A stretch of 64,000 nt of DNA from Gautieria morchelliformis (Eukaryota > Basidiomycota > Agaricomycetes > Gomphales > Gomphaceae). Under the pieces are notes generated by a model. That model was given only the letters and a program-made list of their open reading frames with translations. It was not told the origin of the DNA and did not search any database. Each line of letters begins with the position of its first letter. Position 1 is the first letter of the stretch. A program made the position numbers and the translations under genes. The stretch lies in the NCBI GenBank assembly GCA_015179125.1, contig WHVA01000385.1:48694-112693 (forward strand), written 5' to 3'. Shown piece after piece: positions 1-64,000 of this stretch.

Positions 1-147
1 AGTGGGGCCACCACTCAGGAGGGCCAAAAGTAGGATTATTTATATCCCAACAATAAAATTGCCATATAATTTCAGGGTCTTCTTTTCTATAATCTGAGAA
101 TAAAATGAGTGCAGCTACATGTAATAAAAAGTTGCAAGCATCCGCCA
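1..147. repeat. Right end of an LTR-like repeat (copy E1)
   Basis: These bases closely resemble 14895-15041, where the same sequence interrupts a gag gene. The shared stretch runs from a purine-rich segment through a T-rich block and stops sharply in both copies at the same CCGCCA end. The left part of this copy lies outside the window. It holds no convincing gene. It is probably an LTR or a small non-autonomous element; its class cannot be fixed from one end. Confidence 0.55.
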
Positions 148-588
148 GAGTCTTGGTCTAAAGGGTTGACCCTGCACAATCTACGGGCAGGACATCCTGT
201 GAATGCATACTGGCCATAGAAACACCTAGAGGGGCTCAAACTAGGCAGGTGATGGGGACAGTGATGAGCCATCACACCCGTTAGAGGATGTCAATCATGT
301 TTGATGGCGTGACTGTAGGTGAATGATGTGAGTAGCAAATGGTAACTGAGCGAACATAAAGATAGAAGGGGTGAAAGGGAAAAAGGGGATGACTTGATAC
401 TATAATGAATGAGTCATGACAGTGTGGTATGCTCAGAGTGTCAGGGGAACCCCCTCCCAAGGATATTTCTGGTTTCAGCTTTGGTTCCAACCTGTGGTCC
501 AAATTCGACCTGAGCACCTCCTGAGTTCCCCAACCTTTGGCTTTGGGAATTGTTCCGGAATGGCACCAAGGTTGTGGGTTGAGCCGTC
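148..588. repeat. Unclassified repeat next to truncated integrase
   Basis: The stretch has no convincing coding potential. The reverse complement of about 355-420 matches about 53536-53590, including TCATGAC, CATTCATT, GTATCAAG and a CCCTTTCACC block. Both copies abut truncated family A pol sequence, and they have the same orientation relative to that element. It may be a repeat family that inserted in family A copies. Its true ends are not visible. Confidence 0.4.
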
Positions 589-1344
589 GGGAACCCCAGT
601 CGAACGATCTCTTTCAGAAACATCCAGGCTACTCCCTTGGCCGGCACGCTCGTCGTTGTCGGGACGAGGTGTATGAGTGACATTAGTCGGTCGATGACTA
701 CCATCAGGTAGTCACAGTCATTGGATTTGGGCAGGGGCCCCATGAAGTCAATGCCAATCGACTGCCATGGCCTATCCAGAATGGGTAGGCTGTGTGTAGG
801 CCTTTGGGCCGTTGTGGCCCAGTTTTCGTCATCTGGCACTTCCCGCACGATGTGCAGAATGACTCTATGTCTGGGCTCATTCCTGGCCACCAATATGACC
901 TTCGAATGTAGTTCGAAGTCTTCAGATGGCCGTAGTGACCGACTATCTGATGTGCTCGATCGATGATGATTTCAATCAGCCTCCTTCCCCCCAAATAACA
1001 GAGCGGGGGATGGCAATGACGTCTCTTTTGAGCTGGTTCTTTGTCCAGATCAGCCCGTCCCAGATCCCGAATCTCGGGTGCACGTCCGGGTGTGCCATGA
1101 TCTTCGCGAACATGGTGTCCCTATGGTATGCGTCTCGTAAGACCTTGGACAGGTCTATGCCCTGCTTGACAATCCGGCGCAGGGGCGTGCCGTCATTTCC
1201 TGCGGCGATGACTCTGACATCATCGTCGTCATCGTCGCGTGATGCGGGGATGCTCGCGGGCTTTTGTGAGCCTTCGTTTAATGTGGCGGATTCCGTTATT
1301 CTCGCCTCTGTCTTCTCTGCGAGGCGTGTAGACCATCTCGTCAC
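589..1344 (-). pseudogene. Integrase (family A copy 1), truncated
   Basis: This is the integrase portion of a Gypsy polyprotein, which would insert element cDNA into the genome. An N-terminal HHCC zinc-binding region is visible (HQIVGHYGH, then CTSCGKC), read from about 994 leftwards. The start of the catalytic core follows, with the first Asp in IGIDFMGPLP and the VIDRLM segment. The frame changes between the zinc-binding and core segments, and the core ends abruptly where unrelated repeat sequence begins. The second catalytic Asp, the Glu and the chromodomain are absent, so the product could not be active. Confidence 0.85.
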
Positions 1345-1350
1345 CGCTAC

Positions 1351-2955
1351 TCACAGTTCGATATATTGGTCGGTGGGCAATAACTCACCGTCCGGGTCTA
1401 AACGTGCGTCTGCGTTCACGAAGACATGATCCGGGTGATTGTCATCACTCGTGTTGCTCTCGTAGTAGCGTGACAGGCAGTCTGCTACCTTGCTCTCTAC
1501 ACCGTCAACATGTACGGTGTTGAAGTTGAACCGTGAGAGAAACTCCCACCATCTGACCTGGCAGTCAGATAGGCTCTTTTGGGTCTCAAAGTATTCGAGC
1601 CCTTTGTGGTCTGTGACGAGGGTGAACCTCCGTCCCAGCAGTTTGTCCTCCCATTTCATGAGAGCCTCGAGCACCGCGATTGTCTTGTGCTCGTGAGTCC
1701 GGTAGTGTTGCTGAGCAACACTGAACTTCTTTGACAAGAAGCTGGCTGGCTGACAGGTCTTCTAGTCCGGGCCTTGGCCGTAGACTGCACTGACGCCGGC
1801 TTTTTACCCGTCGGTGATCACCCAGATTGGCTCTGGGCACCGTGCGTCTATTGGACATAGGATTGGGGCCTTACAGGCCAACACCTTAATGCTTTGCCAG
1901 CATTTGTCTAGTAGTGGGGTCCATTCGAATGGACGGTTGTTGCGTGCACAACCTGATAATGGGGTCATGTATACACTAACATCTGGCATGTAATGTGCCA
2001 GATACTGTACTAGCCCAAGGAAACACTGGATGTCGTTGAACGTCTGCGGCCTTCGCCATTCATGAATGCGCTGCATCTTATCCTCGTCGGCGTGTACACC
2101 TTGGCCATCGATGATGTGGCCGAGGCACTCCATTCGGATGGAATAGAGATCAACCTTCTTCTTGCTTAGAAAAGGGTGATTCTTCCTCAGTCTGTCAAAG
2201 ACAATATAGAGGTGCTCTTCATGCTCTTGTATCGAGAGCAAGAATATGAAGATGTCGTCCATGTATACATGGACGAAGTGACCCATGCAGTTGCGGAAAA
2301 TGGCTGTCATCAGCCGTTGGAACGTTGATGGGGCATTACAGTCTTCCATTTGTATAACCTGGCTCCTAAATGTGCCAAGGATCATGGCAAAGGCGGTCTT
2401 TGCTACGTGATCTGGATGAATCCGGATCTGCTCATATGCTTCCAACATATCGAGTTTTGTTTGATACCTACAGCGATCCATGTCGCTGCGGATGATATCT
2501 TGATCCGGGAAGGGCGTGACGTCCTTCACTGTGTTCTCATTCTGCTGGCGCAGATCGAAGACGGTTCATAATGTACCATTCTTTTTCGGCACACACAGCA
2601 TGGGCATGGCCTGCTGCGCGACTGCCAGAATCCACCATTTTGCAGTGGTGTATCGTTCTATCTTAGCCGACAGTTCCTCTTGGAAGTGTTCGGGGCATTT
2701 CGGTAGTCGATACTGCATGTGCTTGTTAGGATTGATGAGATTGATCTCATGGTTGATCTCCTGTAGTGGCGGGAGTTCTAATGGAATTCCACTGACTAGG
2801 TCAGTGATTCGTTCCATCCATTCCTCGCGGAGGCGAGGAAGGTCATCATCTGTGAGGATGATGGTGGTGGTTGGCTTAGAAGCCATTAGGCGCTGTGTGC
2901 GTCTATTAGGTCCCGCGGCGCGCGGAACCGCTTTCTTCTTTCCCATCACTTTCAC
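1351..2955 (-). pseudogene. Reverse transcriptase-RNase H (family A copy 1)
   Basis: This is the central pol region of a Gypsy element. The palm contains the catalytic motif as YMDD (HVYMDDIFIF), with LGLVQYLAHY and the usual connection region downstream. RNase H follows, with VTDHKGLEYF and the terminal VADCLSRYYES. Stops interrupt it. One lies near 2566, where copy 2 has an arginine codon, and two lie near 1743-1804, one of them where copy 2 has tryptophan. TGA at a former Arg codon and TAG at a former Trp codon fit C-to-T or G-to-A decay. Without these stops the segment would read through from the protease side. Confidence 0.88.
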
Positions 2956-3033
2956 CGTTAGGTGAGAGCGCCTCTCCCTACGATTGTAGGGTGAGTTCGA
3001 GGACGAGTCGTGGAACGACTCGTCCTCCTGGCT

Positions 3034-5195
3034 TCAATGAGCCAGGCTAGGCTTCGGTGCCCAGGTGATTCTACTCACCTGTGGCCCCTTGTCCTCGTTT
3101 GTTGATCTGTCATCATCAAACAAGACCTTGCCCGTGGGGATTACTTTGTTCCCCTTGCGGATCATCCCTGGGCTCGAGAAGTCCAGGGTTATGCCAAATC
3201 TCCTTAGGAATGGTGTCCCTAAGATCGTGTCGTAATATTCGACGTTCACCACATCGAAATATTCATCGTATGTCTCATGACCAAATTTAATGGTCGTGTT
3301 CATTCCATAGTTGATTGTGGAATGGCTGCCTATGCAGGCTAGCTGCAGCGTGATTGGCTGTTCCAGGGAGAATGTCTCCATCCCTGTAGCTCGCGTGAAT
3401 TCGGGGGATAGTAGTACCCCCTCGCTGCCGCTATCTAGCAGGCAGTGGGCTTTTACGCTGTTTATTTCCCAGTACCCCAACAGGGTACAGTTCTCACCGC
3501 ATGGGCGCATTGGTCGCGTCCTATGCTTGCTTCGGTGGTGATACACTGGCTCGGCCACCTTGTCTGGCGTGACCGACGTGCGTGCCGCCATGACTTTCGT
3601 GGTGGCATCGTCTTCCAGCGCGAATCTGATCGCACTGGACCTGTAGGTGGTGTCCTCCGCCTCTTCGTCCCATTCGTAATATTGGGATGGCTTGGGATCC
3701 CACTCTTCAGCGGGCGCGTCTTCATTGTCCGGAGAGTCATTGGGTTGGGGATCACCCTCCCCCTCTTCATCAATTTGATGGAGAGAATTTTGACCGAGAT
3801 CCGTCTCCGGATCCTCGGTCTCTTCTTCGTGCCTCGTGGCCGCTGTCCTGATCCTGGACCTAAGCCAGGGGCACTCTGCTTTCTTGTGGCCAGGTTGGCC
3901 GCATTCAAAGCAGGTGGTGCTTCTTTGGTTGCCGCTGGGCTGATCGTTGGGCTGGCCCAACGCTTTCGCTGGTGGGGCAGGTCGCTGGGGCGATCCTGAC
4001 GATTGAGGCTGTTTAGCTTCAGGCGGCATCCAGCTTGTGCTGGGCATGGGGGCAGTGGCCGCTGCGTCGCTCCACTTCTTGAGAACAGGCTGGGCCTGGT
4101 CAGGCCCGTCTGTGTCAACGGCTTGCTCCCTGTAAGCCAGGCAGCGCTTGCCGTTGCCGCTGCGCTCTCTGCGTGGCGCATCCCCATGGTGTATCGGGAT
4201 GCTTCCTCTATCATTCGGGCCATCTCGAAGAGTTGCTCTATCAAGCTGCTCTCGGCGTTGTAGCCCTTTTTGAGGACTTCGTTGCGCAGCGTTTCGCGCA
4301 GTGCCGACACGAACCGTCTCCAGAACATGTAATCGTCTGGCGGCTGTATCATATGCACCACATATTTCGTGAGCTCGTTCAGCATCTCCTGAACGGTCTT
4401 CATGCCCTGCATGACCCTGTTGAATTTATTTGATGTGTGATGGTACGTCAGTGTGTGCAGGAACCTTTTTTGAAGGCCCTGCATCACTGTTTCCAGAGTC
4501 CAGCTGCGGACCTGGCGATTGAAGCGTTCTACGTTTTGAAGGAACCATTCCTGGGCTTCACCGGCTAGGTGAGTGCCCACGTAACCGACCTGCATGTCTA
4601 TGCTGGTTGGCCCTAGGAGGCAGTTCATTTTCAGCCATCTTAAGATGGCTGCGACGAAGACTTAAAACTCTTCAAGGTCAGATCCCCCGACGTAAGGCTT
4701 GGGGTGAGCCAGCTTCACGCCGGCTTTCGCTAGCACAGACTTCTCTGGTTCTGTGTCCGCAGCGTCTGCCAATGCCACGCGGATCATCCATGTGATCCCA
4801 TCATACGGCTCCAGTGGTACGATGTCAGCCTGATCCAGGATTCCCTGGCCTTCCGCTAGCAGCTCAAGGGCCCGCGTATGGCGGCGTGTGGCTGCCGCCT
4901 CTTTACGCTGCCAGTGCGCGACTTCGAGCTCTAGGCTCTCGGTTGTCATTTCAGAGTCAGGCTCTGAGGCGACCTGTTCCCTGATGATCTCTTGGATCGT
5001 CTTGCGGCTGTCCGTTGGGGCAGCCGGTTGTTCCTGAGGTTCATTCCTGAACCTCACATCCTGTTCGACTGGGACGGCTGGCGGCGGCATTCGCTGCTTG
5101 TCCAGTTCCTTTTGTCGCAGGTCTTCCACGTTGTGACCATGTTCATTAGCTGTGGACTGTCGCGAGCTTGAACATGTTGCGTCGCGTTCCCCACA
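3034..5195 (-). pseudogene. Gag and aspartic protease (family A copy 1)
   Basis: This is the main part of gag and the protease. A capsid-like helical region (about 4628-4170) is followed by a CCHC zinc knuckle, CFECGQPGHKKAEC, which would bind RNA in the particle. An acidic linker leads to a retropepsin-like domain with the active site LLDSGSEGVLLS. A stop and a frame change near 4660 separate the upstream Gln/Glu-rich part, which stays open up to the LTR insertion at about 5196. The frame on the far side of that LTR matches the gag start at 6444, so one gene was split by insertion. Confidence 0.85.
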
Positions 5196-5737
5196 TGGTA
5201 TAGAGGACAGGAATTATAGGCAGTAGGACTGGACTTGGTGCTCAAAAGAAGACTAGAAATCAATTCACTCTCTCAGTGAATTTAGTGTCACTCTAAATAT
5301 ATTATACACTAGCTAGAAATCAATTCACTACAGGATTTCTAGGTCAAAAAATCGAAAAGAAACAAGACTAATTTACTTGCCTCTCTCAGTGAATTTAGTT
5401 GTCACTGGGAGAGGGGGGAAATGTGTCTCATGCGCATGTACTACTAGCTGGCACTTTAGCGCCCGTGATGCCATGGTGTGCCATGCTAAGCGCCCATAGA
5501 ACGTAGCGCATTAGTGAACAGCTGCACCTCAAAAAGGAAACTTGTCCACAACCACCCACAAAGGGTCGGTTGGACACAACATGAAAAGAAGTAGAAATAC
5601 AGCTTCGAAAAATCAAAGAAAAATTGGACAAATCATAGAATGAATGTCAGCATGGTTTCAAGTCAAAATCAAAAGAAATACGAATGGTGGAATCTATTTG
5701 GCTTGATTTTGGTGCAGGAGCATAAATGCACCCAACA
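5196..5737 (-). repeat. Divergent copy of the 488-base hairpin LTR, inside gag
   Basis: The right end (TGTTGGGTGCATTTATGCTC read on the minus strand) matches the solo LTRs at 20891-21378 and 58059-58546. The CTCTCTCAGTGA / TCACTGGGAGAGG hairpin segment is also shared. The middle third has diverged strongly. It lies between two gag segments that are both open in a compatible frame, so it inserted into this element. I could not find a clean 5-base duplication at its borders. The left border is estimated from the length of the other copies. Confidence 0.7.
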
Positions 5738-6444
5738 CGTGGGTGGAGGGCCATCTGGACATTCTCCAGCGTGGCTGCGTCCTGCAGCCTGATCTCCTCC
5801 GCCTGGTGGAGTTCCTTGCCAATTGCCATTATGGCGGAGGCAATGTTGTCAAGCTGCAATGCTAGCTGATCGTGCTTGTGGCGCGTGAGCGCGCTCCGGT
5901 ACAGCGCATCCTGCACCTGCTTGTTCAGTGCCTCTGCTGTCTCATGGTCGATGGTGTGAGCTCTTGAGCTCTTGCGACTTGAGCTCGAGTATTCCGAGCC
6001 CTGACCATCGTCTGGGGCTCGCCTTTTTTGCCATTGTCCCCCTTCAGGGACGATTGTCGTCGCTCTACTTTGTGAGTGGCGGTTCGAGTCGTGGCTTTGT
6101 GCCCGCCTCGACGTTGATGCTCTGCCGTCTGATGACGGCGAGACTTCTCTGCCCTTTCCTTTGTCTCTGGGCAGAGGGGATTGGAGGGGCGGCGCCGGCT
6201 TGTTGCCCAGCGTCATCTCTTCCTCGACCATGCTCGACGAGATATGGTCAGGGTTTTCCTCATCCTCCATTGGGGGGACGAGGGCAGTGAGATCTACGAT
6301 CTCTCTGTCTTCTGGCGTCCTGGACTCTTGGTCCAGGGTAGCATCAGCCGTCGTGTCACTGGACTGCGCCAGTGGGGTGGACCGCGAGCTCATCGCTCGT
6401 GTCCGTCTTCGACTGCGTGGAATCATCACGCTCGCAGCCGACAA
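5738..6444 (-). pseudogene. Gag N-terminal part (family A copy 1)
   Basis: About 235 residues are open from an ATG 124 bases inside the 5' LTR. The product begins with a basic Arg-rich stretch, then an acidic Ser/Pro-rich low-complexity region, then a helical segment rich in Gln, Leu and Ala. It runs directly into the inserted LTR. A related N-terminus, with the shared pattern of an SDT/DTMADATL block followed by an acidic IVDL or VIDL segment, occurs at 26907-27128 beside another LTR of the same family. It is probably the matrix-like start of gag. No known enzymatic motif is present. Confidence 0.7.
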
Positions 6445-6567
6445 TAGAAGGTCTACTGGAGGGTCTCAACGATGTTTAGTTGTCGACACAGCGATCTTTT
6501 TCAAGATTGCTTCGAATCCACAATCGGTTGGCCACGTGGCGATCAACCGCAGGATAGTTCAAAAAGG

Positions 6568-6781
6568 TGTAAAGATGTCTATCTTAAGCCTTAAGTCACA
6601 AGAGCACGACAGAACTTGACCAAGGTGTGGTATTCTGATGCTACGTAGTGACAGTGTAAGGGTAAGATGTGATGGGAACCGCTGACCAGTTCCCACACCT
6701 AAACTATACAGTGGGTCCCTAAGGGGCCCACTGGGATTATGTAATAACTAGTATACAGGTATGGTATCTAGGTTATTTACA
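6568..6781 (-). repeat. 5' LTR of family A copy 1 (214 bases)
   Basis: On the minus strand it begins TGTAAATAACC and ends CTTTACA. It matches the 213-base LTR at 56818-57030 over its length, including the CACTACGT and CCCACTGTATAGTTT blocks, and matches the fragment at 27235-27384. The bases upstream of TG are not a polypurine tract, unlike the 56818 copy, which fits a 5' LTR flanked by target DNA. I did not recognise a standard tRNA-primer complement just downstream. Confidence 0.88.
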
Positions 6782-6789
6782 GAGGCGCC

Positions 6790-8335
6790 CTAGTCATCTT
6801 CCATGGTGTTATCACCAAAGCTCACCCAGTCTTCCGCTTCCAGATCCTCTGCATTTCCATTCTGACCATACGACTTTGCAAACCTCTGCACGTCTTGCAC
6901 CTCGCCCTCAGATACTTCCGCCTCCACTTCCGAATCCCCCCTCTCTTGCGTCCACCTCAACTTCACGATGACTTGGTCGAGAAGCTCCTTGTATGCGCCC
7001 AACCGATCCGTGACTGCCAGGTAGAACTGGTGTTGCATCCGCAACCCCTGGTCCCCCTGTTGAAGCAGCCCCCGGAGCGATCTGGCGACATCCGTAAGCG
7101 GATCCGCCATCTGCTCCTCTCGCGTCATCCCTGTGGAAAGGTCTGCAGGATAGGTTGCGTATGTGTGGGGGAGTCATAAGGTCGTAGAGAGTTATGGAGA
7201 GGATAGGGATGAGAACAACTACGGTTGTTTGCGCTAACACCGCGCGCAGTGACAACGACGGACACACACCGACTCATAACACCTTCGAGTCAAGGATATC
7301 ACTGGCCTCAGTGGGCCGGAACAATAGCTCAAGATTGGAGATTGACTGCCTGGATTGTTATTGTACAGTAGCTAGCTATTTAACTACTTGGGACGAAGCT
7401 ATACTAGGATAGAAGTGGAAAGGGGTTGTGGAGCGATCAAGTGCCGCCGGTGCGTGATGCATGCACTGGCGCTGGAGCTGTGCCTATCATATGGAATTTA
7501 ATGTATGCATCAGAAATGATGGAGCGCCTTCCGCGCTCCATCGGATCTGTGCCTTGGTCAACCCCGGAACCCGGCTCAGGGTCAAAGCCACCGGGTAGAG
7601 GCACGCGCGAGTGACAACGCGCGTGCATGCCCTAGAGTGGGCCGGGATTGCATATAGGTGTAGATATGGAGTCAGAAGGTCATTAGGAGTTTGTTAGTGA
7701 TGTATAGCTCTATTTTCCTATTCATAACAGTCCCACTTCCGCTTGCCTCCGGCCCGTCGTGGACTTCCCTCGCTTTCACAGCCCTGGACAAGGGTTTCCA
7801 CGCACCCTGTACAGGCTTTTCTGAGCCCACCTCCGATCCTCCGGTTTTCCTCCGCTTGGCCATCACGCGTGCTTTGAGCCTGTCCACCAAACACACCCGT
7901 TTTGCGTCCTTGCACCGGTTACACGCTGTGGCCTTTCCGGCCAAATCCCAAACACACGGCAGGTTCTTCTCCAAGCAAGCGTCGCAGCTCTGCTGGGAAG
8001 ACCCATCCTCTTCCAGAGCCGCTCTCTTGGCCCCGGACTGGTGTGCCTCCTTCCGGCGCTGTTTCTCCTCTTGCGCCGCCCGCCATTCCGCCATCGCCTT
8101 CCCCTTGCCCTTGTTCCTTGGCCTTGGGGTTTCTTCCGGCGACGTTTCCGACGGAGACCCACTCCGCTCGGATTCCTGGTCCACGTCCGCAGCTTTTTCC
8201 TGTTCCGATGGTCAACCACATACTATCAAAGGCAAGAAACACTTGAAACACTTACCTTCTGCAACACGCGATTCTCCTCCACCTTCTCCGAGGTGGCCTT
8301 ATTCGCAGCAGCTTGGCAAGCGGCCCATCACAGAT
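6790..8335 (-). pseudogene. Zinc-cluster coiled-coil gene, broken copy 1
   Basis: This is the third member of the family described at 28751-29987. The 3' end of a first exon (8335 to about 8258, a lysine/glutamate-rich tail) is followed by a GTAAGTG donor. The main exon (8219-7672) carries the six-cysteine array with spacing C-X2-C-X6-C-X10-C-X2-C-X6-C, identical to the 29 kb copy, and a basic tail. The C-terminal coiled-coil part (7128-6790) has the conserved ADPLTDVARSLRG segment and an acidic end. About 540 bases of unrelated sequence separate the last two parts, where the 29 kb copy is continuous. The first exon is cut by the family A sequence at about 8336, and the stop lies 9 bases from an LTR. 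Confidence 0.72.
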
Positions 8336-9453
8336 ATCCTCCAATCTCTGTGTCTCAGCGGCTCCCCTTCCCCTGGGTAGCATTGTATAACTCCCGCCCC
8401 CGGCGGTGGTAGCACAACGCGAGGCCCTATGTATTGGGCCTGGGCGGTGGCTAGCACTTGGTGCAGCCTGGGGTCATCGATGCCATGTGCCGGTGAATCT
8501 GCTAGATACGTGTTCTTGACACATTCTAGTTCATCCACCAGTCCGTTCTCTGGGACTGGCAGTGGGAGATGTGTTCTGCATTACTGTTTGGAAACGTGTT
8601 CGGCGCGGTCCGAGCCATAGTCGTCCCAGACCGACATGTCAGACAGCCATCCGTCTGGGATGTCAGCATGTGCTGACTCGAATGGCACTGTCACTGTTGA
8701 CAGGGTTGTGACTGTCACTTTCCTGGATGATGCGCGGGCATCCTCGGCGGGTGCCACGTGGGGCTCCGTTATCCGGCTGGCAAGAGCCAAGCCTGTCAGG
8801 AGGGGCACGGCCCCTGGGGCTGGTGCTTGGGGCAGCATCCCCCCTTTATCGCACCATGGCAGTGGAGCCATTGGGCGGGATGATGGGCTGGCCACAGGCT
8901 GAGCCTTTGGCCATGATGGGGTGGGGCATGTTCGCCTGGTTCCTTTGAGTTGCTGTTTCAACTTGTGGATCTTGTTGTCCCAACGTGATACTCACTCATG
9001 CTCGGATGCCAGGTCCTGCTTGAGGCGCTCTATCTCTGACTGAGAGTCCTCGAGTGCCATTTGCCTGGCCCCCTTGGTGATCCAAGGCCAGGCGTCTTCG
9101 ACTGCATAGGCGATGGCTTCGTCTACAATTCTTATCTTACTGGAGTTTGACGACTCCACTAAGTGTGTTGCGTATGACTCTCAACAGTTGCATTTATCTG
9201 AATGGATAATAGCAAGACCATCGTTCCATGATGATACCTCCCAATTATCAGGAGCCAACTTCTTTGAGAAGATTGCGGTGGCTCCCTTTTTTGGAGCTGC
9301 TGGCCGTGGCGTGGACGCTGATGGCTCAACATCCATGGGTTCTTTGATGCCATCTATCTTCGTTAGAAGATGGTGGTGGTTGCTTCTCAAGGAGCAAAGC
9401 ACCTTCAGAGAGATCCGAGATGAAAATTTATGGCGCCGTGGCTGGCACGTCAT
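8336..9453 (-). pseudogene. Family A accessory gene (coiled-coil), copy 1
   Basis: This gene lies in sense directly after the chromodomain. Visible parts are an N-terminal region with the MDVEPSAST start, a short conserved segment ending in a Trp/Asn block and a Cys pair (9319-9181), and an amphipathic coiled coil (about 9110-8960, broken by one stop). Then come a Pro/Ala-rich linker and a C-terminal segment with the IGPRVVLPPP motif near 8430. The plus-strand copy at 53780-56784 has the same order of parts, including MDVDPSTST and GPGVALPPP, and extends about 400 residues further. I recognise no known domain. A structural or nucleic-acid-binding role is only a guess. Confidence 0.65.
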
Positions 9454-9516
9454 GTGATCACAAATGACCGATGCAACCTAATGCTGTTTAGGCAAGTCAT
9501 GAGGCTTGGCCACACC

Positions 9517-11093
9517 TCAAAGCTCTAGATAAATATCTAGGGCTTCGAGGTCCTTACACGATGATATGGGCTCCCATGTCATGTCTCCTAGAGTCCACCT
9601 GGTTTGGAACTCTAGGTCCTTCGAGTTTATCCATTGGTGGGATAAGATCTCGTCGAGGAGCCACTCTTCCTCATCGTTCACTCCAAAGTCATAAAATGAC
9701 TTTGCTTCCCGGCGAGGGAACAGGACGTCGTTATTCACTTCATACCCTCGTATGAGGCTGGTATGGAACATTGGCGCAATGCGTCAATTTTTCAATTCCT
9801 CCAGTAATTCGAGGGTTACTGTTGAGGTTTCATTGTGGGCTTCATTCACACAATATGGCCCAATATATCATGGTACTCATTTCCTGGCCCTTCCTTGTGG
9901 CAGGGTCAGGTTCTGGGTTGACAGATATATGTGGTCTCCCACCGCATATATGTCCCCTTCATGATGTTTCTTATTTGCATGGAATGTTTGCGTCACACGA
10001 TGCTCTATGATTGCATCGTGTGCTGCCATCAGGTTCCATCAAGCCTGATGTGCGAAGCACGACACTCCCTTGAAGGGAGTGTCCGTAGCCATCAGTAGGT
10101 CAATCCATGGCATATATCCGTGGTTCAGCTCTAAGGGTGCGAACCCTGTCGTTGAGCTGACGTTGCTGTTTAAGGCAACCTCGACCATTGGGCACTTTTT
10201 GGCCCAGTCCTTTTGATTGTCCTTGACGACTGATTGAAGGATCTGGCCTATCGAATGGTTTGCCCGTTTGGTTGTGCCATCTGTTTGAGGATGGAACGTG
10301 GTGGACATGAGGAGTGTCATCCCCATGAGTCATTGAAGTTCACGCCAGAATATGGACATGAACTTTGAGTCTCGATCCAAGACTATGGAGTCTGGGACTC
10401 CATGGAGTCTTACGACCTCTTTTAGTAATAGCCAGGCTATTCCTTTGGCTGTCACACTCGTCGTCATTGGGACGAGGTGTACATGAGACATGAGTCTATC
10501 TATGATTACCATGAGGAATCACAGTCATTCAATTTGGGCAGTGGGCCCAAGAAATCGATGCCAATAGATTGCCATGGTCTATTGTGTATGGGCAGGCTAT
10601 GTAGCAGTCCGGCAGGCTACCGCGTGCCTGTCTTGGTGGTCTGACACTTCGCGCATGAAGTGCAGAATGCCTCAATGTCCGAGGCCATACTGGACCACCA
10701 GTATGTTCTTCAAATGTAGTTCGAAGTCTTCAGTTAACCATAGTGGCCAATCGTTTGATGGGCATGATCGATTATGATTTCGATCAGCCTTCTTCCCCCT
10801 TGAAATACATTCCGAGGGATGGCTATGACATCCCTGTTGAGCTGATTTTTTGTCCAAATTAGCCCATCCCAGATGCCAAATCTTGGATGTGCATCCGGGT
10901 TCTCCATGATCTTCGTGAACATGGGCTCCTTATGGTAGGAGTTGCATAGGACCTTTGGCAGGTCCATGTTCTCTTCAACACTTATGCATAGGGAAGCTCC
11001 ATCATTGCCTGCCACAATGATGTGGATGTCATCATCATCATTGTTTGACAACAACACATCATGGCGAGGCTCCTTGGTGGAGCCTCCATTCAT
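9517..11093 (-). pseudogene. Integrase with chromodomain (family A copy 2)
   Basis: The zinc-binding region begins near 10800 (IIIDHAHQTIGHYG). The catalytic core includes VIIDRLMSH and a VPDSIVLDRD segment with the second Asp, and STTFHPQTDG marks the usual region before the Glu. The C-terminus (9771-9517) is a chromodomain-like segment with EWLLDEIL, a WT..DMTWEP block and a helical end, so the family is a chromovirus whose integrase may target methylated-histone chromatin. Several frame changes and stops divide the reading frame. Confidence 0.85.
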
Positions 11094-11144
11094 GACTGCA
11101 GCTTCTATTGTTTGTGGTTCAGTTTTTTCTGCGAGGCAAGCCGA

Positions 11145-12698
11145 TCACCTCATAGCTTCTGTACGCAGCTTCATGTATCGGTCGGTGGACATTAGCTCGC
11201 CGTCCGGGTCTAGTCGCACATCTGCGTTGACATAGACGTGGTCTGGGTGATTGTCATCACCTTTGTCGCTTTCATAGTAGCGGGATAAACAGTCCGCTAC
11301 TTTGTTCTCAATGCCGTCAACGTGGACGGTGTTGTAATTGAAGTGGGATAGAAACTCCCACCACCGGACCTGTCTGTCCGACAGATTCTTCTGGGTCTTG
11401 AAGTATTTGAGATCCTTGTGGTCCATGACTATGGTGAACTTTCGCCCTAGGAGTTTGTCCTCCCATTTCATGAGAGCTTCAAGCATGGTGATGGTTTCGT
11501 GCTCATGTGTCCTGTAGTGTTGCTGAGATACACTGAAATTCTTTGACAAGAAGCCAGCTGGTCAACAGGTTTTCCAGTCTGGTCCTTGGCCATAGTTGGC
11601 TCCGACACCAGACTTTGAACCATTGGTGATGACCCATATCAGGTCCATGTTCCGTGTGTTGATTGGACACAGGATCAGGGCCTTGCAGGCTAATGCCCTT
11701 ATGCTCTGGAAGCATTTGTCCAGCAAGGGCGTCCATTCAAATAAACCGTTGTCACACACACATCCCAATAAAGTGGTGGTATATGCACTGACATCTGGCA
11801 TGTAGTGTGCCAGGTATTGGACGAGGCCGAGAAACCTCTGTACATCGTTAAACGTAAGAGGCCTCCTCCATTCGCGGATGCGTTGCATTTTATCACCATC
11901 CGCATGAACTCCTTGGCCATCCCTAATATGGCCAAGGCACTCCATTTGTTCTGATTAGAGATCAACCTTCTTTTTACTTAAGAAGAGATGACTACTCCAT
12001 AGTCTGTCGAAGACTATGCAGAGGTGTTCCTTGTGCTCTTGTATCGAGTGCGAGAATATAAATATATCATCCATGTATACATGGACGAAGTGACCTATGC
12101 AGTTGCAGAATATCAACATCATAAGATGTTGAAACATCAATGGGGTGTTACAATCGCCCATCTGTATCACTTGGCTCCTGAACGTGCCAAGGACTGTTGC
12201 AAGGGCTGTCTTTGGGACATTTTCAGGACAGATAAGGATCCGCTCATATGTCTCAGAAATATTGAGTTTTGTCCTGTATTAACAGTGAGCAACATCGCTC
12301 CTGATGACATCTTGATCCAGGAAGGGCAGTATGTCCTTCACTGTATTCTCGTTCTGCTGTCGCAGATCGAAGACGGTACGTAGAGTACCATTTTTCTTTG
12401 GCACACACAGCATTGGCACAGCTTGATTGGCCACTGCTGGTATCCACCACTTTGCAGTGGTGTACCATTCTAGTTTTAGGGACAATTCCTCGCGGAAGTG
12501 TTCGGGACACTTGGGTAGTCGATACCTCATGCGTTTATCAGGATCAATAAGATTGATCTCGGGATTCACCTCCTGTAAGGGAGGGAGTTCTAACGGGATA
12601 CTGCCGACAAGGTTGGCGATCTTGTCCATCCATTCCTCGTGCAAGTGAGGGATGTCATCGTCCCTGAGGATGATGGTCATAGTTTGGGCAGCCATCAA
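11145..12698 (-). pseudogene. Reverse transcriptase-RNase H (family A copy 2)
   Basis: The RT region shows VPKKNGTLRTVFDLRQ, then the YMDD catalytic motif (HVYMDDIFIF, about 12110), LGLVQYLAHY and the connection. RNase H (11549-11145) has YRTHEHETI and the ADCLSRYYES end. Frame breaks occur near 12280, 11960 and 11560. The codons that are stops in copy 1 near 2566 are sense codons here (Arg), which helps show the decay direction. Confidence 0.87.
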
Positions 12699-12840
12699 GC
12701 GCTGTGTACGTCTGTTAGGACCCGGAGCTCGGTGGCTTTTTTCATTTTTCTAGCACTTTCATTGTGAGATGACAGTGTCTCTCCCTGCATGTGTAGGGAG
12801 GTTGTGGATGAGTCTCAGCTTGGGACTCGTCCTCCTGGCT

Positions 12841-13438
12841 TCAATTGGCCAGCGTGGGTGTGGGCCCCAAGGTGCTTCTACTCACCTTTGGATCCGTGCC
12901 TCCCTTTGATGACTTTTCGTCATCAAAGCTTACTTTTCCTGTGGGGATGGTTTCATTCCTCACATGTATCATCCCTGGACTGGAAATTTCCAGGGTTACT
13001 CCTAGTTTCCTTAGGAATGGAGTTCCTAAGATAGCATCATAATACTTGACATTCACCACGTCGAAGTATTCTTCGACTGTTTCACGACCAAATTTAATGG
13101 TCGTGTTCGTCCCGTAGTTGATTATTGATCGACTACAGATGCACACCAATTGCAGGGCAATTGGCCATTACAAGGCAAATGTCTTGATGCCTGTGGCATG
13201 GGTGAATTTGGGGGATAATAATACCCCTTCGCTTCTACTGTCTAGTAGGCAGTGGGCCTTCGTGCCATTGATCTCCAAGTACCCCAACAGGGTACAGTTC
13301 TTGTTACCTGGCCGTGCAGGCCGTGTGCAGTGTTTGCTCTGATGGTGATACATTGGTTTGGCTGCCTTGTCTGGGGCCATTGTTTGAGCAGCCATGACTT
13401 TGGCTGTCTCATCTACCGGCACAATTCTAATCACACTG
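12841..13438 (-). pseudogene. Aspartic protease region (family A copy 2)
   Basis: This is the C-terminal gag-protease linker and retropepsin-like domain. The active-site region reads CLLDSRSEGVLLS. The catalytic Asp-Ser-Gly of copy 1 (DSGSEG) has become Asp-Ser-Arg, a G-to-A type change that would disable the enzyme. The ILGTPFLRK segment matches copy 1. At its upstream end the frame is broken by the insertion starting at 13439; it resumes on the other side at 14509 (AYRSSVIRI across the repaired junction). Confidence 0.82.
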
Positions 13439-14508
13439 TTTTAGATTAAAATATTAATTAGTGCCTTTTTATCAAATGAAATCTGTTGCTTAGTGGTTGA
13501 AACCACTATGTTCGCCTCCCCTCTGTGTGCTGACTAAGCCCTTCGGGGCGCGTGCAACACTGATGAATGAGGGTCACGTGACCGTGTCGACAGAAGAACA
13601 GTGTCAATCCAAGGGATAGTCAAATCAAAAGCGTTCGCTTTTAAGGTAGTATAGAGTAAACAGTGATAGTAGACTCTCAACGAAGATTTGGAATAAACTG
13701 TTAAGAACTGAGCTCTGTAACTATCAAACAAGATTACAGCAATTTCAGGAGGCAGAAAAATCGATTCTGGATAATTTTGTTCATACATTTGTACTAGCTA
13801 TTTATACTATGTTGATAGTAACTACTAGTGTTCAAGATATTGGATGGATGGGTCGAAAAACTACTTTGTAGCTAAGGGGTGACTAATTTATAGTCATAAA
13901 GTCATGGGGTGATGGGGATAGTGTCAGGATTGTCTGGGCTTTGAAATAGAGATCTGTACCTAGTATACAAAGCCCCTGTCCACATGTTGTTAGGATAGTA
14001 ATCAGTCAGACGTGTCATGGGATTCAAATAGAAAATGGATTTGATTTTACTCTGCCCAGCATATATGCTGGGCTTGGAGATGGGGCCGCTGTCTCTGTGC
14101 CTCTCTTGTGTGGCAGCTGATTGAGTATATGTGTTGCAGATGACTTTCTCAGGTCACTCCACAACACCCTGTACCCCTGCGCAGTCTACTATTCTCTGCG
14201 GCGTTTGGTGCCCGTACCCCTCGGTACCTATGGCCTGGCGCCTGTCGACGTCATGGCTGATACCATCACCCGATAGGCGCGCCGTCCCTGATCGACCGCA
14301 CGTGGCTGACGCTCGAACTCCTGTATATTACCCGATCTATGGGTAATATAGCGTGTCGTAAAATTCGTGTGATCGTCGTCTGTGCCGACATCTATCGTGA
14401 ATGTAGTTTGTGTTTCTTTTGACTTTTCTTTTGTTTTTCTTTTGTTTTTCTATTAGTTTCTTTTTATATATAAATGATTTGAGTAAGATAATTGCGTTTA
14501 TCACAACA
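13439..14508 (-). repeat. 1.07 kb insertion, probable solo LTR (copy D1)
   Basis: The unit is shared with 55550-56622 over its whole length. It is flanked here by the 5-base duplication CACTG (13434-13438 and 14509-14513), and deletion of the unit restores the gag frame of family A copy 2. Read on the minus strand it begins TGTTGTG and ends in A-rich sequence. It holds an 84-codon open frame that is also found in the second copy, but no known domain. A 1 kb solo LTR with a 5-base duplication is the simplest reading; a non-autonomous element is possible. Confidence 0.7.
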
Positions 14509-14589
14509 CACTGGATCGGTAAGCAGTTTGACTGTCTGCCATGTCCTCATCCATCATAGGAGGATAATCAAAATGGTCATGTGATACAC

Positions 14590-15041
14590 CATATATGAGT
14601 ATATAATATATATTATAAGAGTATTAATAACAACATATAGGAACATATAGTAGTATTTATAAGGAGAATAATAGATGTTATTAGAATATTCTGTATATAT
14701 TTAAACATCTTGGAGATATATATACATATGAGAGAGTATCTGACTACAAGATAGAATAACAGATACTTGGATAGATACATCTAATAGATATGAGTAGGAG
14801 TATTAGTATGAATAGTTATAATGATATAATGTATATTAAAAGTGGGTAGAAAAAATAAGAAGAAGCATAAAAATAAGAAGAGGTGTTCTCGTCGGTGGAG
14901 CTGCTGCTCGGGGAGGGACAAAAGTAAATTTATTTATATCCCAACAATAAGATTGCCATGTGCTTTCACCCTCTTCTATTCTATAATCTGAGAATAAAAT
15001 GGGTGAATCTACATATAATAAAAAGTTGCGAGCACCCGCCA
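14590..15041. repeat. AT-rich LTR-like insertion in gag (copy E2)
   Basis: A very AT-rich stretch of about 450 bases separates two gag segments: PEPSQYY on the right, and the frame leading into MMDEDMADSQ on the left. Its right 150 bases are shared with 1-147 and end at the same CCGCCA. The left border is inferred from where gag coding resumes. I did not find a convincing duplication of target bases. Confidence 0.55.
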
Positions 15042-15702
15042 TAGTATTGGGATGGCTCAGGCTCCCAAGCCTCTGTCAGCTTGCCATTCCTATCCTGATC
15101 CTCAGTTTCCTGAGGGTCACCCTCCCCCTCTTCAATCTGTTGAAGAGAGGTGTCAATGGGATCCTCCGGGTCCCCATCATCGTCTTGCCATACGGCCGCT
15201 GTCCGTACTTTCAGCTTCAGGCGTGGGCAATTCGCCTTGATGTGACCTGTCTGGCCACATTCAAAGCATCTTGCACTGCTGTGCGCGTTCTGCAGCCGGT
15301 CTGGGGGGCATCCAGATGGCTTTTGTGGGTAGCTCGGCGAAGCCGAGCTCCCCAACGCCTCAGGTGGATGACCTGATTGCGGCAACTTTGTTGCCATAGG
15401 TCATCGGAAGGCATTGTTTGCCTGGAATGCAGTGGGCTTGTTAAAGCCCAACTGTGTAGTCGGCTTGCTTGTGGCAAGCCATGATCTGATGGCCAATGCG
15501 GCCGCAGTTTCTGCCCGGTGCATCCCTTGATTGTACCAGGATGCTTCCTTGATCATACGGGCAGCTTCAAAGAGCTGCTCGATCAAGCTGGACTCAGTGT
15601 TGTAGCCCTTTTTTAGGACTTCATTGTGCAATGTATCGCGCAATGCTGACACGAACTGTCTTTGGAGCGTGTACTCATCAGGTGGGCTGTATCATCCACG
15701 CC
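15042..15702 (-). pseudogene. Gag with zinc knuckle (family A copy 2)
   Basis: This is the capsid C-terminal and nucleocapsid part of gag. Residues matching copy 1 include RDTLHNEVLKKGYN and LIEQLFEAARMI. A CCHC knuckle, CFECGQTGHIKANC, follows, then an acidic Gln/Glu-rich linker. There is a frame change near 15400 and another near 15680. The gene is cut at 15702, where a family B LTR begins. Confidence 0.82.
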
Positions 15703-16281
15703 TGTTACGACTGTTCACTTCCGACTTCCGACCTTCAGTTCCGCTACACATTCCGCCCCTCCGATATTTCCGACACTCCGCCCTTGTTCATTTCCTTTGT
15801 TCTTTCGACTCTATTACTCGGACCCACTGGACCCACCTCACTGTTCATCAAGAGCATATGTCCGGCCCTCCTTGTGTTTCGTTGTCAGATATGTTTTCCC
15901 GACCCCTTGTTCTTTGCCATTGTTCCCAATAAGTTAGTTCCCATGCATTGTCTACTCGACTTCCGCTTCCCCGGAATTTGCTTAGTACTACCCCATTACC
16001 TGTTGTCTCATCTCTTTGTATAAAAAGCCTGTCATGTATGTCTGTTATTCTGCAATCAGATAATCACCTTCGATACTTGATTTCCTTCGCTCCATCTCCT
16101 GTTCTTAGCACAGCGAGTCTAGCAAGACCTCAGTCTCTCTGCCTCCCGTCTTCCGCCTTCCGCCTCAGTTCCGACTCAAGTCCTGACCAACCTCTAGTTC
16201 AGTACTTTCCGACTTCCAACCTATTTCCGAGATACTTAGGACGATAGTTCATTGGGGGCGCAACCTATAAGTTGAAGCCGC
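15703..16281 (+). repeat. Truncated family B LTR
   Basis: It starts TGTTACGACTG and follows the family B LTR (27936-28628 and 35223-35912, which are on the other strand) to the segment GCAACCTATAAGTTGAAGCC. The last 45 or so bases of the LTR are missing, and LINE sequence begins at once. The orientation is opposite to the two LTRs of the complete element. Confidence 0.85.
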
Positions 16282-18447
16282 ACCCGGAGGCGCACAGGAC
16301 TGGGCAAGAAAACACCAGTGCACCTTCGCGATAGACAAGTTCGGGCTCATGGGCCTAACCAGACGCCGGGAAGCAGACCCTGATAGAGCCAGGAGAACCA
16401 GACCCGTCACCAGGCCCACGATAACGATCGACCGACACGCCATCCAGCCGACACCGTCTCACAAATTCCTCGGGGTAATAGTCGACCAAGAACTTCGCTT
16501 CAAAGAGCAAGTCAATCACGCACTACAGAAGGGAAGCACATTCATAGAGCAATACCAAAGACTAGCAAAACCGTCCAGAGGAGTACCAGCTAAGCACATG
16601 TGCCAGTACTACCTAGCGGTAGCAGTCCCGAAAATTCTATATGCCGCTGATGTTTTCCTCATCCCAGCTTCGGAAGGGAAGAAAGGAACGAAGGGGCACA
16701 TCAACAAGTTAGCGAGGGTACAGAGACAGGCAGCGCTAGCGATCACCAGAGCGATGAGAACAACGGCGAGTGACACGCTCGACACTCACGCCAACATACT
16801 GCCATTCCCGCTACTCGTAGATAAGCTCATCCACAAGGCCGCCACAAGATTATCCTGCCTCCCTGACAGGCATCCCTTGTCCCCACGAGTAAACCGTGCC
16901 GCCTCGAGATACATCAGAAGACACCGCACGCAGATGCACGAGATCCTGCACGCGTACAACCTCGAGCCGAACAGAATGGAGAAGATAAACACGGTGATGA
17001 GAGGGCCCAAGTGGGCCCCAGCCTTCCAGATCCAGATACCTATGGATGAAAAGAAAGCCATAGCGGAGCTGAAGAGGGACAGGGCGCAGGTACAGGTCTA
17101 CTCGGACAGATCATGCATCGATGGAGGGGTAGGGGCGGCAGCAGTGCTATACAGGGACGGGATGGAGCAGCAGGTGGTTCGCCTCTACCTGGGCCCGGAA
17201 GAAGAACACATGGTCTGCGAAGCGGAGCTGGTGGGAGCGGCGCTGGGCGCAAAACTACTGAACAGAGAGAGGAGCGGAAGTTACATGATAGGTATGGACA
17301 ATCAAGCTGCAATACTGACCACGAGGAAAGAAAAACAGATGTCGGCTCAATACCTCCTGGACGCCCTGCACAGACAGATCGAGGGCGTCGCACAGATGCG
17401 GCCAGAAGCCACGATCCTCATGAGGTGGACGCCGGGACACAAAGGGATCAGAGGGAACGAAAGAGCGGACAAGGAGGCGAAAGAGGTGGCGAGAGGCAAT
17501 AGCAGCGAGGAGCAGTTCATCCCAATAGAGTGCAGAGGGCCCTTGCCAATAAGCAGATCGGCAGAGATACAAAGACATCAGAAGGAACACAGGCGCAGGG
17601 CCAGAGCTGTATTTGCCAGATCTCTGAGGTCGGCACTCGCACACGAGATCGACAGGACGATGCCATCCGCGACCTTCGCGAAGCTGATGGAGGGGCTAGC
17701 ACGCAGACAAGCGGCGCTGCTGATCCAACTTAGAACAGGACACGTGCCCCTGAACAAACACATCTACAGAATCGGAAAGGCGGACTCACCAACGTGCGCA
17801 AAATGCAGGAGAGCCGACGAGATGGTACACCACTACCTATTCAGGTGCCCGGCCTACAGCGGCCCACGAAAAGAACTCGAGAGGACCCTGAAGCGGGAAG
17901 CGAAGGCGGTAAACACTCTACTAGCCAAACCGAAAGTGATGAGACCATTGTTCAAGTACATACAGGACACGAAACACTTCGAAGGAATATATGGGAGCAT
18001 GGGCACAAGGGGCGAGGGGGGCCAGGACAGAGGCAACACAAGGCTGACCAGAGGCAGCCGATAAGGCAGAGGCATGGATGAGCGGAAAAAGAGGACGAGA
18101 GAAGCAGGAAAGGACAAGGGGGAAAGGGGACAGAGACGAGGGAGAAGAGACACAGAGCAAGGAGACACAACACGACGAGGCAGGGAAATGGAGGAGCGGA
18201 CTAGCGGCGAAGAGAAGGAGCAGAAGAAGAGAGAAAGAACGAAACGGAAAACACGCAGCGCACAGAGTGCAAATCCCACCCTGCCAACGCAGGCACGGAC
18301 AAGCCCAGGGCTTAGCCCAAGGAGCATTAGCGGAGATAGAGAAGGACGGGCTAGATAGAACAAATGTCGACAAGGGCTAATGTACAAGCGTCTTACCTAG
18401 GGCCCGCCCCAAAAGACGAAAAATTGGATTTAAAAAAAAAAAAAAAA
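16282..18447 (+). mobile_element. 5'-truncated LINE (non-LTR retrotransposon)
   Basis: The unit has the C-terminal part of a LINE ORF2, a 3' untranslated region and a 16-base poly(A) tail (18432-18447). The 5' part, including the endonuclease and RT catalytic core, is missing. It abuts a truncated LTR at 16281 with no visible target duplication. The 3' end (ACCTAGGGC, CCCCAAAAGAC, AATTGGAT before poly-A) is related to the short reversed LINE tail at 37357-37455. Confidence 0.88.
16349..18064 (+). CDS. LINE ORF2 C-terminal fragment with RNase H
   Basis: An open frame of 571 codons, uninterrupted but lacking its N-terminus. Residues 1-220 match the region downstream of the RT palm in LINE proteins (KFLGVIVDQELRFKEQV, then VQRQAALAITRAMRTT). 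Residues about 247-380 form an RNase H domain with the acidic residues in YSDRSCIDGG, CEAELVGA and GMDNQAA, plus the WTPGHKGIRGNERAD motif. A C-terminal Cys/His cluster lies near residue 485 (CAKCRRADEMVHHYLFRC). This layout fits the Tad1/I-type LINEs of fungi. The listed ATG is not the native start. Confidence 0.88.
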   Translation: MGLTRRREADPDRARRTRPVTRPTITIDRHAIQPTPSHKFLGVIVDQELRFKEQVNHALQKGSTFIEQYQRLAKPSRGVPAKHMCQYYLAVAVPKILYAADVFLIPASEGKKGTKGHINKLARVQRQAALAITRAMRTTASDTLDTHANILPFPLLVDKLIHKAATRLSCLPDRHPLSPRVNRAASRYIRRHRTQMHEILHAYNLEPNRMEKINTVMRGPKWAPAFQIQIPMDEKKAIAELKRDRAQVQVYSDRSCIDGGVGAAAVLYRDGMEQQVVRLYLGPEEEHMVCEAELVGAALGAKLLNRERSGSYMIGMDNQAAILTTRKEKQMSAQYLLDALHRQIEGVAQMRPEATILMRWTPGHKGIRGNERADKEAKEVARGNSSEEQFIPIECRGPLPISRSAEIQRHQKEHRRRARAVFARSLRSALAHEIDRTMPSATFAKLMEGLARRQAALLIQLRTGHVPLNKHIYRIGKADSPTCAKCRRADEMVHHYLFRCPAYSGPRKELERTLKREAKAVNTLLAKPKVMRPLFKYIQDTKHFEGIYGSMGTRGEGGQDRGNTRLTRGSR

Positions 18448-18629
18448 TGAAAGGGATTTATTAGGTTGAAGTAACAAGATTAAAAGTGTAATACTAGTAG
18501 CTGTAAATAAAAGAGAAAGCAACGAGTGACTTATTTAAATAAATAAGATGCACAAATTAGGCTGAGGGTAAATTATCCAAGAAAAAAAAAAAGGAACTAA
18601 AAAGATTGTGTGCTTCAAAGTTTATTATA
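18448..18629. other. Intergenic, nothing recognised
   Basis: AT-rich sequence between the LINE tail and the next gene. I see no coding potential or repeat here. Confidence 0.5.
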
Positions 18630-20686
18630 CTAGATCAGGTCAGCCCAAGGATTATCCGCTGTTGTTTTAATTGGACTGTTAAATCCACCAAGCTTAGGAT
18701 TCTTCATCGTTGCCTTGAAAGCATTGAATTGTGCTTCAACTTCGGGGGTAGAGAGTCGCTTAGGGAGTGCTGAGTCCAGAGCTGTTATTTCTTACGGGGT
18801 GGGAAGAACTAATATAAATCAGATTAAGGGGTTGGGGTCGAGTGGTTAATAGTGTGATGAGAGCTCAAGCAGTGTTCTTAGTGCAATAAGAGTTGAGGAG
18901 GAAACAATAATAATCCAAAGAAGCTTATAACTCGAAGCTCTAGGAAAAAAGATTGTTAAGTCACTTGTCTATTCGTATCTAGAGTCCCAGTATTTAAACA
19001 ATATACAATAGGAGTAGATAGTCATGTGAAAAATAATGGGGCTAGGAGTTAGGGTCAAGATGATGTCAAGTATGATGCTGTGACCCCTAGATGGCTAATT
19101 TCTGAACAGATGATGTCAAATATGATGTCAGGCATATAGGACAGGGACTCGACCCGATAATATGTGGAAAATGATACGCATATATGCGCCTCGACTCGAC
19201 TCGACTCGAAATAATTCTCGGCTCGGAATGGTTCTCGGAATGACAAGAAATATGGTGAAAGGTGAGAATGATTGATAACAGAATAGATTGTCCTGACTGA
19301 AATGTTTTCTTCCTCCTCAAATAACAAGAACTAATGTTGATGGTGACCCTTGCTCACTATCGGAGCTAATGATATATACGTTATCTGGTCATAATCATAC
19401 AAGTCAATGCATGCTCCAGCTGTGGATTAAAAGAGCATACCTGATTTGATTTCTTGAGCATTTTCGATGTCAGAGGACCATTGGAAGTCATCATTGTCAT
19501 TCGGAATTGGAGTGGCAGTGTAGGATTTAGAAGTGCGTTGCTTCTTTGAGCGCGTATAATGCCTGTGCGCAAGTTTGGGTTCGTCCTCAAGCTCTGCATC
19601 TGCTATGGGTACCATTAATGAAGTCTGCTGCCATCTTTTAAGGTAGTAATGGATATACTTACAAGCTGAGTGCTTTGATGTTGACACACCCTTTCCTTCC
19701 AGTTCATGTATGACGTCGCTCAACTGTTTTCAGGACACTGGCCATGATTATCAGACAACACTGTGGACACGTTCAGATGTTCAAGGCTTACCAAGGTATA
19801 GCTTACTGTCTTGCCAGCCTTTACTCTTACCGCCTTTTGCGTCTACAAAGTCATATCCGTCGGGAACTTCACGATGCAGGGAGAGGCGCGAGCGGCTTGC
19901 TTTCAGCAGGCGCCAGGTAACTTCACCTCCATCCTTTGCAACTTCATCCATATACTCAAAGGCAATAGGTGGCATCTCCCGCAAACATTCATCAAGCTTC
20001 TGATGGGACCATTGGTTTGAGAATTCCAATTCGCCAGGACTGCCAAATATAGCAAAACCAGCCTTGCTTAGCTGATCGATACGTTGTAAGTTCGGCTCTG
20101 CTGTTTCATTCAGTTTCCCCATATCCTATGATCTCAAGGTAAGTCTTATAATTAATCAAGAAAACCTTTTTCTCACATCCATTCCTTCGGGCATCACTGT
20201 CAGCTGTCGCACACTTATTGATATTTCTCCACCATTGCTACGTTTCTGTTTTCGGCCCTTACCCCCTTTCCAACACTGCGTATATCTTGATTAGTGGACA
20301 TCAAATAAATATTTCAAAGTAAGTCATACCTTACTACTACTGCCCTCATTGTCACTGACTGCCGTCTTCTTGAAGCCAGCAATTGCTTCCCGACGTGCAT
20401 CATCCTCGCTTGCACGACCCTTCCCCTTCATGTTCAATTTCACGGCACCACCCACAGCAGCGGCCTGCGCTGTGAATGTTGAAAGTAAGTCTTCAAAGGA
20501 TTGGTTACCTGTCGATGACTGAGCAGGTGATGCAGTACGATCTGGTATTCGATGCCACGCGATTGTGTGCAAGCAGCCGGCACAACTGCTTGCCTCATTA
20601 ACCCCAATATTTGCCTTTGGAACAAAGTGTGGACATGAGCAGAGGGTACCATCCTCTGCTCCAGAGTGTTTGCACTTTTGGGCCAT
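18630..20686 (-). CDS. Hypothetical Cys/His-rich protein, multi-exon
   Basis: A host-type gene with several introns, read from an ATG at 20686. Exon 1 (to about 20334) encodes a Cys/His-rich N-terminus (MAQKCKHSG, CSCPHF, CAGCLHTIAWHR), possibly zinc-binding, followed by a Ser/Ala-rich and Lys-rich linker and a GTATGA donor. A central exon (20122-19790) carries a conserved-looking segment with MPPIAFEYMDEVA and EVTWRLLKASRSRLS. Later exons contain SDVIHELEGKGVS and an acidic Ser/Lys-rich region (about 19600-19440). The last exon ends NPWADLI at 18630. I do not recognise the family. The frame is consistent across GT-AG introns, so it may be functional; exon borders are approximate. Confidence 0.6.
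19189..19210. repeat. Short TCGAC microsatellite
   Basis: About four tandem TCGAC units within an intronic or intergenic stretch of the preceding gene. No function is inferred. Confidence 0.6.
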
Positions 20687-20890
20687 GGACTGGAAGTAGA
20701 ATAGTGAAAGCAAGAAAGGGTGTGAAGTGCTCAGTTTGTGACGGCATATAAATTTTCACACGTAGCCATGCATGTCTCGTTCACTCGTGTCTTAATATAA
20801 TGTAGTTTTGAAAGAAAACACTATGGGATCTGAAATTTACAACAATGGGATGAGACGTTGTGAAGCATAGTCTATCACACATAATAACTT

Positions 20891-21378
20891 TGTTAGCAAC
20901 TAGGGGTTATGGCAGGGAAGGTTCGGTAGAGTTCTTAGAAAGCTAGAATCAAATTCACTCTCTCAGTGAATTTATTGTCACTGTTATATTAATACAATAC
21001 CTAGAATCAAATTCACTACATGATTTTCAGTCAACATGCTATGGAAATATAAAAGACACTACTCGCCTCTCTCAGTGAATTTATTGTCACTGGGAGAGGA
21101 GCACTATCCTGTCTCAGAAGGCATATACGTGCACCCGGCCCTTTAGCGCCCAAGAGCTCGTGCGTCGAAGTCATTTCAAACTCCGCTGGGTGCAGCCGCT
21201 TGTGAAAATAGAGATAACAAAATGAAATGGAGAGGTAGGGAGTGACTGGAAAATTTCGAAAATAATCAGAGAAGTGAGTGCATGGTACAAGAACAATGTG
21301 AGAAGAGATTGAAACATCACACAATATATCGAATATATTATGCTTGATTTTGGTGCAGGAGCATAAATGCACCCAACA
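20891..21378 (-). repeat. Solo LTR, 488 bases, with 5-base target duplication
   Basis: The unit is bounded by TG and CA (TGTTAGCAAC ... CACCCAACA) and flanked on both sides by AACTT (20886-20890, 21379-21383). It has the same length as the copy at 58059-58546, which has its own distinct duplication, so both are genuine insertions. It carries two hairpin segments with the CTCAGTGA / TCACTG core, the larger at 21066-21099. No internal element region is seen in the window. Confidence 0.92.
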
Positions 21379-22490
21379 AACTTTTCGATGAACGAGCATA
21401 TTCTTGATGATCTGAAAGGTACAATACGTATTGGAGTTGAGTACAAGGTAAATTATGCCTACTATATGTCTTCTAGTTGATATAGTAGTGTTTGCATAAT
21501 ATGAAGCCCTTGCGACCATACCACAGCACAAGAGTACCAAATAGACTCTGGTAGCTCTACAACCAGTTCTCGAGCCCGACGTCCCACGCGGATAGTCTCG
21601 TATTCCTGATAGCCATCCTCCCACTCGGCTGCTATCACTCCGTACCCATCAGGGATTAATCCCGTCTGTTTTGGAACCCTTCAAGACTTTGGTGTTATTG
21701 CTAACACTTCAATCTATCAGAACGTGTCGTTTACGAGACTCAAAGAATATTAAACAATGCTGCAGCACAACTCCGGAAATAATTTAATATTTGTACCTTG
21801 GTTGCAATCCGCGTAAAAACTAGTCCAAGTTAATACGGATGGAAGGCAATACGTTTCTTAGCAGCACTGAACAATAAACTAAAAGAATGTAGGTTCAAGG
21901 ACACTATCGGGGTCCAAGCGTATTCCAAAATATAAAGGAATGTACTTAGCAGGCGAGTTTATAAATGGACTGCCCTGATAATCTACCAGCGCACAGCAAT
22001 AAAACGAGGGACGAGTTTTGTGAACAAAGCGACTTGTGAAAGTCTCTAATCAGGAAAATCGACTGACTAGATCGTCTCGGGTATTGGAGTGCGAATGGCA
22101 AGACTTTCAATTGACAGACTCACTCTGTAGAATTACACCCGGAGGATTAGTCCAAGTGGCTAAGCAGTAAAGTAACTACTTAACAAGGAATTAGACACTA
22201 AAGTAAGTGAATAACCCTAGCTGGGATTAGCAGCTTAGTAAGATGCAAGTCACACGAGGTCACGTGTAGGATAGAAGATGGGTAGATTGCTGAATGATGA
22301 TTCAAGGAGGTCAGAATGGCCTCCTTTTATATTGTAAAATACACAGGATTACGTAAAATGGGGTTCTTCTATCTATTAGGCGAGTGATGTCATAAGTAAA
22401 TATTTGCACTGCTGAAACACACCCTTGTAACTATTGCGGCGTGTTTGTGCAAAGGAATTGGAAATAGATAGCCAATCACCTTCCCTGGTT
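21379..22490. other. Intergenic, no gene recognised
   Basis: The stretch has short open frames only, with no recognisable domain. The first 250 bases are neutral in composition. I see nothing that supports a gene. Confidence 0.4.
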
Positions 22491-22550
22491 TGCACAGCCT
22501 TACACAGCCTTTCACAGCCTTGCACTGCCCTGCACAGCCCTACACAGCCG
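22491..22550. repeat. 10-base minisatellite, six units
   Basis: Six consecutive 10-base units of the form TNCACAGCCY (TGCACAGCCT, TACACAGCCT, TTCACAGCCT, TGCACTGCCC, TGCACAGCCC, TACACAGCCG). Two more related units occur near 22671-22690. No coding function is inferred. Confidence 0.85.
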
Positions 22551-23088
22551 CTATGACATCAAGGGGCCTATTTGGTGTCGTAGCGTTGCGTTTGGAGGAT
22601 CCTTCATCCAATAGGCTTTATCAAACCTGCACCCTAGTTTTGGCTTTGTACATCTTTGTGTGACTTTGTACACAGCCTTGCACAGCCATGGTTGCTATGA
22701 TGCAAGTCATGTGCCCGCTGGGTTTGAATTGCACAGGCTTGTGTAAGCGGTTCAGTCTCAGTGGCTGAGTTTGAGTGAGCCAAGGTGCCGGAGTTGTAGG
22801 TGCTTGAGTGCCTGCAACTCCGAGTTTACGGTTCGTGGGAAACTCCGGTCGGAGTTTGAAACTGAGCGGCTGTGGCAGAGTTGTGGACGTGTGTGGGTTC
22901 ATAACTCTGCCTGACAGAATAAGGAGTTTTTGAGCCAGGGAAGCCAAGTTAAATGGCGAAAAAATAAGAGGAAATTCAAGGAATATTTGAATAGAGTTCT
23001 CCCAACAATAACCACGTGTATTAGCTACTATCAGCTGGGAAAACAGGGTTTTAAAGCGATTTTAATCCTTTTTTCGCAAGGCTTTTCA

Positions 23089-24957
23089 TTAGCAACGGTT
23101 CCCACACACCGTCCCACGAGCTTGATCGAGTGCTGCAAAAAATATCGCCTCATGAAGTAGATTGCTGAAAGGTGGCTGGCTTCGAGGGACACGTATGGCA
23201 GGATGATTAATATTGGCTTGAATGTCCATTGCCAACTGGTCTTGTAGTGCGTCATGATTCTCATCCTCATCGCCAACTTCTGAGTCCAAAACACTGCTAT
23301 CTGTGTAGGTGTCAGCAGCCGGAAGTGACTGTGAGTCATCATCCATGTCCGAATCTTCTTCGTCCGGTGGATGACCAGCCCCTGTCAGACCTGCATGATG
23401 GACAATGGAGCCATGTGTTGAATAATACCTCTGAAGTGTGTCTGGATGGATGTGGTTGTACTTGGAGACCATCGTGCCATGTTTGGCATTACTAAGAAAC
23501 TACATATCCTACAGAAAATGTCAGTTATTAATTACTATTGAAGAACTTAACACTTGCAAGCGGGCTTCTGTTATTGGTACTAGACATTGGGTGATTGTTC
23601 CAATCATCTTTGAACGCATCGCAGTCCGTGTTTATGAGGTCAAGGAAAAGCTCCTGTAAGAGCCATAGATGATGAGGGTTGAGGCGATCCAGATGATGTA
23701 ATTTTTCAAGGCGAGCAAAAAATGCTCGCCAACGGCGGCTGAACTGAGTTGCAACTTCGACCCATATTCGCTCAATACGAGTGTTATGAGTTGACCTAAA
23801 CAAGAAATGAACACTGATAGATAAATATGCGCAAAATAACTTATGACCCCCACATAAAGGAGCCACGTGATGGTCCACGGTGCATTATCATCCAAATGGC
23901 AAGCTTGATATTTTCACCGCCACAATCTCCACAGACACGCGATGGACAGCCATACTCAGTTACTGCATTCAAAAACAAGTCCAAGACGGTAGTAGCATGA
24001 TTATTGGTGCTGGCATGCAGTGCAACCACCTGTTCTTAGTGTGAGTATGAAATATTTATGTTGCGAAACTACATACTGTGTGATCATGTCCGTCCACGCC
24101 TCCATGAATAACAATTCCATACTGGATCAGTTTGTGCAAGCCATCGAAGTGCCAAACGGTATTTGACATGGTGGAAACGTATTTGCGGCGTAGGAGCGTA
24201 TCATGTTGGTGGAGCGCCTGTCCGAGGCCGTCAACTCGTTGCAGTGATTTTCGGACACACTCCTTCTGTATCCGTACACCATGGCAACCTAGAAATCCCA
24301 TTGTATATCGAAGTCCAGAGTTTGGACGAAGCTGCTTGTAGAGTTTAAGTAGGAGATCAAGATCTATATCATTGAGAGTAGAGAAGCGCTGGCTGAGTCC
24401 CATTTCTTGCAGCTTGTACCTCAAAGTGTTCCGGTGTATTCCTAAGAGCTGTGAGAGAAGTTGTAGACTAAGGCGGCGATTCCCAGATACCGCATCCTGC
24501 ATCCACTCCATGTTCAGTCTCTTTGTTGGCTGGCCAACCCGTCTGGTATGGATAGTGGTGACAAGTTCCATCCTAGATACGGTATTTGGCTCACTAAATG
24601 GGTGTGAATAAAGAATGATGACCCAAATCAGAAAATAGGAAAGACGTACTTGTCCTCTGCTCCTTTTTGAGCGATTGCCAGCTCCACCAGTAAATGACCT
24701 AGACATTGTGCACATGTCTTAAGCCATGGTGCTGGTAGCTGAGTAGGTCCCAAGTTCCTCAAGAGGTGGAAAATACGTCCTTGTATGAAATCTAAGTGGT
24801 ATTTGATACGCAGCGAGTCACCATCCTCACGGTGGAGCACACATAAAACTTGCAAATATGACCTAGAAATAACCTGATGAGCTCTGTTGATGTTGTGTCC
24901 CCACCTGCTTGGTGGACCTGGACCTTGCAAATCTGGGAATGTGGGTAGGAGGACCAT
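23089..24957 (-). CDS. rve/DDE integrase-core domain protein, intron-containing
   Basis: A multi-exon gene for a protein with a retroviral-integrase-type catalytic core but no gag, RT or LTR around it. An N-terminal helical region (24957-24655) ends at a GTACGT donor. The next exon has a DNA-binding-like segment (SLQLLSQLLGIHRNTLRYKL, a helix-turn-helix-like pattern) and the first acidic residue in WHFDGLHKL. Later exons carry the second Asp in CGDCGGEN and the Glu in RIERIWVEV, so the D-D-E triad is present. Acceptors lie before VVALHAST (24028 region) and before the NTRIERIW exon (23810 region). The acidic C-terminus ends near 23089. Proteins with this core occur as single genes in fungi and animals. 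It is probably derived from a transposase or integrase; whether it is domesticated or part of a DNA transposon is open. I see no terminal inverted repeats nearby. Confidence 0.75.
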
Positions 24958-25565
24958 GTGTGCGACAGGTATCGAAGTTTATTTTGACTTCCTTTACTCG
25001 TCACCATTGCTTCTCAAAGTTCTACCTGCATTTTTCTACTAATACCATAGATAATGACTGTCATTACTCGCCATAGTGAGTTTTACCTAGAAGATGGTTC
25101 AATCACATTACAGGTATGAGATTCTAGTTAGATTACAAGCTAAAACTAAATACCGGTCCAGATTGAAAATGTCCTCTACAAACTCCATATGTCACTCCTT
25201 TGCAAATTTTCAGTTGTCTTCAAAGACATGTTTTCCATGCCGGCAAGCTCTTCACAGCCCCACCATGAGGGAATGAGCAATGAAAGCCCCATTATACTGG
25301 GTCTGCCATTTACAGTAAAAAAAATGGACTATTTATTGTCATGGTTTATGTGTCGGTAAGCCAGCATTAAATCAAATTTATTAATGGTTAAACTAAAACA
25401 CCCTAGCTATAGTTCAGATCCTCCCCCTTAGAGGGGCTTGTTTCGATCCTCGAGCTCGGAACATTTCTACAGATAGATGTCGCCAGGACTTTTGCAATCC
25501 AGGCCCTCTCAAACACTTCCCTGAACCTTTCTCCTGCATGGCAGCTCTCTCTTGCACTTAGATTT

Positions 25566-26015
25566 CGAATCAGTAACTGGATCGGATCAGCTTATAAAGA
25601 GCTTGTTGCGACACCAGCTCATCGACTCAGCCTGGAGGATGTGTCATTGTTAGGTCTCGCGATCATGCATATTATCCACTCTACACTATCAGAAATCCGC
25701 CATCTTCGCCTCGTGCTCACATATAACCCGCTGAAGATGGAAAAACACGATGCATCGTGCAAGAGACCCGCTCTCAGCTGCCAGGCTAGCTCGGAAGCTG
25801 CCTGGTGGGATGGGTTTGCATGCCATTATTTGCATCCAGATCACCCGTGCACACCGCTCGAAGCACTCGCAAAGTTCGAGTCCACAAATATTGTGGGTGT
25901 CACAACAGCCTGCAGGCTTCAGGCCGTGGAATTTATCAGAGACCATGGAGTTTTTGACAGGGAATATGGTATATTGGAGGAGGGACTGAAGTTGCTTATA
26001 ATGAAATGTTTTTGA
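25566..26015 (+). pseudogene. BTB-type protein C-terminal remnant
   Basis: A frame open from about 25566 encodes ISNWIGSAYKELV and LEDVSLLGL segments and ends in ILEEGLKLLIMKCF. This resembles the region that follows the BTB/POZ domain in the large agaricomycete BTB protein families (a WI..AY.ELV helix and then a LTLEE-type turn). No BTB fold is seen upstream. It is therefore a remnant, or the last exon of a gene I cannot assemble. Identification is by pattern memory only. Confidence 0.4.
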
Positions 26016-26906
26016 TATGGATGTTATGATTCGATGAAGGTATAATTCAAGTTCCAAGTGAAACTGAATCGAGTTGTGTTCGAGAAATTGAGTGTTCGGG
26101 AACGTATGAGATATGTGTGAGTTGTGAGCAGAGTTGCTGCAGATGTAACTGCACTTCGAGACGAGAGAGTTCTTTAGAATACGGTGAGTTCGATTGACTG
26201 GTTTTCTAGTGTACATTCGACAACTATTTAACCTCTGCATAGGATGTACTAGGATGAATGGGGTGTTACCGGCGCCAGTAGCTGCGTGTGAGAGACATGT
26301 GCTACGGGGGTTGGGGTGCTGGTTGTTGTTATGTACGTATGGTTTGTCTATCGAATGAGAGGGGAGGTATAGGTCGATGATATCAGATATGTGTCATGTG
26401 TAAGGGAAAAGGAATGAGGAAAAGGGGAAGGTCTATGCACGGCGGCTCAGCCACCGTGGATCAGTTGCCCTCGGGCTACTTTCAGGCTCAGGGGTGGGTC
26501 CGCAGGTTCTGCATCTGGCATCGACCTGTGATCACGTGGCGTGGGATGATTGGACGTGTGTGGGTTCGAGTGGATGTGTATGGGCTGATGGGGGATCGTG
26601 TAAAGACTGTGGTAGTGTGCGCGCAGCGTAGGAGATAAGTAAGGAGGACTGATAGGGAGGACTGTGTGGGGCTTTATTTGTGACAGCTTAAGAAGTTTGA
26701 GGGAACAGTTGTTGGTGTTTAAATTTTTTGATTTTGTGCCGGTCTTTACTGCTCACTATCAGATTACAATACTCATTTAATTAATGGTATTAATTTTTTT
26801 GATTACAAAATAAATAATTCGACAATGTTGCAAGCACGTGGAAGTCACTCGCACGCGCGTGCAGGGAAAACGATTTTTGTGCAGAATGACACCCATACAT
26901 CCAGGC
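26016..26906. other. Intergenic, no gene recognised
   Basis: GT-rich sequence followed by AT-rich sequence. Only short frames without recognisable content are present. Confidence 0.4.
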
Positions 26907-27128
26907 TCAGAGACACATGGTCAATAGTGTCTGTGCAAGGATGGGTGCAGCGAGGTCTATGACTTCACTGTCTTCTACTTCCTTGGGCCCTGAGCCTAAG
27001 GTAGCATCAGCCATGGTGTCACTAGGCTGCACCAGGGTTTTGTTGCGTGAACTACGTGATCGTGGCGTTCGACTGAGTGGGTACATCACAGGCACGCAGT
27101 CAAATGTAGTATGCTGTACTACGTTCAT
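26907..27128 (-). pseudogene. Gag N-terminal fragment (family A copy 3)
   Basis: A short frame with a basic start (SRTPRSRSSRN), a DTMADATLGSGP segment and an acidic VIDLAAP segment. It matches the gag start at 6444-6100 in order and spacing. It lies at the expected distance inside an LTR of the same family (27235-27384). The rest of the element is missing to the left. Confidence 0.7.
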
Positions 27129-27234
27129 TTTCTGACGATTTTCTAATCATCAGCACAGTGATCTTGTCTAAGATGCTGCATGAACCACTCTTCAACTGTT
27201 TGCTGGGTGAACAGTTGTTGGAAGTTCAAAAAAG

Positions 27235-27384
27235 TGTAAGATGGGTGGCTTAATGCTTGTGTTATCACAAGGTAACAGAACTCAACCAATTAGTGGTGAT
27301 TCTAGTACAACGTAGTGACAGTTACAAGTAGAGTTAAGCTGGGGAATCCCGGAGGGTTCCCATGCAAGAACTATACAGTGGGTC
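27235..27384 (-). repeat. Family A LTR fragment
   Basis: It matches the first 150 bases or so of the LTR at 6568-6781 in the same orientation (AACGTAGTGACAG, CTATACAGTGGGTCC). It stops abruptly after GTGGGTCC, where different sequence begins. Confidence 0.75.
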
Positions 27385-27793
27385 CATTGTTGTGGAATCA
27401 GAGACGTGCCGGACGCCCGGGACTGACCCGACCGCGTATATACACCATGTATGATCCCTCACGCCGCTTATCTCCTACTGACTCTTATCCCACGACCTGG
27501 TCTCCCTTTCCCACCCCACCTCCATATGCCCCATCCATTACATAGTATATACATGTACAACTAGATACGACACGCCCCCACGACTCGACTCCACCCCAGC
27601 CATATCCCCGGGCATCGACCCCCGTCCATTCCACAGTTACCCATACGTACAGACCCCTTCACGCTCCACAGTGATCTTGATACTAGTTAGTGATATTCCG
27701 AGTAGTATAAAACGGTTACCCTTGTATATCGAGAAATTAGACAGCATTCTCTGTCCAACTCCGAGTCCTTCTCAATCTAAGTCCATTGTAACA
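27385..27793 (+). repeat. Possible LTR of an unidentified element
   Basis: The unit begins TGTTGTGGAATC exactly where the family A LTR breaks off and ends near CCATTGTAACA. A TATAAAA-like box at about 27696 is followed by a C/T-rich segment, a typical LTR promoter layout. About 140 bases of leader follow, up to an ATG at 27933, which is cut by the family B LTR. There is no second copy in the window, so this is a structural guess. Confidence 0.4.
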
Positions 27794-27935
27794 CTCACTG
27801 TCGCTCCAGCATAAGCGGCACAGGTTACCGAGACATTTGTACACTACAATACGTAGTGTAGTTCCATCGAGTTCCATTCCGAGCGCACCGCTACCCCCTG
27901 TCCAAAACCACTGAAGTGCTTTTACTAGATCCATG

Positions 27936-28628
27936 TGTTACGTATCGAGATTTCCACTAAGTCGGAACTGGAAAGGACAGCGGCTTCAACTTATAGGTTG
28001 CGCCCCCAATGAACTATCGTCCTAGGTATTTCGGAAATGAGCCGGAAGTCGGAAAGTACTGCCCCAGAGGTTTGGTCGGAACTTGAGTCGGAGATGAGGC
28101 GGAAGGCGGAAGACGGAAGGCTGAGAGAGAGACGGAGGTCTTACTAGACTCGCTGTGCTAAGAACAGGAGATGGAGCGAAGGAAATCAAGTATCGAAGGT
28201 GATTATCTGATTGCAGAATTACAGATATACATGAGGGGGGTTTTATACAAAGCGCAGAGCAACAGGTAATGGTGTTGTACTAAGCAAATTCCGGAGGAAG
28301 CGGAAGTCGAGTACAATGTGTGGGAACTAACTAATTGGGAACAATGGGACTACAAGGGGGGTTCAGGGTAAGGTAGAACAATGGCAAAGAACAAGGGGTC
28401 GGGAAAACATATCTGACAACGAACTACAAGGGTGACCGGATATGTGGTTTTGATGAATGGCGAGGTAGATCCGGTGGGTCCGAGTAATAGAGTCGAAAGA
28501 ACAAGGGAAATGTACAAGGGGCGAAATGGCGGAAATGTCGGAGGGGCGGAACGTGTGGCGGAACTATTGGAGAGGTGGAATGTATGGCGGAACTGAGGGT
28601 CGGAAGTCGGAAATGAACGGTCGTAACA
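27936..28628 (-). repeat. 3' LTR of family B element
   Basis: 693 bases. On the plus strand it begins TGTTACGTATC and ends GGTCGTAACA. It is nearly the same as 35223-35912 apart from scattered substitutions and short indels. Just inside it (28629 onwards) lies the pyrimidine-rich plus strand ATCTCCCTTC, that is, a purine-rich minus strand as expected for a polypurine tract. I count about 14 CGGAA pentamers on the plus strand; chance would give fewer than one. Confidence 0.92.
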
Positions 28629-28750
28629 GTATCTCCCTTCTAAGGTCGAGCCCCGCGAGACCACAAGTCGGAATCACGTGACCTGTGAACAAATGCGTCG
28701 GAGTTTGAAAGATAGGCGGGAAGCAAGACGCGTCTTCTGTTTAGTCCATC

Positions 28751-29987
28751 ATGAGCACTCCAGTCGACTTCTCCAAAATGACCAGTGCTGAGATGAAAGA
28801 ACACTTTGCTGACATGCTCGCGCAAAAGGAGTTGGCCGAAAAGCGCGAGGCCGAGGAAGCGGCGCGGAAGGAGAAAGAGCGTCTGGAGGAGGAGCGCAAA
28901 GAGAAAGAGCGCAAGGAACAGGAGCGTCTGGAACGGGAGCGGAAAGAGAAGGAGGAGCGTGACCGCAAACGTCGCGAGGAGGAATCGCGCGTCCGTGAAG
29001 AACAGCGGAAACGGGATGCGGCCAAAAAGGCTGCGGGAAACAAGGCCGTGGCGGAGAAAACGGAACAATCCCGGGTGAGTCGGAAAGGTTCTGAGTCTCA
29101 TCCCGAGACTGACTAAAGAAACTTGGCAGAAAATAATCGTCGAATCCGATTCCGAACCGGAGTCGGAAGACACGGCGGAAAACACACCGTCTCCTGAAGG
29201 GAAGGGAAAACAACAGGAAGTAGTTCCTGTTGTGAACCTTGTGGCGGATCGGAAAAGGAGGGCGGACGAATTTCAACAGGCCAGGAAGAACAAGATGGCC
29301 CGCATTGTCGACCTCCGGGAGTTGGGGCCAGAGAATCCCGCGACCCGGAAACGGAAGACAAGGGACGGGGAAGAAGAAAAGGCGCCCTGCGACACATGCG
29401 AGATGAAGGGGCTTGAGTGTATTTGGTCGGAAAATCCGCGGGAAACCGCTTGCGATCGGTGCCGTGACAAGAAGAGGCGGTGCGTCGTGGACGGTTGTTC
29501 CGCGAGGGTGGAGCGGAAGAGGCGGAAAGTCGAGACCGAGGGGCCAGAAACCCCAAAGTCAAAACCAAGGTCGAGCGGGAAAAAGGGCGCGGAAGGCTTT
29601 CCGGTGACCGGGCAGTCGGAAACAGCGGTGTTAAACCGCTTCACCATGACGTCGCCCCTACTCGATATCGCCGAGTCCTTGAGGGGGATCCGGAAAACGC
29701 AGCGCGGGATCCGGAACATTTTGCTGGAAATGGCAGAGGTTCAACAACACCAAGTGTTGTCATTCCAAAATCAGATGACTGTAATGTCAACAGTTTTGGA
29801 GCAGCTGAAGCGGGAGTTCCGGTGGCGGAACGATTTGTTCCGGGACCAACTGGGGTTGCGAGAGGAGCAGGAGAATGAGGCGGGAACGAGGGTGGAGACA
29901 GAGCTGGTGAGTGTGCCGATGGGGCATGCGGAAGAGGGTGCGGAAGCGGAGAACGAGGAAGAGGCGGAAATGATGAGGGAGGAGTGA
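28751..29987 (+). CDS. Zn2Cys6-like coiled-coil protein, antisense to gag-pol
   Basis: Two exons with an intron near 29071-29130. Exon 1 encodes a long charged coiled coil rich in Glu, Lys and Arg (about residues 15-100). Exon 2 (frame open over 29232-29987) starts with an acidic Ser/Glu segment and a basic stretch. It then carries six cysteines spaced C-X2-C-X6-C-X10-C-X2-C-X6-C (29391-29490), with the Arg/Lys-rich loop in the second half (CDRCRDKKRRC), then basic KRRK segments, a helical SPLLDIAESLRGI region and an acidic tail. The spacing fits the fungal binuclear zinc cluster, which binds DNA, often at CGG triplets. The canonical basic loop lies in the first half, so this is a variant. 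The gene is convergent with pol, and its start lies 122 bases inside the 3' LTR, which could serve as its promoter. Regulatory, silencing-evasion or replication roles are all conjecture. Confidence 0.8.
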
Positions 29988-30116
29988 AGTCGAGATGACT
30001 TTGTAAATACTTCTTGGAGCATCGGAAATTAGTGTAGCGGAATAGTAATTCGGATTTGAATAATAACTTGAAACTTGTAAGAAAGCAATAGGAATCGGAA
30101 AAGAGGTCGGAATTGA

Positions 30117-31990
30117 CTAGGGCGCGGAAATGGGGCCAGGCTTGTTAGGATATGACTTGTGGAAATCAGAGACGAGGTCAGAGGCGTGGTCTAGTTCCGT
30201 GGCGGAAATCCACGAAGTTTCTTCGTCAGTGTTTTCATAGCCTGCCCACTTGACTAGGTACTGGAGTTGGCAGCGGTATCTTCTGTCGAGCTTGGAGTTG
30301 AGAATTTCCGAAATCTCATATTCCGGTTCTCCGTCGATGACGACTGGCGGAGGCGGAGGCTGTTCTCGATTCGGAATTGTATTCGGAACTGCGGGTTCAA
30401 GCATGGAGACATGGAATACCGGATGTACTGCGCGCATATTGTCAGGAAGTCTGAGGGTGAAAGAACGACTGCCGGCCTTAGCGATGATCTCGTAAGGACC
30501 GAGGTATTTCTCAGAGAGCTTCTTCGAGGGGCGAGTGGTGCGGAAGTTTTCAGCTTTGACAAAGACTTTGTCGCCTATCTCGAATGCCGGTTGCGGAAGG
30601 CGTTTCCGATCGGCGGAAGTTTGGTATCTCTTCTGGGCAGCTGTAATGTTCTCTCGGAGGTGCTGGTGAAGGTCGTCAAGTTCCACAACGAAATCTCGGG
30701 CTCTTGCAGAGGCGAGGTCGCGTTCAGGGTGGATGGCGAGATTCGGGTGGTAGCCCTTGTTGGCGTAAAAGGGTGAAATTCCGGTGGTAGCGGAAGGCGC
30801 ATTGTTGTAGGCAAATTCCGCGAGCGGAAGAAGGTCGGACCAATTGCTGTGTTGGTAGTTGCAATAGACGCGGAGATACTGCTCAAGGGTCTGATTAGTA
30901 CGTTCCGTCTGTCCGTCTCCTTCGGGGTGATAACCGGAAGTGAAGTGGAGCTTCATGTCGAGAGCCTTGCCGAGTGTGCGGAAAAAGGAGGACACAAATT
31001 CGGATCCACGGTCGGAAGTGACATGGGAAGGTATTCCGTGCTTGGAAAAGACGTGGAGCACAAAGAGCTGTGCGAGCTGGGCGGAAGTTATGGTGTCGTA
31101 GGTTGGAATAAAGATGGACTGCTTTGTGAGGCGGTCAACGATCACTAGAATGGTATCATAGCCGGATGACTTAGGAAGTTTCTCAATGAAATCCATGGAT
31201 ATTGAATTCCACGGTTGTTCCGGGATCGGAAGTTGCTTCAGGAGTCCGTAGGGTTTGTGACGTTGAGGCTTGGCTCGCATACAGGTGGTGCATGACTTGC
31301 AGTAGTCTTGGACCATCGTGCGGAGGAGAGGCCAAGTATAGGTACGTCGGATTATGTCGAGGGTCTTGTTCTGGCCTTGGTGTCCTGAGAGCGGATGATC
31401 GTGGCTTTGCTGGAGCACGCGAAGTCGTAGATCGTTGGTGTCCGGAACGTAAATCCGGGACTTGTACCGGAGGGATCCGTCAGAATCGAGGGACCATCCA
31501 GGACTGGTGCGGTCATCGAGGTGGGCTGCGGAGGTGGGGTCGGAACGGAGTGCGGAACGGATGTCGGAATGGAGAGACTCGGTGTCCATAATAATTGAGG
31601 CGCGGAGTAGCGGAAACTGCAATGCTGTGGCACGCAGGGACGATGCCAGTTGCTCAGTGGAGAATACTGGGCGGAAATTGTGCGGATTAACGCTGGCATA
31701 GTCGCTACTTCCCTCTTTTGGGTAGACGTCCCAACGTCTAGTGAGCGCGTCGGGTTTTGCTCCGAGCTTTCCGGGGCGGAAACGGATCACCATGTTGAAC
31801 TGTGAGAGGTATTCAGACCAGCGGACTTGACGGCGAGTCAAAATCTTAGTGGTTGCAAAATACTCAAGGTTCTTATGATCCGTTACAACGTCGATGGGAT
31901 AAGTTGGACCTTCGAGGTAATGTCTCCAGATTTTGAAGGCTTCGAAAATCGCAAGTAGTTCCTTATCGTGGACGTCGTAGTTTAGTTCCG
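30117..31990 (-). CDS. RNase H end, integrase and chromodomain (family B)
   Basis: An open frame of at least 574 codons. It starts inside RNase H (the region after LEYFATTKI) and runs through the HHCC zinc region (HDHPLSGHQG then CKSCTTCMRA). The catalytic core follows, with Asp in SMDFIEKLP, Asp in HVTSDRGSEF and the PEGDGQTERTNQTLEQ helix that carries the Glu. A C-terminal GPYEII and VFHVSMLEP segment comes before the chromodomain (YEISEILNSKLDR, LQYLVKWAGYENTDEETSW). All three catalytic acids are visible, so this part could be functional. It belongs in one polyprotein with RT; a frameshift near 32055 separates them. The stop lies at the purine-rich antisense gene border. Confidence 0.92.
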
Positions 31991-33400
31991 GGGCGGAAAA
32001 GGTGCGGGAATGAAAGGCGATCGGATGAATTTCTCCGTCGTCGGGTGAAATGATGGAAGAATGGCGGCTAGCGCGTAGTCAGAAGCGTCGGTTTCGAGTA
32101 CAAGTTGGGCATCAGGAATCCAGAAACCGAGTATGGGAGCCGTGGTGAAGGCCGATTTGAGGGCTTCAAATGCGGAACGGCATTCCGGTGTGAAATTCCA
32201 TGGGGCACCCTTCCTGGTGAGACGCGTGAGCGGAACAGTAATGTCGGAAAAATTATAAATGAAACGCCGGTAAAAGTTGGCGAAGCCAAGGAAAGACTGC
32301 ACATCCTTAACACGTCGGGGTTCCGGCCATTCTTGAATTGCCTTGACCTTGTCCTCTGCCATGGTAAGACCTGTTGGAGAGAGGATGTAGCCGAGGTATT
32401 CGACCGTGTCGCGATGCCATTCGCATTTCTCTGCTTTTGCGTAGAGATGGTGTTTGCGTAGGCGGCGGAGTACTTCGCGGACATGTCCCCGATGTTTTTC
32501 CGGTGTGTCGGAATAGATGAGGATGTCGTCAATGTAGACTAGAACGCATACGTCGAGGAGGTCGGAAAATACGTCGTTCATGAATCGCTGAAAAGCGGCG
32601 GGAGCGTTGGTTAGACCAAAAGGCATGACAACCCACTCAAAAGCGCCGTAGCGGGTGCGGAAGGTGGTTTTCCACTCGTCACCTTCCCGGATGCGGACAA
32701 GGTGATAAGCGTGCCGTAGGTCAATTTTGGTGTAGATCTTCGCCCTGCGGGGAGTGTCGAGTAAATCGGAAATGCGCGGAAGCGGATATTTGTCCTTTTT
32801 AGTGAGGGCATTGAGTCCGCGGAAATCGACGCAGAGGCGGAGAGATCCATCCTTCTTCTTGACGAAGAGGACCGGAGCGCCGTGCGGAGACAGCGAAGGG
32901 CGGATAAAGCCCATGTTGAGATGTTCATCGACGAACTCTCGGAGAGTTAGGAGTTCACTTTGCGAAAGAGAGTAGATCGGTCCAAGGGGCGGAGATGCTC
33001 CTTCTTCCAAATCTATCTTCAAGTCGTAAGGTCGATGTTCAGCAGGTTTGTCGGCTTTGGCCTTATTGAACACGTCCGGGAAGTCACGATATTCGTCCGG
33101 AACTGAGCTCATGTCGACCGGAGCGGAAGTCGAGGCGGAACGAGCCTTGACTGAAGCCGAATCGGAGAGGTGAAGCTGGGAAGACGGTCGTATCATCTTG
33201 CCGTTGCAATACGCGGAAAGCGGTGGCGGAAACGAGCGCAATTCGAGGAGCTTCGAGGGGCGGAGGTGCTAAAGCGGGACCGGAGTGCGGAACTGAATCC
33301 ACGAGCGGAGTTGCGGAAGAGGCCTGAGCCATCTTTGCAGAAGACGTCGGAATAGACGGAAGTTGATCCGGGGTACGGAACTGTATTTGGCCCAATGCCC
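31982..33400 (-). pseudogene. Reverse transcriptase and RNase H start (family B)
   Basis: The RT fingers and palm are complete: VLFVKKKDGSLRLCVDFRGL, then VYIDDILIYSD with the catalytic YIDD, then LGFANFYRRFI and the RNase H entry VLETDASDYALAAIL. The frame is then lost by a single-base change near 32055. The other frame continues with DDGEIHPIAFHSRTF and leads into the integrase frame. Upstream, at about 33680-33600, a protease active site is visible in a third frame (ALVDSGSTHCFLD). The fragmentation suggests at least two single-base indels in this copy. Confidence 0.88.
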
Positions 33401-33786
33401 AGTTAATCGACGGATTATATCGGGTGAGCCAATTGTGTCCTAGTACAACGGAACAGCTAGCATCTAGCGGAGTAACGTAAAACGTAACTTCATGGTTGTC
33501 CCAGTAGCGAAACGGATAGACAGATCCACAACTTGGGAAATTCCCGTGTTGGAAGACCCGTCGAAAAGGCGGAGCGGAATAGTCGGATGTTGCGGGTCGG
33601 AAGTTTATGTTTCAAAACAAAGTCGGAATCGAGGAAACAATGAGTCGAACCGGAGTCGACCAGTGCTGTAAACGGGGGTGCGGAAATGGTGTCGGAAGTG
33701 AGCGGAACAGAGAGAGAGTCGGAGGACGAAAGAGCGGATGCGTTGAGTTAACCTCGTTTGTCGCACGAATGGGGTCAACACAGCCC

Positions 33787-35189
33787 TCAGCTCGTGCGGA
33801 GGCCGGAGGACTGCTGACTATTTTTTTGAATCCGCAGCGGGAACCGCTTCGGATTTCTCTTCCGTCTTTGCTGCGCGGCCTTTGGCTTAGCAGCGGAGGC
33901 GGAAGCGCGAGTGCAGTCGCGAGCGACGTGACCTCCTTTGCCGCAGAAGAGGCAAAGGTTGTTGTCCATGCGACGCTGGCGTTCTACAGGGGTTAGTTTT
34001 CCGTCTTTCCCAAGTTTGTCGGAAGATCCGGGGTGCTCTTCCGGGCTTGGTGTTAGAACCAGAGGCCTGGTTGTTCCGAGGGGTGTTGTTGTTGTTCCGG
34101 TTGCCGGAGTTGGATCCGGAACTGTTGTTGTTGTTGTTTCCGGAGTTGGTGTTTCCGGAATTGGTCTTCTTCTTGTCTTTATCAGACTTCTTGTCGAAGA
34201 CTTGTCGTTCTTGCTCTGGGCGGAGGTTTCACGAGCAATCTCGGAGTGTCTTTCCCAGTAGCGCGAATCGATGGATTGGGCGAGGTTGCGGAGGTCGGTA
34301 AGGGTGGCGGGTTTTCCGACGCGGGGCAATTTCATCCTTGATGCGGGATGGCAAGCCCATGTAAACTGGCGTCGGAGTGCGGCTTCTCCCCATTGGACTC
34401 GAGGAGCGAGCTGCTGAAACGTGACGATATATTTAGCTATCTTATGAGTGTCTTTCATGCGAAGCTTATCGAGTTCGTTTCCGCATCGGCTTCCATATCA
34501 AATGGTCCGAAGTTGCTGCGGAGTTCGGAAATGAAATTGGGGTAATCGTCGGCCCAGTCGACGAGAGCGAACGGATCCATGAGGGCGGGTTCGAAATAGT
34601 CGAGCGCCGTTCCTCGGAGATAGGAAAGGGCATAATTGACCTTTCGTTCGTCGTCGGGAAAGGCGTCGGGACGATCACGGAAATTGAGTTGAAGCTGAAC
34701 CAGAAATGGCTGGAGCTTCTTGGGTCGGAACGTCGAACTGATCTGGTTCGCGGACCTTTGTCTTGGGGCGTGGTGGTGCTTGGGCCGGCGCAGCTGGAGT
34801 TGTCCGGCTAGCATGGCGATGGCTTGTGCAAGATCGGAACTGGTGCGGGCGGAACTGGGTTGGCCGGAATCTGAGGTGGAATTGGAGGTGGAGGACCGCC
34901 ATGAGGGCGCCTGGAGGTGGTCCTGGTGGAGGTGGTGGTGGTGGAGCTGGGCGTCGGAATGACGCTGCTGTTTGTTCGCCGCTGCTACTCGTTGAATTCC
35001 CGTCGTAGTCGGGATTAGCGTCGGGAACTTCTTCGAATCGTTGCGGAAAAGCATCGGAAGCTCATCGTCGGCACGAGAGCTGCTGGAGGGTTCCGCGTGC
35101 CTTGGTGCTGCGGATCTAAGACTGCCAAAATAAGAGAGAGCTTCGACAGCTCCTGCTCGAGCTGAAGTAGCTGTGGTACGAGGAGGCAT
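33787..35189 (-). pseudogene. Gag (family B), one frameshift
   Basis: An ATG at 35189, just inside the 5' LTR, starts a Ser/Ala/Gln-rich N-terminus. It is followed by a capsid-type region (LPFLVQLQL-like, KVNYALSYLRGTALDYFEP). The frame shifts near 34460. The other frame continues with MKDTHKIAKYIVTFQQLA, a Thr/Pro-rich linker and a CCHC knuckle, CLFCGKGGHVARDC (about 33960-33920). Both halves together give a normal Gypsy gag of roughly 460 residues. A programmed shift is possible but unusual inside capsid; an indel is more likely. Confidence 0.85.
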
Positions 35190-35222
35190 AGTGATAGTTA
35201 TCGGGTGGGAATCAGATAATAC

Positions 35223-35912
35223 TGTTACGTATCGAGATTTCCACTAAGTCGGAACTGGAAAGGACAGCGGCTTCAACTTATAGGTTGCGCCCCCAATGAA
35301 CTATCGTCCTAGGTATTTCGGAAATGAGCCGGAAGTCGGAAAGTACTGGACCAGAGGTTTGGTCGGAACTTGAGTCGGAACTGAGGCGGAAAGCGGAAAC
35401 GGAAGGCTGAGAGAGAGACTGAGATCTTGCTAGACTCGCTGTGCTAAGAACAGGAGATGGAGCGAAGGAAATCAAGTATCGAAGGTGATTATCTGATTGC
35501 AGAATAACAGACATACATGAGGGGGTTTTATACAAAGCGCAGAGCAACAAGTAATGGTGTTGTACTAAGCAAATTCCGGAGGAAGCGGAAGTCGAGTACA
35601 ATGTGTGGGAACTAACTAATTGGGAACAATGGGACTACAAGGGGGGTTCAGGGTAAGGTAGAACAATGGCAAAGAACAAGGGGTCGGGAAACATATCTGA
35701 CAACAAACTACAAGGGTGACCGGATATATGGTTTTGATGGATGGCGAGGTGGGTCCGGTGGGTCCGAGTAATAGCGTCGAAAGAACAAGGGAAATGTACA
35801 AGGGGCGGAATGTCGGAAATGTCGGAGGGGCGGAACGTGTGGCGGAACTATTGGAGAGGCGGAATGTATGGCGGAACTGAGGGTCGGAAGTCGGAAATGA
35901 ACGGTCGTAACA
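35223..35912 (-). repeat. 5' LTR of family B element
   Basis: 690 bases with TG...CA ends. It differs from the 3' LTR by scattered changes and small indels, so the insertion is not very recent. CGGAA is about as frequent as in the 3' LTR. Confidence 0.92.
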
Positions 35913-36882
35913 GAGAGAAATAATCCGCAAGTTTAAGTGGGAGCTTAGCCAGGAGCTCAAAATCAAAGATCTAGGCGACCTACATTGGATGCTAGGCATC
36001 GAAGTCGCAAGGGACAGGAAGGCTCGAACGATATCATTTTCGCAGCACGCGTATATCACAAAGATACTTGAAAGATTCGGACTACAAGATGCAAAGGGCC
36101 TGTCGACCCCACTCGATCCGCATCACAAGTTGAGCCTAGCTCAATGCCCTGTAACGCCGCGCCACTACGAAGCCGTCCAGGGAGCCCCATACCGCGAAGC
36201 CATCGGATCCCTAATGTACGCAGCTCTAGGGACGAGGCCGGACATCATGTTTGCCGTCACGTTTCTGTCGCAGTTCATGCAGAATCCGGGACGGCCTCAT
36301 TGGGAAGAGGTGAAGCGAGTTTTTCGTTACCTGAAAGGAACGATCGACCAGAAGCTGGTGATCGGTGTCAGGAATCGGTGGACATGGGCGAAACCAGGAA
36401 AACAAGAATGCACCGGACTCGAAGGGTTTTCGGATGCCGATGGAGCCTCACAGCACCATCGATACTCGATATCCGGCTACGTGTTCACCATAGACGGAGG
36501 TGCCGTTTCCTGGAGCTCGAAGAAGCAGTCAGTTGTCACGTTATCCACAACGGAAGCAGAATACATAGCTGCCACTCACGCAACGAAAGAAAGCCTGTGG
36601 ATTCGCATGTTCATCGCTGAAATCGCCCGTCCTCTCACACAGCCCGTCACCATGTACTGCGATAACCAGTCAGCGATATCAGTCTCGAAAAACGATCAGT
36701 TCAAGGCACGCACCAAACATATCGACGTATGATACCATTTCATACGCGATGTGGTCAAACGCGGCCTGATCTCCATCGACTACTGCCCTACCGCTGACAT
36801 GCCGGCGGACATGCTCACGAAGGCCCTGCCGGCTCCACAGCTCGCTCGCCTTCGAATGTCCATTGGAGTGCGTTCAGCTTAA
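35913..36882 (+). pseudogene. Copia-type RT C-terminus and RNase H
   Basis: This is the 3' part of a Ty1/Copia polyprotein. It starts in the RT connection (IKDLGDLHWMLGIEVARD) and includes GSLMYAALGTRPDIMFAV and the RNase H motifs GFSDADGAS, STTEAEYIAA and YCDNQSAI. The end, ADMPADMLTKALP, is diagnostic for Copia. One in-frame TGA near 36730 replaces a probable Arg codon (HIDV-stop-YHF), a C-to-T type change. The 5' part is cut off by the family B LTR. Confidence 0.93.
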
Positions 36883-36889
36883 GGGGGAG

Positions 36890-37031
36890 TGTTAGCGTTA
36901 GTGTTAGTAAGCAGAGAACGCACGGACCATGATGCTATTATATAAGCTCGGTAGAACATCGTCTCACCTCAGTGAAACAGCCGTTCACTGAGGTGAGACT
37001 TACCTGTCGTTGGACAGACAGTTTACTAACA
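36890..37031 (+). repeat. Short Copia 3' LTR (142 bases) with perfect hairpin
   Basis: It follows a polypurine tract (AAGGGGGAG) and begins TGTTAGCG and ends TTACTAACA. It contains a perfect 16-base inverted repeat (36961-36976 and 36984-36999, GTCTCACCTCAGTGAA and its complement) with a 7-base loop. Its core, CTCAGTGA/TCACTGAG, is shared with the hairpins of the 488-base LTR family. Confidence 0.82.
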
Positions 37032-37291
37032 ATATCCCCATAGATAACTGTCTTTAGCTGCGCAAAGACATTTTCAGGAAAAGGGTGAATAATTTAACTA
37101 GCTTGCCCTCTAATCCCCACCACTGCTGGGTCCGCACTAAATAAAAATAAAAATATATGAGCTGTCGGATTTTGGCCTCACGTGAACTAGACGCCCATAT
37201 TACATAAGGGTGTCGGTTTTGGTGTCCTCTACCTTAGTTTGCTTAAGAGATGTAGTAATCTCAGACGCGTTCTTGCTGTGTCACGCTACTC

Positions 37292-37350
37292 TAGCACGAT
37301 TCAGTTATTCGCCAGAAGAGGATACAGCGGCTGCAGATATGGGGCCAAGG
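37292..37350. repeat. Short dispersed repeat (copy 1)
   Basis: It matches 45587-45640 almost perfectly (GCACGATTCAGTTATTCGCC, GCTGCAGATATGGGGCC). Here it is interrupted by the LINE tail right after GGGGCCAAG; in the other copy the sequence goes on. It shows the pre-insertion site of the LINE fragment. Confidence 0.7.
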
Positions 37351-37356
37351 GGTTTC

Positions 37357-37455
37357 TTTTTTTTTTTTTTTTTTTTATCCAATTTTAAGTCTTTTGGGGC
37401 AGTGCCCTATGTAACACTTGTTTCTACACATGAGTGTCTATCGACTATCGATCAC
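37357..37455 (-). mobile_element. LINE 3' end fragment
   Basis: A 20-base poly-T run (37357-37376) followed by ATCCAATTTTAAG and CTTTTGGGGC. This is the reverse complement of a tail related to the LINE at 16282-18447. Only about 100 bases are present: a strongly 5'-truncated insertion. Confidence 0.75.
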
Positions 37456-37460
37456 GCCTC

Positions 37461-38545
37461 CGCCCTGTTTCAAGGCTGTCAGCCACGGCGTTGTTACAGT
37501 AATTTGTAAGAAAAAAAATTTTTTCTGCGTTTGCTTCTAAGATAAATCTCAGACGCGTTCTTGCTGCACGCTACTAGTTAGTAATTTGGTGCTACATCAA
37601 CAACTGCACCGACCCCAATGCACTGGTGCCACCTACAGTCCTAGCTTCTTCCTTACTAGATTGGCCTATCACTCCGAGTCATCCTTGCCCCAATGCGCTT
37701 CGCGCAGCGTCAGTAACCATCCCACGACGTCCTCGACGCGACGCTGCCACGTCGTCTTACTGGTGCCGCTCCCTCCTCCAGCGCAACCCGAACAACTCCA
37801 TCGTCTCCGAACCACCGTGCGCCGTGCGCCCGCTGTCCGTCTAGTTACGATAACGCATTGCCGACTCAACACCCTCCTTGCGCTGATTACTGTACATCCA
37901 CCCCTTTCTTCAGAAGCATCTGATCAATCGGTTACCAAATATCCATCTCGCGCCTGCCTGCTGCGGTCCCTCCAGCGTGTGATGGGGAGACCAAGCGTGC
38001 ATTATTGTTGGCGGGCCATGAGCGTGCTTTACGGACAAGCGGGTCGTCCAGATCCTAGTTCTGTCGTTGGGAGCTTGGCGTTTACAGTGTACCGTGTTGA
38101 CAAGTGTCCGCCCGATAACATTACGAAGTGACAGGATGAACTTATTGGTCTTCGAGGCTGGCGGAAGCTTGTTCAAGCTATCAAAACTTCTTTGCGAGAA
38201 GCGGTACTAAATATACAGTCTCCCTCTGTCACGTTCTTTTTCAGTCATCCTCTTCTATCGGACAACAGGAATTTGAACATATCAGGCGACAGCTTCGTTT
38301 ATTTCGTTCTCACCACTGCCACCGGAACACGGCCGTCCTCAGTGCCATCCAAGCGCGTGGACCTAGCACGGCACTCGTCGAGCCTTCTGCCCCCAGCCCA
38401 TTGATGGCTTTACTCCTGTGTTGGGACTTCGAAGGACTCGGTGATACGTGGGATCTGGCTACGAGGCGCATCTCCGAGGAATTTCAGCAACCGGTACGTG
38501 CATCTCATGTCTCGCAGTGTAAGGCGCTGCTCATTGTTCTCCCAG
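37461..38545. repeat. Left arm of a large imperfect inverted repeat
   Basis: It is the inverted counterpart of 41682-42442. Paired blocks include AGACGCGTTCTTG with its complement, CCAATGCACTGGTGCCACCT with AGGTGGCACCAGTGCATTGG, and the GCATTATTGTTGGCGGG block. About 300 bases at 38080-38388 are absent from the other arm. There are no intact genes. Degenerate frames on both arms suggest a decayed coding unit. Confidence 0.75.
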
Positions 38546-39505
38546 CGCGGCAAGGCTATCATACGACGAATGATATATGGATTGCGTAGCCCAGCACTAC
38601 GGGATGGAATGGCATCTACTCTTCCCTCGTCGCCATCGGCCTCTCAAAGCCTATCAAAGATTTCGTCGTGAATCGTACGAGCCATCGATCGCGTCGATCT
38701 GGTGAATGACGCATCCACACTACATGAACATTCGAGACATTGGACTGCTCCCATTACAACTCGTCTACATGGAATCTTCCTGGTATGTGTTCATGGTTGA
38801 GTCATGGCTAGAATTCAGCCGCGTGGATTGGGCCCCCGGGACAGCGTGGATTGGCTTTCGGGCTCTTCGCCGTGACCTTGGAACAACTTGTTCTCAGCCT
38901 CAATTTTCTTCAGCTTGTGTATCACGAGATGATTAATAACGGACTGCATTTGTACAATGTCAAAAGATGTTGTGGTAACTAAGAAGAAACGGAAAGGCGA
39001 GGAACAATACAGAATAGCAGACGTAAAATATGCCGGGACTCATCATGAGACGTGCAGACTGTCGAAAGTGTTGAGAGAGTATAGAGTTGTGGTGGGTGCC
39101 ACAGCTCGGTGAGTCACGGATAGTTACTTGCTCATGCGGAAAACCGGTATGCTGGATTTTGTCCCATTGGAATACTATAGTCCGCGTGTTGTTCTCAGCC
39201 CGTAGATCGTATACCAATTTTCTTCAGCTCTCACGACCGTGGGGCAACGTATATTTCACGAGACCATGACTAAAACAGATCAAATGCATTTGCATTGTAC
39301 AACGTGAGAGCTAAATCAAGAAGAACGGAAAGGCCAGGAACAATATAGTAGACGCAAACTAGATGGTCGACATTTGAATTTTACAGGCCGAGGCCCTGAG
39401 CCTGGGTATAAAATGTCACAACTCGGTGTCACGGACACTGTCAGAGCCTTGACCGGCTGGCTCTGTTGTTGACCCTCGCGCTGCCTTCAGACTGTCGCCT
39501 GTTGT

Positions 39506-40423
39506 CTAGAGTCTGTGCTCGTGTTGAGCGGCAGGCGCAAAGGCCAGGTTAACGTTTGATACGGTTGAGCGTGGGTTGGATGGCCCAGCCCAGGCGTCCC
39601 GAGGACTCGGAAATAAGTCCCCCGTATCGGGGAGCTCTTCGGGTGTCCATGACTCGGCCTTGACAAACTCGTCAAAACCGGGGAGAGGGACGTGGCATGG
39701 AGGGAGCGGTGGACGTGGCGCCACCCGTAGTGGTGGCTCCGCTACTACAATCCACCATCCCGCCTGCTGGGAGAACAATGAGCGGGACAATACACTGCGA
39801 GAGTTAGAGATGGACGCACATGTTGGTCGTGGCGGTGTTGGTGCGGCCGCAAAGGCTGCCAGGCGAACAATTCGCTGCCAGTTGTTAGGCGCTTATAAAT
39901 CGCATTCTATAAATATCATTAGCATATCAAAGACCGATGCAGGAAAGCGGGACAAGCCCGGCCAACAGAGAAAATATTGGGCTACATGAACAGAATCAAG
40001 AAAATATAGTACTTACTCTGATGACAGTTGTCAGGGAAGCACCACTCCAAATCCGGATCGCCCTCTGGATGTCAATGAGCCGCAGTCGGCGTGATGGCGA
40101 TCCCAGGATTGCCGCGCGGATGATGAGATCCAATGAGGGTCCAGGGTCCAGGCTGGCAATCTGCAGGGTTTCAAGCCCCACCAACCTCCGCTGCTCCAAT
40201 GCACCTCCTAATGAGGCCAACCAGTATGAAATGCAGTCATTAAGCAGAATGAAATGTACTCACGGTTCTTCTCCATCTGGGAGAACTCCCGGACAAGGAC
40301 CTCATCCGTGTAATACCTTAGGTGGGACAGGGTGGAGGCTGTGCCCACAAGTGCCAAATTGTGCCGAAATCGCGACTCAGGGTCGTGACACAACAGTTCT
40401 GCAATTGGCGGTAAGGATGTCAT
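39506..40423 (-). pseudogene. Possible forkhead-like gene, rearranged
   Basis: Exon 1 starts at an ATG at 40423 (MTSLPPIAELLC) and ends at a GTGAGT donor after FSQMEKN. Exon 2 (about 40190-40005) encodes a segment with LIIRAAILGSPSRRLRLIDI, which resembles helix 1 to helix 2 of a forkhead winged-helix domain (the AILGSP..RL.L..I pattern). It ends at a GTAAGT donor. A later part (39790-39506) has GWWIVVAEPP and a Pro-rich, acidic tail. The expected recognition helix is not seen; the sequence there (about 39780-39840) is part of a repeat. The gene is therefore possibly broken. The forkhead call rests on pattern only. Confidence 0.4.
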
Positions 40424-40732
40424 CTGCAAATGTGAAGCTTGGAGGGAGTTTGGATCAATATGAAGAGGAGGTGGATGAGAACAGATGACGGGGCAGGTGA
40501 GAGAAGACACAAGCAAGGTGCGTGACGTGGCAATTCAACAAGTTTGCCTACTGAATTACAGCCCGATGAGGAAGGTTCACACGGATCAGATGTAGTACCC
40601 CAACAAGAGACACCCGCGTTGACCAGTTGGCAGTGCCGACGACCGAAGGGATCGCTTTAACTGCAGTTCCTATCGTCTTATCTACAGCCACGCTCTCAGC
40701 CTTGGGAATACACGCCCTCCGTCAATCACGAC

Positions 40733-41300
40733 CTACAGCTCCAGGGTCTTTAGCGTGCCGCGTCTTGGCCGTAGTAGGTGTGCGTACTCGGTGTCCAGCT
40801 CGCCATCGATATTCCAATCAAACTGTTCTGGGCCATTCAGCTCTATTTGGAATGGGTCTGGTGCGGGATTTTCCCCTTGTACGAGTGACTTGAATAGCAT
40901 TTGCGCTGCGAGGTGTCTCCTCATGCGCGGGTCTTTCCCCTTGCCGGAGCTTCAGCTTTGCTGTTCCTCTTGATCCATTTCTCCCAGTACTAGATATTGA
41001 GCCTCTCTCAACCCAGCCTCCGAGGGTACAAATACACTTATGAGATCAGCGCCCAGCGAATGAATATATATCCTGGCAGGACCATCGACTATACTCCTGC
41101 ATGGAGCAGGACGCCCAGTCGAGTACCCGTGTTCTGTGCTATTATGTGGTCTGGATCCAATGTATATTTCCTGTAAGCACATTCGCTACAATGTCGAACC
41201 AGTAGCCCTGAAGAACAAGCCCCACGCTCATACCGGGCACTAACCATTCATGAGGTCTAGGTCCTTCATTCCCATCGGTACATCACAGCCTATCAATGAA
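40733..41300 (-). CDS. Hypothetical protein fragments
   Basis: Two minus-strand frames (41182-40952 and 40924-40733) contain non-repetitive residues such as FVPSEAGLREAQYLVLGEMD and FQIELNGPEQFDWNIDGELD, and end in TLKTLEL. Upstream, VPMGMKDLDLMN ends at a GTTAGTG donor-like site near 41255. Together they look like a small multi-exon gene, or its remnant, inside the inverted repeat spacer. No family is recognised. Confidence 0.3.
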
Positions 41301-41681
41301 TCATGTGCAAATTAGCGGGTGGTGTCCAATCTTTCCGAAATTGTCTCAATGACCACATAAGATACATCGCGAATGCTCCCGGTATATATGGTTCATCGAT
41401 TAGACTTGCAGCTGGACGGCATGGACCGCTTTCCGGACCTTCGCCATGATAAAGAGTCCAATACTTCATCGATCTTATCCCTGAGTGGAAACAAATGTAG
41501 GCAAGGATGTCAGCAGGAAGACTTTACGACACCAGACATTGCTCAGGAGCACCTGCAAGAAAACCGGTATGCTGGAAGATTGTCCCACTATCATACATCT
41601 TGTTCTCGGCGGGCCGTAGATCGCACCAATTAAGGTGCGGCAGCTTGCTTATCACGAGGTAACGATTAACAGCAGTTCAAG

Positions 41682-42442
41682 TGAACAATGAGCGGGACGG
41701 TACACTGCGAGACACAAAAAGATGCATGTACCGGTTGCTGAAATTCCTCGGAGATGCGCCTCGTAGCCAGATCCCACATGTTTCGGAGTCCTTCTCCAAC
41801 ACAGGAGTAAAGCCATCGATGGGCTGAGGGCAGAAGGCTCAAGCTCCCAATGACAGAACTGGGATCTGGACGGCCGTCTCGTCCGTATAGCACGCTCACT
41901 GTGCCCCGCCAACAATAATGCACGCTTGATCTCCCGCCGCAGACGGGCGCGAGATAGATATTTGGTAATTGGAGGGTAATGCGGCGTCAACGCGGTTGAT
42001 CAGATGCTTCTGAAGAAAGGGGTGGATGTACAGTAATCAGCAAGGAGGGTGTTGAGTCGGCAATGCGTTACCGTAACTAGACGGGCGGCGGGCGCATGGC
42101 GCATGGTGGTTCGGACGACGATGGGGTTGTTCGGAGGAGGGAGCGGCACCAGGTCCGGAAGACGACGTGGCAGCGTCGCGTCGAGGACGTCGTGGGATGA
42201 TTACTGACTTTGCGCGAAGCGCATTGGGGCAAGGATGACTCGGAGTGGTAGGCCGTAGTAAAGAAGAAGCTAGGACTGTAGGTGGCACCAGTGCATTGGG
42301 GTCGGTGCAGTTGTTGATGTAGCAAGTAGCGTGACACAACAAGAACGCGTCTGAGATTTATCTAAGACGCAAACGCAGAATATTTTTTTTCTTTACAAAT
42401 TACTATAACAACGCCGTGGCTGGCAGCCTTGAACAGGGCGGA
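41682..42442. repeat. Right arm of a large imperfect inverted repeat
   Basis: The reverse complement of the left arm without its extra 300 bases. The outer end is the GAACAGGGCGG block, which pairs with CGCCCTGTTTC at 37461. The spacer between the arms is about 3.1 kb and contains the forkhead-like sequence. Confidence 0.75.
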
Positions 42443-43275
42443 AGACTCAAGTGACGCTAGAGCGCGGTTGCTGCCAGCTTTGGAGGCAGGAGCGAGAACA
42501 CATGTACTACAGACTTTATCCAATAAGTTGTTGGCTGCTCCGTGCTAGATGAATGGTAAAACATCATCTGGCCAAGATCGGGCCTAATATTGCCGGTGTC
42601 CAACCTCGGTCGTTCGAATCCCACCACCTTTTGCCTGGGTGAAGACTAGTGTGCCTTGGTGCCGCTGAGCTTTTTTTTTCGCTGGTGACGTCGCCCTGCT
42701 CAACTCCCCAAATCGAGGCGTGATGATCAGTCTAGTAGCACACTCAGGCTAGGGAAGAAGAAATGAGAACTATTAGGTGGCACCAGTGCATCTGGTCAGT
42801 CACTAGTCGTTTATGTACTACCGACCGAATTAATCTAACGTGATTTGTCTGAGATTTATTAGGCTGTATGTGCACGTCAAGAGGCAAATATATAACATAT
42901 CCCACATAGCTGCGTTTATGCCATGGCTTGACAATAAATCCAAACTTCTAAAGGACTGAGTAACCTCAAAACAAGCGCCTTCTGAAAGCTGTACTCATAA
43001 ATAATGTTAGCCCTCATTAGCCAGCCCTCACTAGCCTCAGTTGGGGACTTAAAATGGTACACATAATGGCAGAGACTGTACTCGGACAGAAAACAAGTGC
43101 TGGATGTACAATGGGGCTATCAACCTACATTCATAGCTGGCCTTCTCATCTTATACTTCGCCCTGGAAAATCAGTGCTTCTGATGCGTCTGATCGCGGCC
43201 GCATTGAGCATATAAATGGCTCGGGATGTCTGCAAGTTCTGTAAGCGCAATCCCAACGACAAAACTCGATACTAA
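42443..43275. other. Intergenic, no gene recognised
   Basis: No supported feature. A tRNA-like B-box motif (TCGTTCGAATCCC, about 42608) is followed by TTTT, but no cloverleaf can be drawn. Confidence 0.4.
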
Positions 43276-45304
43276 TTAATTGCATGACACATACAAAAAG
43301 AGTCCTGATGTGAATGCTTTGCTGACGGGAATTTCCTCGCCAGTGCTGCTGTCTCTGGCAGGAGTGATGTCGAAAACTTTCAGGATGGATGCCACGGCGA
43401 TGAACAGGGAATTATCAGCTAGGTATCGACCGGGACATATCCTGATAATTTGTCATGCATGTAAACATAATCTAACGCCCCAGGCTTCAATATGACCCAC
43501 CTCCTCCCGTACCCGAATGCCGCATTAGGATATTTCACATTAGGGTCGAGAAAACGCTCCGGGATGAAATCATCAGTGTTTGGACCATATACAGCTTCGT
43601 CGTGGAGTATCAGCCTATCGCAACAAGTCAGAATGTAAGTTCAGACAAGACAGCTTGTCGATCACCATGAATTGCCTAATATCATGGCACCTTTAGGTAT
43701 GAAGTACCCATCATAGATGTCGTCTTGAGTAGTGGCGTGTGCGAATCCGAGGGGTACCAATGGATGCCATCTTAAAGTTTCCTTGCAGATGGCATTGATA
43801 TAAGGCAGACTATTCCTGTCCTCGAATTCAGGAAGTCGGTTTGGCCCCACAACGGCGTCAAGTTCTGCCTGAGCTTTTTTTTGGACTTCGGGTGAGATCA
43901 GCATGGCAAGTATGAATGTATGCAGCGTATGCACTATCTGTAAAATGTCATGGTCAGCTTGTTGGAGTGTTCGAGAGGCTGGGAGACTAGTAACCGTGTC
44001 TGCTCCGCCTGCATACAGGGACGATCCGACCCCACGAATAATAGCCACTTCATCGGCACGTGCGGTTCCATTGTTGGTGAGATCCTCCAGCAAAGACGAA
44101 GTGAATGAAGGGCTTGCGGTGCCGGCATTCTTTCAGCATCAAGTAAATACAGCCGACTTCAAGCTTGCTACTATATGCACGCACGAGGGCCTTGTTGACT
44201 GCCTCAAACGGGACCACATTCATTTTTGTGATATCGTCTCGCCATAGCCTGGCAGTCTTGCGGAATCCTGCGCCAGGGAACCATTCGGGAACGTATTTCA
44301 CTGCCGACTAGTCAGTGAATAAACCAGGATTAAGCCTGGAAGGCGCACATATTGGTAGTGCATCAACTAAAAAAGCTCCAGGTTTCGCTGCTGCGCCGAG
44401 ATGCGACATTGCCTTTTCGGCCGCTTCAATGTAGGGATCGTCTTTATCCCGAACATTTATCGCGTACACGACCTGAGAAGATGACGGTATGTGAAGAAGA
44501 AATTGATACATCGGCAGAGGCTCACCTCCATGATAAACGCGCCTGCAGAATGTCGTAAGTGATCAACGAAGTCATCTGGAGACTCACACAACCGTCGAAG
44601 CAAGCGCCTGATCATCATTCAGTCTGGTGTTGGGGAGTAAAAGAACATCTGACCGAATATGTTTGATCTGGATGGGGTTATATTCGGCAGCTGCAGCAGG
44701 ATGGAATTTCTTGTGAATGACTGCGCGATTCCGACGCCACTCTGCTCCATAGCGTAAGAAGGCCACAGACCAGGTAAATCCCATTCTAGGAGAGTGTAAT
44801 AGGCACTTAAAACCACCTGCGGCCCAAGATATATTACGCACAAGTCAATCAACATGGGAAGGTCCGTTCGATCGGAATAGATGGAGGATCGTTTCTCGAA
44901 CAAGTCATAAGCGATGTCTGCCGTATTGACAATGACCATGGATTGACGCAGCACTTTGATGTGGACAAGCCCGCCTGGTGCGGATGATCAGGCGCTTTGC
45001 AGTTAGGCTGAGTGATATTAATTACCGTATTTCTTCGCCCACTCGGCATACGTCTTCCTTTCATTCTGAGTGGGCATGTCAGTAAGGTTCCCTAAGATCA
45101 GACGCCCCGGAGGGCCAGGCGGTAGACGTAGGCCTATTGGACAGGTCAAAAATGTTATCGACTAGCTATTCCCCACTGATAAGAGGGATTGAGGTTCTCG
45201 CCTTTAGGGAGGCGGTTGCTGTTCACGAGTCGAATTACCAGGAATAAAGCTAAGGTCACTAGAATGTACACCAGGCTTGCTGCCTCTGCCATGCCACGGA
45301 GCAT
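43276..45304 (-). CDS. Cytochrome P450 monooxygenase
   Basis: A multi-exon P450 that would hydroxylate a small hydrophobic substrate, anchored in the ER membrane. The N-terminus has a membrane segment (LVYILVTLALFLVI) and, after an intron, the proline hinge RLPPGPPG. The helix C region is FLRYGAEWRRNRAVIHKKF. The I-helix has AGGADTV, with the Thr for oxygen activation. The ExxR motif is KETLRWHP. Then comes PERFLDP, and the heme loop is split by an intron: FGYGRR joined to ICPGRYLAD, which supplies the Cys ligand. The final exon ends LYVSCN. The exon frames join through GT-AG introns, including one that splices over an apparent break near 44130. The gene looks intact. The style resembles the large agaricomycete CYP5144/O-methylsterigmatocystin-type families; the substrate is unknown. 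Confidence 0.92.
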
Positions 45305-46824
45305 TTTGAGAGCTAGTGGGATACCTAGGTGTCAGTATTCGAAAGAAACTGTATAGCACCGTATATATAGATTTGCAACGATTCCGAGACTCCGCATTCG
45401 GTGGTCAGAGGGATAATGCCCCATGGCGTCTTCCATAACTATCTTAACCTTATTATATCTGGACAGTTAATAGCCGGAAACACGCGATTCTGAGCGCATG
45501 GAAGTATGGTTACCGAGAATGCGTGAGCCGAGTTTCTTTGGAACTTATCCACGGTTCATCGTGAGTTGAGCTGGGAAAGACGCCAGCACGATTCAGTTAT
45601 TCGCCAGGAAGAGGATACAGGGGCTGCAGATATGGGGCCAAGTTGGCACCTGCCAGGTGTAAAAAGACGCGCGAGGCCACGCTTGACCACCTTCTGTCAG
45701 AACTGACTCAGCGCTAGCGGTTGAGTGATCTGGAAATATCTATTTCAAAACGGTGAAATAGAAAGTCAAATTGAAAACCGGAACATTAAAGCACAGCTTA
45801 CACGCCATTGTTCGGAAGAAGCCTGACATCGTCTTCTCTAGAGTTCGTGGTCGAATCCTCCTCAGCGCTTGCCCTGGCCGCAGAGTAATTTCGAGCCGAC
45901 CTACGAAAATGTAACTTCTCGTCAATATAAAAAATTTCACTATTTTTCGATGAAAAATACGATGTGTTGCGCCAAAGTCAAATTACTGAATAAAGGCGGA
46001 ATTCCTTGTTTTTAGTTTCCGGGATATGATATGTGCTCACCGTCATCGACGGTGGTGAGCATAAGTGTCTAAAATGACCTGTAGCTCCTATACATGGATT
46101 TTTTAAACATTTCTTTCACTTGTTTCGTCTGGCGCACGAAGAGGACCGACCATTCACGACCCTCCCCTCCCCCTGCGCTCCGGGGGTCCCCCGAGCCGGG
46201 TCGCTCAGGTCGGCACGCTAAAGCCTCGTTCGCGTCATCCATGACTAACCCCAACGTTATGTAACCTAACCCTAACCTAGCCGTGATTTCAATACGCATT
46301 CTTTTTTTTTTCTGGGTGTACAAGTACGAAATCCCAGCAATCTTGCCACAGGACGGCGTTCGGAGGAATACGACGTGTCGGTTCTGGCATAGATTTGTGT
46401 TGTTGTGATTATTATGTCGATGTTGTATTTACGGACTACCTTCAGATGCTGAGGAGGGATCGACTAGGCCCTCGTCCTTATATAGTCTCCATGTAATCCG
46501 TTTGGCCAGTCAGCGCACTCCTGTTGATTCAGTATTAACTTCTCTTGGAGTAAACCCTGGGAAGCGAGAAACGAAGCAAGTGACTACACCCCGTGGAAAT
46601 TTACTGTATGGCTACAGCCGTAAGTCTGGTAAATCAAATCGTTGGGCCCAGAATTTTGGTGGGATCCTTCGGGTAGCGCTAAGGTGCCAGCTTAGGTAAT
46701 GGCGAGATTGTCCATATGGACGCTTGGGAGTTTTTTCCATTTATGGTATATCTGACTGATCCAAGGGGCCAAATACCCGGAACAAAGCTATCTGAAGAGG
46801 CCTTACTCAGACTCTTTATCTGCC
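45305..46824. other. Intergenic region with short repeats
   Basis: This holds the upstream region of the P450 gene (left) and of the transferase gene (right). A dispersed repeat at 45587-45640 matches 37292-37350. A degenerate telomere-like run (CCTAACCCTAACC) lies near 46263-46280. No convincing coding sequence is present. Confidence 0.5.
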
Positions 46825-49334
46825 ATGCCGCTCTCGAAGGAGCAAGTACCATTGCTTGCGGACGAAGAGCAAGACTTTGGTATCGCCCACCCTCTCCGGC
46901 CGCCTCAGCCAGAGAAGTGGCAATGGCGGACATCTGACAATTCCGGACTACCAGTGCACGCCACAAAGTCCCTGTCTCGTTTCGAGACCTGGAAAGTCGT
47001 GCTATGGTGTACAGTATCCGCATTGTCGTTGATGTCCCTCCTCGTTACCTGGACAGAACGGTTGGACCTAAGTTCTGAGATTAGCATTCGTCATCCGCCG
47101 GCAACTCTTCCGGGCTGGCCTGCAAAGCACAACCCGGCATATTTAGTCCATGCCAGGCATGGTGCAGCTGCTACAGAAAACGTACTTTGCTCTGAGATTG
47201 CCGTGGATGTCCTCAAGGACGGAGGGAATGCTGTCGACGCTTCTATCGCAGCAACTCTCTGTGTAGGTGTTGTCAGCATGTACAGGTATCGTCTTTTTTG
47301 CCCGCAAAAGCTGTTCACGTTCACAGTGCCACTAGTTCTGGAATAGGTGGCGGTGGGTTTATGACGGTACGCATTCCTGGTTCGTCCCCAGAGTCGAGCT
47401 CGGAGGGGTGGACTGTAGACTTTCGTGAGACTGCACCAGCTGCAGCAAACGCCACCATGTTCTCTCATGATCCAATGTCTTCGGTGTTTGGAGGTTTGAG
47501 TGTTGGCGTACCGGGAGAATTAAGAGGATTATCCGAGGCGCATCGTAGGTGGGGAACGTTACCCTGGAAGAGGCTCGTAGAGCCCGCCGCGCATTTAGCA
47601 GAAGGCTGGGAAGTTGGAATAGAGCTCGGAAAACGTATCCAGGTATGCACTTATTCCCCGAGGAGCATCATATTACTGAATCGCGGACACTCTTCCTCCG
47701 TCAGTTATACAGTAAATTAATGCTTGAGAATCCCGATTGGAGATCCGTGTTTGCACCAAACGGAGAACTCCTTCGTGAAGGTGATCTCATCCGTAGGACG
47801 AATTACTCTCGTACTCTTCATACCATCGCAGAGCAAGGCGCAGAAGCATTTTACTCAGTGCGACCAGGTTTACTGTCACCTTTCATGAGTATGCTGACCA
47901 GCATACAGGGTCCCATTGCCAATGCCTTGATAGAGAAAATCCATGCTACCGGTGGGATTCTTACTGCAGCGGATTTTGCTGGTTACACTCCATTGGTCAA
48001 GCCTGCCCTCAAAGGTTCGTATAAGAACCGTACAGTGTACACCTCCCAGGCCCCCACGTCAGGTCCTGTGCTGCTTCATATGCTCAATCTTCTCGAAAAA
48101 TTCGACATGAATGAGGCAAATCAGGGTCTCAGACTTCACCGATTTGTGGAAGTATTGAAGTGTGAGAGAATAATACATCTGGGGGCTTGCAGCGTACTAA
48201 AAACCTTTTGAAGTTGCTTTCGCAGCAAGGTACTGCAAGTGCCGACATATTACCTTATGTCTGAAACTTATGATTACCTACGTAGGACCAGGGTATTTGA
48301 TCCAGCGTTTGCAAACGAGACAACGTCTTTCGATTACGTTCCAACTAAAGAGTATGCAGACAAGATCTTCCCTAATATAACAGACGTGGGTGATCGGGTA
48401 TGGACCGCATCTCGTTAGCTCTACTGATTTCAACTACAGAGCACTACCCACTCACCAGAGTATTACCAGCCTGTCTTTGACGTGGCTATAGATCATGGCA
48501 CGGTATGTCTCGCCATCGTTGCACCTGCTTCCTTTGCGGATCCGAGTCCAATAATACAATGACAATGCAGTCCCACTCTTCTATTGTGGATGCGTCAGGG
48601 ATGGCTGTCGCAATTACTTCAACCGTGAACCTAGTCTTCGGCTCCCAGGTTCTGGACCCGATAACAGGCATTATTCTGAATGACGAACTCGACGACTTTG
48701 GCGTCCCAGGCAGGCCAAATGCGTTTGGCTTGAAACCATCTCCATGTGAGCGCAATGTCAGCACCTTGAGATTCGCGCTCTGACTCGAGGATGTAGACAA
48801 TTATCCAGCTCCGGGGAAACGACCGCTCTCATCCACATGTCCAACCATCCTGGAACATCCAGATGGTTCGTTTTATCTCACACTCGGGGGCTCTGGTGGA
48901 TCCATGATCTTCGGTGCCGTCGCACAAGTAATACTTGGGGTTGACGCTGTGTCGTCTGGCCCCCGGGACAAGAATGGATGGGTCGATGTCAGTATGGCAG
49001 TGGAAGGGCCGCGTGCACATAACCAGCTGTTTCCTTTGGAGGTATTTATGGATAGTACGTTTGATCAGAAGAGCATAGACGCGCTGCAAACTCGGGGGCA
49101 TAATACCACAGGCCAGCCATATATCCCAAATAATCCTTGTGACACTAATGTTCTCTATAGTGACCGATATCAATCGAATTGCAGCTGTTGTACAGGCTGT
49201 AATGGCCAAGGATGGGGAGATTTTTGGTGGGTGGGCGTTTTTTCTACATTTGTGATGACGAGCCTCAAGCGTATCTATATCATGTGACAGCGGCGAGCGA
49301 TTCCCGCAAAAATGGTATTGCGGCAGGTTATTGA
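46825..49334 (+). CDS. Gamma-glutamyltransferase
   Basis: The enzyme cleaves the gamma-glutamyl bond of glutathione and transfers the group to water or amino acids. The start MPLSKEQVPLL precedes a single membrane segment (about residues 55-77, VLWCTVSALSLMSLLVTW), giving a type II membrane protein with a lumenal or vacuolar catalytic domain. Family signatures in order: AVDVLKDGGNAVDASIA, SSGIGGGGFM (across intron 1), VDFRETAP, and GVPGELRGL. The processing-site region is DHGT joined by an intron to SHSSIVDASGMAVAITS, in which the Thr is the likely autocatalytic nucleophile. NLVFGSQV and GGSGGSMI follow. At least six short introns have clear GT-AG ends. The last exon border near 49145 is uncertain. 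Length, about 600 residues, is usual. Confidence 0.92.
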
Positions 49335-49646
49335 GAGATGGCCATAGAATTCGGTTAGCTGGAGTGGTTGCGGTGATGATCTTGGTCTCGTTGAATATCT
49401 TGGTAGGACTGATACTGATGTGAAGTCCGGGAGTTGGCGGTAACCCTTCAGGAAAGGGTCCAACAATTCGCGGCACGGGCACCCTGTACACGAGAATACA
49501 CCCCATTAGATGTCTGAGTCTGTTACGCAGTTAGCCCTACTTAGTGAGCGAGCAGGTTGAGTGAGCAGGCAACGTGCCAACTCCAGTAAGTATGGCACAC
49601 AATCAAGATTTCTACCTTCTCTATTTACAATACCACAAATGCCCCC

Positions 49647-50365
49647 TCATTTGACCAGTAACATGGGGAAATAGGAGTGAGGGTCATGGGGAGCATCCTC
49701 TGCCTGTTCAGGAACCCATTTCCTGTGGCCAGACACTGGTGTTGGAATATGTGATACATCGGTATAAGCGGTCTTCCCGGCTGACGCAAGGATCTTTAGA
49801 GCCTGTGTTAACTCCATTGACGCAGACGTCGGTGTAATCGATGTGGACTCCGAGGCGTTTTCACCAGGTTCGGATGTCGGAGGGGCAACCCTGTGGTACG
49901 GGATTAAGGCCAAGGACACTCATGAGAAGAAGTACGAACGCTTGCAAATCAGGCGCCTGGAGAAGGAACTTGGAAAGTTGGGCTTGTGTGACAACCGATA
50001 AACGGGGGTAATTTCTCCGCACATCACGCTTCCAGTAGGGGTTCTGTGCTGGGTCGGAGGCTAGCTCAACAGAGTGATCAGCGTACAAGCCACCGACTAA
50101 AGAGGCAACCGACCTTTCGTAGCAGGCGTAGCGTAGAGCTCTGGACGAGAACCTGGCTGAGGGTATCTATTCCGGGTTGCAATGGGAACACCAGAGGAGA
50201 TCTCTGGGTTGACGACCACTGCATCACCTGGATAACAGCGAGTGAGAGGTTCTGGGTTGAAGTGGTACGGGTGCACTTACGAAACTTCTTCCAAAAACCT
50301 TGCGGGGCGAGGTGATAGATGGTATGGTCTGCTGATTTCGCTGCGTTCCTCGCCGCGGCTGCCAT
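49647..50365 (-). CDS. Mitochondrial complex I 21 kDa subunit
   Basis: Accessory subunit of NADH:ubiquinone oxidoreductase in the inner mitochondrial membrane. Four exons: MAAAARNAAKSADHTIYHLA and PQGFWKKFR (GTAAGT donor); VVVNPEISSGVPIATRNRYP and the PGSRPELYATPATK end; SDPAQNPYWKRDVRR with YPRLSVVTQAQL; and a last exon ending in PHDPHSYFPMLLVK. The NPEIS.G.P...RNRYP and DPAQNPYWKRDVRR segments are hallmarks of the fungal 21 kDa (NUO-21-type) subunit. It is divergently arranged with the next gene to the right, sharing about 200 bases of upstream region. The third intron's donor is not certain. Confidence 0.85.
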
Positions 50366-50563
50366 GAGAGAAGGTAAACTGCTGACAAATCGGCTCGATC
50401 GGGGCTTGAAGTTACTCTATTGTGCTGTTGCTCATCACGCAATTCCACCTCATCCATAGTTGTTCGTTAGCCATGATACCCTATATTAGCGTATCCTCCG
50501 GGGAGACAGGTTTCTGCCTTTCCCCGTCTCACCCTACTACCAGTAACTACAAAACTTTGAAAG

Positions 50564-51422
50564 ATGCCAGCACTTGCCTTCACCATTCGAGACCATCTGG
50601 CTGGGCAATTATCGCGTACTGAACACGACCCCCTAAGGAATTCTCATCATATCCCCACCTTTGAGTCTGACGCACCGAGACCTATCCTATACTTGCCTCC
50701 GCTGCTTTCTTTGCTTCCTACATCACACCATGCACCTCAAAAACTTCCTTCACACCCGTCATCGATCTCGGAAACGCGACTCCCTGACATCGATCCTGCG
50801 AGTTTGTCCCTTCATCGCGCGCTCCATCACTTCAAACCATCAGATGACCAGTATGCTACCCGACCGTATTCTGAAGCATTCAATTGGGACCTACTACAGC
50901 TACCGGAGGAGGATGGTAGGTTATACCCTTCTTATATTAATGATATTGAGACCGTTATGCAGAACGAGAATGGTATTGCGTAGCTTTTCGAAGTTTGCGT
51001 AAAGCTGGCAGCGACGGCGACTGTGAGTGCTAATACCATATACCACGCTTTGCATCGACAGGCTTATTTATTTGTTAGCTCTGTATCAAGCGGACAAAGA
51101 AGCTCACGAAGAAGCTGTCCGCAATGGCGGGGCAAGTTTCCACCATTTGAATTATTGTCTTCCGATTAATATCTGCCAGCAGCTTATTATGTACTGGTAT
51201 GGAGTACCCTCCCCGGAGACAGGCCATAACCTGGCCACGTGCATTTGGCAGTCTCGTCAGCATGCTATACTAGCAAACAGTCGCCCAAAGCATATACGTG
51301 CCGCTAAGCTAGCAAAGGCCGCGTATGAGACGTACGAGCTTGAGCGGTGGGTCGTACAAAAAGTGAAGGGGGAAACGGGCATACATATAGGTGCATACAA
51401 GGAAGGACCGGTGGGTTGGTAG
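50564..51422 (+). CDS. UPF0643 family protein
   Basis: A conserved fungal protein of unknown function. Exon 1 runs from MPALAFTIRDHLAG to the FNWDLLQLPEE segment. Exon 2 gives REWYCVAFRSLRKAGSDGD, and exon 3 gives LYQADKEAHEEAVRNGG. The last exon gives QLIMYWYGVPSPETGHNLAT, continues to CIWQSRQHAILANSRPKH and LERWVVQKVKGE, and ends GPVGW. The YWYG.P....G.NLATCIW.SR core is typical of the family. The third intron (about 51131-51178) has a GC donor (GCAAGT) rather than GT. With this and an acceptor at 51076, all frames join without a break. Confidence 0.8.
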
Positions 51423-51607
51423 CTTTGGCGTCATGCAGCGATGTCATCCCTTGATAAGACAATCTCGCATTTCAACTTCATAGAGCTGAGCCATTCTTTT
51501 CGTTACCCTCCCTATGTGCAGGCAAGCAAATATCAATGAATGAAGGTTTATAAGAATATCCTGAGTCGATAAGTTATGTTACAGGTTACCGTTAGCCTGT
51601 CGACAGG

Positions 51608-52269
51608 CTATAACGGTCTGTAACGGTGGCTACAGTAGGACAGAAGGTCCTTGGGGTCAGTACGCTTTTCATTCCCACTGATGATCCCCAGCACGGTGCC
51701 CACTATTCCCAACAGACCAAACACGTTGAAACCGCACACGTCGATGTCCATCAACGTCACGGCCGGGACCCAGTATATGAACATGCCGAGCACGCTCTCC
51801 TTGAGCTTCCTCTTTCCATCTATCTGCCAGCACCCTATCCCAAAGGAGACCAGTGAAAGTGTTACCCAGACAACCTTCCAGAAGATTGTCGGATAAGCCA
51901 CCGCCGATTTAGCCGACGTCTGCCGATAAGTGCAAAATCCGAACGCTATGCCGGTGAGGTATCCCGTAAGGGAGGCTAAGGATACAAGGAGCGTGAACAC
52001 CCGTATGCCCCTTGGTAAATACGGCTCTCATGCTTCCTGGAACGGCCGCGGGACCCCTTGCGAGACCCACTATCCCCGAGACAAAGCCTATTAACGAAAC
52101 GAGCATCTTTGTTCTCTTCTTCTTCCAGGATCAGGCGCTTGATCATCCTGCGCACCAACTGGCAGCCGGCGTTTATAGCATCTACGTTGTTCGTATACCA
52201 GTCAAAGCCTCTGGTAGGATATGTGCTGAGGAATGTGAAACTTCCACAGGCTGATTCATTGGAGGTCAT
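51608..52269 (-). CDS. Predicted multi-pass membrane protein
   Basis: The last exon (about 52000-51608) encodes four hydrophobic helices (LLVSLASLTGYLTGIAFGF, IFWKVVWVTLSLVSFGIGC, LGMFIYWVPAVTLM, FGLLGIVGTVLGIISG) and a charged tail. An upstream segment adds MLVSLIGFVSGIVGLARG (52106 onwards), and further upstream is WYTNNVDAINAGCQLVRRMI. The join near 52015 needs an intron or a frame change that I could not settle. No family is recognised. Confidence 0.5.
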
Positions 52270-53199
52270 AGCTTTTAGTCACCGCATAACAGGCTTCCGG
52301 AGAAGCAGTGATGCTTGAGGGCCGTGATTGGAGAAAACGTCCTTTCCTCAAGGTCCATGTTTGGAGAAATCGTCCTTTCCTCAATTCAAGCCTCCTATGG
52401 TAGACCATCGTATCGTTCTTCCATATCCATAGCTGTACACCACACGTACGTCTATGTATATGAAGCCACATACTGCGAGGAAGGTAGGCCACCCGACGGT
52501 GGAGGCCACTGATATCCAAAAAGCAGCGCAGCGCTTTGGTATAGAGCTTGACCCGAAGCGACAGAATTCCGCCAAAATGGTACTAAACCTAACAAGGGAT
52601 GTTTCTATATCGAGTAACCCCCTGTGGGATAGCGACACGCCCCAGAAAGGTAAGTGCAGAACTTGGTGCAGAAAACATTGCACGTGAACCCAAGATGCCT
52701 TGAAGAGGCAATGTTTACACACATTCTCATTATATGCTGTATTAGCACTGAAATAATTCTGCACTGCTTGAAGGACAGGCAATCCTTAATGGTATCCCGC
52801 AACGATTCGAATTCTTGTTAGTATTGAAAATAGAATTGAAAGCGATATAATTCAATCTCTAAGTATGAGATGAATTGAGTGGAAATCTCAAATAGCAAGA
52901 ATATCTGCACATATAACTAAGTATATGTGTATGATAAATGCTTATTAACAGTTGACTAGTACGATGTAAAACAAGTAAAGTCGTATTTTGCTACTACGTT
53001 ATGGTACATGAAGCTGGCTATTTATCTGACAACGATAGGACTTGGCGTTCCTAATATGTATGGAAGGGGAACAATAGGTAGATGGAATGGGGAAGTCGGC
53101 GCATGGACATTGATAGGAGAATCGACGAATGTTGTACTGAGTTTGTTGGAGGGCAAAGCATAAAATGGTGAAAGGGAAACGGGTTTTGGAATTGGATAG
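52270..53199. other. Intergenic, no supported gene
   Basis: A short direct repeat lies at 52329-52385 (the TGGAGAAA...CGTCCTTTCCTCAA unit twice). Open frames occur on both strands at 52380-52780 without a clear family. The sequence is AT-rich after 52800. Confidence 0.4.
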
Positions 53200-53604
53200 G
53201 AGTGTTAAGACCCATTTGTCATGATTCGTTTATTCTGCGAATCATCCCTCAGCACAAGGCAAATGACTTCCCGAACCAGCGAATATCTTGCCAAAATATT
53301 CATCGCCATACTGCTTTCGCATTCGCTATTCGCATCATTCCTGCCAGGACGCCAGGTGTTGGAGCCCTCATCCATCATAGAACCCATCATCTGTTAAACT
53401 CCCACTCCATGACAGACCCACATGCTCAGGATGCATTCGGATAGTGTCAGTTGCAGCCTCCATGCAGGTTGGACTCAATGGGACTCGTACCACTGCAGCG
53501 CAGGACGAATTAGCTTCGCTGAAGTTTTCACTACACAGTTGTCATGACCCATTCATTTCTTGTATCAAGCTATCCCTGTTTTCCCTTTCACCACTCTTCC
53601 ATGT
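53200..53604. repeat. Unclassified repeat abutting truncated family A pol
   Basis: The inverted relative of 148-588, clearest around 53536-53590. It ends where family A chromodomain coding begins (53605). It contains no recognised gene. Confidence 0.4.
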
Positions 53605-53742
53605 TAGTTCCAGGTCCGTTGGACCCTAGGTGACGTGACATGGGAACCCATGTCATCCTGCAAGGACCTTGAAGCCCTAGATAGCTATCTAGAGCTTCGG
53701 GGGGTGAGCAAGCCACACGACCTCCCCAGACACCGCTAGACG
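53605..53742 (+). pseudogene. Chromodomain C-terminal fragment (family A)
   Basis: The frame encodes QVRWTLGDVTWEPMSSCKDL and then EALDSYLEL, matching 9630-9517 of copy 2 nearly residue for residue (RWTLGDMTWEP, CKDLEALDIYLEL). The rest of integrase is absent upstream. Confidence 0.85.
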
Positions 53743-53779
53743 CGTCTGTCACGTGCAGACCACCATCATCTCCACAAAG

Positions 53780-56700
53780 ATGGTGCCCCCCAAAGATAGC
53801 ATGGACGTTGATCCGTCAACGTCCACAACGCGAGCAACGGCCCCGAGACAGGGGGCCGCAGACATTCTCCATGCTCCAGTAGACGAGGAGCACTGGACGA
53901 TTGTGGGATGGGAGGACGCCCTCGCCATCGTCCACCCGGATGATTGCGCGACGTGCGCGGACTACGCTGTGCACCTAAGGGCTGGGACAGGCACCGCAAG
54001 GTCAAACTGCGGGACGAAGACATCGGCGACGCCGTCGATGCTGCCTGGGGATGGCTCCCAAGGGGCATCGCGCGAGAAGAGCTCCTCCGGGACATCCACG
54101 ACCTCAAGAAGGAGGTCAAAGAATTGGGACGCGCGGTCAAAACCGAGCGTGCCAAGATCAAGGAGCTGGAGCAGCAGCTGAGTGCAGCCCAGCTCCAGGT
54201 CACCCTGGTCCACACTGCCTCAAAAAGGCCGCGACATGACCCGGCCACGGACCCAGTGGCCGGGCCATCATCACCTCGCGCGACGGCGCCTTTGCCGGCG
54301 CGCGCAACATCGGGGCTAGCGTCCCGATTGTTGGAGCGACCCCAACAACAACAATGATGGAGGGGTATAGCGCCCCCTCTGACTCTGCGTATGACATCCC
54401 ACCAGGATGGGAGTCAGACTCGTCCGTCTGGAAGACGTACGACCCGGAAAGGGCACAGCAGCTGGCAGAGCAGCCGAAGAAAAAGCGCAAGAAATTGCGC
54501 GGCACCCCAACACCGTCAATGGGCTAGCCATTGCGAGGCAAAGCGCGATCAGTGCTTACCTGGCGGCGTCAACGTCGCACACCATCAACGACCCCGCCCT
54601 TCAGCGGCGGATGGCACAGGTCGAGGCCCAGTAATCGGGCCTGGCGTAGCCCTGCCTCCGCCAGCAGGGACAGTTCACCCTCCCTACCCGGGGAGGGGAC
54701 ACTCATCCCACTCGGAGATCCACCGATCTCCGAGACGGCCTCCTACCACGACCGGTAGGGAAGGCCCAACAGCGTCGTACCAAATGGTACAATGTCTGCC
54801 CGCTCGACGACCCATGCTTCGTTGAACTCCTAGCACGGGCAAAGGAAACGCCACAGCTCGCGCGTACGCGCGAGATGATTGGCATATTCAAATGCATTGA
54901 GCACGAACAACGCGCTCGCAATCCCAAAAGGGATTGTCTCGTGATAGCGGGCGGTACCCCGCACGATATCACGGCCATCCTGAAGGGTTGGATACACAAC
55001 CCTGAAGGAATTCCATCAGCCATCCGTGACAACGGGATGGCACCTTCAACCTAGATGACATGGACGTCTGGATGTGGTTGAAGGCCCTTGCACCCCGGTC
55101 AAAGGGGTCGCACACCACTCAGGGCGAGGCTACTCGACCTGTTCGGCTCGACAGACCAATGGTCGAGCCTCGTCGATGCCAGGGAAGTGCTGACGCCTCA
55201 GAGCACCACCCTGCGGCTCTCCATCACGGGCCCATTCCCCATGGGGGGCCGAGCTGGCCCTGACATCCCACTCGCCGAGATCGCGACGGGGTCACTCGCC
55301 AGCGAGTGGCACACATTGAACATTACGTTCAACACAGCATCACCGGAGCGGCATTCAGTGCTGCCACCCGCGAGGGCCAACAAAAGGTCATTGAGACCAG
55401 CCATGTGAGGGCCGCGGTACCGTGACCCCTCACTCACGCTCAGCTCGACCAAGAGCTGGCGCGCTTCCGGCCCCCTCCTCAGACTGAGGATCCGGCCGTT
55501 GAGGCCATGCTCGCGAGGACACTGGCCTCATCGCCCAAGCGGACACCACTTTTGGAATAGGTTGTTAACTAGTGCCTTTGAACAAATGAAATGTATTGCT
55601 TAGTGGTCAAAACCACTGTATTTGCCTCTCTTCTGTGTGCTGACTAAGCCTATCGAGGCGCGTCCAGCACTGATGAAAGAGAGTCATGTGACCGTGTCGA
55701 CAGAAGAATGGTGTCGATCCAAGGAATAGTCAGATCAAAAGCGTTGCTTTTGAGGTAGTATAGAGTAAGCAGTGATAGTAAACCCTCAACGAAGATTTTA
55801 GAATAAACTATCAAGATTTGAGCTCTGTAGCTATCAAACAAGACTACAGTAGTTTCAGGAGGCAGAATAATCGATTCTGGATGATTTCGTTCATACATTC
55901 ATACTAGCTATTTATACTATATTAGTAGTAACTACCAGTACTCAAGATATTGGACAGATGGGTAGAAAAGCTGCTTGTAACTAAGGGGTGACTAATTTAT
56001 AGTCATAAAGTCATGGGTGATGGGGATGGTGTTAGGATTGTCTGGGCTTTGGAATAGAGATCTGTACCTAGTATACAAAGCCCCTGTCCACATGATGTTA
56101 AGATAGTAGTCAGTCAGTCGTGTCATGGAGTTCAAATAGAAAAATGGAGCTGTATCTGCCCTGCCTAGCATAAATGCTAGGCTGGTGATGGGGCCGCTGT
56201 CTCTGTGCCTTTTCTGTGGGGCAGCTAATTGAGTATGTGTACTGTGGATGACATTCTCAAGTCGCTCCTCCACAGTACCCTATACTCCTGCGCAGTCTAT
56301 TGTCCTCTGCGGCGTTTGGTGCCCGCACCCACTCGGTGCCTGTGGCCTGGCGCCTGTCGACGTCATGGCCGATGCCATCACTCGATAGGCACGCCATCCC
56401 TGATCGACCGCACGTGGTCGATGCCCGAACCTCTGTACATTACCTGATCTATGGGTAATATAGCATGTCATAAATTCATATGATCGTCGTCTGTGCCGAC
56501 GTCCATCGTAAATATCATTTCTGTTTCTATTCAATCATTTCTTGTTTCTCTTTCTTTCTTTATTAGTTTATCTTGTATATATATAAATGATTTGAGATGG
56601 GATAATTGCGTTTAACACAACAACCACCGCTAGTGGTGAGGCCGACCAGCCTCACCTGATCACCACCGATGACGCGGAGGTGCCCCTGGAGGAGTCACCC

Positions 56701-56784
56701 GCTCCACCGGCCCCATACGACGACGACGTCATCGTGTCAGCCGCTCTAGAGGACTCCATTATGGATGACCTCTATGAGTCATAG
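53780..56784 (+). pseudogene. Family A accessory gene, copy 2 (split, frameshifted)
   Basis: The longest copy of the family A extra gene. Parts in order: MDVDPSTST start; EEHWTIVGWEDALAIVHPDD with a Cys pair; a frameshift near 53970; then the helical DEDIGDAVDAAWGWLP segment and a coiled coil of about 50 residues (KKEVKELGRAVKTERAKIKE). A Ser/Pro/Ala-rich linker, a basic KKKRKK run, and GPGVALPPPAG follow. A more folded-looking part contains LARAKETPQLARTREMIGIF and WSSLVDAREVL with STTLRLSITGPFPMGG. After the insertion an acidic tail ends DDLYES, 33 bases from the LTR. At least three frame changes are present. No known domain is seen. Two copies in the same position after the chromodomain support a conserved element gene. 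Confidence 0.68.
55550..56622 (-). repeat. 1.07 kb insertion, probable solo LTR (copy D2)
   Basis: It matches 13439-14508 over its length with the same ends. The 5-base duplication is ACCAC (55545-55549 and 56623-56627). The host frame (the family A accessory gene) continues on both sides. The minus strand contains the same short frame starting MYERNHPES as copy D1 (MYEQNYPES), of unknown meaning. Confidence 0.75.
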
Positions 56785-56817
56785 TTGACCCCTATAGTTG
56801 TCTATAGAGGGGGAGGG

Positions 56818-57030
56818 TGTAAATAACCTATGTATCTACATGGTACACTAGTTATTACCTAATCCCAGTGGGCCCCTTAGGAACCCACTGTATAGTTTAT
56901 GCATGGGAACCGGCCAGCGGTTCCCATCACATCTTAAACCTATACTGTCACTACGTGGCATCAGAATACCACACATTGGTCAAGTTCTGCGTGCCCTTGT
57001 GACCTAGGCAATAAGATCGGTATCTTTACA
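56818..57030 (+). repeat. Family A 3' LTR (213 bases)
   Basis: TGTAAATAACC ... ATCTTTACA, preceded by a perfect polypurine tract. It matches the LTR at 6568-6781, which is on the other strand, and defines the LTR ends for the family. Confidence 0.92.
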
Positions 57031-57031
57031 C

Positions 57032-59066
57032 CCCCCCTCGGACTTTGGGAATAGGGGTCTTAGTCTGTTTGCCAAGGACACAGTGTTCACAAAGGGGGGG
57101 AAGGGAGGATAAGTCAGCAGGCATACCTCGAGCCATGCCAGACTTAGCCATTTCGATGATGGAAGTGTAGTTGAGATGACCGAGGCGTTTGTGCCAAGTC
57201 TCAAGGTCAGGAGCGGCGTGAGCAATATTCACTTTGTCAGGGGCGGGTGATGGGTTGCCGATATGTAATAGAGGTCGGAGCCGAGTTTCGTGCCCTGAGC
57301 TATGACCTTACTGGACGAGCTCTTAATGGAGCAACGACCCTCGCGGAAAGTGATGTCAGAGCCCGCATCGTCGAGGCAACCAATCGAGATGAGATGGAGG
57401 GAGGCATCCGGGACATAGAGAGCATTACGCAGGGTAAGGAGACGACCCTTTCCACAGCGCAGATGGATCGTACCAATGCCAGCCACAGGGAGATACTGGC
57501 CCCCGACGTGTTTGATCCTCCAAGTGGTAGGGGAGAGATCAGAGAAGTCAGAGCGTATGGGAGAAATGTGGGTCGTACAGCCAGACTCCGCGCACCAAGG
57601 GATGGGTCCAGCAGCCAGATGAGCATGGTCACAGGAGACAACCAAGGCATCGGGATCAACGGCAGCACAGGAGTAGTACCCATTGTTCAAGCGGGATTCA
57701 GTAGCGAGTGACGCCTCGATGGCCACGTTGGCAGTATCGGAATCACTGCTAGAGTCAGCTGCGGCAGTAGCAGTGTTGGTTTTTGCAGCCTTGTCCGTTT
57801 TCTTCTGCTTCTTGTCCCACTTCTTCTGAGCCTCTTTGAACCACTCAGGCGCCTTATCCTCAGCGCCGCCCCCTTTTTCCAGCAACGCTCGAAAGGGTGG
57901 TTGCGGCCACAGTTAGTGCACTTCACAGTAGAGCACTGGTCAGATTTCGCAGCATTAGCCTTATCAGGCAAGGAGTGGGCATTCTCGTGAGCAGCAAGGT
58001 GAATCGTCTCTATGATGTTGTTTTTAGACAGTATGGACCTCGACTTGCCGTTCGAGAATGTTGGGTGCATTTATGCTCCTGCACCAAAATCAAGCATAAT
58101 ATATTCGATTTATTGTATGCTGTTTCAATTTCTTCTCACATTGTTCTTGTACCATGCATTCACTTCTCTGGTTATTTTCGAAATTTTCCAGTTACTCCCT
58201 ACCTCTCCATTTCATTTTGTTATTTCTATATTCACAGGCGGCTGCACCCAGCGGAGTTTGAAATGACTTCGACGCGCGAGCTCTTGAGCGCTAAAGGGCC
58301 GGGTGCTTGTATATGCCTTCTGAGACAGGATTGTACTCCTCTCTCAGTGACAATAAATTCACTGAGAGAGGCAAGTAGTATTCTTTGTATTCTCATAACA
58401 TGTTGACTGAAAATCATGTAGTGAATTTAATTCTAGGTACTGTACTAATATATCAGTGACAATAAATTCACTGAGAGAGTGAATTTAATTCTAGCTTTCT
58501 AAGAACTCTACCGAACCTTCCCTTCCATAACCCCGAGTTGCCTACAGAGAACACCGTGAGCAAGTGCTTGTGGACCCAGTCGAGGCCGGACCCCTTGAGC
58601 GCATTCATCAAGACAAGTATAGTGTACTCGTCCTGTGTGGGCGCCCTGCCCTCATCATAGATATTGGAGACAGCATCCTCGATGTCAGCAACGGTGTGAG
58701 CAGTCCTGGACAAGTCGGTGAATTTAGCACTGATAGTGAAAGTGAGCGCGTCGATCTTGGAAATCATGCCGCCATGATGAGTGTGCAGCTTAAGGAGGTC
58801 CCAGGCTTCTTTCGCAGACATAGTGGGAAGTAAGAGACAATGGAGCGAACCATCAACGTGTTTACCAAGGGTGCCGATAATGCGCGAGTTGACAGTCGCC
58901 ATTCGGCAGACTTTTTCTGATCTGCAGGTTCATCAAAGGAGCCATCGACATAGCCCATGATGCCAGCCTCGAGGAAGGAGAACTCCATCTCCCGAGACCA
59001 TTTCAGCCAAGACCCCTCAGTAAGCTTCTCTAAGTCCTTCACCCAGACGTGATAATCAAGTACCAT
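57032..59066 (-). pseudogene. Copia gag-protease-pre-integrase
   Basis: Gag starts MVLDYHVWVKDLEKLTEGSW (59066) and continues through the helical region EAWDLLKLHTHHGGMI. It is split by the LTR insertion, then resumes with ETIHLAAHENAH and a CCHC knuckle, CTNCGRNHPFERCW. After an Ala/Ser/Asp-rich linker the protease region reads WCAESGCTTHISP, with Glu where Asp-Ser-Gly is expected. Conserved NALYVPDASLHLISIG follows. The pre-integrase domain has WHKRLGHLNYTSI and the CEHCVLGKQ zinc half-site. Frame changes near 58900 and 57850 add to the damage. Confidence 0.88.
58059..58546 (+). repeat. Solo LTR, 488 bases, in Copia gag
   Basis: It begins TGTTGGGTGC and ends TTGCCTACA, flanked by GAGAA on both sides (58054-58058, 58547-58551). 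It has the same length as the copy at 20891-21378. It contains a perfect 13-base hairpin (CCTCTCTCAGTGA and its complement, 58338-58371, 8-base loop) and a second shorter one near 58455-58480. Confidence 0.93.
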
Positions 59067-59092
59067 CGTAGAGATGCTGTATAGGGAGTAGC

Positions 59093-59311
59093 TGTGATAA
59101 CGGTTACGTAGATCCGCGCGTAGTAGTAATACTTAAAGTGTGGACGGTAGGCCCATAACCTGTAGGAAACTGTACCCGAGGGGTCAGTTCTCAGTCTCAC
59201 AATACGTGTGATGTAACTGAGGGAAAGGGTGAAACTCCGACTCACATCTCAAGTACCCGCCAGAGTGTGGGTACTTGTGTACGTGGCACAGTCACGCGTG
59301 TAACTCCAACA
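59093..59311 (-). repeat. Probable 5' LTR of Copia element
   Basis: On the minus strand it begins TGTTGGAGTTACAC, a common Copia LTR start, and ends CGTTATCACA, 26 bases before the gag ATG. The short leader has no clear initiator-Met primer site. There is no second LTR to compare, so the borders are tentative. Confidence 0.6.
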
Positions 59312-59529
59312 CTAGTAGTACAGTAAACCACTTCCTGATTTCAGGCATTTGGATGCCCCAGGTGGCTCCTCTGTCCCTTGCTTTTCTTGTTAGGATAATT
59401 GATAGATGGTTCAACTGAAGGACACAGTATAGATACATATTCTATACAAATACCCTTGCCAAGTTCTATAGAGTTTGCAATGCTACATAAAGCTTGAGGA
59501 GATTGATCCATGTCCTGCTCAGTGATAGT

Positions 59530-59644
59530 ACAGTCTATATTGTTCTATGGATATATATATTTTGTACATACTGTTATACTGTACATACACTGGCAGTATA
59601 TACAGTACGTACAGTATATATATTCATAGAACAATATAGACTGT
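59530..59644. repeat. Palindromic AT-rich fold-back
   Basis: The outer 30 bases (ACAGTCTATATTGTTCTATG...) recur inverted at the right end with one mismatch, and the interior (TGTACATA, ATACTGTACA) is also partly self-complementary. The whole could fold into one long hairpin. It may be a MITE-like element or a fold-back repeat; no other copy is seen. Confidence 0.75.
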
Positions 59645-60255
59645 ATATATTTTGATTGCTCACTATGTACAGTTTTAGCGCCGTAACTGCTTTTCCTGAT
59701 GAAGGCTTCAGGTTTAGGCAGGAAGGTGCAGAAGAAACATAATTTTGACTGCATGCTGTTCCGCATTGACAGCGTCCTCTTGGTCTGTGGCAAGTCGGCA
59801 CTCTCGCACTTCAAACAAGTACAGTAGCTGCGAGCCTACGGCTCTTCCCCATCTCCCATTCCCTGCCCCTCCAATGTAAGTACAGGGTGATTGTTTAGCT
59901 CATTCGTGTTGGAAATACCAAAGAAATATTATATCGACACGGTAATTATATCAACATGTTTCCAACTCCAAATCAACTCATCCATATACACCCGAATGCG
60001 CATGCATCACTACGACCTATCCCCAAGATCGCCGAACCCAAACATATGCATTCGATACAACCCAATCCACACCTCTGATCACTCCGATATCATGGGAGCA
60101 CACGCAAATATGCTACGACAGTCTAGAACACCCCTATAAACCCTACCCAAGCACGCCGAGCCCGACCCAAGTGGCACACATCCCAAAGTCACGTGACTCA
60201 ATCAAGGGATGCGACACGACGAGCCAACCCTGCCTGTAGCTAGACCGCGTCTCCT
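59645..60255. other. Intergenic, no gene recognised
   Basis: The second half is C-rich and G-poor on the plus strand. It contains only short frames without domains. Confidence 0.4.
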
Positions 60256-60712
60256 TGTTAAGAACATAATTCGTACTTAAGCCTCAACCCGAGGGCCGAG
60301 CCAGGTTAGCCAAAGTTCAGGAACAGAGGGCTTGGCTTCAACTTCGTAGGTTGCGCCCACTACAGTGTTCCGCCCTAATTTCGGGAAACAGATTCAGCTG
60401 GAAGCTGAGGTTCGGAATGAGATCAGACAGAGGAGCGGAAGATACGAGGAATCTAAATCGATATCAGAACTGAGGAATTAGTGTACATGACAGAGGGTTT
60501 ATATACTAATTGTAAAGAACGGAAAGAGGGCATCAATGCCCATATCGAGCAGGAAGCAGGGTCAACGGACGATCATCAGAAATGGAACAGGACTATCTAG
60601 GAAAGGGATCAGGGTGAATGATGAACCGATAAGGAACCCAAGTTAAGCTGAAGGTTCCCGAGCAAGATCCGAGGCCGAGGCCTCGGGTCCAGACTCGGAA
60701 CAGGTCTTAACA
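60256..60712 (-). repeat. LTR of a second family-B-like element
   Basis: 457 bases. On the plus strand it begins TGTTAAGAAC and ends GGTCTTAACA. Like the family B LTR it contains GGTTGCGCCC and is followed by a pyrimidine-rich GTACCTCCCCCTTATGG, the complement of a polypurine tract. It is related to the family B LTR but clearly diverged. The partner LTR lies beyond the window. Confidence 0.78.
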
Positions 60713-60840
60713 GTACCTCCCCCTTATGGCCGACCCATGAGGCCATAAGTGAGATCCCTGAGATTTCCAGGACAGGGGTATTACATAAGCTTTATTTCGC
60801 GTCTCTTTTTCTGCTTCCTCCCATCACCATCAAAATTCTC

Positions 60841-62750
60841 ATGTCAGACATCCAAGACGCCCAGGAGCCCACAGTCGAGGAACTCGACGCGGAACTCAAG
60901 TGCGAGGAATGAGAGGCAGAGAAGAAGAGGGAGCAATTGAAGGAGAAGCGTCATCTCGCCCAGAGCGCAAGGACGCCGTGGACAAGAAGAGGAAGGAGGA
61001 CGAGGCCCGGAAGGTGAAAGAAGCCGAGGAGGAACGGGAACAGCAACACAAAGCGGAAGTCGGGAGGAAGAGCACAAGGCTCGGGAAGCCGAGGAAGAAG
61101 CGCGGAAGGCCCAGGAAGCCGAGGAAGAAGCACAGAAGGCCTGGGAAGCCAAGGAAGAAGTGCAGAAGGCCTGGGAAGCCGAGGAAGAAGCGTGAGAGGC
61201 CGAGAAGAAAGCCCGAGAGGAGGAGGCCAAGAAAGCCGAGGTAGCTACCCATGCTCGTCTAAGAGAATGTCTTGACGATATGATTAAGGAATTTCGGGAG
61301 CGGCAAGCCTCGGTTAGCCAAGAGATTCGGATCCCTTCGCCGAGCTGGTTGTTTTGGATTCGGCTGCTGTGAAAGCGTGGATCCTTATGTCGATGCAGGC
61401 TCGGGAGTGGAGCCAAGTGAAGACGAAGCCAATGGCAATGGGGGCGAAGAAACAGAAGGTGACAGAGGAGGAGTCGGAAGAGGAAGAAGTGAGTTTTCCA
61501 TTATGTATCAGCTTGGGTTCTGACTAGTTTTTTTTTAGGAGTTCTCTTGCGACAATTGTGACAGGCGAAAAGTCCCTTGCATACGGGGGACTAACATGGC
61601 GTTCCGGGATTGTAATGTGCCCAAGGTCCATTGCAGCTTTACCGAGGGAAAACGGAAGCGCAGGGTCGGGGCCGGGACCGAGGTGCCGGCGGCCAGAACG
61701 CCTAGGCCGATGCCTGTGAAGCCGATGGGAGTCAAGCCTGTTGTGAAATCACGAGTATCATCTGTTTAATCCACAAAAACACCATATCCGCAGCTCACAC
61801 ATCACACACATGTTCGTACCAGTCACCCGATCCACATCAACACATACCCGTCTCCTCGGTCCCATTCCTACCCACAAAAACCCACATATTGCATCAGACC
61901 GCGGATACATCCCCGAGCCCGAACGAATCTGATCCATGGAGTGGCACGATGGCTAGCCCGCTGGTCACTCGTATCCACTTTCTTTTCTTTCCTTCTATGT
62001 TCCATATCACTCGCTTCTGAATCTACTCCATACCCCATTACTCCCATTCGTTAGAATCCATTCCACAGCTACCGGTACAACAAACCCCATACCATCATCC
62101 GCACTTCCATACGCCGGTCGCATACATCCGTCCTAGTTCGTTCCACACATTAGTTAAAAAGCACGTCGAATGTATAGTACCAGCCTAGTCAAATCGTACT
62201 CACTGATTCGAAACGTTATATCGACACACATCGTCTGTGTGTATTTTGTCTTATTGCATACATCTTTGTATGCGAATTGTTATCCCTCATATCGACCTCT
62301 ACTCGATTCGACTTCACTTTGAAGTTTGAATCATATGTCTAGTTGACCTAGTGTTATTGGAAACTTTTATCTTTTCAAAGCCATCGGTAGAGATTAAGGC
62401 GGGTCCTTTGGGATCGGGATTGGGGAAAGGGGTCCGGGCTGCCTACCAAGGCCGGGCAGCCCAAGTTAATGGGCCTTTCGGGAGATCAGGCCTCGGCCGC
62501 CATTCGGGAGCTCCTAGCTCAACAGAATGCACTCTTTGAGCGCATGCATGATACGCTCCAGGGGATACTGGAGTTTGTCGAGAGAACTCATCGGCAAAAC
62601 TCACATCTCAGCAAGCAGGTTCAGTGGTGGACAGGTGCGGTGAAGAAGCCAGAGTTTGGGGTTCAGGTTCGGGTGTGGATTGGGAGGGTTCGGGTTCATG
62701 GGGGGATCGGGTTTGGGAAGTGGGGGACAAAGGAAAGGAAAAGAGGATAA
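60841..62750 (+). pseudogene. Zinc-cluster coiled-coil gene, copy 3 (antisense in element)
   Basis: The start MSDIQDAQEPTVEEL lies 128 bases inside the LTR, the same place as in the 29 kb copy. A stop and frame change break the long Glu/Lys-rich coiled coil (60900-61320). After an intron-like gap a Cys array begins C-X2-C-X6-C-X10-C (61551 onwards), but the fifth Cys is lost, so the cluster is defective. A basic KRKRR-like segment follows. About 600 bases of C-rich unrelated sequence (about 61770-62380) come next, then the conserved C-terminal helix (ASAAIRELLAQQNALFERM, 62490 onwards). Gene order and orientation match family B. Confidence 0.7.
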
Positions 62751-63034
62751 GGAAGGGGAAAGAGTGGGGACGGATACGGGTTTGGGGTCGGAAAACGGAG
62801 GGGGTGCAGATAATATGAGGAATGGGGTTCGGATGCGGAGTCGGGGAATGATGCGGGATGGATGCGGACGGGGATGTGACTATGAGAGAGGATTAAACTA
62901 CTGATGTTTTTCAGAATAATGTGAATCTTTTTTCTTGGTGTTTTTTGTCTGGGGTTTGGAATCAGAAACGGGAGTGAAAAATGAAGCAGGGAATGAGGGA
63001 TGGATACAGGTTTGAGAACTACAAGCATAGCTAT

Positions 63035-63517
63035 TCAGCAAGGTGGCCGAGATAACATAGCAAAAGAGGGTTTGTGTCTAACTAAGAAAGTGACCATATA
63101 ATGAGTGAAAAGAAACGGGGAGCCGAAGCTCGGGTTCAAGGAACCCATGGTCCAGGCTTGGCAGGGTAGGCCAGTGGAGTCAGTCACGATCTCGGATGCA
63201 TGGCCGAGCTTGGTCGCGAGGACCCATGACGTCTCCTCATCGGTACCTTCATAACCAGCCCAACGGACAAGGTACAGGAGGTTACAAGGTCTGCGGCGTC
63301 GGTCAATCTTGGAATCAAGGATCTTGGAATCTCGTACTCTGTCTCGCCGTCGATCTCGACTGGAGGCGGCAGAGACTGAGCCCGGTTTGGGATGGTGTTT
63401 GGGGTCGCAGGTTCGAGCATTGAGACATGGAAGACCGGGTGGACTGCCCCGAAGGCTGTCCGGAAGCTGTAGGATGTAAGCTCGGGATCCGGCTGGCCAA
63501 TGATCTCCCCTCGGCAA
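63035..63517 (-). pseudogene. Integrase C-terminus with chromodomain (60 kb element)
   Basis: Two overlapping frames carry VHPVFHVSMLEPATPNTIPN and the chromodomain (ILDSKIDRRRRPCNLLYLV, RWAGYEGTDEETSW). The match to 30450-30117 is close. One frameshift lies near 63330. The upstream part of integrase is not continuous on this strand because of an inversion at about 63520. Confidence 0.87.
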
Positions 63518-63520
63518 AGC

Positions 63521-64000
63521 TCTCGACCGATGGTCAAACGAACGTGTAAATCAAACTCTCAAACAATATCTCTGGGTATATTGCAACTACCAACAAGACA
63601 ATTGGTCCGAGTTGCCGAGTTTGCATACAATAATGCTCCCAGCGCCACCACTGGCATTTCGCCGTTCTTTGCCAACAAAGGCTACAACCCGAACTTGACA
63701 GTTCACCCTGAAAGGGACCTCACTTCCTCTCTGGCCTGAGACTTCGCAGTCGACCTTGACCAGCTTCATGCTGCTTGAAAGAGCAAATCAAATCCGCTCA
63801 ATCTTGGTACCAGGTCTTGGCTGACGCGCGTCATGCTCCCGCCCCCGAGTTCGTGATTGGATCCTTAGCGTTTGTAAAAGCACAGTTCTTCCGGACAACC
63901 TGGCCCTCGAAGAAGCTGGCTGACTATGAGCCGCTCGGTCTTCGGCTGCTCCTGGCACTCCCTCCGCACTTCTGACCGACACATGTGACATTTGTCTGGG
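63521..64000 (+). pseudogene. Integrase core segment, inverted
   Basis: On the opposite strand from the chromodomain the sequence encodes the GQT...NQTLKQYLWVYCNYQQ helix region. FAYNNAPSATTGISPFFANK and NPNLTVHPERDL follow, and then SAQSWYQVLADARHAP and KAQFFRTTWPSKKL. This is the part of integrase that should directly precede the chromodomain segment. It continues beyond the window. At least one frame change is present near 63600. Confidence 0.87.

What the first reader, a model, noticed from the sequence alone, without database searches (positions are those of the whole stretch)
28629..30116. Zn2Cys6-spaced gene carried antisense between pol and the 3' LTR of a chromovirus
Seen: a two-exon plus-strand gene inside a minus-strand Gypsy element, between the pol stop and the LTR. 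It has six cysteines spaced C-X2-C-X6-C-X10-C-X2-C-X6-C, flanking coiled coils and basic runs. Known: this spacing fits the fungal binuclear zinc cluster; plant LTR elements with extra antisense genes in this position have been reported. Inference: the element encodes its own DNA-binding regulator or chromatin factor, transcribed from the 3' LTR side.
Basis: partly seen in the sequence, partly recalled or inferred. Interest (0 to 1): 0.88.

Follow-up and report, generated by a model that had tools for sequence, protein, structure and literature searches.

The report
Swappable antisense zinc-cluster gene in retrotransposon
A fungal jumping element carries, backwards between its polymerase gene and its end repeat, a real gene for a zinc-cluster protein, and otherwise near-identical copies of the element carry very different old versions of just this gene, as if it were an exchangeable module.

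Summary
A two-exon plus-strand gene (28751-29074, 29130-29987; 393 aa) lies antisense between the pol stop and the 3' LTR of a minus-strand chromovirus. It is a genuine gene: three exon-2 searches list 220 places in the host genome, dN/dS is 0.11-0.29, and six cysteines are kept in 48-49 of 49 copies. The zinc cluster is odd: its halves are in swapped order and it stays below Pfam's PF00172 cut-off.

The larger finding lies beyond the lead. The gene unit (about 28,695-30,100) is a hypervariable cassette. Elements whose LTR and pol differ by 1-3% carry cassettes whose second exon differs by 23-31%, in one case beyond DNA alignment. The diversity is largely synonymous, intronic and untranslated. 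The whole element is also packed with CGGAA (120 against 7.3 expected), beyond codon usage; but a second chromovirus family without the gene has the motif too, so the motif's reader is unproven.

Best explanation: a DNA-binding regulator in an exchangeable module whose diversity is maintained, perhaps by escape from small-RNA silencing. Transcription, zinc and DNA binding are untested.

The parts
27936..35913 (-). LTR retrotransposon (Ty3/Gypsy chromovirus), element of the finding; also the extent of the CGGAA array (CGGAA 120, TTCCG 31 on the + strand)
   Evidence: LTR pair; domains; motif count
27936..28629 (-). 3' LTR; 15 CGGAA on the + strand, 1 TTCCG
28630..28690 (.). most conserved non-coding block of those compared (mean pairwise difference 2.2% over 630 pairs); on the polypurine-tract side of the LTR; holds CACGTG at 28675-28680 in 43 of 47 copies; possible promoter of the antisense gene (inference)
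28691..30102 (+). hypervariable cassette = antisense gene unit; the edges lie within about 25 bases of the same places in the 7 pairs checked
28751..29074 (+). exon 1, 108 codons, highly charged coiled-coil-like region
29075..29129 (+). 55-nt intron, GTGAGT...TTGGCAG; donor kept in 48 of 49 copies
29130..29987 (+). exon 2, 285 codons plus stop
29388..29483 (+). half-swapped Zn2Cys6-type cluster (Cys at exon-2 residues 87, 90, 97, 108, 111, 118); seventh conserved Cys at residue 123
29652..29909 (+). long C-terminal helix (exon-2 residues 175-260, mostly pLDDT about 80-96 by block), candidate dimerisation coiled coil
   Evidence: single-sequence model, mean pLDDT 63
29988..30116 (.). spacer between the two stop codons; the most variable part of the cassette (mean difference 26.7%, 630 pairs)
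30117..31841 (-). integrase with C-terminal chromodomain
31982..33241 (-). reverse transcriptase / RNase H ORF (another frame than the integrase ORF in this copy)
33787..35189 (-). gag region: two ORFs, one with a CCHC knuckle (weak matches, below Pfam cut-offs)
35223..35913 (-). 5' LTR, 2.9% different from the 3' LTR

Best explanation
The element carries its own antisense regulator gene in an exchangeable module. SHOWN by sequence: a two-exon gene under purifying selection; a six-cysteine cluster whose halves stand in swapped order relative to the Pfam model; old, deeply diverged versions of the whole gene unit sitting in young, near-identical bodies with shared edges; a CGGAA array over the whole element that exceeds what protein and codon usage explain. 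INFERRED: the protein dimerises through its C-terminal helix and binds DNA through the basic half of the zinc cluster, plausibly CGG-type sites in the LTR and body, and thereby controls expression or chromatin of the element. INFERRED: the versions are kept apart by diversity-maintaining (rare-type advantage) selection acting mainly on nucleotides. The unit is the only part where genomic RNA and an antisense mRNA would overlap; double-stranded RNA from it would make small RNAs against that version only, so an element with a different version escapes while the protein stays functional. Template switching during reverse transcription moves versions between bodies.
Against: No transcript, small RNA, zinc or DNA-binding data. 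The second chromovirus family (L044), which has no room for the gene, is as rich in the motif (56+38 against 6.8 each), so the motif may be read by a host factor or serve another end. The zinc cluster is among the most conserved parts, so the versions probably do not differ in DNA specificity. Synonymous divergence in pol is not nil (mean pS 0.151 against 0.375 in exon 2 over 630 pairs). Body data do not significantly reject classes W or V as clades (p-AU 0.17, 0.27), and the young-body group was named after seeing the tree. One 5-copy sample of Foldseek and PDB sequence evidence is empty: no solved structure is a relative. Of 10 damaged or unlisted copies read, most have frame breaks or deletions.
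Confidence: 0.45

Rival explanations
1. Heteroimmunity / copy-number control: the antisense protein represses elements of its own version in trans, like the repressor module of lambdoid phages, so elements with a rare version multiply.
For: Same anatomy as an immunity region: one divergent regulator module in a homogeneous body, with several versions among young copies. Protein does diverge (29-85% identity between classes), including the C-terminal helix that could set dimer partners.
Against: The zinc cluster, which should carry operator specificity, is the most conserved part (pN/pS 0.10-0.15) and no region shows an excess of amino-acid changes; the LTR and body are shared, so version-specific operators could lie only inside the cassette.
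Confidence: 0.2
2. Neutral mosaicism: many old lineages once existed; a recent master body swept through by recombination and picked up whatever old cassettes were present. No selection for diversity.
For: Recombination is evident also inside the cassette (L015 has window-type exons with an L041-like spacer; L035/L040 a window-type first half with another second half). Body tree and cassette tree disagree.
Against: A sweep should carry a linked cassette along; instead at least five classes (W, V, X, Z, Q) sit in bodies 1-3% apart, with the same edges. No divergent bodies matching the divergent cassettes were seen among the 36 copies compared (all bodies within one 8% cluster, exon 2 in 12).
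Confidence: 0.25
3. Motif-based anti-silencing or activation: the protein binds the CGGAA array that covers LTR and body, keeping the element open, like VANC proteins and their motif arrays in Arabidopsis VANDAL transposons; the cassette's diversity is a separate matter.
For: 120 CGGAA in 7978 bp against 7.3 expected, with sharp edges at the LTR ends; CGG is the half-site of Zn2Cys6 proteins (recalled); motif number is kept in cassettes of 34-77% protein identity to the window's; motif positions are shared between L011 and L041 exon 2 in 10 of 16 against 24-31% for other 5-mers. PMC5735166 (passages read) describes dense, same-orientation motif arrays as the VANC21 target.
Against: The L044 family has the array without the gene; in the decayed copy L042 the sharing drops to 4 of 16 with L011. 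No binding data. A genome-wide scan for motif clusters never ran (tool busy).
Confidence: 0.35
4. Gag-like or structural nucleic-acid-binding helper rather than a regulator: a basic coiled-coil protein that packages or protects element nucleic acid.
For: Long basic and coiled-coil stretches; weak Pfam score.
Against: Antisense orientation and an intron in antisense sense are unusual for a structural protein; cluster spacing is strictly kept.
Confidence: 0.1

Closest known systems
Retand LTR retrotransposons of plants (antisense TRP28 ORF between pol and 3' LTR; PMC11963269, abstract and Discussion read)
   Same: Gypsy element; antisense ORF in the pol-3'LTR space as a family feature; predicted DNA binding; function unknown
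   Different: Retand is a non-chromovirus lineage of plants; TRP28 is another domain; no exchangeable hypervariable cassette or half-swapped zinc cluster is mentioned in what I read
HTLV-type antisense genes (named in PMC11963269 Discussion; HBZ recalled)
   Same: antisense regulator gene at the 3' end of an LTR element
   Different: bZIP protein (recalled), not a zinc cluster; retrovirus of primates; no relation claimed
VANC / VANDAL anti-silencing system of Arabidopsis (PMC5735166, passages read)
   Same: element-encoded protein and a dense, mostly same-orientation short-motif array in the element
   Different: DNA transposon; motif mainly in non-coding tandem repeats there, over coding sequence too here; binding shown there, not here; a second family without the gene shares the motif here
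Fungal Zn2Cys6 transcription factors (Pfam PF00172)
   Same: six cysteines with compatible spacing, adjacent basic residues, coiled-coil-like helix
   Different: halves in swapped order; Pfam cut-off not reached
Lambdoid phage immunity regions (recalled)
   Same: one divergent regulator module in an otherwise shared genome
   Different: no evidence of version-specific operators; diversity here is mainly synonymous

Membership tests
Zn2Cys6 binuclear cluster (PF00172) | six Cys with C-X2-C-X6-C-Xn-C-X2-C-X6-8-C spacing (pattern recalled) | tested here: met
   spacing X2,X6,X10,X2,X6; kept in 49 of 49 copies except one Cys in one copy; same spacing in class Q
Zn2Cys6 binuclear cluster (PF00172) | score over Pfam's gathering cut-off (21 bits) | tested here: not met
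   16.8 whole protein; 14.1-17.8 for exon 2 of four alleles; 16.6-19.5 for four isolated native clusters
Zn2Cys6 binuclear cluster (PF00172) | order of halves: basic half first | tested here: not met
   native first half matches profile positions 7-35, 15-37 or 16-32, and the second half positions 1-13; exchanging halves raises the score in 4 of 4 alleles (19.2 to 24.0, 18.5 to 21.2, 19.5 to 24.5, 16.6 to 20.7; three of four then pass 21) and lowers it in 2 of 2 host clusters (35.9 to 27.8, 32.5 to 22.4)
Zn2Cys6 binuclear cluster (PF00172) | binds two Zn(II) and CGG-type DNA | not testable with these tools
   needs purified protein
Ty3/Gypsy chromovirus | LTR pair, RT, integrase with C-terminal chromodomain | tested here: met
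Retand | TRP28 domain; non-chromovirus lineage | tested here: not met
   this element has a chromodomain, so it is not of that lineage; TRP28 itself was not searched as a model
VANC-like motif-reading system | motif array specific to elements that encode the protein | tested here: not met
   L044 family has the array without the gene
VANC-like motif-reading system | protein binds the motif | not testable with these tools
   no binding data
Phage-type immunity module | divergent regulator module in a shared body | tested here: met
Phage-type immunity module | version-specific DNA recognition | tested here: inconclusive
   zinc cluster is among the most conserved regions, no functional test

The most novel reading that the evidence does not exclude
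A eukaryotic retrotransposon family maintains an old, balanced pool of alternative antisense regulator modules. Small RNAs from the only bidirectionally transcribed segment silence one version at a time, so rare versions spread; template switching plugs old modules into young bodies, while a half-swapped zinc-cluster protein reads CGGAA arrays that the element, and a second chromovirus that parasitises the protein in trans, have accumulated in their own coding sequence.
Probability: 0.2. Interest if true: 0.93.

Novelty: new variant of a known kind. Interest (0 to 1): 0.78.

Why it matters
Antisense accessory genes in LTR elements are known but their role is open. Here the gene unit, and only it, is old and diverse in otherwise young elements, a strong and directly testable hint that something (small-RNA silencing, copy-number control or another rare-type advantage) selects on it. 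The synonymous character of the diversity predicts a specific result in small-RNA sequencing. The half-swapped zinc cluster is an unusual arrangement of a well-known DNA-binding domain, and the CGGAA enrichment inside coding regions of two distantly related chromovirus families points to DNA-level selection in a fungal genome that carries RNAi genes and loses CpG in old copies.

Tried and rejected
Elevated local mutation rate: set aside, because within a class the cassette is no more diverged than the body. Chance ORF or reverse-strand shadow of pol: rejected, since pol ends at 30117 and the gene at 29987, and the frame is under purifying selection. CGGAA as a by-product of codon or amino-acid use: rejected by synonymous-codon shuffles for the integrase, RT and gag TTCCG, L044 pol, and the exon-2 alleles W, X, Z, Q; not for RT and gag CGGAA, which are near their shuffle means (4 against 2.3; 2 against 1.3), and weaker for the decayed L042 (17 of 500). 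Gene as the sole reason for the motif: rejected by L044. Preferred motif spacing (12 bp) was seen (9 and 7 pairs in two copies) but not pursued. Relatives elsewhere: one protein-database search of residues 140-380 found none at E<=0.001 among 1473 candidates, viral contigs none, NCBIfam none, PDB by sequence only four matches at E about 1, Foldseek one meaningless match. A second protein-database query was not sent.

Rows dropped: 9 of 45 copies (L022, L023, L029, L031, L032, L043, L050, L053, L058) for truncated or non-homologous flanks before the 630-pair counts. The 4 copies, 8 and 4 were not in those counts.

Full report
WHAT IS THERE. The minus-strand element spans 27936-35913 with LTRs 27936-28629 and 35223-35913. 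Its ORFs match gag-type knuckles (below cut-off), RT (138 bits), integrase and a C-terminal chromodomain (31.8 bits), i.e. a Ty3/Gypsy chromovirus. Between the pol stop (30117) and the 3' LTR lies a plus-strand gene: ATG 28751, donor after 29074, acceptor before 29130, stop at 29987, 393 aa.

IS IT A GENE. Exon 2 searched in the host genome (122 Mb, 1113 contigs) gave 136 scored matches of 721 candidates, 70-100% identity, 111 of 136 without an in-frame stop. Two further searches with other versions bring the number of distinct places to 220; the lists are capped, so this is a lower bound. A fourth search, with version Q, gave 149 rows, many of them fragments. NG86 dN/dS was 0.11-0.29 in 36 pairs of 9 copies; window against L041 dN 0.150, dS 1.343. 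In 49 copies the donor GTGAGT is kept in 48, and each of seven Cys in 49, except one Cys lost in one copy. The gene is a regular part of the family: I gave 100 of the 150 integrase C-terminus matches to a script; 56 have an exon-2 match or 57 beside them, 22 more one. Of the remaining 22 I read 10; all keep cassette DNA, most with frame breaks or deletions, and one (L072) carries an intact gene of a new version.

THE ZINC CLUSTER. Spacing is C-X2-C-X6-C-X10-C-X2-C-X6-C. PF00172 scores 14-20 bits, below 21, and matches piecewise: the protein's first half to the profile's second half, its second half to profile positions 1-13. The basic residues lie in the second half (CRDKKRRC), whereas in host proteins such as L004 they lie in the first (CRKSKCKC). 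Exchanging the halves in silico raised the score in 4 of 4 versions and lowered it in 2 of 2 host controls; one of the four stayed just under the cut-off (20.7). So the cluster is a half-swapped relative of Zn2Cys6; zinc binding is inferred. A single-sequence AlphaFold2 model has low confidence overall (63) with a confident long helix at residues 175-260; Foldseek and PDB sequence searches found no relative.

THE CASSETTE. Window against L041, per 250 bp, is 95-100% identical over LTR, pol and gag but 73-86% from about 28,685 to 30,185. Edges lie near 28,683-28,705 and 30,100 in the 7 pairs examined, that is between the polypurine side of the LTR and the pol stop. L012 against L041: LTR 1.3%, pol 1.6%, promoter side 10%, exon 1 15.5%, intron 35%, exon 2 23%, spacer 28%. 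Four more L041-class copies agree. Class Z (L068): LTR 0.9-1.3% from L012, L040 and L041, exon 2 26-31%, dS 0.95-1.46, dN/dS 0.15-0.23. Class Q (L072): LTR 2.3%, pol 2.4% from L012, exon 2 not alignable as DNA, 34% protein identity to the window's, same cysteine spacing. L041's own LTRs are identical, so that copy is young. Among 36 of 45 copies (9 dropped) mean difference over 630 pairs is LTR 6.8%, pol 5.3%, exon 1 12.9%, exon 2 16.1%, intron 22.6%, spacer 26.7%; transversions are denser in the cassette in 602 of 630 pairs; of 131 pairs with bodies under 3% apart, 69 have cassettes over 10% apart; at 8% the bodies form one cluster and exon 2 twelve. Within a class the cassette is no more diverged than the body, so versions are old and have been moved between bodies rather than mutating fast. 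Trees agree in part: cassette data reject the young-body group (lnL 283 lower, p-AU 0.0001; group named after the tree was seen), body data split classes W and V without significance (p-AU 0.17 and 0.27). Synonymous divergence in pol's C-terminus averages 0.151 against 0.375 in exon 2, so the contrast there is two- to ten-fold, less than raw DNA figures suggest.

WHAT SELECTS. pN/pS is below 0.5 in every 20-codon bin and lowest near the zinc cluster: the protein is conserved while synonymous sites, intron and untranslated parts diverge. That fits selection on nucleotides. The cassette is where the genomic RNA and an antisense mRNA would overlap. Between L012 and L041 no 21-mer is shared in the cassette (0 of 1406) against 1007 of 1339 in body segments; other class pairs share 0.9-30% of cassette 21-mers. 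The zero itself is not beyond what 23% divergence allows (my estimate, no call). The host has Piwi, RdRP and cytosine-methylase matches, and older copies have lost up to 31% of CpG to TG/CA. Escape from small-RNA silencing is my preferred but untested reading; heteroimmunity and neutral mosaicism are the rivals.

THE MOTIF. CGGAA occurs 120 times on the + strand of the element against 7.3 expected from the rest of the window (19.3 by a first-order model), TTCCG 31 times. Density is 18.9 per kb on both strands together, against 1.1-1.6 in most other stretches of the window, 5.7 in a LINE region and 6.0 at 60,001-62,000. It exceeds synonymous-codon shuffles in integrase, RT (TTCCG) and exon 2, also in versions X, Z and Q. 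Against a simple protein-motif pair stands L044, a distant chromovirus (RT 45% identity) whose pol runs into its 3' LTR, leaving no room for the gene, yet with 56 CGGAA and 38 TTCCG against 6.8 each. L045, a fragment with another chromodomain, is not enriched. Either the protein acts on both families in trans, or a host factor reads the motif.

VERDICT. Observation confirmed; interpretation partly supported; the exchangeable hypervariable cassette, the half-swapped cluster and the motif array are additions.

Noticed in passing
L044 (G000:C295), sense 1-5606 of the reverse strand: Second, highly repeated chromovirus family (its chromodomain dominates the 150 rows) with pol running into the 3' LTR and the same CGGAA/TTCCG enrichment, but no antisense gene.
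   Followed up: partly
window 6793-7140 and 7714-8199, minus strand: Pieces of a class-Q relative of the antisense gene (82% and 71% identity) lie elsewhere in the same window.
   Followed up: no
window 31841-31982: RT and integrase ORFs are in different frames in this copy and in L041, whereas many listed copies show a single open frame of about 1257 aa there. Described only.
   Followed up: no
window 27931-27935 and 35913-35917: No target-site duplication is seen (CCATG against GAGAG) and the two LTRs differ by 2.9%, so this copy may be an inter-element recombinant.
   Followed up: no
L021-L058 older copies: Loss of CpG to TG/CA of up to 31% in older copies, suggesting methylation and deamination.
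   Followed up: partly
window 28675-28680: CACGTG palindrome inside the most conserved non-coding block, kept in 43 of 47 copies.
   Followed up: partly
window 15001-18000: LINE-like region with a milder CGGAA excess (5.7 per kb, against about 5.2 sites expected and 17 seen).
   Followed up: no
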